From positions 1 through 64,000 of the forward strand of contig JAPEVF010000122.1 in assembly GCA_029747585.1 (NCBI GenBank): DNA of 64,000 nucleotides, written 5' to 3'. Positions 1 to 64,000 of this stretch are shown here, piece by piece. The position numbers and the translations under genes are program-made. How positions within the stretch are numbered: position 1 is the stretch's first letter; each line of letters begins with the position of its first letter. This stretch comes from Pleurotus djamor. Its lineage: Eukaryota > Basidiomycota > Agaricomycetes > Agaricales > Pleurotaceae. The notes under the pieces are model-generated. The model had not been told where the DNA came from and ran no database searches. It saw nothing but the letters and a program-made list of their open reading frames with translations.

Positions 1-975
1 AGAAAGATGCCGAGTCTACGCTACAGTCTATTCCCCAATCAGAGTGCTAACGCAATTTTTCATGACACAGCTCCATCTTCATTACACAAGCACTCTTCGA
101 GATGGCGCAAATGAGTGGAGATGATCTTGAAAGCATACGACGTGAAATCAGACAGGCGCTGGAAGAGGAGAATGGATGGAATAAAGCGTCACTCCAGAGG
201 TTTATGAAACTGGACAGTATCCTTAGGGAGGTGGGGAGAGTGTATGGTCTAATGCAGCGTAAGTCATCCTCAGCACTTCGTCGTCGTGTTCATGCATCTC
301 ATAATCATCTTTGCCTTATGAAATCTCATATTTTGCTGTATCTGCTTTGCTTGTTCTCAGTGGGTATGGGCCGCCTAACAGTTGCCAGTGGCCATCTCAG
401 TGATGGGACCGTCATACCGCCGTGGTACACCGTCGTGATCAACATGAAAACTGTCCATTTCAACCCCTTGGTCTATCCGAACCCCTATACGTTTGACCCC
501 TTCAGGTTCTCCAAGCTACGCGAGGAAGAAGGTGTGAACCAAGTATCACCACTCGGCGCTCGTCTAACCTCTATTCCTCGAATTGTAGACTCTAGTGTCA
601 AGCATGGATTCACAACAGTGGATAAGGATGTACGCTTAACGGCGACTAATTATCATCATTCGCTGATATAGAACCGCCTCTGCCTTTGTTACAGTTCATT
701 CCTTTCGGTGCTGGTCGTCACGCATGCCCGGGTCGTTTCTTCGCCTCTGTGAGTCCTTCATTCCCTCTGTACCCTCGCTCTCTCAAGCATCACAACTCAT
801 GCTTTACCTCCCCCAGATGGAACTGAAGATTATGCTTGCACATATCCTACTCCATTACGACTTTAAGCTCCCAGACGGTGTGACAAAACGTCCACCCAGT
901 TTTGTCTTGGCGGGAAGTGTCCTACCGCCGCTGAAAGAACATATACTCTTCAAACCTCGTTCGAAAGCCGGCTGA
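1..975 (+). CDS. Cytochrome P450, C-terminal part (5' end outside window)
   Basis: This is the heme-binding half of a fungal cytochrome P450 monooxygenase. The first exon in the window begins near base 71, after a CACAG acceptor, and encodes the region after the I-helix (SIFITQALFEMAQMS). It is followed by the K-helix ExxR within LREVGR, then the PERF-like region NPYTFDPFRFSKLREEEG, then the heme-cysteine motif FGAGRHACPG at about 697-735. The last exon starts at 817 and ends KPRSKAG with TGA at 973-975. At least four short introns are visible. The closest relative seen is the inverted paralogue at 2402-4498: the last exons match at about 45 of 52 residues by eye. The pattern resembles fungal ent-kaurene-oxidase-like P450s, but the substrate cannot be inferred. 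The gene is not obviously broken; its start simply lies left of the window. Confidence 0.88.
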
Positions 976-1171
976 GAAGACGTGACACAGTGAGGGAATG
1001 ATGTAGGAACTGCTATCTATGTAGCATCATTTGGCTTTTGTAAGGGACTTTTTCAGGAAACGAGGACTAAGTGGGAGAACTAGTTTACATTGCTCTGTGT
1101 CAGGACAAGCGCATCCTACGTTCACAATTCCGATACTTCTCATGATTTTGACCAGCCGCTCTGAACCCAAC

Positions 1172-1978
1172 CTAGAAACCACTATAGAATGCATTGCAGA
1201 TCATCCCAAGTCGCCCTGCGAAGACTTTCCACTCTTCCTTGAATTCTTCCGTGAAATCATAATATTCCCCATCCTCGAAAAACTCGAACATCTCCTTCCT
1301 GAACTCACCTGCTCGGCGAAGAGAGACGCTCCTCTGCGAATCTTCGTCCCACTTCCAATCCTCCCACATCCAATGTCCTCCAGCGAGAGTCAAGGAGGAG
1401 ACAACCGATTCTTCTGCTTGTAGCGGAGGGTAATCTTCGTAAAGGCGCGAGACCTGGCCTTCAACGTGTGGCTGAAGACGATCAACATTGATTTTTCCGC
1501 GTCGGAGGTTGTTAATGAGGAGGTAGGGTAGTTGAGATGCACCGGTCGTTGGAAAGGGCGTCGTCAGGAAGACCAAGAAAGATGGCTTTGGGGCGGTGGG
1601 GAACATGTTGTTATCGTCTAACGTCATCCAGATTAAGCAGAAGCTATCATCACATAATCGCCAAGTCTCACCGTCCCTATGATAGTAATATCCCGACTTC
1701 ATTATCTCCACATCATAGGATGTCATACGTTGGGGGGCAGCGCCTAGCGAGGGGCGAAAAATGGGATGTCCGGGTGTCGTTCGAGCGATGCTAGGATCTT
1801 GGCGGGTAGAGGCGAAGATGTCACCCAACATCATGGTGGTAAACGTCATGTACTCCGACTCTGAAGCATCATCCTCGACAAGGTCAAGGTTCAGTTTAGC
1901 ATGATTGGCACGAGAGAGTTTGGGAGAGTCGAAGGTGATGTTTCGATATCTCGTTCTTTCGGCTGCAGCTGTTGACAT
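1172..1978 (-). CDS. Hypothetical protein, 268 aa
   Basis: A single uninterrupted reading frame begins with MSTAAAERTRYRNITF and ends NAFYSGF. It has no signal peptide, no membrane segment and no domain that I recognise. It is rich in aromatic residues, with a distinctive GGHWMWEDWKWDEDSQ stretch around residue 205 and an acidic, aromatic C-terminal third (FFEDGEYYDF). It lies between two convergent P450 genes, which suggests a small cluster, but nothing in the protein shows a role in metabolism. The length, composition and lack of stops over 800 bases favour a real gene over chance. Function unknown. Confidence 0.55.
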   Translation of the reverse strand: MSTAAAERTRYRNITFDSPKLSRANHAKLNLDLVEDDASESEYMTFTTMMLGDIFASTRQDPSIARTTPGHPIFRPSLGAAPQRMTSYDVEIMKSGYYYHRDGETWRLCDDSFCLIWMTLDDNNMFPTAPKPSFLVFLTTPFPTTGASQLPYLLINNLRRGKINVDRLQPHVEGQVSRLYEDYPPLQAEESVVSSLTLAGGHWMWEDWKWDEDSQRSVSLRRAGEFRKEMFEFFEDGEYYDFTEEFKEEWKVFAGRLGMICNAFYSGF

Positions 1979-2401
1979 TGTGGGTCTGAGAACGATCTGG
2001 GTACGAAGCGTGATGGAGCGAAGCTACTTAGAAGTAGCCGCCAGGCTCACTTCGATTCAGGGGATTCAGGGACCCTAGGAAGCGAAAGGGGGGNAACTAC
2101 TTGGGGCCAGATGATTCACGTTGTTCGACGGTTGATCAGTCGCTTCGTCTGCCAGCTTATCTGCGTGCTTCTAATTCATATGGCTGAAGTAGAAAAGCGC
2201 GGAATTGAAGCTGTGTCGAGACTCTTGAGAAATGTAGAATCAAATCATGTTCCTGTACCAAAAGGTGCAATGATTGGAGCATTGAAACAAGAAAGCCCAT
2301 CGTCTACCGTTTCAGATCCACCTGTTGTGCATGTAGGCCACAAGGAAATGAATAACAATGTATTGTTTCCAAGTCATTCTCCATCCAAGTTACAACTATC
2401 C

Positions 2402-4498
2402 TCAACCGACCTTCGAGCGAGGCTTGAAGAGAATATGTCCCTTGAGAGGTGGTAAAGTTGTTCCCGCCAACACAAAGCTGGGTGGACGTTTCGTAGCCCC
2501 GTCCGGGAGTTTGAAATCGTAGCGTAGCAAGACATGGGCTAACATTATCTTCAACTCCATCTAAGGTGAACATGAGTGTGAGTTCTTCCACCAAAGCGGT
2601 CCAGAAACTTACAGAAGCAAAGAAGCGACCTGGACAGGCATGACGGCCTGTACCAAAAGCGATGAACTTTAGAAAACGAAGGATCAGTGTGAGTGAAGAT
2701 GATACATAGGATAATTCGCGGGATGGCGTACATCTTTATCCACCGTCGTGAATCCATGTTTCACGCTCGAGTCTACGGGTCGCAATGTTGAGTCACAAGG
2801 GCGGAAGGTAGACAGCGTACTCCACTTACCTTCTTCATCGCGAAGCTTAGAGAATCTGAACGGGTCGAACGTGTTCGGATTTGGGTATACGGATGAATTG
2901 CGATGTATGGGCTTCAGATTTACCATCACCTTGTACCATGATGGTACAACGGTCCCGTCACTAAGACGGCCATTGGCGATGGTCAAGCGGTTCATACCGA
3001 CTTATGAGAAGCAAACCAGATGTGAGACATAGAGTTGATGAGGGAGGGTAGGGGGTAGAAAGGATGGATAACGCACATCTCGATAAACCGTACATTCTTC
3101 CCACCTCCCTCAGTAGACTATCCAATTTCCTAAACCTTTGAAGTGCTGCTTTGTTCCATCCGCCTTCTTCTTCCAATGCCTGTCTGACTTCGCGTCGGAT
3201 ACTTTCACGATCATCTTCACTCATCTGCGCCATCTCGAAAAGGGCTTGTGTGACATAGATGGATCTAATTAGATCGGGGCTATCAGTAGAGAGTATGAAA
3301 AGGAAAAGACATAGGCCGACGATGTATGGATGCTGCCAAAGTTCACGTTCAATATCCTCATCGCAAGGTCGTCAATATCCGAAAGTGTTTCTGGGGGCGC
3401 GTTATGGATGAGGAACTCGGCGATGTTGAACTTGGGATGCCATTTCGTGAGTCAAGAGTTCGGTGGCGCAACACAAGAGTGAAAGCCATACCAAATGTGA
3501 AGATGGCGATTCCTGAGCTCGCTCTTCCAGGCGTTTCAAGAGGTAAGGCTTGACATATTTCATGGGTTGCTTTGGTCCGCCCAAAAGCGAAGAGAGAATG
3601 AAGTAGAGGGGCCTATCTCAGCTGCTATCAGACCGGAGCTTGCAGTGGGATGGAACATACCGGCGGAGTAGTACTGGCGACCACTTGAGAAGTGTCGCGT
3701 ACTGACTGAGAGTTTCAGCAAAGTTGACAACGGCATGAATATACTCGTCGTTGCGACACATATCAACGCCGAGCATGGCACGATTGGTGATTCGACCCAT
3801 CATGTGGGTCATAGTGTGGAACATGGATATACTAGCATATTCTGGGAAGTGTGGTTACTTGGATTGTCCGCGAAGGGCTTAATCTCCAACTCACCTGAAC
3901 CGGCGGGAACCTTAAAAGTCTCCTTCATGGCCAGGGTGGTTTCTTCGAGGATTTCAGGGATAAATGTGGAAATACCCTTGGTCAATTCATTCCTGATGAC
4001 ACCAACTTGATAGGGATTCCCTTGCTGACGGGGATTCATAGTATGGTCAAGTTGCAGAGCCTAAGAAAACGACCAAGTTCTCAACTACGGTGAGTCTCTC
4101 CAGGTAAGGCTAAATCTACACCGCACCTCATTCACTGCAATTGGTTGATTGAACTACAATGGAGAATCTTCGGCAAAAGTATCGTCCATGGCAGAAGTAG
4201 AACTCACGATAGTATCATTACTCGCACGAAGCGTCTCCAAATGCTGTGCGCTCAAGACGATGACCCATCCACCAAGAGTCGGTAATGCAAATACCCTATC
4301 TCCAAACACTTTCTCTGCGTCGTCTAGGACTTCGGTACTATTGAGGGTGAACCGAATGGCAGTGATGATGTAGCCTATCACCCCGGCTCGACCAACGCGG
4401 GGAATCTCAGGAGGGGCACGGTCATTGAAGAGTAGGTAGAGTAGAAAGAAAAAGGCTGCAGACCCAGTCACAAGGGTAGACGTCGAAAACTGCTCCAT
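2402..4498 (-). CDS. Cytochrome P450 monooxygenase, full length
   Basis: A heme-thiolate monooxygenase anchored in the ER. The start is taken as the methionine of MEQFSTSTLVTGS at 4498, directly before a hydrophobic membrane anchor (AAFFFLLYLLF) and a Pro-containing hinge; an upstream in-frame ATG at 4582 would add a non-hydrophobic tail. Later exons show the I-helix FGSIHTSS (near 3330), the J-K region with ExxR in LREVGR (near 3110), NPNTFDPFRFSKL (near 2860) and the heme motif FGTGRHACPG (near 2640). The last exon ends KPRSKVG with the stop at 2402-2404. There are many short introns. It is the inverted paralogue of the partial P450 at 1-975 and shares visible exon boundaries with it. The family looks like fungal ent-kaurene-oxidase-like P450s; the reaction is unknown. 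Confidence 0.88.
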
Positions 4499-4649
4499 CA
4501 GCCCTAGTCCAAGCGATGTCGAAGGTGAACGGACGGCGAAGACAGGATGGTGAGAATTCGTTTGAGTTGGGAATCCACGCAACGATCATCTCGCGGTTGT
4601 CTTGCGGTTTTCAACTCCGCACCCTTGAGGCATTTCGAAAGACCATGTG

Positions 4650-5945
4650 TATGTACATACTCCTCCGGCGGTGATGAATCGATCGGGCGGCGAAGTTTAT
4701 CAGCTTCTCGTCATTCTTCGGCGTTCGCTGTAGTCCAAGACTCCAAAGCGGTAGGGTTGAGCGTTCCCCTCCTACCCAAGGGGGCTCACTGTGACTTGAG
4801 AGTGATTTTGAAGACGACTGTGTTCATGTAACACTCTATTACCAGGAACAAATCAATGGATTTCAAAAGCGATCATACCGGAGCTTCTGTGAACAAACTT
4901 TGGCAGGAAGCACACCACCTTATCTCGCGCGTCTGTGCTTCAACCATGTTCGATGCAACGGAGAGGTCAGGCTTGACAACGGCGAGGGGTATACATTCGG
5001 ACTGTTCTAAAGCGGTGAGAGTGGTCTTTATCAAATAAAAGACTGACCGAAGTCACGATCGGCGCTCGGCCTGAGATAGCTCATTCGAATTTAAAAGACA
5101 CGACCGAGATGTAAGTATACTTGGAGGGAGACTGGGTTTCGCCTGCGTTCTTGTCTATATCCAGTCGATAAATTGTCAGCCATAGATCGGATTACATGAA
5201 GAAAGCTTGGGTAGTTACAAACTTACCTTTCCTTCATCCTTCATTCTTTGCGATACCGTCGATATCAGCTCTAATTTGATAGATACACTAGCAGGTGAGC
5301 ATCCAAGCACAAGCTCAACCACAAAGTGGCGTGATATGCAGCGTATCTGGCCTCCGACTCATATTCACGCAATATTTTGAGACGCTGCGAAGACAAGTGC
5401 AGAGCGATATTTTGGAGTTGCAAGTTGAAGTTTCGACGTTCAACTTTATTGATACACGTCCGATAGTCTTGGTTGGCTTGGAAGACGCATCCACACAGCT
5501 ACGCACAAGATGGTGGATTGTGAGCAGGTTGGGCCCAGAAGGAAGCTTTTGGCAGCCTTGGCGGAATCTCAACGACTTCTTTCAAGCTCCGTCAGGAGGT
5601 TTAGGGAAGATCGCTTCGAGCTCAGACGCAAGCTTGGGCAGGATTCTGGTTACCAGTGTATGTGCCTAGCTATACGTTTAGTCGCTGAGGTGCTAAGGGC
5701 GATGGAGGCATGCATGCTAAGAGGCTAGCCTTGAATCTCTACGACCGACTCTGTATTTCTAGCCAGCACTTAGATAATTAAAATGGGCGATGGCCTGGTT
5801 CAAGAGACAACCTTTCATAGCGATACACAAGGCCTACATCCTTATATTAGACACCCGTAATCTCAGACATGGAGGGATTGACAGGAATAAATAACTGAGT
5901 ACAAATTAGTAGGAAAGTTCACCTATTTACTCTATTGATTATCGA
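4650..5945. other. Intergenic, no supported gene
   Basis: About 1.3 kb between the P450 promoter side and the 3' end of the condensin gene. Open frames occur on both strands (for example 5295-5669), but they overlap one another, carry no recognisable motif and have no convincing splice pattern. I see no tRNA and no repeat here. Confidence 0.4.
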
Positions 5946-8900
5946 TTATTGCCTGCTACTCCGAGTTTGTCGCGTTGCTCGGGTAGCAACGACAGCAGCT
6001 TCCGCCTTTCCTCTCCCTCTTCCGCGGCCGGTAGCTTGCGCACCCCTGGCTCTCCCTCTTCCCCGCCCCCTACCTCGAGTGACGGGGGGAGCGGGTGCTT
6101 CTTCCTGAGTCGGCGAGGCCTTCGATTTACCTCTCGTACTCCTCTTGACTGGAGTTGGCGAAGGCGATCTCTGAGGCTCGTCGTCGCCTTCCTCATCAGC
6201 GCTCTGTTCAGCGTTCGAACCATCCGAATCGTTAGAACCCTCGTCTTCGAGCTGTGCACTCCTAGGATGTGGAAATCCATGGATCAGGCACCATATCTAC
6301 GTCTGAGACGGGGTTCGCAAAACTTACTTTCTGGCTGTAGCACTTTGCCCATTCGGTTGGCTGCGACGTTTATGCTCGGGGGACATCAAAGCTTGCTTCG
6401 GACCAGGACTTCGCAAACGTCTGTTATTTCAAGTCGTAAGTTTAAACTCTTCCGAGCAGAACTCAAGACATACTTAGGCTGCTTCTTCATTGGCGTCATG
6501 TGGGCAACTGGAGAGCTTTCATGCTCTTCCTTGTCGCTTGGGCTGGGTGTTTCCATTTGTGCAGATATATCCTGGGATGCATTCCCTTCTGAGGCTTGGT
6601 CTGATGATTCGGCCGATTCTCTACGCACCCAGAGGTCACTAAGAGGGTCTGGTGAATAGACAAGATTCCACTTACGGTTGAGCAGGTGATCTATCTTTCG
6701 TACCTCTACGCCCAGGTGGAGAAGGACGAATCTTTGGAGTTGCTGGGCGGTCAGACTCTTCATCTTCAGACTCGGATGGAGGGGAGCTGTCGCCTCTCGA
6801 TGGACTCTGTTTACTCGTCCTGTTCTTCGAGTGCGGTGGTCGTGTGGTCGGTCCCTTGCGAGCTCTTACCCTAACGTGCGGCAGAAGTCAGATCAAGGTC
6901 TTCTGGGAAATGAAATAGGGACATACTTAGAAGGAGGGGCATGTTCTTCGTCTCCTTCTGCACCTTCACTCCCGGACTCGGCGTGACTTGTACCATTAAC
7001 TTTGGGGTTAGAACCACTCGCTCGAGATCCCTCAGAGGAGACTTCTTCATCCTCCTCATCGTTATCGCTAGGATCTTCCTCCGCCTCGGATGGGCTCTCT
7101 GATGTTGAGTCATCTGACACTGCAGCTCGAGATTTACCTCTCGCTTTTTTNCGGTGTCTTAGAGGGTTTGGTGGTCTTCCTGCAACCCTCGATCAGAACC
7201 AAGCTCCTAGGGGGAAAAGATATCGAGGCATACCCTTTACTTGAACGGGATCTGACTTGACCGTCAGAATCATGATCAACCTTTGAAGGAGCATCCGAGT
7301 CTGAGCGGGCAGCATCCTTGCCTCTGGTGATTCTTGGGGTTAAATCAACGGACTTTGAGGAATTGTCATGGAGACCTACTCGGCTTCAGCGAGAGCTGAT
7401 CTTTTCGACCGATCTCTCTCGGCCTGTTTCAGGTACCTTGCAGGCTCCGCGCCGATATAGTCAAAAAGTGCTTTGAACTCGTCTTCCTCAAGCATGACTG
7501 GGTCAAACTCGGTGAGATCTTTGGAAAATGTTTTCTCAAATTTGCCTCTGAAACGTTGAATCATCTTCTCAATCGTCAAGTTATCTACCAAGCGACGCTA
7601 CAAGTTCATCAATCTCGAGTCAAGGGGAAGTAGAGGAATGAAGGCGACCACGAACCTCTTGGAGGTAGTACAGCATGATATTGATCTTGTGAATCGAGGG
7701 CTTGTTGACTTCTTGTGAAAGTGATAAGAGTGCGAGAAGTTGGGCGAGTGCTTTGAGATGATCGGCTAAGGTATGGGATACTAAGAAAGGCAAGTCAAAC
7801 AAGACGAGCTAATACCCTTACCTGTGCGGTCATCATTGTAGAATTCACGCAAGATGTCAACGGCAAGATCGACGTGGATATTCATCGGCTTGGTCTCGTT
7901 CTGGCCATGGCTACGGTTCGTGGCGTCACTATCAATGCCACCAGTCGGGACAAGGGGAACTCACGAAGCGGCGGTCTTCGATGGGTCCAACCAATCAACA
8001 AGCAAAAGACCAAATTGATGGGGAGTGATCATCTCTTGGTCGTCTTCCAATTCTTCGTGGACTTTGATAACTTGGTCAAAAGCGGTAATGAACACCTATT
8101 GAAGGGAGAGGCTGAGCAAGCTGTCAAAGAACGAAGACAAAGATGACGAACTGAACGAAGCCGAGTTTGGTTTTCCTCTGATGAATAACAGTACATCGGG
8201 AAGAAGTACGAGAGACACTGTCGTAGCTCCGGATTATCAGCCGTTGCTGGGGAGACATATGCTAGAACCAGGCTAGTCAAGACCTAAAGACATGGGATGA
8301 ATAACTGCCAATCTCGAGTGTATATAAGGTGAAGAAACGCACTCGCGGGTCCTGGACAAATCCGGCTAACAGGAGTTTGGATATACCAACACACAGGACG
8401 CCTTGGATGGCTGGTGAATCATCGGTCTCCAGAGTCTGCAGAAGGAAGGTGACGATTCTCTCTGCCTGTGCGATACCTCACGGTCAGTGGGGAGCTTGTG
8501 AAGCATCCAAAACGGACACGTACAATTTCAGGCCGGCCAAAGAAGTCCTGCTCATACATGATGAGAAGGTCGAAGACCAATTGCAGTATCTTGAGGCGGA
8601 GATCAACTGGGGAGCTCTGTACTTGATTCAGGAATAGCTGGAATGAACTGAGCGCCATGTTCTGGAAGGGGATCTTAAGAATTTAAGCCAGATACGGAGC
8701 ACGCCGGCACAGACCTTTGCAATCAAGCAACACAATCCAAGGCTCACTAAGCCTTTCTCTCTTACCACAAGATCTTTCCGCTTGACGGCAGGAATGATAA
8801 GGTCAGAGAGAATGCCTTGTAGGGTAGAATTATCATCGAAGTCCTTGGAGAGGAGGTCAATACCAAAGGTTGGTAGCGAAGGTGAGTTGGAAAAGCGCTT

Positions 8901-11174
8901 ACTCCATCGACGCGCTCCAACATAGCAATACACAAGGCTAGGCATCGCAAATCGATGATATCGGCTTCAAAGGCTTCCTCTGGCGACATGTCATCGCGTG
9001 ACTTCATCCGCCGCATTGAACGCTCCTTCCTCATTGAAGTATGAATATCAGATTCAGTATCATCACCGACGCGCTAGAAGCTGTGATCAAGCCAATGGCA
9101 CTCCTTGAAACAGAATGTCTATCTTACCGATTCGTTTCCAGCGGGATTGACAAAGTCGGCCACCTCATCTTCGTCACGAAGCTCGACGACGATCTCTACG
9201 ATAATACGTATGAGTTCGCGCTCAGAGGGCGTGATGACCCTCAGAATGTCCATGGACTTCGGGATTAAGCTCTCGGGAAGTTGGGGATGTGCGAGCATGT
9301 CGCCTTGGAAAACGCGGTATCAGGCACGAGTCAGTGAATGCAGAAAGAGGGAGAAACGTACGCATAACAGACATCATTTTTCTTCTCCCAATTTCATCAG
9401 CAAAATCCAAGTTAACCGCGATCTTTAGCAGCTCTCCCAGTACAACCTCGGTCTTGATCAACTGTTCCTCCCTCTCATCCTTCTCCTCTTCGTCTTCGTC
9501 TTCCTGAACCCGAGCATCCGCTTCCTCTTGCATAAGTCGTAGCAACACATTGTACATTTCTTGCACATAAAATGCAAACTCAGTGACAACCGGTATTGAT
9601 GAGTTTTCCAAGCGCGCTTCATTTCCAGATTTGAAGCAGTGTTCGATGAACACGCGGGCGAGTAAGGCTGACTCTGCTGTGAGATTCCTCCAATACGGAG
9701 CTGGAAGGATGGATATCCGGAGTAAGCCATGGGCGGCACGGTCATGATAATAATAGAGGAAACGCACGAGTAAATGTGAAAACATCCAGGTACTCTGGAC
9801 GGGTGACGAAGATGGAAAGCAACGCGTCTACACCGATCTCCTCGCCAGGTCCAACAACGTCGAAGATCCGGAGAAAAGCGATTAGCCCTTTCATAATCCT
9901 TCCATCATCGCCTTCCCATGCCGCTTCGGCTGGCTGCTCCTCTTGATCAGCCTCTGACACCATGATAGCGTCTAACCAAGTCGCAACCAATTTCCCTGCG
10001 GCTAAACGGACCACAGGCTCCCGATCACCCAAACCATGCTTAACAATCTGTTCGCGTTGCGCGATCGTCAGCCGCCGGGGATGATCGAGCCTTGATGGTA
10101 GCACTGAGGAGTATACGAGTTTACGTGTCAATGGGTCTGTATCGCGTGTTCGGGACAATAGGATGTCCAGCGTTTCCGCAGTGAGGGGTATATTGAGCAA
10201 TGCTGCGCGACGCACATCTCTAAAGAGGGCTTAATGTCACGATTATCGCAGTACATGTAGGGGCGGTGACGTACGACGCGGGATCGCAGCACAACACTTC
10301 GAGCAAAGTGGCAAGGATGGACTGTTCGTCTGGGGGAACATCATTGGGGTCCTCACTCCCCAACAATTTCGAAAGGGCGATAGTGGCGTGGACCCGGATG
10401 ATTGACTCTTTGTCATAGACCCGTTCTATCAAGTTTCCCCGAAGGGCCATATACATATCCTCACTAACCACCAGTCAATCAACGAATCCCCACGGAAAGG
10501 TCGTCAAGGATGGACTTACTCCAGTTCCCCGAGATGTGATATCATTTCTGCGACGAATTGCACGGACCGAAACCGAACGACCTTGTTCTTCGCCAAGAAC
10601 CCATGGAAAAGCCACTCTAAAAGCTGGGAAAAGAAGCGCGAGGCCAGGGTATCATCATCCCCATCATCCAGGGGGTGTTTCGCCTTCTCTTCCAAAGCTA
10701 TACGCGGACACGTCAGTTTTCATGAACACATAAGTTTCCAGCCAAGAAAACGCGTCTTGAAGATTTCAGCGTTACGAAACTGATGATTCAGCGCTGGAGA
10801 AGCCAGTACCTCCGTTGAAGATGGCACCGTGCATGACCACGCCATTTGCAAAACTCACCTTTATCGTTGACGTACTTCGCATAGCCCCCAACGAACTTCA
10901 CCACCCGGTCCCCAATCGTCCCCTTCTTAACAATCAGTACCCTCCCAATCATCTCCTGAAAAACTTCCGCAAACGCCTCTTCCCCAACAAACTTCACAGC
11001 GCCGTTCTTCGCGGCTTGCGATGTCACCGTAGCTGCAGATGCGTGGAGCTTGTGTAAAGCCACAGCATTCTTCTTGTGATTTGCCGCAGAAACTTGAACC
11101 TGGTCGAAAATGCTTGCCATTCCATCGCGTAACGTGGCCAAGTCGAACGGAGCCGATGTCGTCTTCGAAGGCAT
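5946..11174 (-). CDS. YCG1: Condensin complex subunit 3 (CAP-G / Ycg1 type)
   Basis: A non-SMC HEAT-repeat subunit of condensin, which compacts and segregates chromosomes in mitosis. It starts at 11174 with MPSKTTSAPFDLATLRDG. The N-terminal exons carry the family-typical opening (KKNAVALHKLH, then a FAEVFQEMIGRVL stretch), and long runs of HEAT-like helices follow between about 10470 and 7380 (for example ERVYDKESIIRVHATIALSK and GLGDREPVVRLAAGKLVATW). The C-terminal part is acidic and Ser-rich (near 6900-7120) and ends in a basic GRGRGRARG / GRGRGRGK tail whose stop is at 5946-5948. The tail frame has no internal Met. An N at 7151 beside an A-run interrupts the frame, and dropping it restores continuity. 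Many introns. Assigned from overall layout and N-terminal resemblance. Confidence 0.82.
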
Positions 11175-11935
11175 AATTCAATATAGTACACAAAAGGGAA
11201 GAAAGGGGGGAGATGGACGTCAAGAATGAAGTTGCATGAATTCCCAAGGTTCAGGTTGTGGGCGGAAAGCGGTTGTGTACGCTTGTTGTATCCAATGTGA
11301 TCGGAGTCATCGGACGCGTCGACGCGACTACCACGTGACCAATCATTGTCAGGCTTTTCAGATTAGATTAGATAAGATGATATTCATCAACACAGCGAAA
11401 CAGGTAAGTATACGGTATGAAGGGGAGGGGCTTGGGGGAGGTTTGCATAGCGGTCGATTAATCTACGAGGGAACTCGCGCGCGGTCAAGGGGATTCGAGT
11501 AGGCGAGGGGATTGGAGATTGGATAACAGCGGTAGTACGGGGAGGACGAGGGGGAGGGTCTTGTATGGGTAGGTATAGAGTCCGAGAAACATAACAGTCC
11601 GGACGCGAGCTCCTCTAATTAAAGAGGGACGCAGCAGGCCAAGGGGATCCACCTGCTGTAAAGCGGCACGATGGGGAAGTGACGAGACGACATATAATTG
11701 TAAGCATAAGGGTGAGTCGAATTCCAATTCGGAAACAGTGCTCATATAAATATGATTGGAGAGGCGATCAGCTTCATTGGGAGGTGTTACTTCATGGAGG
11801 GGACGATAGCCCCGTCCATGGCGCCCGACCGTGACTTCGACGGTGGCGAATGATGATGGTCCGAAATATCCTCCCCGAGCCAATAGGCATCGGGTAACAA
11901 CGGACACAGAAAGAGATTGTAAAGTAATACATATC
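11175..11935. other. Intergenic between condensin gene and hypothetical gene
   Basis: Contains the condensin 5' flank and then a GT-rich stretch. A minus-strand open frame at 11485-11907 has no recognisable feature and may be 3' untranslated sequence of the neighbouring small gene. Nothing else is supported. Confidence 0.4.
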
Positions 11936-12636
11936 TCATGGCGGCACTGGCTCCCGGTTGTTGGGAGGTGCTGAGAGAGACCGTAACCGGGAAGGATGAT
12001 CGACCTGGCGAAGGCTCAAGGATGAAACATCGAGGATAACTGGAGACTGATGGAAATCAGCGAGAACCGACCCAGTCATCGAATGACGACGGGGACGTGT
12101 GCGCCTAGGTGTCTCGTCGTCCGACGCAATCGAGCGCGGACGTTTGGTGGGGGTAACAAGGCATTCTTCATCCTCATAAGCAGACTGGGTAAGAGGAATT
12201 AAAAGGTATTGCTCGGGGGAGAAATGCTCGTCGGAGTCGAAGCTCTGGTATACAGTATCTCGCCACTGCTCAATAGTAGAGCGTGCCCCGATGTCGATGG
12301 GCAAGGAGCCTACGGCTTCATAATCAAGAACGCCGATAAGTTCCTCCTCGCATTCGTCGGTGGTGACTAAGGGTATCGAATCAAAACTCCCCTTGGCCGT
12401 CCCCTCAGTGAAACTATCATAGTCTCTCAACAACGGGGCACCCGGGACTTTGATATCGTAGTCAAGTGCTGTGGGTAACGACCACGTGGGAAGGCTAGTA
12501 TGGCGGGGAAGAAGATGATCAGCGATGACGAGGACCCGAAGCCGCGCTCGGTGCACTCACGGTACGACTTGCACGTGTTGCAACCGCTCACAGCTTGGGG
12601 TGGGAAGGGATGTGGGGGCCGTCGTGGGGGTTTCAT
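11936..12636 (-). CDS. Hypothetical protein, about 210 aa, two exons
   Basis: The first exon starts at 12636 (MKPPRRPPHPFPPQAV) and contains a CNTCKSY motif. A GTGAGTGC donor near 12562 and a CTAG acceptor near 12490 join it to a long second exon that opens LPTWSLPTALDYD and ends NNREPVPP with the stop at 11936. The second exon is acidic, then shows a basic, Ser/Thr-containing segment with nuclear-localisation character (TPTKRPRSIASDDETPRRTRPRRHS, shown here as two overlapping basic patches around 12150-12090). No signal peptide or membrane segment. It could be a nuclear regulatory protein, but no domain is recognised. Confidence 0.5.
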
Positions 12637-14271
12637 CGCTTTGAAAAGGGTTCACATTGGATATGAGTCATAAAGGTAGGCAACGATGAGATTCACTTTG
12701 TTTGGAATCCCCGCAGAGGTAGACCAAGAGGCTCAAGGACGTCCACGTCCGAAGGGGGGCGATGAGGGATGTACTGGTTGGTGCGCATTATGAACAGATA
12801 TGTTGAGCTGGTGAATGTCGTGGCCCGCGATGAGAAAAGCAGAGTTGGTGGTCTGGGGAAGAGGTGAGTGATCGAAGAACGGACATACGAGCCGTCTCTT
12901 ATATGAAACTCACATCGATGCTTGAGCTTGAAATCCAAACAGAGACCAACTGAGGTCAAAGCCAACGCACTGCTGGCATATTGGGGGGACCAAAAGGGGA
13001 GGAGGGGGAGAAGGACCAAGAACGGTCTGGAAGGAAGGAGATGGTGGTGGTACAAAAACAAGAGTGGGGGGAGGCAAGAGACGCTCATTTGCCCAAAATA
13101 ACCGCAGCACTGCCTGCCTTCACACGCTTTGATACTAGGAAACAGGAAAATATATATTCGAACGGCCAGAACGATCCGATACAAGAGCAGTACAAAGTAC
13201 AGTACGTGTGCTCCACGTAGGAAGTAAATACAGACCAGGGTGTATCCAGCTGCTCGATCTGGAATGCCATTACAATAGCGGTCGGCTGATGCTGGAAACA
13301 AATTGAATTAGGTGGTGCCCAAAACGGGGCCCAGTCCCTGAGATCAGAGCAGAGAACCCGCCGGTATCCAAACGCTTGAGAAAGTTGGGAATGGAGAAAC
13401 ATCGGTGCTACGGCGCAGTGACTGTGAAGTGGCTCCCAAGTCTGCTAACCTGTTGTACTGAACGCGGGCGGATACTGCGCGTGTAGCAGCTACGCAGAGG
13501 GAATTGCATTTGGGCAAATGGTTATTAGCCCACTTATAGTTATATCGACGGTAAAAACACATACCAGGTGAGAGAACGGCGACTTCCCAATGACCGGACG
13601 ATTACTTATCGTGAAGAACGCGATTCAAGACACAACAAGACACAAAACTTGACGGGCGACATTGCGATGAACGTGTGCAAGTTATGTATATGAAGCCTAA
13701 TTGAGGGGATGTGACAATACTCTCTGATTCCTCTCAAACAAGTGATTGAATGGAGTTTGTAGTGCCAAGTCGGAGTCCATGGCGAGGGACACCGTGCATC
13801 GTAAGATGAGAAGGGACGCGACTAGTGACTGTCCACGTCCGTGGCTAGTCTGGTAGGGCAATGTCGAGTCGACTGAGCATAGAGTCCTATGTGGTTTCTA
13901 GCCGCGGGATTGAGAGGAGCCGCTCCTGTGATCCTATAGGGAACCGGTAATGCTCAACATCGTTGTATCGATTGGCTGTGACGAGGGAGGCTCCCATCCA
14001 TCAGTCCAATGTGTCACATCAGCCGTGCGGAGGAACTTGATGAGCACTGGGCGCTCCGGTTCCATCGCCATCGGTGGTAAAGACTAAGCAAGAAGTAAGT
14101 GAGTTCACAAGGTCTGTCACATACCTGTGTTGCACGTATTCGTTGGTTCTCGTCGACCGGACGGTTTAAAAAATCTGGAAAGCTCCTGTTCAGTCACACG
14201 CCGTCGAATATGACTTACTTACATTGCATTAAACAACATACGGATAGATGCACTCATGAGGCCTACATGAG
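12637..14271. other. Intergenic / untranslated, no supported gene
   Basis: This 1.6 kb carries a purine-rich stretch at 12980-13080 that generates long overlapping open frames on both strands, including a 202-codon minus frame (12693-13301). None shows a motif, a signal peptide with consistent splicing, or resemblance to neighbours. It may hold a spliced 5' leader of the 11936-12636 gene. Confidence 0.35.
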
Positions 14272-14626
14272 TCAATGTGTTGGCGGATAGTTGTTGGCTT
14301 CGTCGATGAGCAATTTGCTGATATCTTTGGGGATACCTGGTCACTTCTGTCGAACGTTCCAGAGATCAGAGTACGTCGATAGATTACCTGACACAATCAA
14401 GCCGCATGGTAGAGCGTTGTCAAATGTAGCTATATTGCGGACACTTCGGTGAGAGATCAAAAGCTCATCAACATCCTCCGCTGAAACGACGCGCTGAACC
14501 TGTGGAAGGTAGCAAGGAGATACGTCTCATATATGACTTACTTTCGGCGATATGGAGCACAGGTACCGTCTCGAGATTAGGGTGTGGAAAGGTCAAGCCG
14601 AAGTTCGAAGTTCGAAGCGGAGAATG
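14272..14626 (-). pseudogene. Possible gene fragment, at least three exons, start not found
   Basis: Three minus-strand coding-looking blocks join at plausible introns: a block with FPHPNLETVPVLHIAE (to about 14545), one with EDVDELLISHRSVRNIATFD (about 14480-14385) and a last one with IPKDISKLLIDEANNYPPTH ending at a TGA at 14272-14274. The introns have GTAAGT/CAG and GTAATC/CCAG borders, and the reading phases agree. Upstream of the first block the frame meets a stop and no ATG is found. This may therefore be the 3' remnant of a gene or a gene with a missed first exon. I do not recognise the protein. Confidence 0.28.
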
Positions 14627-14762
14627 GCCCAAGAAAGGCCCAAATTTTGAGAGGGGCTCAAATCAGGGGCAGGAAGAGGCGGGGCGGGCGCGCGGTACAT
14701 CTCGCATCTATTCTGTTCACCTTGAGCTAGGAATCGACACCTACTGGGAGAGAATATCTCCT

Positions 14763-15501
14763 CTACATAACGCTACATGACGCTCGCCCATCGGCAGTGC
14801 TGACTTTCCGTACGTCTGTCACTTTCAACGTTTTTAGAGCATCCTGTCCGATGAACGCTGCCTGCCACAGCATACCATTTCCTCCCGTGCTCATTGCACC
14901 AACGTTTCCATGTGAGTAAGGTCCTTCCACGATTTTGTAAGTGTGAGCCGTGTTTGCATGGCAGCTCTTAACGAACTTTAAAGAGACTTTCAGTCTACAT
15001 CCTACCACGTAGAGGAGGACGAAGATACTTACCGCCAACCATGTGGAATCATCCTTTGTGAAGGACTTGGTGGAAAGGGAGCTGCTAGGTGTATATTGCA
15101 GCGTAATCAGATCGTATGTGTTCGATTTGAAACTTCGAGACTTTCCATAACATTCAGCTTCGGATAGTGACTAGTAGGGAGAGAGGTAGATAGAAGAGCT
15201 TAGGTTAGCGGTGGGGTAATCAGACTCTAGGACTTGAACGTACGTCGAATACATATAACCCTCCGGTGCCGTCGACTGTAAAGTCACCACTCCGATTGCC
15301 ATGGCCGGTGGGAGAGCTCCCTTTCTTGTAGTTATTGCTAGAGTAGTCGAGCTCGCCAGCTACGGCTGCGTGATAGAACGTATTTGGCTTTCCCAAGTGC
15401 GTTGGCACGGAATCTTTTGCCCGACGGGAGAGTGCCGAATTCGGGGTGACAAGGGCGGACACCAACCCAACAACGAGAAGAAGAGTATAGAGAGTCAGCA
15501 T
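14763..15501 (-). CDS. Secreted protein with ADP-ribosyltransferase-like sequence pattern
   Basis: A three-exon gene: 15244-15501, about 15039-15170 and 14763-14981, with in-phase GT..AG introns. Residues 1-18 (MLTLYTLLLVVGLVSALV) form a signal peptide, and an RR dipeptide follows a short propeptide-like stretch. The mature part has FYHAAVAGELDYSS, then a Gly-rich GGLYVFDSLSEAECYG, then DDSTWLAFVKSC, then TYKIVEGPYSHG and a final AALIGQ-like helix (AFIGQDALKTLKV). This order (YH-x-A/T..., F-G/T-GGLY-x-x-D..A..., W..FV......Y.IV.GP) matches the layout of DUF3990-like ART-fold proteins by eye. The family assignment is an inference. It could act outside the cell or be delivered to another organism; no substrate is known. 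Confidence 0.6.
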
Positions 15502-16436
15502 TTTGAGTCCGTGGTTATTGCAAAACTTGGAGCTCGAACAGTGGAAAGGTGAATGACGGCAGATACAAATGCTTATAGTGGCTCTTATACCTCCTAGAAG
15601 GTGAGGGTAACTAATAGCAAAGTGTCAGTGTCATGGTACCGCGACTACCTGACATAGATGACGACGTACTCAGTCCATTTGTCTATCGTGCTTGTAGTGG
15701 CTAGCAGCTCATATTAGTACCTCAAAGCTAACGTGAGTACGGCATGGCGTGTAGTATGCGTCGTTTATCTGTCCATTGTCTGTCAGACCACTGTCTCTGC
15801 TTGGATCCAGAGCTTTTGCTTGCGTGAAGAATAATGAAGCTAGAAACGTACGTCGTGTCACGGCCGAATGCTTTTATAAACGGAAGCAGAAAGCTCGGTT
15901 GACTATCGTTTTCTGGTTTGAGGCGAAGTCCATACTTACGCGTCGTTGTGGTTCCTCGCGGGCGACCTCTGACGTGACCCTTCCTCCATCGACCAGCCCA
16001 AATCGAAGAAAGAACAAAGAAGATAGGTCTGTGGCGAAGTTTCATAGATGCCGCAGTCAATACGTCTAAGTAAACCCCTCCCCAGACCAAAGTAGGTAGG
16101 AGTCAAGACTGGTTCACGCCGAGTCTCCTTCATCCGTCCGAATATAGACTTGGCGCCTATGAAGGTTTGCACGTACGCGATCTAGGTCCTAGGAGCCTGT
16201 CTATTATGATTTATCGGCGAGAATTTGCTGTATGTAAGTAACCGAGCACGATACGCATTCTCAGCTTTACTCAAGCAGAAGTCGCGAATATCAGAGAAAG
16301 TGGTCTGGTGGCAGACCGACGACACTAAAGGCTGTGGTCAGAGTCCAGACTATTGGTACCCTCCAAAAATTATAGTACTGAGATTCATGATTGCGACAGG
16401 CGTTGCGAGATAGGAACATGGATGTAACAAGAATGA
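15502..16436. other. Intergenic, no supported gene
   Basis: Holds the likely promoter of the secreted ART-like gene just above 15501. A minus frame at 15728-16090 contains a Met near 16052 followed by a short hydrophobic stretch (FFVLSSIWAG) and then a basic region. It could be a small secreted protein exon, but no splice partner or similarity supports it. Confidence 0.3.
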
Positions 16437-17107
16437 CTACCACTTCACCGGCTTCCAGAGGCATCGCTTACGGTCCACATACCACATAGGCCGCCGTGTT
16501 GCTTCGCCGTACAAAAGGTTGCTTATCTTCTCCAGCTGGTCATCAGTCGGGTACTCAGGAAGGTCCCAAGTGTCTCCCAACGTCAAAATCTGAGCCACCT
16601 TACCATCCTCCCATCCAGACTCGTACTCAAACCTCACGTTACATTCGCCCTCAAGGATTTCCGATATGGTTTCACATATCATCAGTTCGGCGACAATTTC
16701 GCGGTGTTAAGCAATGCAGCTTTCTTCGGACCCTCCGTTTAGGTAGTCTTCTACAGAACCTATCTTCCTATTGCCTTCTCCGCGCTTTTCGGATGCTTCG
16801 ATGGCTTGTTGAGGTGAGTAGGCATAGCCGTAGAGCCAGCGCGGTGGCAGGTAGGGAATATCTCGACGAAGGGTAGCATTTTCGGGGTACCCAGGGAGAG
16901 GAGGAACTAGAGAAGCCAGTCTGACGCATTCGCGCTAGACGTGTTGGTTAAGCACTGGGCCAGCGAGACAGCGAGTCGGAGTGGCTAAGAACTGACCTGG
17001 TACTTTGGTTGGAGACGAGGATCATCCGCAGATTCGGGGGCGGTCGTGAGTACGTTGAGTGCAGTAAGTTGCTTTCTCGTGTAGGAGACATTAGGGGACT
17101 CCGACAT
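16437..17107 (-). pseudogene. W/R-rich small-protein family, copy A, with in-frame stop
   Basis: This copy has the same two-exon plan as the intact copies B (19692-20343) and C (21209-21875). Exon 1 is MSESPNVSYTRKQLTAL...; exon 2 contains YPENATLRRDIPYLPPRWLY and ends with TRRPMWYVDRKRCLWKPVKW. A TAA codon at 16707-16709, read in the same frame as the flanking homologous sequence, interrupts it after ...EESCIA, where copy C reads through. It is not next to a homopolymer, so it is less likely to be a base-calling artefact than other breaks in this window. Product unknown; see copy B for family features. Confidence 0.72.
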
Positions 17108-17601
17108 TATGGAAATTGGGAAGTGAACTTGGCCGGCGCTAGAACGACATGAAGACCATCGGGCGGAGGGCACCCCATCGACGGGGATTGAATTTCTCCA
17201 GAGCGCTCCAGAGCGCAACTGCTAACACGTGCATTGGTCACGTCCGCACGTACTCGAATGTACGACGTTGAACGCTGCGTAGGAAATTGTATTGTTGATG
17301 TGGAGTACAATGGCTAAAATTGTCTCGCCGTTTGCTGAGATCGATGCCCGACTACTTTTTGGTTTTTACATTTTTAGGAAAATGGCCGCCGACAGGAGGT
17401 TCTAGGAGTGATTGTCATTTGGGGGATTATATCGTAATTCACCGAGTTTTGAGCTTCCGCATTCTCTTTGAAAAGGCTGAGTGCGCCGATAGTGCTTAAA
17501 ATGAAGTGCTTCGGAGCAGAAAGTGATCTTGCCTTTGTCCCGGTGAATGCACTGAACATCAGGAGCCAGGGGCTACAGGTTACGCGCTGCGGTCACGCTT
17601 A

Positions 17602-17626
17602 CAGTGGCGTCCAAAAGTATCGCACG
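17602..17626 (+). repeat. Left terminal inverted repeat of Tc1-type element
   Basis: 25 bp identical to the reverse complement of 19179-19203. It begins CAGTGGCGTCCAAAAG and is preceded by TA. Confidence 0.95.
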
Positions 17627-17789
17627 GTCACACATCCCCTAACTATTTGTCCCTCAGTCGCGCAACTGAACGAAAATCCACGGATAAAGGTTATTGAGAG
17701 GTAGACATAGATGTATAACAACAATTTAAGACCAAATAGATATTCTCCAAGTCCGAAAAAAAATGACAAGTACACAGAAAGTGAAAATG

Positions 17790-17811
17790 GGGGTGTGCAG
17801 TTCTTTTGGAC
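17790..17811. repeat. Left inner repeat of Tc1-type element
   Basis: 22 bp matching the reverse complement of 18994-19015 at 20 of 22 positions. It shares the GTCCAAAAG core of the terminal repeat but faces the opposite way from the terminal repeat at the same end. It may be a second transposase-binding site. Confidence 0.75.
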
Positions 17812-17877
17812 ACCCCTGTCAGTCTACCAATGATCAGCGCACAGTAAATTAATGAAAGCAAATGAACTCACGCGGTT

Positions 17878-18904
17878 CTAATACTTTGTACTTCCACCCT
17901 TTGCCTTCAGAAGCGCAGTGACGCGACGAGGCATACTCTCATACAACTTCTCCAGGGCGGCCATGGGAAAGTTGTTCCATTCCTCCTGGAGCGCCTCCCA
18001 AAGCTGGTCCTTGTTGGTAGGCAACGGGTTACGCGCGCGGACCAAAGCGTCCACCTGGTCCCACACATGCTCTATAATACTCATATCCGGACTAGAAGGC
18101 GGCCAGGACAGCCGCTTTAANTTTTTTCGCGGTAAACCACGCCTCGGTTACTTTGCACCGGTGCTTCGGGTCGTTGTCCTGTTGGAAGATGAAGGGGTCC
18201 TTCCCCGTGCGCTTCAATTTCAAGTCCCGCAGAGACCCCAGCATCGATTTCTGCAAGATCTCGACGTAGTCAGGGCCGCACATAATTCCTTCAATCCGAT
18301 GAAGCCGTCCCATGCCCTTCGAGGTAATCATACCCCATACCATGAGGCTCCCTGCGCCATGCTTGATAGTTTTCTTGATATAGCGGTCATCTAGTGCTTG
18401 ACCAGGTGTAAACCACGCATACTGACGGCCGTCCGACTTGAATAGCAAGAATTTTGACTCGTCGGAAAATCCCACCCGCTTCCAGTCCTCCACACTCCAC
18501 CCACAATGTGCACGGGCCCAGTTAAGCCGCTTCTTCTTATTGGTTGGTGAAATGTAGGGTTTCGATCGCCGAACACGACAGACCAGGCCCTTTTCCTTCA
18601 GGGCACGTGCCACGGTCTGGCGCGACACATCTGGGAAGACCCTCTTCGCGACCTCGGTGGCATTATGACACTCGGTTCGTGCAAGCAGGATGGCTGCCCG
18701 TCGAGCGTCTCGGACATCCAACTTGCGAGGACGTCCGGACTTTGGATTTATATGGTATGCATCACCGGATTTTTCGAACCGTTGATGAACGCGAGCGACC
18801 GTAGTACGATGGATGCCGATCTTCTCAGCAATCTGGACATTGCTCATGCCGAGAGACTTGTAGTCAGCGATGCGGGCAACTTTGGTGGGGGAAGTGTAGA
18901 CCAT
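17878..18904 (-). CDS. Tc1-type transposase (DD34E), frame interrupted only at an N
   Basis: Cuts and rejoins the element at TA sites. The N-terminal 120 residues hold paired helix-turn-helix DNA-binding regions (SNVQIAEKIGIHRTTVARVH and DVSRQTVARALKEKG), with a basic GRPRK motif between them. The catalytic domain shows the first Asp in VGFSDESKF, the second in FQQDNDPKH, and a SPDMSIIEHVW block whose Glu lies 34 residues after the second Asp. A single N at 18121 next to an A-run (minus strand) shifts the frame; ignoring it makes one continuous protein of about 340 residues, so I treat it as an ambiguous base and not a mutation. The stop is at 17878. Probably functional or recently so. Confidence 0.88.
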
Positions 18905-18993
18905 AGGTATGAGACTTCGTGTGCTGTGTTGGCTTAGTCCCCCTTGCCCTCTCCCTTCATATATACCTCAAAAACTGGGTTCCATGCAAGTTT

Positions 18994-19015
18994 GTCCAAA
19001 AGTAATGCACACCCC
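18994..19015. repeat. Right inner repeat of Tc1-type element
   Basis: Partner of 17790-17811 (20 of 22 positions). It lies upstream of the transposase start and contains GTCCAAAAGTAATGC. Confidence 0.75.
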
Positions 19016-19178
19016 GAAACGAGGTAAAGCCTATATTTCACAGCTGTACTTCAATTTACAGTGTTTTAACAAAGCTTATATTTATGGTCTAGGGTGGCCC
19101 CGTGGACTACAACACTTGTTTCGATACAATCGACGATGATACGCTCCTAACTGAGGCCCTATGAGTGCACGTGGGTGG

Positions 19179-19203
19179 CGTGCGATACTTTTGGACGCCA
19201 CTG
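19179..19203 (-). repeat. Right terminal inverted repeat of Tc1-type element
   Basis: 25 bp, perfect inverted match of 17602-17626, followed by TA at 19204-19205. Confidence 0.95.
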
Positions 19204-19691
19204 TAAGTCAGGCTTTCAGGCTTACTCCTTTTCCATGAGAAGAATAAGTCAGCAATGTTACTGACTGTCCCAAGGTTCTCTCAGAGACTGTGCAATGCAA
19301 GGGCAATGCGCGTAGGCCAGCGAAGCAATTCGCGTGCGTTAGCATTTACCCCGGCAAACAAATCTAACTACATTTCTTGTTTAAGACTTGTTTAAGACAG
19401 AACCGCTTCTCAGATGTTCTCTGTCGATACCCTGTACAGCTGACTTGACATGCTGCTAACGACGAGCACCCTGCCGGGAGAGTGCCCACTGACGGTCATA
19501 AATCCACGTGGTGGCACATTTTGCTCTGGAGCGCTACAGAGCGGGCGCTCCCCGTGGATCCGGACTTCTGATCGGGCGTGACGCGTGAAGCTGCGGGGTA
19601 AGAACACGTCACGTGGCTTTCTGTAACGCGGACACGTGACAACGTCCAAGCCTGGGATCTCTCACTGTCAGTCTTAGCTTCAGCTTCCACC

Positions 19692-20343
19692 ATGACGAGC
19701 CACCCTCAAATCTTGTGCTCGAGAGAACAGCAACTTGCTCTCAAGGTACTCGCAACTGTCCCCGAAACCGAGGACGCGCTTTATCTCCTACCTGTCTACC
19801 GGGTGAGTCAATTGCATCCCTTGCTCTCAGTGTCTAACCAATACCTTTTAGCACGAATGCATCAGACTCGCTTCACTTTTACCCCCTTTCCCTAAATTTC
19901 CTGCAAACGCGACTCTTCGTCGTGACGTCCCATACCTGCCACCTCGCTGGATCTATGGCTATGTCTACTCCCCCCAACAAGCCATCGAGGCAGCCGAAAC
20001 ACGAGGAGACGGAAATAGGAAGTTAGCTTCCATAGAAGTATACCGAAACTTAGGATGTCCAGAAGACTCCGTCATCGAGTACCGTGAAATTGTCGCTGAA
20101 TCCATGATGCGCGATGCCATCCTAGAAATCATTGGGCCCGACTACGCCGTGACGTTCGAGGCTGGATGGGAGAACGGGGAGGAGGTTCAGTTATTGGCGT
20201 TGGGAGACACTTGGGAACTTCCCATGCGCCCAACTGATGACCAGTTGGATGAGATCGGCCGCCTTATGTTTGGCGACGCGACACGGCGGCCAATGTGGTA
20301 CGTGGACCGCAAGCGATGTCTTTGGAAGCCGTACGAATGGTAG
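19692..20343 (+). CDS. W/R-rich small-protein family, copy B (intact, 200 aa)
   Basis: Two exons: 19692-19802 (111 nt) and 19852-20343, joined by a GTGAGT..TTTTAG intron. Conserved blocks shared with copies A and C are LPPRWIYGYVYSPQQAIEAAE in the middle, LALGDTWELP, PTDDQLDEIGRLMFGDA and the C-terminal TRRPMWYVDRKRCLWKPYEW. There is no signal peptide or membrane segment, and no domain that I know. Loss of some copies alongside strong conservation of the C-terminal block in others suggests selection on the protein. All copies lie within 6 kb, in mixed orientation. Function unknown. Confidence 0.75.
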
Positions 20344-20811
20344 TTTGCAACGCGTATCGCAATCATAAATCTTCCCCGCTATTCCCCCAACTCCCCGCCG
20401 TCCCGCCATATGTGTACTTATAGGCACCATGTCATCCTAGGTATTGTGACCTTAACAAGGGGACTTGACGGTATTCAGTGGACATATTCATCGCGTTCAA
20501 GACATTGAGGCATCTGCTTGGCTCATCTCGACCGCGTCGCAACGCTCCTTCGTTTCTCTTTGAACTTGATGAACACCTTTGGCCAGTGACCCACTCCCCA
20601 GTAGGTGTTTGAGGGACAGTGCGTACTTAAGTGGTCCGTAAGCATCTGTCGCGCCGCCTTTGGTGCGTTGTCGCGTTTTCCTGATTCATGTCCGCGGACC
20701 TCTTCTTGTCCTTGATCCAACTCTCTGCAGTCGTCCAAACGCAAAACAGACAACAATTCCACAAGGCAGACGTCGCGGTATGAAGGGTACCCATAACCTA
20801 CTCACAAAATA

Positions 20812-20990
20812 TGTGAATGATCCTCATCTTCTCACCAGATACCCAAAAAATGCCACCCTCCGTCGCCATCTTCCCTACCCTTTCCGCGGTGGCTCCACGG
20901 CTATGTTTGCTCACCTCAACGCGCAATTGAAGCATGCAAAAGTGACGAGAAGGAAAGCGGAACCTAGGCTCGATGGAAGACAGGAAAACG
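20812..20990 (+). pseudogene. W/R-rich small-protein family, decayed fragment E
   Basis: The plus strand reads NDPHLLTRYPKNATLRRHLP, which joins the end of exon 1 of the family (DDPHLL) directly to the middle of exon 2 (YPKNATLRR), so the intron and about 19 codons are missing. Just after this the frame shifts; a different frame shows PRWLHGYVCSPQRAIEAC, and the C-terminal W-rich block is absent. It is a truncated, frameshifted copy. Confidence 0.7.
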
Positions 20991-21208
20991 CGACGGCGCA
21001 TCTCAGGCGGCGTGACAAGACNAAAACGTCCACGGATATCGTTAACGTGGCGTAAAGCACGATAACCACGCCTTGTCAGGGTTACAATACCTAGGATGAC
21101 ATGACGCCTAGAATTACACGGAAATGACAACAACGAGCGTAGTATTGGGGAAGATTCATCATTGCGACACGCGTTGCGAAATGAGAACATGGGTGCACCA
21201 AAGACCAA

Positions 21209-21875
21209 CTACCACTTTACTGGCTTCCAGAGGCATCGCTGGCGGTCCACATACCACATTGGCCGACGTGTTGCCTCGCCGAACAGGAGGTTGCTTATCT
21301 TCTCCATCTGGTCATCAGTCGGGCACCCAGGAAGGTCCCAAGTGTCTCCCAGCGCCAACACCTGAACCACCTTCCCGTCCTCCCATCCAGACTCGTACTC
21401 AAACCTCACGTCATAGTCGCCCTCAAGGATCTCCCAGACGGATTTCCGTATTCTCCATTCCGCAGCGATTTCACGGAGTTCGGCGGTGCAGCTTTCGTCG
21501 TCGGATTCTTCACTTAGGCGGTCCTCTACGGAACCTGTCTTCCTACGGCCTTCTCTTCGCTTTTTGCATGCTTCAATGGCTTGTTGAGGTGAGTAGACAT
21601 AGCCGTAGAGCCACCGCGGAGGTAGGTATGGAACATCGCGACGGAGGGTTGCATTTTTGGGGTATCCGGTGAGAGGAGGAACCAGAGAAGCAAGTCTGAT
21701 GCATTCGTGCTAGACGCGTCGGTTAAGCATTGGGACAGCGAGGACGGAGAGGCTGTGGACTTACCTGGAATTGTGGTAGGAGATGAGGATCATCCGCAGA
21801 TTTGGGGGCGGTTGTGAGTATCTTAAGAGCGAGAACTTGTTCTTTGTTGTATGAGACACTGGCAGGTTCCGACAT
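21209..21875 (-). CDS. W/R-rich small-protein family, copy C (intact, 203 aa)
   Basis: Exon 1 is 21765-21875 (111 nt, the same length as in copy B) and starts MSEPASVSYNKEQVLALK. Exon 2 is 21209-21709 and carries LPPRWLYGYVYSPQQAIEAC, ALGDTWDLP, PTDDQMEKISNLLFGEA and TRRPMWYVDRQRCLWKPVKW before the stop. At the site where copy A has a stop, this copy reads ESCTAELREIAAE. It is closer to copy A than to copy B. Function unknown. Confidence 0.75.
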
Positions 21876-22037
21876 GATTCTGCAAGACGCGTCAAATCTA
21901 AATGTGGAGTCATTTTTAGGTTATGATCGAGTTGAAACTTGAATCTGGCTCAAACGCGATTCTGACAGGGGCGACCTGACTTGGGAATGCAGCAGGCTTG
22001 GACATTGCACATACCAACATCTCATTGCGACCACGAT

Positions 22038-22541
22038 GTCAAATGATCAAGATTTCAACGCTCAGGACATGACTCTTGTGCTTTCGCGCGCAAGACCAGT
22101 GACTTGCTCTCAAACTACTTTCTACACCCCCCGACATACTTGAGTTTTAAATACAGATTCAGGATATTGTGCGGGTGACTCACTCACTGCACGTAGGACC
22201 AGTACATCAAGTTCGTTTCTTCCATGCCTCCTTTGTCAGGATACCCCAAACGATCTATTCCTCGCCGCAAAGTAGACTACATCCCACCGCGCTGGGTCTA
22301 CGGCTTTGTCTGCTCAGCTGTCCAATCCCTGGAAGCCATCGACCTCCGTGGGGCAGAAAACGGAAAGACTATCCATGTTGTCCCTCAACCGAGCCATAGG
22401 AAGGGCAAACGCTCCCTAAAGCTAATCGTTAGCCGGTTCTGTTGTGGATTGCTGTGCATTGTCAGTCGTATTTTGGAGGCGACGAGGGTCTCACGAAAGT
22501 CATATCCACAAGCGTTCCATCCATCTGAATCTGCGGCATAG
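22038..22541 (+). pseudogene. W/R-rich small-protein family, partial divergent copy D
   Basis: A block with SGYPKRSIPRRKVDYIPPRWVYG (near 22235-22310) matches the YPKNATLRRDVPYLPPRWLYG block of copies B and C, and an upstream LALKLLSTPPD-like stretch near 22105 matches exon 1. The conserved LGDTW and TRRPMWYVDRK blocks are missing, and the frame runs on into unrelated sequence to a stop at 22541. It is probably a truncated relic; it could also be a shorter divergent gene. Confidence 0.55.
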
Positions 22542-22677
22542 TATCTACTATAACAACGTCGTGAAATTCAGTATGTCTACGATACAGCTTTCTTCGTGAT
22601 CAATCCAGAGCTCCATTTCCATTGCAATAGTCGACGTTTCCTTGAGCAGGATTTCCAGCCCACTATTCTCACAAAAG

Positions 22678-25600
22678 TCAGCCAAGGGAAGGTCTAGGTA
22701 AGCATCGACGCACGTTGGGGAAGGGCCTTTCGGCACCCGATGCACCGAATACGGCGAAAGACAAGATGAAAATCATAATCTGTGCACCTCCGTCCAAAGC
22801 TGCAGATCATTGAATCAACACCAAAGGTCCGGTTTAGGATTGGATAGAATACATACCACCTGAGCAACGCGTCAGCCACAGCAAACTAGAGTATAACAAG
22901 AGAGGTGCTTACCGCCAAGGATATAGTTGTATTTCCTGTACCAACCGGGATGATATCTTCGGAGCCACAACTGAGACACAAGACCGACGATGATGCTTGA
23001 GGTTATGGTCGAGTTGACACCAACGGACATCCAAGCCGAGTACTAGGAAGGGACCGTTAGCGTTGAAAGGGAGAAAGAAACAGGAGCGGGCTTCACCATG
23101 TAGATAATCGGCAGCATGATGTTATCCACTTGGATCGGTCCAATCTTGGGCCAGCGCTGAAGATATCGTGTCAAGGTAAGCCGAGGAATTTGGCAAGGAC
23201 AACAATACCCTGCTGATAAGCCATTGGAAGAAAGTCGGGACCATGCCTATCAGAAGGCTCATCGGAACAATCCAATATGGCCCGTCGAAGCTGTACAACT
23301 GCTTAGCCAAGGACCATCTGCAAGCGGTAGAATGAGTATTCTCATCAGAAATGTAAAGAATAACGCCTTACGTGACAGCGGCGCTGTTCAACGACTGCGG
23401 GACTTGTCCGCTCCAGACGTTAGTACCAGTGGGACTTAACAGTGTTTCCCTCTGCGCGTCAACAACGGAGGCCATAACAGCTGCGAACAGCGAGGTGAGT
23501 TCTGATACGACGAACATCGACTGAAGGACTGTTACGAACCATAGTTAATCGCGGCTCCAAGGATCGTACCCCAGACTTGAGTGATGAACATAACTCTGGG
23601 CGGGATCTTCAGGTATTGACCCATCTTGAGGTCACCAGCAAGATTGATCGAGGTAGAGACAACGTCGTGACTCCACATGGAGAACTAACAGGGATAAATT
23701 AGTCAACGGATTCGCAGGGGAAGGCAGCAACTCACGTAGAGATTGGCGACCGGCCGACCTGGATTGACAGCACCAGCCACCATTTTCATGAGTTGGTTGG
23801 TCGCAATTCCATTACCCATACGCGCAAACAGGAGCGTGGAGAAAGGCTGAAAAGGGTTAGATCTAGAAAAGAAAGGCGATGGAGACCCGTACTGTGATGA
23901 AGCCGCCCAAAATCAGCGCAATGATGTACGACCACCATGGAAGGGTTGTATCGCCCTTGATAACAACAACAAGTCCTGAGGCCAACAAAGATGAGACGTT
24001 GACACCAACGATAAAATACGCGGCGACTTACCTGCGATGAAGGACAATACCAGCAAGATAACATACCACCACATAGGCGCTTCCTTGTACTTTTTCATGG
24101 CCTAGGATGATGATTAACTCGAAAGATACTGAACATGCAAACCTCGTATATCGTACCTGGTAATGGGGATCTGGTTGGGTACCAGCCATGGCCTGTTTGA
24201 ATGATTCGCGTGCATATCCTCCCCAGAAGAAGATACAATGCGCGATCAAACCGCCGATCTAAACGGTGAAAATTCGGGTGGAGCATGGTACGCGATAACG
24301 CAGAGACATACCGCTAAGTTGGCCGTCAAATTGGCCCAAACGTCTGAGCCGGTTAGGTATGGAAGTCCGACTTCCTCGAGCGCAGTTTGATTCAGTTGGA
24401 ATGTAGCGCCAAAGACCGCCTTTTGTTGATACCTAGAACCATTGGCGGAGAAGATCGAACTTGAGAGCATTGGGAAGGATTGTGCCTTAGGAATCACGCG
24501 TCAATTCGGAGGGAAAGAAGGCAGAAAAAGTGGTCTTACGCTCCAGGCATTGGAGTAATAAATGGCCATGATAATGACGTAGCACAATGACATGCCGATC
24601 CAAGAGTTGGCTGCGCTCAAATGTCAGATCATTATGGCCCCGTAGCACGGAATTCACTGACCTTGCTGAATCAAAGGCAGACTCATAAATCCAGAACCGA
24701 TATACTGCCAATCGAGACTGATACTGGCAAGCCCCAAACCTTCATTGCCATCGGCACCTCCAAACAAGTTAGTGAAGGCGTCAACTACTTTGGGGGCCGC
24801 CCGTTGGGAGGACAGGCAGAAGATATTGAAACCGTTCAGGAGAGGGAACATGTATGAAGGGATGATTTCGAAGATGAACATTCCGGTAAAGGCTGACCAG
24901 AAGACTCTCAAACGCTTCTTGTTTGCAGCCGTGTCGAAGTGCAGAGCTAGGTACCCGTAGGTCAGGCACAATCAACCCAAACGACGATCCGTCTCTGCGT
25001 CAAGAACAGCCTACCTTGGAAAACTGACACAGTGGGGAGATTCTGTGCAGCGTGTGTGAGAATGACGTCTTCGCGGACCAGTGGAAATACACTTACAAAC
25101 CAATAGACCATCTCACTGGGATAAACAGTAAGCGGTCTCAGTATCCCAACGAGACCATACCTTGAGAGAGAAAGTGTCAAATTCGGAAGGAGGCATGAGA
25201 GATATGGACGGTACCCGAAGCATGCCGTGGAAAAAGTGGCCAGCACAGCAGTAGCCGCACCAACGTGAGTATCATAGAACAACTGATAAGGCACACGATG
25301 AGATAGCGAACGACCATGATATGTAGTAGAAACCACTTACTCGTTGAACGGCGAAGTTGTTGACGGCGCTGCTACCACCAGCCGCGGTGGAAGCTACCAG
25401 CGATGATACAACGTGCTAAGAGTCGAGCTTATCAGAGTGGTCCGCGATTTAATTGAGGACATGCTTACTTCTTTAAGCGTGAAAGGACCGGGGTTGATAA
25501 AGGCAAAGAAATTTCCGAGGAACTCCAGGCGAGTGCCAATAACCCAGGACTTGCGTGGCACAAATGCCGCCCAGGCGTTCCCCACACTGTAGATGAGCAG

Positions 25601-26093
25601 CAGCAAGAAGACGCTGGAGACCGACATTTGAATCGGTTTGAAAATATAAATCTAGTTGAGAAGTCAACGTCACGATTAAGACGTCCTATGTGGATCAACC
25701 CCAGAATCATACCTGGCAAAGTGCAGCACCCAGCCCAGCAAAAATGGTACCCAGAACGAAAGAGCGGAAGGTCAGCGCCGCATCACCATCGTCCCGAATA
25801 TCAACAACAAAACGAGAAACGTCCTTTCCGGTCGTAACAACGGGCTCGCCATTCAACTTCACAACAGATGAATCATCCTCTCCTTCTCCGAATTGGGAGG
25901 ATTTCTCCGAGTCTGAGTATCCCGTCTTCTCGTTGGCTATGTCGATGTTGCCAAGAGCGGAGGAGACCTGCTTGTCTTTCTCTGAGAAGTATTCCTTGCG
26001 ATCATGAGCATGGAGATCGGGTGTGGGCGCCGTGCTAAGCACGGGGAGGTCCCCGAGCTGCTGCTGTTCCACTTCGCTGAGCGGGGCCATCAC
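22678..26093 (-). CDS. OPT-family oligopeptide transporter
   Basis: A proton-coupled transporter of small peptides, and in some members of peptide-like or metal-chelate substrates, in the plasma or vacuolar membrane. It starts at 26093 (MMAPLSEVEQQQL) with a cytosolic, acidic N-terminus, then DDGDAALTFRSFVLGTIFAG, the typical OPT entry into the first membrane helix. Further hydrophobic exons follow: SSVFLLLLIYSVGNAWAAFV, then PGPFTLKEH, and near the C-terminus a YNYILGG block followed by ALDGGAQIMIFILSFAVFG and GAERPFPN. The gene has about 15 or more short introns. The last exon is uncertain: without a final intron the stop is at 22678; with one it would end nearer 22560. Confidence 0.82.
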
Positions 26094-26762
26094 AGTAGAC
26101 AGACTAGGACGTCAGAGATGATGGGCAAGGATAACCGACCGATACCAGGCAGTTTCTCAAACCCACTCAGCGGACCTCTCACTGGCATTTATAGGTGCCA
26201 CCCGGATAGCCTCGACAGAGAAGTCCTGTCCGAAAAGAACCCGGCCCAAATGTGTCGCATGCTGAGAAACTTCGAATCCCATGGTGAGATAACGAAATCG
26301 TGTCGTTTGCTAACGCAATATGCAGGTAGACCCACATGGACCTGCACTAGAACGACATCGTCAACCCATCAAGGATATGACTTATAAGCTCGGTTTACCG
26401 TACTCAAAGTTAAGGTTTCCATTCGCATCTTGATGGTCTGGCATATCTTAAATCTTGCATCATAACTAACCGGCGACCATGTGCAACACGTCGCGCCATA
26501 GAGCGTGTCGGACTGCGAGCGGCCTGCTACTAGAGGGAAATCTGTTTTTAGCACAACCACACCTCGCGATACAATCACCCAAAGTACCCGCTTTCTCCGC
26601 ATCTGTCACCCAGTGGTGGGAATGTATTGACTTTCTAGGAGACGTAGGGGGGAGATAGAAACATTAAGAAAACGTACGGACACAAAAGGAAGTACGAGGA
26701 TGGTACGAGATCGTATTTTTAGCCTTAAGGTTGAGAGATAAGAACGTCCGGGAACTCAAGGC
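26094..26762. other. Intergenic between OPT transporter and SEC23
   Basis: 670 bp with the OPT promoter side and the SEC23 3' side. No supported gene or repeat. Confidence 0.5.
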
Positions 26763-29498
<2,736 letters not shown>

Positions 29499-30545
29499 GG
29501 TGCAGAAAGAAAATATGGGCGTGTCGCAGACACTGGCGCTGGCTATAAGCGGGTTATCGTCAGCGCTGACGATGTTAGTGACACGAAATATTGTCGCGGC
29601 CACGTCGCAGGCAAATATGAGCAAACAATGAGCCCCTGAGTCCCTAAGATGCTTGGTCAAATCGTTGTCCATCCTGGAACGCCTACTACGCATTCTTCTT
29701 CTTGTCCCTCATGTTGATTAAAAAAGGCTCACGAGATTGCTGCTGCAAGAATGAAGCTACTACTTATAGTTACCCGTGGGCGCTCACGGTCTCGCTTGCC
29801 AGCCTGAATAACGGCGTCGCTGGGACTCACAGAAGTTTTGCGACCTGACCCTTTTCCTCGCTGCGACTTTCCTCTCGCATGCATCTCGTCGTTTTTAGCT
29901 TTTTTTTTTCTACCGAAGCCACCCGAAGCCACAGATGGCTTCGAGGTTGTTCACGTTGGTCACCCCTGCGACTTACGTAAGCAAAGCTTCGTAAGCACTC
30001 AGCGCTTGTTTGTCCTTTCCTTTTCTGTACCGCTACGCCCATTTGCCTTACCGACTACCGTGTACTACTTACGCCATCGCGTCGCGTTCACTCGTTACCT
30101 CAAACACCTTGCACTCAACACATGTAGCTACATTGGATATGGTATATACAGTATGGAGCCGACCTTGGAATGCAGTTTCTTTTCCTCCACCTCGGAATCG
30201 TTACCTTAAGGCGTGTGTCGCGGGAACCGTCTCGTTCCCTTCTGCTGGTCGCATACGCTCTGGACAGCCACGCGCTACTGCCTTCTGCTCAATTTTTCTG
30301 GACCCTCCTCGCCTTTCTCTGTGTTTTCTCTTGTACTCCCAGTTTCGGGACTACCATTTGGAGCCCACTGCGAGAGGTCTCTTTTTGCATGAGTTTTCCT
30401 CCTCTCGGGTCTCTGACTAGCAATCATTGCGTACTCGGAGGATCGCCCTTTCATTTCCCTCTTACACGCCGCCGAGTGGGCCGTGCATGAAGAGGGGGGG
30501 GGCGAAAGTTGCCGATTCCCTCGTCCACCAAATCCAGCTCCTATC
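29499..30545. other. SEC23 upstream region and flank of a retroelement remnant
   Basis: Contains the SEC23 5' flank, then a pyrimidine-rich segment that runs up to the gag remnant at 30546. A long terminal repeat could lie here, since the gag start needs one upstream, but I found no matching direct repeat on the other side and cannot define its ends. Open frames on both strands overlap and show no motif. Confidence 0.35.
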
Positions 30546-31215
30546 ATGAATCATAGTCCACTACCGAACGCGGGCTCGAGCGAAGCCCCAAGGTTTGATG
30601 GAGATGCCTCTTCGTTGGTCTCGTTCTTTGAGGACTACGAAGTTGTGGCGGACGCGGCTCAGCTTACGATGGCGATGAAGATTTCTGGCGTGGTACGCTA
30701 CGTTGCGGCCGTAGAACGGGACACTTGGAGATATACGGCCAGTCAACACAACGACAACTGGGACAACTTCAAGACGGAAATACTCAATCTATATCCTGGA
30801 GCCATGGAGTTGTTGAAGCCAACCCTCCAAGATGCTGAAAGGCTGGTGGAGAATGCTAGGGCAATCCCGATCTCTTCAGCAAATGAGTTAGCGGCATACT
30901 ATCGAAAGGCGCGTACCATCCTTCTTCCGCTAGTTGACGAAGGAGAAACAGGTTCGATTCAAGCATCAAAATTGATGCTTCAAGGCTTGCCCTCAGATCT
31001 CAGGCAACGGACCGAAGCGTACCTCACCATATCCAACCCCACGGCCGCAGCCAAGGTCGTCTACAAGCTGCAGAATGTCTACGACGCGGCTGCGCACATC
31101 ATCAAGGATGGGAACGCCCCATATTTTGGCTTGCAAGACGCAGTGCGGACCACGTCGCTGAGCCTGGAATTCACGGATTCAAATTCCAACACCGATTTAG
31201 CCGGAGACTGTCCCA
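30546..31215 (+). mobile_element. Ty3/gypsy-type retrotransposon gag remnant
   Basis: The reading frame from MNHSPLPNAGSSEAPRFDGD encodes a capsid-like region typical of agaricomycete Ty3/gypsy gag: PRFDGDASSLVSFFEDYE, then YVAAVERDTWRYTASQH, then WDNFKTEILNLYPGA. No zinc knuckle, protease, reverse transcriptase or integrase follows. Instead the same frame continues without a stop into the header of gene K1. It is a truncated element whose 3' part was replaced by, or inserted next to, K1. Confidence 0.72.
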
Positions 31216-33240
31216 TGTCACGCGTCACACCCATCACGTCTTTTACTTACGAGCCCATTATCTTTATTGACGATGCAGGGAAATTTCTCTTCATTGCTCA
31301 TCCTGAAGTCGTCGATGACTCACTAGGTGCATTGGAGCAACATATGAAAAATATGCCGCAGATTCAGGACCATGGAACCCTCGTTACTACGACTCTGTCT
31401 ATCGTGAGACCATCCCGTTGCTTCATGCGATACTGTCTCAACATTGCATGCACTTTAGCTGTCGGACGGCTTAGCGATAGACATGGACCTACCTCGGTCA
31501 GAACTGGCGCAAAAGCAATGGTTAACCATTACCTACCAGGCCAAGGAATGGGTGTCGACAAGGCGGCGATTTTCAACTTATTTGAAAGAGTTTAAGAACC
31601 TGGAGTCGAAGATGTATGTCATCGCAACATGCAGTACGTTTTCCCCCCAATTCTTTCGTTTTACTTAACCCTCAATTCATGATGTGATCACCCAGAGTTC
31701 TTACGCAGTATGTTCGCGAGTCCCCATGCGTCCACCTCTAACCGTTGTTACTTTACAGCCACCCGAAAGCTCCTGGATTCACCATCCACGACTGCTCAGA
31801 ATGGAGCCTTGCTTTCCACCCAACGCCCCGAGAACTTTGCTGCCGTTTACAACGGTCGGCCTTGCACCTTGACCGGACCAAATATTGGAATATACCACCC
31901 GATATTCAGCAAGTTTCGACGGAAGGTAGCTAATCAACCTGGACTAGTGAGGGCCCTTTCAGCTCAGGAACGCTTATGCGCAGCGTCTCGGTTATTGGAT
32001 ACCAGCGCGCAGTACTTCTCCGTCGAGGCTGAACGCCATGCGGCCCTCGAAAGGGATTTGGAGATTCTTCTCTCGTCTGGCCGTTTCACCGCTAAAGAAA
32101 CTACGGTTAGTTTTGGGAGCCGGACATTCAAGCTTGGTGGTAATCGGCTTGCGAACTGCCCCTTGGTATCGTTCTTGCTGAATTTATTGTGGGAGCTGAA
32201 GAACGGAATCGGTTTGGGAGACTGTGACCCGATTGAGCAAGCCACGAGGGGTTATATGATCATGGCTACATCAGAAGAGGTTGGTGGAATCGCCACATAC
32301 GATATGAACATTACTGATCATCCAAACCATTAGCTCAGAAAACTACGAGAAATCAGCTGCATACCCATTTTCATTCTCGGAATCACCGGACCCAATCTCA
32401 CCATCTCTGGCGCCATCTATCTCGACGGTGTTGTGACGGAGCGTCTCACTGATTATATCTCTTTGATTCCCCGTCCGTCGGGAAAAGCTATTGATTATAT
32501 CTCTGACCGCGATGCATTGGTCCATCGGATCGCTCATTTTTTTTTCGGTGCTTGATGAATGTCTTGTCGATCTCGACGAGTACTATCAAACCATTGAAAG
32601 CGCGGCGCGATACCCTCTCTTCCCTGCTCCCCATTTCGCCTCCTTCGTCAACGACAGAAATGAACCTTGTGCCCTTTCTTACACAGACCGACGTTTTCCT
32701 CCACGTTCGCAACGTGCCGTATTCCATGCTACCTTAACTTCGCCCACTGAGCCTGGACGTGAATGTATCGTCAAATTTACCACACGGTACAATGCGGACG
32801 CTCATCGACTGATGTATGGAGCTGGCATCGCACCAGAGCTGATTTACTGCCAATACGAACCTGATGTCGACCGAAGATGCGTCATAACCGAATACGTCTA
32901 CCATGATCTTGGCAAACTCCCAACCGTCGAAGCCATCGAGAAACTCAAGGCTGGGCTGAAACTACTCCATGATAATGACTACGTCTTCGGTGACCTACGC
33001 GATGCGAACATCATCGTGAACAGCGACGGCAATGTTTTCCTTATCGACTTTGACTGGTGCGACAAGGTCGGCAAGGCTTTTTACCCACATGACCTTAACA
33101 CCAATGGAGTGACTTATGCAGCTGGTGTCGAAGGAGGACATGCGATTACAAGGGCTCATGATGAGGAGATGTTGAACCTTTACGTCGCTTCGGTTGAGGA
33201 GCAGCGACCTCGCGCGCACTCAGCTCAGCAACTCGCGTAA
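31216..33240 (+). pseudogene. K1: header + ExK-motif domain + kinase-like protein (Crinkler-like), frameshifted at a T9 run
   Basis: Parsed by alignment to K2 and K3. The proposed start is the Met at 31216; the header (FTYEPIIFIDDAGKFLFIAH) is followed by an intron, a second module ending YVIATC, introns, and a middle domain with GRPCTLTGPNIGIYHPIF and WELKNGIGLGDCDPIEQATR (ExK near 32193-32201). The kinase-like part has CIVKFTTRYNADAHRLM, FGDLRDANIIVN (Asp at 32992-32994) and LIDFDWCDKVG. The stop is at 33240. A run of nine T at 32537-32545 puts the frame out exactly where K2 and K3 read HxFSVLDEC. It could be a true mutation or a homopolymer miscount. The role is unknown; the class is thought to act as delivered or conflict effectors. 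Confidence 0.72.
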
Positions 33241-33837
33241 ACAATATTGGCGTCGTCCAGACACCCCTTCCCCACTTCATTACCTACTAATAGTACTATA
33301 ATACCGTTGATACCTTGCCTTTAAGGCTTAGTTAGTATGCCCTTACTGTAACTAGACTCTGTGTTGGACCACTCTACGCCCGGGCCCGAGTTAACAGCTA
33401 TCTCCGAACCGGGTTGCGATAACTTACCAAGTTGTCGTCTCTCAAGCAAGTACCACCGGCACCGTGACTCAGGTGTTTTTTCGTAGGCGGCGTGTTTTGT
33501 CTTCAACAGCATCGAAGATGCCTGTCGACATGGACAACTGATGCGTAGATCTGCGGACCTGGAGGTTTGGTTCAAGGGTAGAATGGAGGGAGGCTTTGTC
33601 GCTGCCAACGTTCTACATTCATACATATACGTACTGACTGAAAGGTGGGCTTTCGCTGGTTAGCTTTGAACATGTAATGCAGTGAATGATTAGCTGCGTG
33701 GCTTAGTGGTTTCTTGTCAAAGAATTCGTCCCCTACGCTCCTCTTAACCCCCTGAGCCCGGCTTTCACGTACCCGGTTCAAGATATAAAGATTTCCCCAT
33801 CCATACAACGCACCTTCGACCCCACCCCCACATCGCC

Positions 33838-34906
33838 ATGTCCACATACAAATCTCCGTTGACTCCTCCCCAAACTTCTTCCCAAATTCTTGTGTCATTT
33901 CCAGCCCCCCATGTTCTCTTGATTACTTTCAACAGACCTGAATCTTTGAACGCCATGTCCTTCCAGATGTCCGAGGACATGCGTGCTACTCTAGATTGGT
34001 TTGAGTCCGAACCTGAGCTCTGGGTTGTCGTCGTCACTGGCAAAGGCAGAGCCTTCTGCGCCGGCGCGGATTTAAAGAGGTGGGTCACATTCAAATCAAC
34101 GACACTAACTTCATGCCTGACCGGTGAGAACCCCAGCTGGAATAACAATCAACAATCCGGCAACTCTTCTGAGCAGCAAAACCTTCAATCAGACGCGTAT
34201 GGCTTTGGCTCGATCTCGCGTCGCCAATCCTCTGGGAAACCTTTGATCGCTGCCGTAAATGGCTTGGCTTTCGGTGGTGGTATGGAAATGATCACGAACT
34301 GTGACCTAGTCGTGGCCTCCGAAGACGCGAAATTCGCTTTGCCCGAGGTTAAGAGAGGGGTTGTTGCCATTCAAGGTGGTATCCCTCGCTTAACCGCCAT
34401 TGCTGGCCGCCAGGTTGGTTTTTGTCCTAGTTTCATGAGCTTCATCCACTGACGCCGCTGTGTAGCTCGCGAGCGAGATGCTCCTAACTGGTACACCCAT
34501 TACAGCAAAGGATGCCCGCGACCGTTTCCATTTGTATGTCTAAGCTCATCCCGAATTTACCTTTAAATCTAACGTTATCAATAGCGTAAACGTCGTGACG
34601 CCGCCTAACCTTGTCCTTCAAACCGCCCTTTCCTTGGCTGACACAATCTGTCAGAATTCTCCCGATGCAGTCCAGTCCACCAAAATAGGAATTACCTTGT
34701 TCAACAAGTACGCAGTCGACCCAGCATATCAGGAGAATGTCTGGAGGGAGGAGAGTGGGAGAGTCTACAAAGGCGCGAATATTAAGGAAGGACTGAAGGC
34801 TTTCGTCGAGGTACGAGCATTTTGCGCTTCCCTTCACAAGTCACGACCAATANTTTTTTTTTNCAAGAAACGGGCACCCAGGTGGATAAACCCCTCTAAG
34901 TTGTAA
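33838..34906 (+). CDS. Enoyl-CoA hydratase/isomerase, peroxisomal (C-terminal SKL)
   Basis: A crotonase-fold enzyme of fatty-acid beta-oxidation that hydrates 2-enoyl-CoA. Start MSTYKSPLTPPQTSS. The oxyanion-hole blocks are GRAFCAGADLK (near 34050) and NGLAFGGGMEM (near 34260), with catalytic-type Glu in ALPEVKRGV. An intron at about 34079-34135 joins DLK to SWNNNQQSG; two more lie near 34412-34465 and 34532-34584. The last intron (about 34812-34866) contains two N bases bracketing a T-run. The final exon reads KRAPRWINPSKL, so the protein ends in a canonical PTS1 tripeptide and should be imported into peroxisomes. A housekeeping gene lying between K1 and K2. Confidence 0.88.
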
Positions 34907-35497
34907 ACCAGTGTGTATGTATGTATACTCTAGTCGACGTCGAAAACGACGACATAAGAAATCAACGATAAATATATGAGGGACTTGGGTTTGCTTGACA
35001 ATGAGACCTGAGGAGTTCAACGACCTCTGGTTGATGGCAAGTCGAGTCGCGGTTGGGTACGAGCCTCTCATAGGCCCCTATTTGTCACCCCCACCACAAG
35101 GCGAATCAACCTCAAGCCTGCCACTTTTCAAACTTTTCTCAAGGGATGTGGTGATGGGCAAATGCGGTTCCAAAAGTGTGACGCTGACTAAGACTGAAGC
35201 GCCCAAAAACTTGACCGTCGAGCTTCCCGCCTCAATAAATGACAAAATACATAGTATCCCGCCCATCACACCCTGCATGACAAGAAAACAAGCTAAACCC
35301 AAGTGAACAGCACTTCTCTACCTGCTAGACAAGATTTCTGACATTAAACCCTTTAATTCTCGGGTCCAGAAGACAAAATGCGAGCCTCCTGTCCCCCTGT
35401 CCTCCCCCTGCCACTGCGAATCGTATTTCAGAAAATCCGGTTCAGCATCTCGTCTCAGCTCTTAGGCTTCGCAGAAAGCTTTGCTTCTTTTTGTAAT
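34907..35497. other. Intergenic, no supported gene
   Basis: A plus frame (34995-35306) lacks any recognisable feature and overlaps an antisense frame. It is treated as untranslated sequence downstream of the hydratase. Confidence 0.4.
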
Positions 35498-35609
35498 ATC
35501 TACAGCTTCTACGTAGGAATAGATCTCAGTAANTTTTTTCTGCTGAGTTACACTCACTAACTCGGCATAAACTTTGAATTTCATAAAATCCTACGTAGAA
35601 GCTGTAGAT
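35498..35609. repeat. 21-bp perfect inverted repeat with about 70-bp spacer
   Basis: The arms 35498-35518 and 35589-35609 are exact reverse complements (core CTACAGCTTCTACGTAGGA). An N at 35535 lies in the spacer beside a T-run. It sits about 150 bp upstream of K2. It could be a hairpin, a miniature element or a regulatory site; flanking target duplications were not seen. Confidence 0.7.
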
Positions 35610-35752
35610 TTTTACATTTCAAGCAGATTCTTTCACCAACGTGTATCCGAATTCGTGACGTAGCGAGCTCTACATTTGAAGGCGTTTTCGCTCTGACTTG
35701 ATGGTGCGAGAAAACACGGACAAACAAATGGTTCCGTAGTAATCACCAAGGG

Positions 35753-37832
35753 ATGCCTTTCACTTACCCCATCATCTTTGCCGACCATGCAGGGAAATTT
35801 CTCTTCGTTGCTCGTCCTCAGGTCGACGATGATACATTGAGCACATTACAACAGCATATCAAAGACATGCCGCAGATGGATACAACGCCTCTGTCTACGG
35901 ACGTGTATATTGTGAGATCCCTACCTTATTTTTCAATCTGCCCGTGTTAAGATATTGGCATGCGTGCCAGCTTCCAGAAGATCTGGCGATAGAAATGTAT
36001 CTGACTACTACGACACTGGCAGAACAGGACTGGTTGGCCCTCGCGAAGCAAGGCCTGTCGTGGGTGTCTCCAGGGCAGCCACTTTCTCAGTTTACGGAGA
36101 CCGTGAAAGTCCCTGAGTCCAAGTACTACGTCATCGTAATATGCCGTACGCGAGTTTTCGCCTTCTAAGCTCTCAACATCCAACTCTCATCTAATACAAA
36201 CCTCTTTTCAGAATTTTCACGCGAAACCTGTAAGTTCGCGACTATGCTCATCTATCGCTCAAATCCTTATCGATAATATCCGTAGTTGCAGGCACGGTCT
36301 TTTCCGCGAAAAATGCTGCAGAGTGGACCGCTACCTACACTCGAAATCTACTGAGCTCGTCTTACCTGGCTTCGATGAATGAGGCTTTGATCTCCACCCA
36401 AAACATTAAAAACATCGCCGCCATATATAACGGTCGTCCCCGAGCTTTGACTGGACCCAGTATCGGGATCTATCATCCGATATTCAGGAAGTTTCAGCTC
36501 AAAGCGGCCAAACAACCTTCCCAACATGAACTTGCGACAAACCCTTCGATGATCGAACGGTTACGCGCAGCTTCACGGCTACTGACCACCAGTGCGAGGT
36601 ACTTCGCGAACGAGATTGACCGCCATAACGCCCTCGCGCCGGATATGAAGATTCTTCTCCCGACGGGGAAATTTACGACCTCAGATACCACGTCAAAGTT
36701 CGGCGACCTGGAATTTGAGCCTTCTGGCCATCGGCTAGCTAAATGCTCTCTAGCAACGTCGATGTTGAGTCTCCTGTGGGAGCTCAAGAACGGGATGGGC
36801 TTGGGAGGCGCAGACCCGCTTGAACAAGCGGCGAGGGGTTATATGATCATGGCTACTTCAGAAGAGGTCCGTGGAATGTTTCCAGATGACCCAAGCATCA
36901 ATCAACTGATCAACTTGAAACTTCTACTCTAGCTTACAGAGCTCAGGAAAATCAGTTGTCTCCCCGTCTTTCTGCTAGGAATTGCTGGGCCCAATCTCAC
37001 ATTTTCTGGTGCCATCTATCTCGATGGCGTCGTCACACAACATCTAACTGACTACATCTCTCTGATCCCATTTTCCAAGGGGAAGCTAGACGAGTATCTC
37101 TCTCCACGCGAGGAGCTAGTCTATCGGATTGCCCATATCTTCTCGGTGCTCGACGAATGCCTGGTTGATCTTGACAAGTACTATGCGACAATCGAAACTG
37201 CGGTGTGCCATCCTCTCTTCCCCGCACCCCATTTCAATACCTTCATCGACGACGCCAACGAAAGGTGTGACCTCACTTATACTCGACGACAATTCCGTCC
37301 GCGCTCTCCTCGAACTGTTTTCCAGGCCACCCTGACATCGCCCACACACCCTGGACGCGACTGTATGGTCAAATTCACCACGCAGTACAATGCAGACGCT
37401 CATCGACTAATGCACCAAGCTGGTGTGGCACCAGAACTGCTCTACTGCAAGTACGAACCTGGTGTCGGCAAAATATGTGTCGTATCTGAATTCATACCTA
37501 ACGATCCCAGTAAATTCCCAACCGACGAAGCTATCGAGAAACTAAGGGCTGGATTGAAAGTACTTCACGAAAACGACTATGTCTTCGGTAACCTACGCGA
37601 CGCGAACATTCTCGTCAACAACGACGGCAATGTTTTTCTCGTTGGATTCGACTGGTGCGACAAGGTCGCTGCCTTTTATCCACTAGACCTCGTCCCTGAG
37701 ATCACTTGGGCAACTGGAGTTCAAAAAGGAGAAGATATTACGAAGGCTCATGATGAAGAAATGCTGGAGATCTACATTGCTTTCGTTCATAAACAGCGAC
37801 AGGCCATTGAAACAGCTAAGCAGTTCGCGTAG
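35753..37832 (+). CDS. K2: header + ExK-motif domain + pseudokinase-like protein (Crinkler-like)
   Basis: Start MPFTYPIIFADHAGKFLFVA, the header (about 55 aa). An intron near 35910 is followed by the second module (LAEQDWLALAKQG...YVIVIC). After two introns comes the middle domain: GRPRALTGPSIGIYHPIF, LLWELKNGMGLGGADPLEQA (ExK intact, Glu at 36780-36782), then after a further intron FLLGIAGPNLTFSGAIYL and LTDYISL. The kinase-like domain (from about 37140) has CMVKFTTQYNADAHRLM, but its catalytic-loop Asp is Asn (FGNLRDAN, codon 37590-37592) and the DFDW Asp is Gly (VGFDW, codon 37644-37646). Without those residues phosphotransfer is unlikely. No frame break. R1 begins 340 bp downstream on the same strand. 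Confidence 0.78.
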
Positions 37833-38173
37833 GCAATTGGTACATCGTCCATAGGAGGACCGCAACTTTTACAAATCTATTCTTCGGTAGCTATTTCTCA
37901 ACGAATCGTGTCCTTTGACTTCGCTGAAAGTTTTACAGAATCCGCTACCGCTCAGGTCCCCTGGCCCATCAAACGTACCATGCCTCCATTAGCCTTGCCC
38001 ATTCGTAGTCTAGCTATGTGGTATTACGAGGCTTGCCATGACGAAACACGACCTAGCGTTGCGTCCGGTGTTCCCCTACCCCCTATATTGCATAAAAGTC
38101 GTAGTTGGGCCTTGGGCCATGGCACAATCCAAAGTCCCCTATCGACCACTGACTACGACCGTTCGCTGCCCAA

Positions 38174-39788
38174 ATGCCTTCAGACACCCCCGTTGACTAT
38201 CAACCTCTCGACGCCCGGGTTATCGTGTGCATGCGTTTCAAAGTGATCACGAATAACTACAGTTCCCATGAGTACCTCTACGACTTCTTTTCCGCTATGT
38301 CTCTCGTGTACGAAAGTCTTTTCCCTTTGCACCTCAACAAAGTGGTCAAGGACAAAGGAACATTACTCGAGTTCATTGGACGGAAGAAGGCTTCCGACGT
38401 GCTCGCTACTGTCCAGGCGGCCATTCAATTAGGAAACCTTCAGTCTGTGCGCGATCTTGGTATGTGTTACTGGTCCATCCTAGTCCTACGAGACTGTCGC
38501 TAATATGTGACTTTTATTCTAGCTTTTTACAAAGTTCCACCTCCACTTTTTATATCGTGGCTGCCTGGTCAACCCGATCTCAATGTTGTCTGGGAGCAAG
38601 CCAGCAAAGGCGAGTGGCTTCAAACACTCCCAGACTCAAATGGAGACGACTTCGATATCCTGCACCCAAGCCTCGGTCTCCACGGTGCGTATGGCACGCC
38701 AATTGTTGTTCTCGAAGAATACGAAGAAATGTGGGAGGCCTTGGGATTCATGTCCAAACGGCAACAAATGCCTCCATCGCGTCTATACTTCGTGGGCCAT
38801 GCCGGTATCGGTAGGCTCTCCTTTCCATGGTATCCTGACAATTCTTTGACTTGATGTTTCAAGGCAAGACTTTGTTCCTCCAATATGCCATGGCTCGCGC
38901 CTGCTCTGAGCGACTTCCCTTCATTGTGGCATCAACGTTGGGGCTCGAGATTGTCTATTTTGACGGTAGTAAGTCCAATTCCATGTCGCTCAGTTCTCCT
39001 CCTTACTCCTATCCACAGAGAACTATCCTAGAGTTATCGAGCACAACAAGCTGGGGCGAAGGAACTTTGACCAAGAGCCTTTCATCCTAATGGATTCACA
39101 CCATGCTTTCCAAACTCCTCCCCCCGCATTTTCGACGGTTCAATTATGCCTTGCGACTTTCGCTTGCCCTGACTCACAGCGCTGGGATTGGTCTCGCAAA
39201 TTTGGCTTCAACCGTTTCTTCCATGTAAAGCTTCCAACATCGAAGGACCTCGACCGTATCGTGTATGTACCATTTTACCCCTTGGCCTAAGCTCTAACCA
39301 TCCCGACACAATGTAGCTGTGCCGCGAAGGACGCACCCAAATCTAATAAACCCCATCTCGACTTGCTGCACTATATCGGACCATCCATACAGGAATTAAT
39401 CGCCATCCGATCGATTGAACGTGCTCAACGTAAATACCCTCAGGCCGCTCTCGAAGTCGCCAGGAATCCGAGCATCCTACAAAGTGACGGTGCTATATCG
39501 CCCTTGGCCACTGACCGACAATGCGCCGAATTCCAAAGCATCTTCTTCATGGTGCCACCATCGGAGTTGCTACCCTCAGATGACGACGTAAACGAACCGC
39601 TGCGTCTTCAGCCTTTCTTTCATGCCCGTTACATTGTTCCAACTCTTTGGCAATACCAGCTCCTTCGAGATGCAGTGCGGGCCGCACAAGCGGAGTGGAC
39701 ACCCGGATTTTCGACAAAGTCATTACCATTTGCGAGCGTCCTTGTTGACCAAGTCGTCGATGAGAACCCCACGTTCTCATTCCCATGA
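38174..39788 (+). CDS. R1: P-loop NTPase of Crinkler type
   Basis: Exons at about 38174-38459, 38523-38810, 38864-38966, then further ones to 39788. The N-terminal 95 residues (from MPSDTPVDYQPLDARV) are unlike the header in R2. Then LFISWLPGQPDLNVVWEQAS matches R2. Walker A is GHAGIGKT, split by an intron in the middle of the motif; a Walker B-like FILMD stands about 75 residues later, followed by an ACPDSQRWDW block in the place of the SP motif seen in Crinkler NTPases. The C-terminal part has LHYIGPSIQELI and EFQSIFFMVPPSELL. No nuclease or kinase domain follows. It pairs with K2 upstream. Function unknown. Confidence 0.72.
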
Positions 39789-39902
39789 AAATTGCTTCGC
39801 ACGGCGTAGTCTCAGAGAGTCAACCTATGTACCTACCAAAGATCATTGCATAATTGTATCATTCTAGAGAATGTAATTGATAAATAAAATAATTTTTTAA
39901 AG

Positions 39903-39984
39903 CGACGCCAGCAGGATTTGAACCTGCGCCCTCAAAGAGGAACAGATTTCTAATCTGTCGCCGTAACCACTTGGCTATAGCGCC
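39903..39984 (-). tRNA. tRNA-Ser (anticodon AGA)
   Basis: Minus strand, 82 nt. A 7-bp acceptor stem (GGCGCTA with TGGCGTC), an anticodon stem ACAGA/TCTGT around the loop TTAGAAA giving AGA, a class II long variable arm with a CCTC/GAGG stem, and a T arm GCAGG-TTCAAAT-CCTGC. The discriminator base is G. A T-run lies downstream on the minus strand. Identical to the copy at 57189-57270. No intron. Confidence 0.93.
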
Positions 39985-41742
39985 CTGACCAGAACTCCCG
40001 CCTTGGGCACTATGGCTACCCGTTGCTCAATTCGTATTTTGAGCGATAAGGGTCAAAGTCATCGCAAAGTCGAGAGAGTGTAGCCAGGCATATTCTTGGA
40101 AGGTACACTCAGGTACGCAACAGGCACCAATAGTGTCAACGTTGAGCTCGGATCGCTTGGTCGTGGGCTGGTGAGCTGCGAACGCCATCGTAAAATCACA
40201 TCTTCTGGGAAGAGTGTTTGAGCGGCGGTGCCCGCAGACGATAGAGCGCGGAAATCGCCTCCAAAGGGTCTAGGCATGAAGTGAGCTTCAGCGCCATTCC
40301 AAGGCACACTTGAAGTCTGTTTGAACGGCGATCATTGCGAGCCAAAGGTCCTTCCTTGATCGACTATCACGGGTGAGACGGTGGGGGTACTGCTTGGACC
40401 ATGTTGCGAAGCCGAACGACGGCGTAATCACGAGTTTGAACATTAACAGAAACGTTCGGACGTGTGACGCAAAGAGTCGAAGGGTCAACCTCGCACCAGT
40501 CATCCTAGTCTCAGAAGTCTGTGTCCAAGGAGCCTAACGGATATAAAAAATCAAGTTGAGCGCCCTCGATGACCTGAGGCACCAATAGAAACGTACCGAC
40601 CAGTATCGGAGCGTTCGGCTGATCGCGCTCGCAAAACGGGGTGCCCTATTGCGCCTAGCGTCCAGGGAGAGCAGCGACCGTAAGTCTTGTTGCGAAAACT
40701 CTTCTCACCTTCAGATGGGTCGACATATCGCAATGGTGATAGAGTACACATGTCCTGCAAGACAAGCGGTGATACAAGGTCAGTAATGATAGCATCACAA
40801 AACGTGTGCGCTAACCGTGAAGCCTGATAGATTTGACACCGCACGTAGTCGAAGACCGAAGCAGATTTTCCACCCCAAATTTGTCTGTGATCAATGTTTA
40901 ACCGGGCGAAAGATCAACACACGAGTACGTCCCACCGGTTTACGGACACAGGAACACAAAGGCTGTTTCAATGTTTTACCCAGCGCCCTCTTGCGAATGG
41001 GCAAGACGTGGGTACTACTCATGCAGTAATTGAGAGATAGACAGGGTTGATTAAATGTCCGTGTCCTAGCACCGTCCACTCACGTCCCGCCTAAGGATTC
41101 GTACGTGACGTGAATTTAAGCACATGCAGCGTACGTGCATCACAGATGCATCAGCATCAGACGAGTGCTACATATCAACCGTCGGCTCGGACGATTCACG
41201 AACATTCGAAGCAAGTTGATATTAAGAACCACTGGTAACAATAATCTCATGAACGAGCTGGCCCTTATGCGAGAAAACAAAGACGCACCCAGAAATTTTC
41301 GAGAAGCCTTCCACGCGTTCGAAGTCGAGCCTTAAGGACAGATGCTCGTGTGTGTTCTGCGTGTGGATCGTGGACGTTGGACGGGCGTAGAAAGGTTCAG
41401 CCGAAGACGCCAAGGTCGAGGCCTCGGTTCAGGTTCGGACGGGAAGTGGTGTACGGGGTCCAATAGGTAGCCACCTCCTGCAGCTCCTAATTCCCGACTT
41501 GACTTCGAGTTTCTTGTTTAGACTCAAGTTTTCATATTTCTAGACAGATTCATTACCACTTCCAATTGTGACAGTCTTATCAAGTCCAGGACTTCCTCAG
41601 AGATCTTGTACCATAGAGCTAGAAGACACGAACTTTGAAGGTCTGTTCACCATCAGTGAAGCACAACTTCATTCCTAATTCACGACGAACAACAAGCGTG
41701 TAGCTACCACAGAAGCTACATTAGTAAGATTCGCTCGCTCAC
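39985..41742. other. Intergenic, no supported gene
   Basis: 1.75 kb. Short minus-strand open frames at 40059-40844 do not join into a coherent gene and match nothing that I know; plus-strand frames are antisense shadows. No repeat or RNA gene recognised. Confidence 0.4.
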
Positions 41743-42690
41743 TCATTGATACTTGCTGTACTCATTGTCTCCATACGCTCTATCAAAGTCATCATCATCA
41801 AACCTCTCTCCGCCCTCTTCATCTTCTCGATGATACCCATCATCGTAGCTCCCACGCTTGTATCCTCTCCAAGGTCTTACAAAGCTTGGTCTATGCCCGA
41901 AAGAATAAGGGTTAAAGCTACCGCCACGGTATGGGTGGAATGGTGGCGGTCTGAGGCCTTGGTGCCGGAGTCTTCCATCATCGTCCCCAATTTGCAAGGA
42001 ACTTGCGTCGTGAGCGTCTTCATCGTTGTTGGTGGAAGGGACTTGGCTGGAAGGCGTAGCTGCTGGTAGAGCTTTGGTGCCCGTGGCGGAAAAGGATACG
42101 GAAGAAGCTGGCGAAGATGAGCCTCGTGAAGGCCCGTGGCTTGACTGGGGGTTCCTCGACCGAGTTGGGGATGGGTCTGAAAGCGCAGAACTTGTGCTTT
42201 GGGTAATACTCGTACTCGTGAAATGAGTAGATGTTGGGCTAGGTCGACTTTGAGTACGAATTACCCGATTACTTGTCGTTCTGGATGCGCCTTCAGTGCT
42301 AGGGGTGGTTGTCGCCGAAGCAAAAGCACTTGAACTGGATGGAACGGCGGTTATTTTTCTATCATCGTTCTCGTGGCCACGATGATTGTCGCCGCCTTCG
42401 TGTATATTATTGAAGGGCCTCTGGTGCTGAAGCGGGCGCCGATAGCGAAATCGTAAATCTGGTGCTGGTCGTCTATTATACCAGGGTGTACCGCGATATG
42501 GAGGCCACTGTCTCTCGGTGATGTTCTCTGTTTGCTCCGAGTCTGCTGGCCTGCCAAACAGCGCTGAAGTCAGCATCGCAGCGTTTATAAGCATACGAGG
42601 TAAGGTTTACTTGAGTACGGGTGAAGCATTAGCGTGCTGCAAGAGCAGACCAAAGGCAATAAGCAAGAAAAGCTTGTATGAATTGAGCAT
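41743..42690 (-). CDS. Secreted low-complexity Ser/Thr-, Arg/Gly/Tyr-rich protein
   Basis: Exon 1 (42611-42690) encodes a signal peptide, MLNSYKLFLLIAFGLLLQHA followed by NASPV. An intron of about 60 nt joins it to exon 2 (41743-42550), which starts PADSEQTENITERQ. The mature protein has an N-glycosylation site (NIT), a 90-residue Ser/Thr-rich spacer suited to O-glycosylation, and a tail of FHPYRGGSFNPYSFG and RGYKRGSYDDGYHRED type, ending very acidic with DNEYSKYQ. No cysteine-rich core and no enzyme fold. It may be a cell-wall or secreted structural/effector protein. The start is chosen because it gives the signal peptide. Confidence 0.65.
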
Positions 42691-43538
42691 TTTGGAGCGA
42701 CCGGCGCTGGATATGCTGTGAGGAGAGTTGGAGCACTGCTAAAGAGCTTGGCCAAGGAGACGCTTTCTTTTATACCCACCCCAAATGGACAGTCTGGCCT
42801 TACCGAAGAAGATTACATGCCCTCGTCCTCATCGAAACCGAACTTAATTGACTAATTCGCTTGCTTGTGGACACATGGTTCTTGCCCAGAAGTACTCAAA
42901 GCCCGAGGGAAATAGTCACAGACGCAAACTTACATCTACATGTACACTCCCCTCTCTGGTCCTTGGAGATGAGACCGTTGATGATGGTAGGCGAGCACGC
43001 CCGCCCACACACCCCTAACCCCCTGAAAGGACCCCGGAAACGGAGGAAGATTCGATCGGCCAGGCACCAAGGTTGACCATCTTGCGGACCTTGGCGCCCA
43101 AATTAGGCACTTGTTTTCACGCGTTGCTCATCATTCACACTTTTGCGGCGGCTTGAGGTCGCTTTGTTTCCTCTTTCTTCCTCTCCACCACCTCCTCGTT
43201 CCCTTCCGCCGTCGACGACAAGCTTGTGAGTTTGTTTAGGCCCTTTCCGAGAGAAATGTGCGCTAATCAATGGTCCTCTCGGATATATATTCGGTTTCGT
43301 CGTCTCATCAACATCATGTTTCTTCATCATCATCGTTTGACAAGAAAATATAGGTCTACTCGGGGCACACAGGATTGAAACAGGAAGAGGGCAGACGGAA
43401 AGTCCTCGGTATCTCTTATAAACCCACGCGCACACGCACACACACTCCTTTTCCAAGCACGGTCGTTTTACAGCCTTCTCAGGCGCATATATCCACTTTT
43501 TTCTGCTTTGCCAGCTGGCATTGCCCCAGAAGTCGACA
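42691..43538. other. Divergent promoter region
   Basis: Lies between two divergently transcribed genes (41743-42690 minus, 43539-45069 plus). It has a CT-rich tract at 43150-43230 and a CACACACAC run near 43430-43445. No gene supported; the minus frame 43103-43546 is a composition artefact. Confidence 0.45.
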
Positions 43539-45069
43539 ATGTTCACTCCCCCACCTTCGCCGAGGCCCGCAGCGAGGAGCTACGCCCAGACGACTCCAGC
43601 GACGTCGAAGGACCAGCGCACAACGATTCCGGCGGCGCAGAAGGGTTATCGGCAGCTGAGGCCTTCGACGCCTTCGCCGTTAGCTTCACCGCTGCCATCT
43701 CCTCGGAATTTGTCAGCTAGCTTTAATGCCGACGGTACGCTGTGGAGCGACGATCAGAGAGCGGCAATGTCAACGCCTTCGTCATCGAAAACGTCACCGA
43801 TCCCGCCCCTCCCATTTCCGACTTCTTCCCCGACGCCCGACCCACAAACGCAATTGAAGCGCCGCGTCGGGCGTCGAATCAAGTGGGCCGCCATCCTTCT
43901 CCCACTCACCCTCTTCCTTGTCACGGCGTTATCTCATCGGTCACGGGCCCTCCCATGGCCGACGCCGTTTTCAAGTCTGTTTCGGTCACAGCCACATTTG
44001 ACATACACCTACGTCAAGCCTTCGTGTCGAATTCAAGTTCCTCCGTCTGATGAGGAAACACATCATCACAAACGCCAAGAAACTCCCTCGCCCACTGCGC
44101 CTGTCGCATTTCCTTCTGCACCAGCATCGCCCTCATCACCAACACCCGCCTCGGCGTCGTCGCAGACGTCCGCGACACTTGCTGCCACAGCCCAACCCAT
44201 ACCAACGGTCCCCTCGTCCCAACCGAATAACCCACCGGTTCCGACACCTTTCCCCCAGCCTTTCGACTCGGAAATCAGCACAAATTTCTCATCAACATCA
44301 TGCTATGCCTTCTTCCAACGCATGCTCAACATGGTCGAATTCAGAAGCTGTCGAAGCTTCGGATTGTTGATGCAAAGTTCGGATCAGTTTCTGAAGGCTC
44401 AGAATAACCTGACACTGATGAATACGCTGTTGTGGGGGACGTGTAATACGAATACGGCGGATACGCAGTGTCGTGCGAATATGCAGATGTTTGCGACGCA
44501 GCTGCAGACGGAGTGTTCACAGGATCTGAAGGATGGGAATGCGAGGGCTGTCAGTACGTTGACAAGTGAGTGCCTACCTGTCTGGAATACTATCCGTAAA
44601 TTTTTAACCGTTGCTTCATTTTCTAGTGATCAACGCCTACTCTCTCATGCGATCCTCGGGCTGCCTCATCGACCCATCGTCCAACACCTACTGCTACCTC
44701 AACGCCATCCACAACACCAACCCCTCCGATCTGTATTTCTACCAGCTGCCAGTGGGGACTAGCCTCCCTCGTTCGTCGACCCCCACGTGTTCCGTGTGTG
44801 TGAGGAGTTTGATGGCGGGGTACACGGATGCGCTGGAGAAGGATGCAAGGGACCTAGGAGGGGGCAATGGGACGACGTCAAAGGTGTTGACGGGGCTGAG
44901 AAAGACGTATGATGCGGCGGCACAGAGGGCGGTGAATGAGTGTGGGTCGGGATACGCGACGTTGAATGTGGTGAGCAGTGGTGCCGTGGCAAATGTTGAC
45001 CTCGCTACGTCGCGCATGGCGTTGGCGGTCATGATGGTCCTTGGGTTGGTGATCTCATTCGGGCTCTAA
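43539..45069 (+). CDS. Membrane-anchored cysteine-containing protein (DUF7729-like)
   Basis: Start MFTPPPSPRPAARSY at 43539, a start typical of this fungal family; an in-frame ATG at 43521 adds only six residues. The Pro/Ser-rich cytosolic N-terminus is followed by one membrane helix (AAILLPLTLFLVTALS), a long Pro/Ser/Thr linker, and an extracellular domain with spaced cysteines (SCYAFFQRML, FRSCRSFGLLM, LLWGTCNTNTADTQCRANM, TECSQDLKDG). One intron (about 44566-44626, GTGAGT..TTCTAG) precedes INAYSLMRSSGCL, SNTYCYLNAI and TCSVCVRSLM. The C-terminus ends hydrophobic (MALAVMMVLGLVISFGL), like a GPI-anchor signal. Function unknown. The family name is from memory and is an inference. Confidence 0.72.
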
Positions 45070-46247
45070 GCTAACTTATCTACACCAATATCTTGACGAT
45101 CGCTATGATTTATCTTTCCTGTAGTTTTTTTTTCGGATTGCTTGGTGTTACATTTCCTTCCTCGAAGGGACTTTTTTGTTTCTTGCTTGTTTCGTAGTTC
45201 TAATCTTATTCGTTTCGTAGGGCTATTTTGGTTGCTTCATCATTCGTAGTTACTAGTAATGTACATATCAGATACAGCTTGGTTGTAGTCATTGTGGGTG
45301 AGTGGACGTCTACGGTCGTTCCTGATAAATATGGTTCAACTGGATAGCCTAACCTATCATACAAGATTCGCTCTTTCCTTCCCGTAGAAAGGCAACATCG
45401 CAATGAAACTCAAATAACAATAAAGATGCTACTGTTTGGAATTTTCGCGTTGATTCACAATTGAAAACATCTGTAAGTGATCAGTCAACGTACTCACAGA
45501 ATATAGGATATTCCGGCCAGTCCATCACAGCCTACAGGCCTATCTCTTTGGCGCACAAAATTTTTGTCGACGGCAATCACTAGTACAATGGCTGAACAGA
45601 CATACTACGGCCATTGTTGGAGCTGGGGCAGGCGTTGGGACCTTTCGACAAAGCCAATGTATGCTTCCTAGAGTATATGGAAACTTCCCCATGCCTTCCA
45701 GGTCCTGAACAACGGAAGCAGGCCCACTCCTGGGCCCCTGTTGCATCAGGAGCAAATCAGGAGATCCCTAACTCCTGGCCGTAGGCGGCCTCAGCCAACT
45801 CGAAAGCCGGGAACCGTCCACGCGCATGGTAAATGCCTATGAAAGGATCCCATGGCGGTCATGATCAAATTTTGCGGCTAGCTGATCCCTAGACTAAGTC
45901 ACAGTCAAGCGTGGAGTTCACACGACCATCCGCATCATCATCAGAAACTTCACCGAAGCGTTCATTTGCTCAATGCTAGCAATGGATTTGCGAGGCTACC
46001 AGATCCATTCATCAGAAACACGCAGCGTCCACGGCCCCCATGATGTCTTTGCAACTGTAAAACGCGCCCCTTGGTCATGTCTGCTCACGGTAGCGTCCGT
46101 CTTTGAGTAGAAATCACTGATCTCTGCGCGACTATGGCCTTCCTTTTGTTATCTTTCCGTGATGGCATCTTTGACAAACTCTGAGCCAGGGGTGTGGGGC
46201 CAAACCTAGCCAAGCGAAATTGTTCTGTATCCTATTACCAAGAGAAA
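45070..46247. other. Intergenic, no supported gene
   Basis: 1.2 kb between two convergent genes. Holds their 3' flanks; a minus frame at 45540-45755 has no recognisable feature. No repeat seen. Confidence 0.45.
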
Positions 46248-47993
46248 TTATAGCAGTAGATCTGTTGCGTCCACAGAGGGAATGGCTTGCAACATCCTGT
46301 CACCCATGCGTGTGTTTCTCATTGCCGCGGATATCGCTCTCTGGAGAACACGCCATTGCCAAAGCGTAAAAACCTTATACCGCGGCATAAAATTCCTCTG
46401 AACGCGTGTTGGGATCGGTTCATCTGCAAAATACGGATGGAGGACCTCAGGTGGTTCCATGAAGAAAAAGGCGTGAAACGCTGCGCGGTATTCGTTGTCT
46501 GCGATGGGGTGACCATTCATAGCGTGTTCCAGTTCGTTAAATTTGAGTGCTAGAGTCTCTGCGGCTCTGGTGAAGTGCAGTTCGATGCTACCTGGTGGTT
46601 CGGTAGTGAGTAGGCGACGAATGTTGGGGCCGATGTATGGGAGGAGCTTGAACTTGGATTGTGTTTACTATGTGCGGGGGCGACGTAGCTGTATAGATCT
46701 GAGTATTAGCAAGGGAATTGGGACCGTTGGGAGAAGGATAGAGATGCGTACGCGATACGCTTGAGATCCTTGATAGAGGGAACCTTGACGTGGAAGAAAG
46801 CCTGATACGTTTCCTTCTTTGCCCAATCCCAGCGCGAAGACTCCGGGGAGGTCGTAACAGCAATACAACGGTCCACATATAGGAGGTGGAGAGGAGCTTG
46901 GGCAGCGATGAGCGAGTGGACGAGCGCAAAGCACTGGGGATCAATATCCTCTGATAATTGGGGTACGAAAGTGATCACTCGGGGACGAGTCCCTGTTGGT
47001 TGAAGGAAACGTCGGTGAGTACATTAAATAAGACTAGACAAGGTACGAGGAAACTTACTACCGTCAAAGTAGAACGACGGCGCTTTGTCGTAGGAAGAGG
47101 ATAATATAAACGGACGCTTCTCATGGCAAGCACGAGCCATGGCATAACGAATGAACATTGATTTTCCTGCCAGAAAGGTAGCAATCGTCAATTCCAGAAA
47201 TAACTCATGTAAAATTCGATCAAACACACCTGTACCGGGCTGGCCTACAAAAAAGAGACGCGGCGAAGGTTTCATGGCATTCATACCCATCAAAGCAGTC
47301 CACATCTCTTCGTATTCGTCCATGATGACGATAGGGGTGCCATGTTCGTCGGCGAGACCAAGACCTCGGTGAAGAATGGGAAACCCTCCTATATCGGCGT
47401 CATGCGGGACAATCTCCTCGAACAGCTCACCATTAGTTGCGTGTTCCCAAACAGTGATGAGATCAGATTGGCCCTCCAGCCAAGTAGCAGTGAGCGCAGC
47501 CGTGGATGAGGATGAGTAGTTCAGTGCAGTGGATGACGTATTGTTGGAAAAGGCTGTCACAGTGGGTAAGGGCGAGAAGACGCAGATAAAAAAAGTCACG
47601 AACTGCAGAGGACAAGGACATATACCTTCTGCGGATCCCAGTCTTTACTGAGATCACTTAGGGATTCAGTGAGCAGCCATGAGGAACTCCTCCTAGCAAC
47701 GGAGTCCCAGTCTCGATTCGATAATTCTTCCGAAGAGGCTTGTTGAGAGGGTGCGTCCTTTTCTCCGAGCTAGCATGAGGCATGAGTAAAATACAATGAA
47801 ACATCGGCTAGATGCTTGGTTGACTCACTATGAGCACAACCGACTGGGAGATGGGCCCAGGGGCACCGAGCAGGATCTCGTTTTTGAGTCGCGCTTGGAA
47901 GGATTTGAGCGAATAATCAGTAACCTCAATTTGTTGAGTGGGATACACCTGTTTGCGCTGCGAGTCGAAAACGAGAAATGTCACTGCGTTCAC
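46248..47993 (-). CDS. R2: header + P-loop NTPase (Crinkler-like)
   Basis: Start MNAVTFLVFDSQRKQVYPTQ, a header of the same type as in K3, then an intron and the second module (ELSNRDWDSVARRSSSWLL ... YVLVLC), then an intron at the same place as in K1-K3. The ATPase part has ATWLEGQSDLITVWEHATNG, an EYEEMWTALMG helix and Walker A GQPGTGKS, split by an intron as in R1. The Walker B position reads FALVHS where R1 has FILMDS, so the acidic residue is replaced by His. A TSPESSRWDW block and FFHVKVPSIKDLKRI follow, then YIGPNIRRLL and FFFMEPPEVL. The stop is at 46248. No nuclease follows. K3 lies 222 bp upstream on the same strand. Confidence 0.73.
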
Positions 47994-48215
47994 AGTCCTT
48001 CCTGTCCCTGCTCCTATTTATTTCGCTGTGCATCGTCCTCGCAGCCGGAGTTGCCATTATATGATCTGTTACATAATAAAGTGGCATGAAGCTTGACAAC
48101 GTTGAAGTTCTCAACCTTGCAACTTTACAAGCAAGGTACTAATTACAACTATTGAGACTGAGGCCTAGGGACGGGGAAGAAAAGTGGATGGCGATATCAG
48201 ACCCAGTGAACACAG

Positions 48216-50304
48216 TTATGATGCGTCTGGACGAGGCCTTTTGTTACTCGACTCGGGACGGTGAACCTTGAGCTTGAGCTGTCGATCCCGGTGAACCGAA
48301 GCAATATAATTCCCCAACATCTCCACATCATGAGCCTTTGTAATCTCATCCCCTCCTTTCACACCAGTTGCCCATGTTACCCCATCAGTGTTAAGATCAT
48401 GTGGATAAAAGGCCTTGCCGACCTTGCCGCACCAGTCGAAGTCAACAAGAAAAACATCGCGGTCATCGTTCACAACGACGTTGGCATCGCGTAGGTCACC
48501 GAAGACGTAGTCCTTATCGTGAAGCGCTTTCAGTCCGACCCTGAGTTTCTCCATAGCTTCGTCGGTTGGTAATTTGGTAAAATCGTCGTGTATGTATTCG
48601 GACACAACACATATCTTGCCGACATCAGGTTCGTACTTGCAATAGATCAACTTCGGCGCGACACCAACTTGATGCATCAGCCGATGTGCCTCCGCATTGT
48701 ATCGCTTGGTGAATTTGACAATACAATCACGTCCAGGGTATGTGGGGGAAGTCAAGGTGGCATGGAATACGGCACGATTAGAACGCGGAGGAAATCGTCG
48801 GTTAGTGTACGAGAGGGTACATATTTCATCGGTATCGTCGGTGAAGGTGTTGAAATGAGGTGCGGGGAAGAGAGGATGGCGTATTGCGGACTCGATCTTC
48901 TCATAGTACTCGTCAAGTTCAACAAGGCATTCATCGAGCACAGAGAAAACGTGAGCAACCCGATGGACCAAAGCCTCGCGATCGGAACTGTAATCATCCT
49001 CGTCGTCATTGGCAGAGTCATAGGGAACGAGAGATATGTAGTCGATGAGGCGCTGCGTCACTACGCCTTCAAGATAGATAACGCCAGAGATTGTAAGATT
49101 GGGTCCGCAAATTCCGAGGAGGAAGGCAGGCATGCAGCTGATTTTCCGGAGTTCTCTCAGCTAGTAGGTATGTGGTCAATAAAGCGTATACCGCCGGTAT
49201 CATCTCTACTAACCCTCTCAGATGTAGACATTATTTGATAACCCCGCACGGCTTGTTCGATGGGATCAGCTTCTCCCAAACCTATCCCGTTCTTAAGCAC
49301 CAACACGAGACTCAACATTGCCATTACCAAGGGGCAAGACGCGTACCGATTCCCGTCAGGTTTGAATACCAGATCGCCAAATTGGAAGGTGGTTTCTCGA
49401 CCGGTAAAATTGCCCGACGAGAGAAGAAGCTTTAAATCAGGTTCGAGATCTTCGTGCCTCTTGGACTCTACAGAAAAGTACTGCGCACTGGTATGCAAGA
49501 GTCGTGAAGCTGCGCGCAGGCGTTCTTTGGCTGAAGGCTTTGCCGCAAAATCACTGAGGGATGGCTGTTTGGCCACTTTTCGTTGAAACCGTTTGAATAT
49601 CGGGTGATAGATACCAATACTCGGTCCGGTCAAGGCGCCAGGACGACCATCGTAAACAGCAGCAACATTTTCGGAATTCTGTGCAGGGATCAAGGCCGCA
49701 TTTTTGGTAGTCGTGGATGGGGAGTCCAGTCGCTGTCGGATCAATGCGGCGTTCGACGCGGCTGATTGGTGCTTAGACAGCAGCAAGACAAGAATCAAAG
49801 CACACTCACGACTGTTCGGAAGGCGATGACGTCGACGATTGGAAAAGGCTTGTAAAGGGTAAGGGGGGCGTAGATACAGAGAAACAAATTCACGAACTAC
49901 AAAGTACAAGGATACGAACTTTCTCGTCCTTGACGAGCACAGATAGAAACTGGCTTGACAGCAACGTTGAGCTCCGCCGGATCATAGCGTCCCAGTCCAG
50001 AGCATTCAGTTTTTCCAAAGAGGAGTTCTGAGAGGGTGCGTCCTCTTCTGAGAGCTAGCATAAAGCAAGCAAAAATGGGATTGGAATGAGTATATGGCTA
50101 GACATATTTGGGATAGGACGCGCAGCTCACTCTCAAAACGAGCAACTTGAAGATAGGTCCAGGAGCACCGGGCAGAGTGACATTGCTGAGTTGCATTTCA
50201 AAGGACTCGAGAGAATAATCAGCAACTTGAACTTCCCGGATGTGATACACCTCTTTGCGTTGCGAGTTGAAGAGGAGGAATGTCACCATGTTTTTCACAG
50301 ACAT
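48216..50304 (-). CDS. K3: header + middle domain + kinase-like protein (Crinkler-like)
   Basis: Start MSVKNMVTFLLFNSQRKEVY (header), intron, second module (EKLNALDWDAMIRRSSTLL ... RILVLC), intron, then a middle domain with GRPGALTGPSIGIYHPIF. Here the ExK Glu is Val: the sequence is VLVLKNGIGLGEADPIEQA, with Val at 49298-49300. After a further intron come FLLGICGPNLTISGVIYL and LIDYISLVPY. The kinase-like domain keeps the key residues: CIVKFTKRYNAEAHRLM, FGDLRDANVVVN and LVDFDWCGKVG. The tail (HRPESSNKRPRPDAS) is basic. The frame is intact across exons. It is followed by R2 on the same strand. A role as effector is inferred from the class only. Confidence 0.78.
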
Positions 50305-50644
50305 GGTGGTGGTATGGAGTCAAAAGCCACCGGCGTGCTGTGTACTTGCGAAGGAGACTTTTAGAAATTGTCCATTGTGGGAATCTGTAATTTTACATGA
50401 ACCATGAAGTACGTATATATACATAGCCGTTGTATCAAGAGCACCATTTTCCATCTATCTATTCATAGTCTACGTTGATTAAAGCCTGGGGTTCGTAAAA
50501 AGGAGATGATAGCAAGGAGCGAAGAGAGGGAGAGGCAAGAAGAAGATATATGAAGAGACACGCCAATTATGTAGAATGAAAATTGGGAATACAGCAAAGG
50601 TCAAGTTGGCGACAACCACCACGCTTATCCTGAGAGGGGTCAGC

Positions 50645-53600
50645 TTAGAGATGACTCTTCCCAACGCCAGGAGAAGGCGGCATACCTTCCAAACCCTGGT
50701 CCCTCACCAAGTCCAACATATGGTCGACGATCTCCTGTGGCGTGGTGACGTGCCAGCTAGCAAGAGTCCGCTTGCTACTGTGACCAACAGCGGTGGTGAA
50801 GACGGCATCTTTGTGTATGGTAAGATCCAGCGTGGGGAACTTGGCAGCGAGCTCGGCCTGACGCTCTTCACTTGATTCAATGATGGGCGAGGAGGTTGGA
50901 GGGGTGTCGCTGCCTTCGATGAGGGTGACGGAGACCGGTGCCTCAAGGCGTGCTTTGACGGTTCCAGGAGGGAACAAACTCAACGCGCGGAACATGTCCT
51001 CATCGGTCTAGGGAGTCAACGATTAGCAGCCAGAAGCGTGAGGTAGCTTATATGAAACCAACCTTGTCGTCACCAGCACAGAAGATGAACTCAGCATCGG
51101 GGTTCTTGTACAAGATACGCTTGACGATCTCGCCCTTGTTGACGGCGATGGGTCTGACTTCGAGGTTCTTCTTGCCAACAAGCACTATCAAAAGCAAAAA
51201 ATCAGGGCTGAGCTTAAGTACAGACAATGGCGCGACTGACCTTCGATGGGACGCTTGTGGACCAAGTTGTTCTCCAACAAGTCTTGACATTGTCGGCACT
51301 GGAAGAGACCCCACTCCGGGTCAGCTCCTCGGTAATGCCATGTAATCGAGCTCTTCTTGACTTCGATATGACTTCCCGTCGTCCTCTCCGTGTAGTACTT
51401 GAAGATCTCCAAGACCTCGTTCATCCACGACATATCAAGCTTCTTCGTGAAGTTAACCCATTCCGTACTTCCACGCTCGCGCATAAACCCACCATGCTCA
51501 GCACTGAAACCGACATGGAGGAGGTGTCCGAGATGTTGCTCCAAAAAGGCACCGTCACGTCCAGAAATGATATAGACCAGATTGGCTGGGTCGGAAGATA
51601 AGGATTCGAGCGCTTCCAGAGTTGGCGCGGAAGGAACAGCCATCGAGGGCGTCTTGACGATAGGAGCAAGAGTACCCTAAGNAAAAAAAGAGCGTAGGCG
51701 CAATCAGGATCCTTTGTCGTCCGCCACAATCCTTATCTCAAGACAACTCACATCGTAGTCGAACAGGAAGAGCCTCTTCTTAGCATCCTTATACTTCTGA
51801 TTCAAGACTTCTCTCGGAATGTAGGGCGTCTGTCTAGCTTGGCCTTCGCCGCCCATCTGACCCAACAGCATCTTCACAAGGACGGAAGCCCAGTGATGCG
51901 AAGTGTGCGTCGACACGACTTTATATAATTTTCGGTGGCGCTCCGCTTTCTCAGCCTCCGACATCAAGAGGCCCCTGTTCATGGCAGCCGCAACACCCTG
52001 ACAACGTCAAATTAGAAACACCGTTATCTCGAAATCCGTCCTGAGATCTTGACCACTCACCCCGAGATCCCAAGGGTTCACCTGCAATGCGTCTTCCATG
52101 TTCTTGCTGATACCCATGAACTCGCTGAGAATGCTGGGGCTCTTCTTCGTCTTCTCCTGTGCGATCACAAACTCCATGGAGGTCGTGTTCATACCATCTC
52201 GGAGAGGGGTGATAACACCCAAGTCCGCGACAGACAGTAGAGCGTAGAATTCATCCTTCTTTAGAGTTTGATGACTAGACAGGTCACGATGTCAGCGCCC
52301 GCACATACCCCAACTCCGTAAAATTGATAGCTCACTAATGATGAACAGGAATGAAGTCCAAGCTGCCGTATTCTCCGTTGATGTGGGCTACCAACTCGCT
52401 GACCTGACGTTCGAGTTTAGGACTGTCGGTCAAGGCCGGCGACGTGACCTGGATAAGCACAACGTTGCCAATCCATTCAGGGAAGTCTTGGAGCAATTTC
52501 TCGAATGCACGGAGCTGAACGGTCATGTGTGAATCAGCAACCGATTTTATAGCCGAGGAGAAGATTACTGACCTTCTGCAGAACCCCTTTGACGACGTCC
52601 AACTTGTCACGTCCGACGATAATCTTCTTGCCTTCGTACAGGTTACGCAACGCGGCGAGCTTCGGCTGAATACCGGGACGAAGTCTAACAATAACTTTAG
52701 CGCACATCCATACACGGGGTGTTCATGACACTTACACATCCCTGGAAACCCGCATGGCATCGATACCCACGGGACAATGCATGACTGCAGCGGTATGACT
52801 CTCGACGTCAATTCCCTTCGACGTCGTCTCATATCCGCACACACGAACGCAGGTGGACGTAAAATGCCTCGAGTAGGCATACGTTTGGAAGCAGATAAGA
52901 TTGGCGCCGAGCATCCCATCGAGAATTTCCTTACGGCCTATGGGTACAAATGTCAATCCATGACACGGCCATGTGAACACAGGAGACTCACGAGGCAAGC
53001 AACGGAATACCTCGCTACTTGGGAAGGGGGTGTGAACGAAAAGACCGATAGTAGCGTCTGGGACGCGTTCACGGATCATCTTGGGAGCCAGGAGTAGATG
53101 GTAGTCGTGGACCCAGATAAGATCGCCTATGTAGACGCGAGGGGTCACAGGACGTCCCAAAAATAGGACAGATATACGGACCTGGCTGGTAAATTCGCTC
53201 AACGGTCTTGGCAAACAGATCGTTGACCTGGACATATGGAGGATAGTACTGGTCGGCCGAAGCGTATTCGGTAGCCACATCTTGCCACAGAAGGTAGTGG
53301 AACAAAGGCCACAAAGCTGCAATGGCGAGCAATGAATTTCGGAGATAGAGGAAGATGAAGATATGGACGCACTTTGTTTGCAGTATCCATCGTAGTGTCC
53401 GTGCGCAACCTTGTCGTCCACCCAAACTGGGACATACATGGTCTTGCGCTTCTTCTGCCGAGCCTCACCCTCTGGTGACAGAGGCTCGTTATCGTCGTCG
53501 TCGGCATCAAGATCTCCGTCGGTCTCCTTCGTCATGTAACTTCGGAGCGCGTCTTCCAGCATCCGGCGGTCGTCGTCCAGCACAGTATTTGACGGAACAC

Positions 53601-54075
53601 GTTCGCCAGGATTCGTAGACTGGATATCACCAGTCCAACCAACGATGAGCTGTTCGTGAGTGGCTGCCAAGGAACGGATACCGGAGATCATGGCAGCATG
53701 TCCGTAACGGGGCTTGAGCGTCCACGCCGTCGAGCTTGGTGCGGGTTTGCTGCTACTCTCCGGGATCCACGACTCTACATTGTCGGTGGTTGGGCTGGGA
53801 GGGACGTCGGATGCTTTACTTGGTGGGGTCGCGGGAGGGCTGGGGATTCCTGCGCGAGTGTTCAGGGTGGCGACGACGGGAAGATAATGGCAGACGTGTA
53901 TGATACGGCCGCTCAAGGCGATATCTCGACTGCGGAGTTCGTCTTGAAGGGCGTTGATCTGCGAGCGAACCTGGTCGAGGGAGACATCGTCGCCGTTCCT
54001 GGTGTACGGCTCGTGGAAGGAGTCGAGCGGGATCGAGCGCAGCGAGGTGGAAGTCGACAGCGACGCCGAGGGCAT
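50645..54075 (-). CDS. TPS2: Trehalose-6-phosphate phosphatase (GT20-like + HAD domains)
   Basis: Makes trehalose from trehalose-6-phosphate as part of the cytosolic trehalose synthase complex, important in stress and carbon control. Start MPSASLSTSTSLRSI at 54075, then a long N-terminal linker. A GT20-type region follows: GRIIHVCHYLPVV, ATHEQLIVGWTGDIQ, DLIWVHDYHLLLAPK, GLFVHTPFPSSEVFR, ICFQTYAYSRHF. The C-terminal HAD phosphatase has LFLFDYD, an intron, GTLAPIV, then YIISGRDGAFLEQHL and GFSAEHGGF. It ends MPPSPGVGKSHL with the stop at 50645. An N at 51682 lies in the intron tract next to an acceptor and is harmless. Length about 950 residues, normal for Tps2-type proteins. Confidence 0.93.
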
Positions 54076-55183
54076 GTCGTTTGGCGAGGTGGGGGTTTGC
54101 TTTCAAGAGGCGTTCTTGGGGGAAAGGTATAAAAGAGAAGTTGGAGATTATGACGATTGCTCGGTGATTACCCAAATAGGAAATGCGGTGTTGAAAAATC
54201 AATGCGTTCACNTTTTTTGAGCGATCATGGCCAAATCTTGAAAGGGGCCGACTGATCTGCGAGGTATCTCCCTTCACTTCCAGACTCTGATAATCCAGCC
54301 AACCGCCACGTCGGACCTGTGCCGTCATTGCTGGTTGGCTACTATGTTATCGCGTGCGACCCCGTACGAACGTGCCATAGCATCGCGACCTGGGACTCAT
54401 TTATGAAGAACGCTCTGGATGATAGAACGTGGCCATCCGTTTCGCAAAGTCCATCCGTGGCCCAGTTTCACCGACGACAATCAAACATAATCCGCGTTTA
54501 TTCTTAGAGGTCTTGAGGGGCAGGAATCAGACGTCAACGTCCCACGTCCAGGTCCTGGAAAAAATGGAAGGCCTGAACATGAGGCTGGTAACATTGAACC
54601 CCTTAAGGTGGCCTAGAAAGACTGTATCGGATTTAGGACGCGGTCTGGTCGTCATCCGTGTCAAGCCTAATAGTCTATGATCGGTGAGTGATTAGACTCT
54701 CAAGGCTGGACTAGGAAACACATCTATACCTCAGCCAGAGACCCCAGACGTCCAAATATACTCGTTCGGGGAACAACCGAGGAAATTGTTCAATATGACA
54801 AGGAATACCAACGCAAACGCGAAAAACTGGGTGGGATCATTGATCAAAAGCGACAACTGACAAGAATAGGGCACGGACCTTCCTATAACCCGGGTATAAC
54901 GATACCCAAACTTGGATAGTAAGAACCTCACCGTTTGCCTATTCAAACGTCATCTAGTTGGTGATGGATGGTTAACCGGTTTTTCATTACAGTCGAAGCA
55001 AGGAAACCGAAGACGAAAGAAGGATAAGGCCGGCCATAAAAGCCCATGGGCTATCATAGGGACGGAGGGCCATGGGGCCACGCGCTACGTTCCGTGCGAC
55101 CCTAAAAACATGATTCTGTAGCCGCATCCCTTCCCATGGCTTGACCCAACCACCCTCCGACGTCAAACCATCTCCTTCCACAC
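54076..55183. other. Divergent intergenic region
   Basis: Upstream of TPS2 and of the DUF6593 gene. An N at 54212 lies beside a T-run. Open frames at 54319-54946 have no recognisable features. Confidence 0.45.
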
Positions 55184-55730
55184 ATGCGACTTCACTTTCT
55201 GGATAGCCACAACCCTCGTAACGTCACACTGTCGCTGAACCAACGCGATCCAACATATACCATCAGCACGCCCTTCAAAGTCATCGGTCGGACATCAACC
55301 ATACACAAGATCACAAAGAGCGAAAACAAGAGAAATGAAGAATCAAAGAACGAACCGATGGCTGTTTCAAACAGGACGGTGAAAGTCGGGGAGATTCAGT
55401 GGCAGATTGGAAAACCCTGTCGACTGGTGCTTGGTGATCATCCGGTTGTCGGCGTCGACGAGTACTTTAGCAAAGTGGGGTTCCTCTGGGGAAGAAGGTA
55501 TTCGTTAATTGAATTTCTGCGCAGTCTGTAGAAGCATGCTCACTGGATGTCGTAGAGACAGGGTATTCAGGGCGCCAGACGGGAGGGAATACACATGGAA
55601 ATTCAAGGGCCCTGTACTCGAGGTTTGCCTCGATCCATGTCGTGGACCTTCAACGATGTTGACTAACGGTACGCATAGCTTTACACCAACGGGGAAAGTA
55701 GCACATTGGTTGCATCATTTCAACCACTGA
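55184..55730 (+). CDS. DUF6593-type protein
   Basis: Two exons, 55184-55497 and 55556-55730, with an intron from GTATTCG to GTCGTAG. The N-terminal half opens MRLHFLDSHNPRNVTLSLNQ, with YTISTPFKVIGRTSTIHKI, then VGEIQW; across the splice it reads FLWGRRDRVFRAPDGREYTW and KFKGPVLEVCL. This order of beta strands is characteristic of DUF6593 proteins, common and often expanded in agaricomycetes. The C-terminus ends VAHWLHHFNH, which differs from the usual ending, so a missed last exon is possible. Function unknown; no signal peptide. Confidence 0.68.
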
Positions 55731-55952
55731 CGCTAGGTCGCTGGGGCCCTACAAAATTGAGCGTGCTCATCATATTCCCCGAGTGGGAACACATTGCGGA
55801 TACTATCGTCGTCACATTTGTTTATATTCAGTCTCTCAGGAACTCATGAATGAAGAACTCACCTTAGACGCTCTAGTGTGCATTCAAAAGTAATCTTCTG
55901 AGATAGTCAGGAAGGAAGGGGTGTCTGAACGTAAGAGTGACGACCAACTCTG

Positions 55953-56970
55953 TTAACCCAGCAACGTCATGACTATCGAATATAACACCTCTGCATCGAC
56001 GACACAACATGTGCTCGGATCCATCGAGGACCGCATACCGTGCCATAACCACTCCAAGACGATATCGCTCATTTTCATGGGCATATACCTCCGCTGATTA
56101 AGCGCTTTGATCAACTGGAAGGCAAAATCGCACGAAGTGAACCCAGCCATGGGGGACGAAGTAGGCGGCGGCCATTGAGAGGTGCAGACTAATCCCATGA
56201 TGAATGAATCGTCGATGTCGATCGGATGGCCCGGAATGAATGAAGGTGTAGCCGTGCTGGACTCGGTTTCTAATAGAGACAGGTAAGGAACATCGTTGGG
56301 CGGTGATAAATCCGATGTTTGAAGTGGTGACTGAATGCTTCGAGGCAGAGTACCGATCGTTGCATCCCAACTGTTGCTGCCACCGATAAGAGTCGCTGGA
56401 GGTAACGTGAACTGTGAAAGAGGCTCTGAGTTAGGAGCCAACGCTGGACATGGTACGAGGGTCATAGTGGGGGATCGTGACGATGGCAACTTTGCCCTGG
56501 AGCTTGAAGGCGTCGAGGCGGCTGAGGAAGTTGGTAGCGTCTGTAGGAGTGGCTCAGGGACCTTGGGGCATGGTCTTCCACTGCAGCACGAGGTACGACT
56601 GGGAGGAACAGCTGCAGTGACTATGCGCGGCTTCGACTCGCGATGGGACGTCAGATACGAATCGATGTCGCGTTCATCAAGGTCGCACTGTTCTTTCAAG
56701 AGGGACCGTAAAGCCCTGTTCTCTTCAAGAACAAGGCGAGCTTGTTTTTGAAGCTCAATATTCGCCTATGTAATGATAGATGAACGGGCTGGGACATTGG
56801 GATTGACGATGTGATGTGATGTAACTTACCTGGACCCCTTGCTGCTCAAATTCCTTCAGGCGACCCTCAAGTGAAGCGACATACTGACGCTTTCTGTCTC
56901 GAGAGCGTCTTTGGTTTTCTCTGATACGCTGCGCCGTTTGTGACTTGCTAGGATATGTCTCGTCTTGCAT
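55953..56970 (-). CDS. bZIP transcription factor
   Basis: Start MQDETYPSKSQTAQRIRENQ at 56970. The basic region RENQRRSRDRKRQYVASLEG, with Asn and Arg in the DNA-contact positions, is followed by a short zipper (LEGRLKEFEQQGVQ). An intron near 56830-56767 (GTAAGT..ACATAG) continues it with ANIELQKQARLVLEENRALR and SLL, extending the coiled coil. The rest (about 250 residues) is Ser/Pro-rich, with a C-terminal conserved-looking part (GFTSCDFAFQLIKALNQRRY) of the kind found in fungal bZIP proteins. The stop is at 55953. It acts in the nucleus; targets unknown. Confidence 0.87.
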
Positions 56971-57188
56971 TAGTATATCGGAGGGCAGGGGCGATGAAGG
57001 ACGGGTCGTGTTTACCAGCGAAGCGCCAAACCCCGGGTCGGAGGGATCGAGACCCGTGACGTCACCCCTGTCCTTTCGAAGGGGTTGTGCACAGAAGTCA
57101 TTGGCAAGTCGAAGGTCTGTACACGCTCATAGAGTTAGAGTCTCTAGTCTCAACGAAAACGCGTCGAAAAATGTAAAAACATCTGTAG

Positions 57189-57270
57189 CGACGCCAGCAG
57201 GATTTGAACCTGCGCCCTCAAAGAGGAACAGATTTCTAATCTGTCGCCGTAACCACTTGGCTATAGCGCC
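57189..57270 (-). tRNA. tRNA-Ser (anticodon AGA), second copy
   Basis: 82 nt on the minus strand, identical to 39903-39984, with the same class II variable arm and AGA anticodon. A TTTTT tract about 10 bases beyond the 3' end on the minus strand fits a Pol III terminator. Confidence 0.93.
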
Positions 57271-57562
57271 TTAACGCATGTGTCACACGTAACAGCCAGA
57301 ACGCGGAGGACGTACTCAGGGTGCTGGGCTCCAGGACAAGAAAGAGGAAGGTGATCAACGCGAGTCCATAGATGTATGTCACATCCAAGAATGCCACGCA
57401 TATATGCGCCCCAAAACTGCAAGAGGCCAAGTTTTGAGGTTCAAAACGATTTAATACGGAAGGGACACTTACAAACGGCGAACATCGAAGTCGTTCGAGG
57501 TAAGCATCGTCTAATCGAGACGGCGTTGGGTACAGGGCTATGAGTGGAGAACGGAAATTCAT
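57261..57562 (-). CDS. Possible small hypothetical protein, about 80 aa, ending in the tRNA
   Basis: Exon 1 starts at 57562 (MNFRSPLIALYPTPSRLDDA, then YLERLRCSPF). A GTAAGT donor and a CTTGCAG acceptor lead to FWGAYMRGILGCDIHLWTRV and so on, ending VKAL with the stop codon at 57261-57263, that is, 10 bases inside the 5' end of the tRNA gene. The splice sites are good, but the protein is not recognised, and overlap with a tRNA argues against it. Confidence 0.28.
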
Positions 57563-58135
57563 CTCATCGAAAGGCCTTCACAATTGGCGACGGAAGAACA
57601 CACGCGGACCTACACGCAAAATGACCGGGTCGGTGAATAGCAAGAGAGTATGTGGTACTAAACACACCATGATATCCACGGATCGAGAGAGAGTCGGGAC
57701 TGTGACGAGCAAGAAGAGGGGTGGCAAGCGAAAAGGTGAGGGAAGGTAGTGGGAGGGAAGAAAGAGATCTCTGGGACGTGTCTGAACTCGTCCAGCATAT
57801 ATACCCAAATTTTAGGCTGACGTAATGCACGCTCGGACCAGCTGTGTTGGAGCGCACTTCCGAGAGGTACTTCAGAGAAGGATGAAAGGAGAGACAGGAT
57901 GCGTTGAAGTTGGCACGGTGAACTTGGAAGTATCGATGGGCGTCTAATGCGCGCTTAAAGAGCTTGGAATGGCACGGAGTTTATCCCTCGTTCTGTGGGA
58001 CACACACCGAGATGATGACGCACACTTTGAGGAATCTATGATAGTAAGGTTCATACACGAAGCCCTATGGACGAATCTGAGGTTGAAGCAAGTCAAGCGA
58101 GTCGTTCACTTGGATATATTGTTCGTGCTCATACG

Positions 58136-59654
58136 CTACAGAGGAGTACTGTGTAGACGTTGAAGTACCGAGCTGGCTGTCGGTCGCTGCGATGCCGCCT
58201 GCGTCCAGCAAGCTTCAATGATAGACCATAGAGAAGGTGGTAAGATGTCCCGAGCCGGTTGAAGGGGTCGATTCCCTAAAACAACTTTGAACATGACCGC
58301 GCTATCCTGTACTATGTCAGCAAAAGGTGGTGCTCGAGTGTATATCTAAGAATCATCGCAAGACACGAGCAATCAGTTTCATGAAAGACAGGCAGCAACG
58401 AGAGACGGACTCACTTCAAGGCATGTACAACCGAAAGCATAGATATCACTGGCTTGCGTACGACGAGAATGGGCCAAGTTGTAATCTGCCGGGTAGTGAA
58501 GTTCGGGAGCCATCCAGCGTATTGAGCCTCCAACATCAGAGGAATGACCTCGCGTTTGGTCTGAGAGGAGCGTTAGCCCAAAGTCTGCGATCCGAACATG
58601 CCAGTCCTGATCAATAAGTATATTTCCCTATGTTCGATAGTGATTAGAATTTGTATGGGTATACGATGGATTCACCACACGACATACTCCTCGAAGATCG
58701 CCGTGAATGATATTCTTCCAATGCAGATACGCCAGCCCTCTCGTAAGTTCAGTTATCTAAGGAGAGACGGACGATAAGCCACGATAAACTTGAACATGAG
58801 AAATCTTACACACTCGTTGGTCAATGTCAATCATCCCATGCTCAGCGATAAACTGCATGATGGTGCCATTCTTCATCCAAGGGGATATCAAGCAAATGAA
58901 AGAAGGAAATACGTCGCAGTCAATGCCAAGGAAGGGCAACACGTTCGGGTGTTGGAGGCTATGCCAGACAAGAGCTTCTTTCCCTATCCTCTGGAAAGAT
59001 TGTGAACAATGAGTTTGTGGCACCCAGCGCGCAATACGTTACCTGAGAAGAAACGCGGTGGTGAGGGTCTCTCTTAAATATACGGATCCTCTTGATACCT
59101 ACGGACGCGCCTCGAAATTCCCCGCGAAATACGTCAGAATTAGAACCGCCAGACACGGCGTGCTCTTCCAATAGTCTCGTGCCATTGGTTCTGAGATGCG
59201 TGGGAATCTCATTCGATACCTCGGATAGTTTGACGAGCAACCGATAGGCCTTTCGAGAGAGAGAGGTGGCATCAGGACCTATGAGTAAATCTTTGTCAAG
59301 AACCTGCCGAAGCTGATAAGCACACGCTTGGGGAACCTCAACATCAACAAGCAGCTCACGAAATGTATTATTCGAAGTAGAGCTTGAGCGTCCTCGCCAG
59401 ACAGCCGAAGAACAAATTGCTTCTGTTCAGGTGACGTTAGCACCTCCTTCAAACACTGCCCGAGGTGAAATTCATCGAGTGTCAAGGCCACCCTAAGCTG
59501 TTCAACACGAATTGTGTCAGCGAGCGATGTCGCTATCTGCAAAAGAAATCAGTCCTGTGACAGGAGGGCGAAAGCGAAAACACACATTGAGTAATTGCAT
59601 GCGGTAAGTATGGCTGTGCCTTAAGCTCTGGGCTGTCATATTGAAGCTCTGCAT
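58136..59654 (-). CDS. TKL-type protein kinase
   Basis: A serine/threonine (tyrosine-kinase-like) kinase. Start MQSFNMTAQSLRHSHTYRMQ at 59654; an intron leads to a helical N-terminus (IATSLADTIRVEQLRVALTL and EDAQALLRIIHF). The kinase domain has a glycine-rich loop (SGGSNSDVFRGEF), the lysine in VGIKRIR, LQHPNVLPFLGID, HGDLRG in place of HRD, then GNILIDQDWHVRIADFGL with DFG intact, a GSIRWMAPE segment, DIYAFGCTCLE, and a C-lobe EACWTQAASQRPTA. The stop is at 58136. The HGDLRG loop is usual in agaricomycete TKL expansions. At least five introns. No membrane segment. Target unknown. Confidence 0.83.
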
Positions 59655-61190
59655 CGTTGTGGCTGCCTCCCGAGCACTGACTAAATTGCTATAACCGGGA
59701 TAACCGAGACAACTCAGCTAAACATATATTTTCTTAACATGTTCAAGTGCTCACATGACGGAGTCTGGCTCTTTCGAGGAAGATAGTGCGGAGACAATGA
59801 GGTTGTATAGTTCCTAGGGCAGGAACGGTGAGCTGACAGATACACCAATTACACGTTGAGCCTACGCTGTAGATCAGCTTGAGAATAGACGGTCTCAGAA
59901 GTGTCGTAATGCCTGATACCTACTTCAGTAGGAGAAGGTTTAGAAATGGACCCCTTTAAAGCATCACGAGGATGGCGCAATCCTCGCACCACCATTGCAC
60001 GTGCTCAATGTTCACTCGATCACATGACTCTCGTTTCACCAACACGATCGTCGATCGGACTTATGCTCCGTATAGGCCCGCTCAATTCTAAATGCACGTT
60101 GGTTGCACGTTGGTGTGATAATTCTGTCAAGTGGATGTCATTGTCTTTATCTTCCTTCTTTTTCATACCTATAGGGCTTGCTTTGAGTTCCATCCTTCGG
60201 GCTGGGAGGTTCGGATAAGGCTTTTCTTGTTTCGCTCCACCATGTCAGCTACATACTCACGTTCCACGTTACATTACTTCTAGACGCTATGTTTTCTCTG
60301 ATACGACTACAAGCGGGGAGCCCAAGATTCCTGCTGGCAACAAACTGACTGCATGCGCTGGTCTCCGTGTGTCTACTCTGGTTCGTGTAAGTCACACCCT
60401 GGTGCCCTGCCCCCATTTGTACACTCATACATATGATGTCTAAGCGAGCTAGGGAGCCAACCGACTCCCATGTAAGGCCTTCCCCCGCGCTCGACACTCC
60501 CTCCCTATCCCATCCCTGCAAACCCAGGCACCGAACATGACTGGTGCATCAAACACCTTACCCCAGTTCCGTGTACAGTGGGACCGGGATAGGCAATCAT
60601 ACAGTATCTATGATTGCGCTGAGGATAGGTTATGTTTTCTAGGATGAGAAAACTTACAGAATCCGTCATTCAGTATCCTTGGCTGGTACACGCGCCGGCT
60701 TGAAAAAACCTCCGTCCCCAAAAACCTGAACGGCCCCCTTGAAAGCGCTGGAGATTTCATGCGAATGGTCGATGCGCAATTTCATTCAACACGTTCCAGC
60801 CAGGAAAAGAGGGGTATGGGAGAGACTGAGAGTCCAGGGAGACTTGAGGATTTCGTTCGCGAGTCCGTACGCCAATGAAAGGAGGGCGGGAGTATGGAGA
60901 AAAAGGAACGACACCGTCAAAACGCGACAGAAAGTCCGGTCAATCTACCCTTCCTTCGACGCGTCCGCATTCGCCGCCTTATCAAAATCATAAACATTTC
61001 CCTCTTTGTTCACGTCTTCATCATATTTCCTTTGCCCGGTCGCACCTTGAGTATGGCCACTCTGCTCCTTGTGAGTCGTCACCGCCGTCAAATTTCGGCT
61101 CCAAATCATTGTTCTCCAGCTCGAAAACAGCATCCCAGCTTAGGTGATCATCACCCAGGCAGAAGAGGACCCCGCTCCCTTCGAACCGAT
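59655..61190. other. Intergenic, no supported gene
   Basis: Upstream of the kinase and of the RHS-type gene. Contains a GAAA-rich stretch and pyrimidine-rich tracts; open frames at 60739-61147 overlap in three frames and show nothing recognisable. The true 5' end of the RHS-type gene may lie in its right part (a Met near 61054). Confidence 0.35.
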
Positions 61191-61199
61191 TGCTTCTCT

Positions 61200-63774
61200 G
61201 CAGTGGTTCCCATCAGCAATATTGCGTCAAACACCAACGTCTCCGTGATATCCCCACTCAAAATTGCCACTCGCACGCCCACTGATCTCATAACAGCTTC
61301 AATTCGCGTCGAGTCGAACCTCAGCACACTTGCGCAACGTCTCACAAGACCAACCATGGTTTCTCGTGTCGTCCTTTCCCGAATAGGCCCCCTCTTCTCC
61401 TCCACATTAACAAAAACAATGCTCGTTCCTATTGTATGACCCACCCCACCACGAAACAATCCACCGAGATCACCATACAGCAGATATCATCATTCATACG
61501 CTTCGACAAGCATCTTCGCGCTGGCTTGGTTTGTCCTGAAGATCCCTTTCCCTGTGGATATAGAGATTTCGCAGGGATCCACAACCTTGAGCCCAACCCT
61601 ATCACCAAGTTCACCACCGTGGTGGATGTCGCCGCTAAAGGCAAAAGTGACGTTGTCGTGGCGTCGAAGCGCTTCGTCAACGGCGTCCAACAGCTTTACT
61701 TGGCGGTTTACGAAGCCAATGATAATGGGATCATCTCGACCAACCCCACTACTACATTTACTGGCATCGTTTATCCAACACAACTCATTCCTCTCGATTT
61801 TAACGGTGACGGGAGAAATGACTTCCTGCACATCATAAAATCTCTTCATTCGCATATTCTTACCGTCTCGCTGTCCACCCCGGATGGCTTCCAGACACAG
61901 CCCAGTATGACTTTCAAGCCGGAATATATTGATGGTAACTTCTATGTCGGTGATTTTGAGGTTCGTCCAATTTCTGCTACTCCTTGCCTCCATGCTCATG
62001 GAACGCTTCGCTTTAGGGGACTGGGCATGTTGGCCTCGTGTACATATACCAACCCTTGAAATCTGGCTCGCCTCAAATCCGCTTCATACCATTTACGTCC
62101 GATGCCTCCAAGTTTGCGGCACTTTCGCCTGTTGATGGACCTCCAGGGATAGCCGCTGACAAAGTCAAGGTAGTTGTTGGAGATCTCACCAGCGACAAGT
62201 AAGTAACCAGTAAATGCTCGCACGATTCTTGCTGACGGAATTGTGCAGTGCTGAAGACGTCTTTTTGATGTCATCAAGGTTTTCAGGCGGCAGTTCAGTC
62301 GTTAATATCGAGACGACTCTCATACCGCAGTGATTGGCCTCTAGCAAACGTCGCCCAGTCAATTCCTTACCTCGATACGAGATCATTCCTACCATATGGT
62401 GCCGAAGACACTGGAAAGACAAGTCCGCTTGTAGCTAGCCGAAATCTATCTGGGAATCTCCGATTTCAGATGCTACGCAGCTCGGGTTCCACTTTACTCG
62501 CACCGACGGCCGCCAACACAACGGACATCGCTTTCAGTGGTAACATCACCTTAGCCCGAACCACGTCAGTGATGTCACCATCCTCCGTCGATGTTGTGAA
62601 CACCTTTTCCACGCTGAACAACGACACTCGTGTAGACGTCCTACGCTTTTTCGCGGATAGCTTCGTCCTAGTCGCATCTGTCACCCAACCAGGGGTCTCA
62701 TCTCCACTCGTATCGTGGGCTGACCTGCAAGGTCTCGGGCGGGTCGACTGTGTTTTAGCCACTCAAATATCCAGCAGAACTCTCAGTATCTCTACCTTAC
62801 CTTGCTCTACCCTTCAGCCCATCGACTATGTCTCTGGTTACGAGAACGGGTTAGGTGCGAAGGTTGTGGCCACGTATGCACCAAGAAGATCATTGTGTCT
62901 GAATCCCAGTATGACGGTGCTGGGAGGCTGACAAAGAAAGCTCGCGACTACTTTTCAGGAACCCCTCCTACTTATGTGACATCGAGAAGACTTTACCTGC
63001 ACCGAGCTCCGATACCCAGGCCATGGTGGTTACTTATACCTATGCTTTTGAGTCCAAGACGACACGAGTCACGGAGACACGTTCATACCAAGGAGGGTCA
63101 CAAGCTGTGTCGAAACAATCCATCAAGGCGATTCTGAACCCCTCGCCATCTCCCTCTAACTTTATCCAGAATCTTATGATAGAGTCTCAAGATGAGAACG
63201 ACCTCTCCGTAAGGACCACCTACGATGCCCTTGCTCGACCTGTTTCAATCTCAGATGCCGCCGACGTCCAATCATCACTCGCATGGGACGGGCTTGGCCG
63301 TGTCACCAATAGACGCATCACCCAGCCTGTCAGTGGGTCTCCCCAGGTCATCAACGACAACACATTGATTTTCCAGGATGACGCCGGTCTAACCACAACA
63401 ACGAACAATCTGACTGGAGCTACCTCGAAAACGACTTGCGACTGGAACGGCCAAGTTGTTAAGAAAGTTACTCCGGAGGAGACCTTTACGTTTGGGTACG
63501 ACGAAGGCGGGGGCTACGGGAAGGAGCACCTTGTGTCCGTCACATCCTCAAACAATGTCACGCATCGGTATGAATACAAGTCATCACTGGGAACCTGACC
63601 TCGGACTCCCTTACCATTGACGACCAGACTTTCACGTCTACCTATGCCTGGAGTATCTCTAGCTCGCTCACTCAGGTCACCAGTCCGAACGGGTCAATTT
63701 TGAAGTGTGCTTTGCTTCCAGATGGTCAATCAATTAGCAACATCTCGCTTTCAGATTCATCCGTGCCTCAATAG
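61200..63774 (+). pseudogene. Broken VCBS / RHS (YD-repeat) protein gene related to bacterial Tc-type B/C components
   Basis: The 5' part encodes VCBS/FG-GAP-type repeats with calcium-loop-like motifs (LDFNGDGRNDF near 61795 and a VVVGDLTSDN stretch near 62170). A central GYENGLGAKVVATYAP motif (near 62840) is typical of the SpvB/TcaC-like region, and YD repeats follow (YDALARPVS, WDGLGRVTN, GYDEGG). Short introns seem present in the 5' part (for example 62199-62250). The frame is interrupted at about 62890, about 62985 and about 63590, and a last block ends at TAG 63774 without a toxin-like C-terminal domain. It is best read as a decaying gene of bacterial ancestry. Some breaks could be unrecognised introns. 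Start not determined. Confidence 0.62.
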
Positions 63775-64000
63775 CGCTCTCGGCGTATGACAACGTCTTC
63801 TCGAAACCCTCGAATTGTACCTTTGGAAACGGTACCACTCCTTTCTTGACTCTTGCTCTCTCGCCTTTCGTACGTACGACCTGATGGACTCAAACCACCT
63901 TCAAACCACCTTCCATAACTTATATTCATACTTACTGTTTGAACACTATATAAGCCCCCCATCTTGTACCGTAGAAAAGTAAGTGCCCTCGAATAACCAG

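What the first reader, a model, noticed from the sequence alone, without database searches (positions are those of the whole stretch)
35753..50304. Two mirror-image K-R gene pairs: ExK/kinase-like gene followed by NTPase gene
Seen: K2 (35753-37832) is followed on the plus strand by R1 (38174-39788), and K3 (48216-50304) is followed on the minus strand by R2 (46248-47993). The gaps are 341 and 222 bp. The pairs face each other across 6.5 kb of unrelated genes. Known: Crinkler/CR effectors often place a header, NTPase, nuclease-like and kinase-like domains in one polypeptide. Inference: here the functions are split over two genes kept in the same order, so the products may work as a two-component system, such as an NTPase-dependent carrier or regulator for a nuclease/kinase payload, or payload plus partner.
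Basis: partly seen in the sequence, partly recalled or inferred. Interest (0 to 1): 0.9.

Follow-up and report, generated by a model that had tools for sequence, protein, structure and literature searches.

The report
Decaying mushroom Crinkler-type gene cluster
A stretch of the pink oyster mushroom genome holds three copies of a nuclease-plus-kinase gene and two ATPase-type genes of the Crinkler kind; two ATPase genes do sit right behind a nuclease-kinase gene, but I found this pairing at no other place in the genome and most copies look disarmed or broken, so it is more likely a shuffled gene cluster than a two-part machine.

Summary
In detail: K2→R1 (+) and K3→R2 (−), gaps 341 and 222 bp, facing each other across 6.5 kb. 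The genome is Pleurotus djamor. K has a header, a PD-(D/E)xK-like region and a kinase; R is a P-loop NTPase. In print these are two separate Crinkler-RHS (CR) architectures, so no polypeptide need have been split. The pairing is local: 2 of 5 R loci and 2 of 7 close K loci, none elsewhere at the sensitivity used. It is not one block duplication: R1+R2 as a clade is rejected (AU p 0.004). K3 and R2 share a header module (55% aa, introns included) found at no other locus; K3's header is about 20% identical to its paralogs', the bodies 56-72%: exon shuffling between neighbours. Most copies look disarmed: one of three predicted nuclease residues is changed in 4 of 5 K lineages, K2's kinase has lost both catalytic Asp, R2 lacks an ATG, its Walker-B Asp and one reading frame. 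K's layout resembles SPOK spore killers (nuclease kills, kinase protects). Best reading: a decaying, recombining CR cluster with SPOK-like K, a candidate self-contained poison-antidote; a K-R partnership is unproven.

The parts
31215..33240 (+). K1: header + nuclease-like + kinase gene; reading frame broken inside a T-run near 32595; nuclease Asp column reads Gly; no R behind it
   Evidence: nearest relative among those compared is the C541 copy (dS 0.26-0.27; 95/97 support)
35753..37832 (+). K2: header + nuclease-like + kinase, 608 aa, open frame; exons 35753-35911, 35971-36145, 36212-36229, 36292-36866, 36933-37832; kinase catalytic-loop Asp reads Asn and the DFD Asp reads Gly; nuclease Asp column reads Ser
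38174..39788 (+). R1: NTPase with an R-type header, 464 aa (= ONZ45_g5900), Walker A and B residues kept, no C-terminal domain of the R4/R5 kind
46248..47993 (-). R2: NTPase gene with a K3-type header; no in-frame ATG, frame break before the C-terminal part, Walker-B Asp reads His; no C-terminal domain
48216..50304 (-). K3: header + nuclease-like + kinase, 620 aa, open frame; exons 50131-50304, 49898-50054, 49810-49848, 49214-49761, 48216-49160; nuclease Glu of ELK reads Val, kinase residues kept
49898..50304 (-). K3 header module (two header exons and the intron between)
   Evidence: 55% aa identity to R2 header, 17-21% to five other K headers; 66% DNA identity over 465 alignment columns including introns
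47604..47993 (-). R2 header module, counterpart of K3's; homology ends just past the phase-1 intron before the NTPase exons
36292..36866 (+). K2 exon with the predicted PD-(D/E)xK nuclease motif (PSGHR ... WELKNGMG ... DPLEQAARGY)
   Evidence: motif read by eye; spacing D281-K302 in the copy on C541
48216..49160 (-). K3 exon with the kinase-like domain
   Evidence: Pkinase E 8.5e-4, below cut-off; fold match for the paralog P0002

Best explanation
This is a local, recombining and partly decayed cluster of Crinkler-RHS-type (CR) genes, not a conserved two-component operon. Shown: K proteins carry an N-terminal header, an ExK region and a kinase-like domain; R proteins have a P-loop; the two families co-cluster on one contig; K3 and R2 share a header module whose 3' end falls at an intron boundary; predicted catalytic residues or frames are lost in most copies. 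Inferred: an intact K (the copy on contig C541, or the P. ostreatus homologue) works as a self-contained poison-antidote in the manner of Podospora SPOK: the nuclease damages DNA and the kinase domain of the same or a sister protein neutralises it. Copies with a changed nuclease site but an intact kinase site (K3; K1 if its frame break is a sequencing error) would then be antidote-only or dying copies. R genes are an independent CR class; their place behind K arose by local duplication and recombination, which also let R2 and K3 come to share a header.
Against: The nuclease region was not modelled with confidence (pLDDT about 25-35 over most of it; model mean 53.8), and no Pfam model matches it, nor does PF20147 Crinkler match the four headers given. 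Pfam gives R1 and R4 no NTPase family. No SPOK sequence could be compared directly. SPOK's QxxxY lies 54 residues after the Lys; K's Q(x4)Y lies 13 after. Two K-R pairs formed by R lineages that are not sisters could still mean selection for pairing. Frame breaks could be assembly errors; no reads were available.
Confidence: 0.66

Rival explanations
1. K and R are a true two-gene system: the NTPase product drives or regulates the nuclease-kinase product, with pairings assembled more than once.
For: R1 and R2 belong to different R lineages (100/99 support; AU p 0.0041 against R1+R2), yet each lies directly 3' of a K on the same strand. The paired R genes both lack the C-terminal domain that R4 and R5 carry in frame. 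K3 and R2 share a header found at no other locus at E<=1e-3.
Against: No pair elsewhere in the genome. R3, unpaired, has its C-terminal domain in another frame, so domain loss does not follow pairing cleanly (2 of 2 paired against 1 of 3 unpaired). K2 and R1 have unrelated headers. R2 is probably broken.
Confidence: 0.14
2. Chance or purely structural clustering: CR genes gather in a repeat-tolerant region and the two adjacencies mean nothing.
For: If only the six CR genes on the contig are shuffled, two or more K-R pairs in this order arise in 14% of shuffles. R5 on another contig lies beside a partial copy of the FG-GAP/RHS-repeat gene region also found at 60.5-64 kb of the window, which suggests regional shuffling.
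Against: Co-location of the families is beyond chance: contigs with a close K make up 0.85% of the genome but hold 3 of 5 R loci (binomial 6e-6, treating loci as independent, which local duplicates are not). The shared header shows the neighbours interacted at DNA level.
Confidence: 0.15
3. One recent block duplication of a K-R pair, inverted.
For: K2 and K3 come out as sisters with moderate support 82/85.
Against: R1 groups with R3 and R4, R2 with R5; R1+R2 rejected, AU p 0.0041. K2-K3 dS is 0.8-1.5: not recent.
Confidence: 0.03
4. K3 and R2 are one gene encoding a header-nuclease-kinase-header-NTPase protein, as the depositor annotated.
For: ONZ45_g5902 is 1033 aa and joins them; R2 has no ATG of its own at the expected place.
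Against: The model drops K3's tail, part of R2's header, the conserved RLFFV before the P-loop and the conserved LLPYIGP stretch (compare).
Confidence: 0.02

Closest known systems
CR (Crinkler-RHS-type) proteins with REase + kinase C-termini (Zhang et al. 2016, known here only through passages of PMC5289972)
   Same: Header, ExK-type nuclease region, then a kinase domain; multicopy, with exchange at the end of the header
   Different: No match to the Pfam Crinkler header PF20147 (four headers tried); mushroom family with no assigned host or target
CR proteins with NTPase + REase C-termini
   Same: R4 and R5: P-loop NTPase followed by a C-terminal domain with a D...Q-x-[ST] pattern (REase-like by eye and recall only)
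   Different: R1 and R2 lack that domain; R3 has it in another frame; R1, R3 and R4 share a header of their own
SPOK spore killers of Podospora (PMC6660238) and FuSpok (PMC12693581)
   Same: N-terminal domain of unknown role, PD-(D/E)xK, kinase, in that order; similar spacing inside the nuclease motif; multicopy, with a nuclease-changed, resistance-keeping natural copy known (Spok2 of strain A)

Membership tests
CR protein, REase-kinase class (K) | Kinase domain at the C-terminus | tested here: met
CR protein, REase-kinase class (K) | PD-(D/E)xK nuclease domain | tested here: inconclusive
   D281...E300-L-K302 and Q315/Y320 by eye; no Pfam match; model pLDDT about 25-35 there
CR protein, REase-kinase class (K) | Crinkler ubiquitin-like header (PF20147) | tested here: inconclusive
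   No Crinkler hit at E<=10 for four header sequences; model of P0002 1-115 is alpha/beta at pLDDT 60-80; fold not matched to ubiquitin
CR protein, NTPase class (R) | P-loop NTPase: Walker A and B | tested here: met
   GxxGxGK[ST] in 5 of 5; Walker-B Asp in 4 of 5, His in R2; Pfam AAA_16 E 0.005 for R3, below cut-off, and no NTPase family for R1 or R4
CR protein, NTPase class (R) | C-terminal REase domain | tested here: not met
   Absent from R1 and R2; no fitting remnant downstream of either
SPOK | Domain order N-domain, PD-(D/E)xK, kinase | tested here: inconclusive
   Order and motif spacing agree, nuclease fold not shown
SPOK | Sequence membership in the SPOK family (IPR052396) | not testable with these tools
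SPOK | Killing by nuclease, resistance by kinase | not tested
   Needs experiment
Two-component K-R operon | Adjacency kept in homologous loci | tested here: not met
   0 of 3 other R loci and 0 of 4 other close K loci that could be checked in this genome; other species not testable

The most novel reading that the evidence does not exclude
The cluster is a poison-antidote selfish locus in a basidiomycete whose two halves have been parcelled out between copies: nuclease-site-changed, kinase-intact K3 acts as antidote, a kinase-dead copy (K2) as poison, and the NTPase genes R, stripped of their own C-terminal domain and in one case carrying K3's header, serve as partners that share its address or dimer contact.
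Probability: 0.07. Interest if true: 0.85.

Novelty: new member of a known kind. Interest (0 to 1): 0.4.

Why it matters
If the K family works like SPOK, mushrooms would have a nuclease-kinase poison-antidote family with natural intact, nuclease-changed and kinase-changed copies in one genome, so the roles of the two domains could be read from natural variants. The K3-R2 header sharing also shows how CR headers may move: as an exon pair bounded by a phase-1 intron, between neighbouring genes of different CR classes. I saw no such description in the listings of my paper searches or in the passages read of six papers.

Tried and rejected
One block duplication: rejected for R. K-R pairs elsewhere in the genome: none found. 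R homologues in other species: two searches found only P. djamor proteins. An R remnant behind K1: none in the window at E<=1e-3. C-terminal remnants behind R1 or R2: eight hits at E<=5 in the whole window, none behind R1 or R2 (best 0.05; one, E 0.06, lies inside R2's P-loop exon). Allelic second copy of the region: three segments are single copy and a fourth has only short repeats and the tRNA elsewhere, so presence/absence between nuclei could not be read. A clean K2/K3 poison/antidote split was my first idea; it weakened when K2's nuclease Asp column also turned out changed and K1, C930 and C147 showed other changes. The idea that only paired R genes lost the C-terminal domain weakened when R3's proved to be in another frame (an unrecognised intron is not excluded). 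R1 structure: mean pLDDT 37; only its N-terminal 98 residues (pLDDT about 47-68 after the first ten, helical) say anything. K header and nuclease folds: not resolved; ubiquitin or restriction-enzyme folds did not appear in the list shown, which is filled by kinases. The padloc and phrogs libraries were not searched. K-like loci on 14 further contigs were read only in part.
Full report
What the window is. Protein searches with spliced models return the depositor's own annotations from Pleurotus djamor (pink oyster mushroom): ONZ45_g5898 (K1 joined to an upstream ORF), g5899 (enoyl-CoA hydratase joined to K2), g5900 (R1, identical to my model over 464 aa), g5902 (K3 joined to R2) and g5918 (R3, contig C245 at about 99.2-101.4 kb). 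The genome held has 55.9 Mb in 1413 contigs; the window is the first 64 kb of the 102.6-kb contig C245.

Observation. Intron removal gives open proteins for K2 (608 aa), K3 (620 aa) and R1 (464 aa). R2 does not read through: it has no ATG where K3 has its start, the upstream in-frame codons meet TAA without an ATG, and the frame breaks between the exon ending in KDLKRIA and the conserved LLPYIGPNIRRLL part. K1 is broken in a run of T. Whether these are real or assembly errors cannot be told here.

What R is. R1 has Walker A GHAGIGKT and a Walker-B-like FILMD. Five R loci were found: R1, R2, R3 (C245 end), R4 (C1226:5253-7380) and R5 (C780, about 12.26-14.08 kb), plus one weak hit on C709, E 0.05. 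R4 and R5 carry a further C-terminal domain in frame; R3 has it in another frame than the rest; R1 and R2 lack it, and three C-terminal queries find nothing behind them. That it is REase-like is my reading by eye. R1, R3 and R4 share a header that is mostly helical in a poor model of R1; R5 seems to have none.

Is the pairing general? Seven close K loci were found: K1-K3, C541, C930, C147 and a fragment at the end of C730. K1 is followed by the hydratase gene. With 2.1 kb or more of flank on the relevant side (1.2 kb for R3, which meets the contig end), no R lies next to C541, C930 or C147 and no K next to R3, R4 or R5; the C730 fragment meets the contig end and could not be checked. K-like loci on 14 further contigs are not on the R contigs C1226 and C780. 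So pairs: 2 of 5 R and 2 of 7 K, all here. Outside the species a K homologue turned up in P. ostreatus (PC9H_001777, 41%), an R homologue nowhere; the search needs shared five-residue words and scored a capped list, so this absence is weak.

One duplication or more? In a five-row tree R2 goes with R5 and R1 with R3 and R4 (100/99); holding R1 and R2 together costs 15.9 log units, AU p 0.0041. The R2 row had X at its frame break, and R5 has many unread bases. In a six-row tree K2 and K3 are sisters with moderate support (82/85), K1 and C541 with 95/97. dS is 0.26-0.27 for K1-C541 and 0.8-1.5 for K2-K3. A single recent K-R block duplication is therefore not the likely origin. Co-location is beyond chance (3 of 5 R loci on 0.85% of the genome), and two or more ordered pairs have a probability of 0.3-1.2% under full shuffling but 14% under shuffling among CR genes only. 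These are after-the-fact numbers and ignore tandem duplication.

Header exchange. K3's nuclease-kinase body is 56-72% identical to those of its P. djamor paralogs, but its header is 17-21% identical to five other K headers and 55% identical to R2's. The DNA match (66%, 465 columns) starts at K3's codon 7, runs through intron 1, exon 2 and intron 2 and stops about ten bases into exon 3 of both. R2's header also weakly matches other K headers (E 1e-9 with C541), so it is a K-type header placed before an R body. Direction of transfer is inferred, not shown.

Disarming. Columns D281, E300, K302 (numbering of P0002 = C541) read D/E/K in C541 and P. ostreatus, G/E/K in K1, S/E/K in K2, D/V/K in K3 and D/E/N in C930; C147, 97% identical to C930 over 4.9 kb, reads as C930 by eye. 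Kinase columns K475, D548, D566 are kept in all six rows but K2's (K/N/G); C147 keeps the two Asp by eye. C930 and C147 also have frame breaks or stops. R2's Walker-B Asp is His. dN/dS for the ten nuclease-exon pairs is 0.18-0.39, averaged over long times with some dS above 1, so it does not show present function.

How it would work. In SPOK a Lys in the nuclease is needed for killing and an Asp in the kinase loop for resistance, and a natural nuclease-changed allele keeps resistance (PMC6660238, passages); DNA damage is the likely effect (PMC9972908, passages); copies with antidote but no toxin are discussed for the Spok and wtf families (PMC12693581, passages). By analogy the intact K is a candidate single-protein poison-antidote, K3 a candidate antidote-only copy, K2 ambiguous because both sites are changed. 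That a nuclease-kinase architecture is shared by SPOK and CR proteins is noted in print; what is added here is a mushroom family with this pattern of losses.

Verdict. Observation confirmed. The two-component interpretation is possible but not favoured. The likeliest account is a decaying and recombining CR cluster with SPOK-like K proteins.

Noticed in passing
60500-64000 (+) and L075 (C780) 3672-5436: A gene with FG-GAP-like and RHS-repeat matches (Pfam E 1.6e-5 and 0.008, below cut-offs) lies downstream of the cluster; pieces of its region recur at 70-94% identity directly upstream of R5 on contig C780. Described only.
   Followed up: partly
30417-31212: Open frame upstream of K1, annotated as part of g5898, looks like a retroelement gag by eye; no Pfam match at E<=0.01.
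   Followed up: partly
39902-39984 and 57188-57270: Two near-identical tRNA-Ser(AGA) genes, the first about 0.1 kb behind R1; similar stretches on several other contigs.
   Followed up: no
16429-21878: Diverged copies (72-90% DNA identity in pieces) of an unknown gene in both orientations, with a Tc3-type transposase ORF at 18092-18967 between them.
   Followed up: no
L077 (C930:1-6500) and L078 (C147:83500-90000): 4.9 kb shared at 97% identity, both with a broken K copy: recent segmental duplication or two haplotypes.
   Followed up: no
30417-37832 and 46248-50304: Deposited gene models g5898, g5899 and g5902 each join a K gene to a neighbouring ORF; g5898 and g5902 also skip conserved stretches. 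They should not be used as evidence of fusion proteins.
   Followed up: yes
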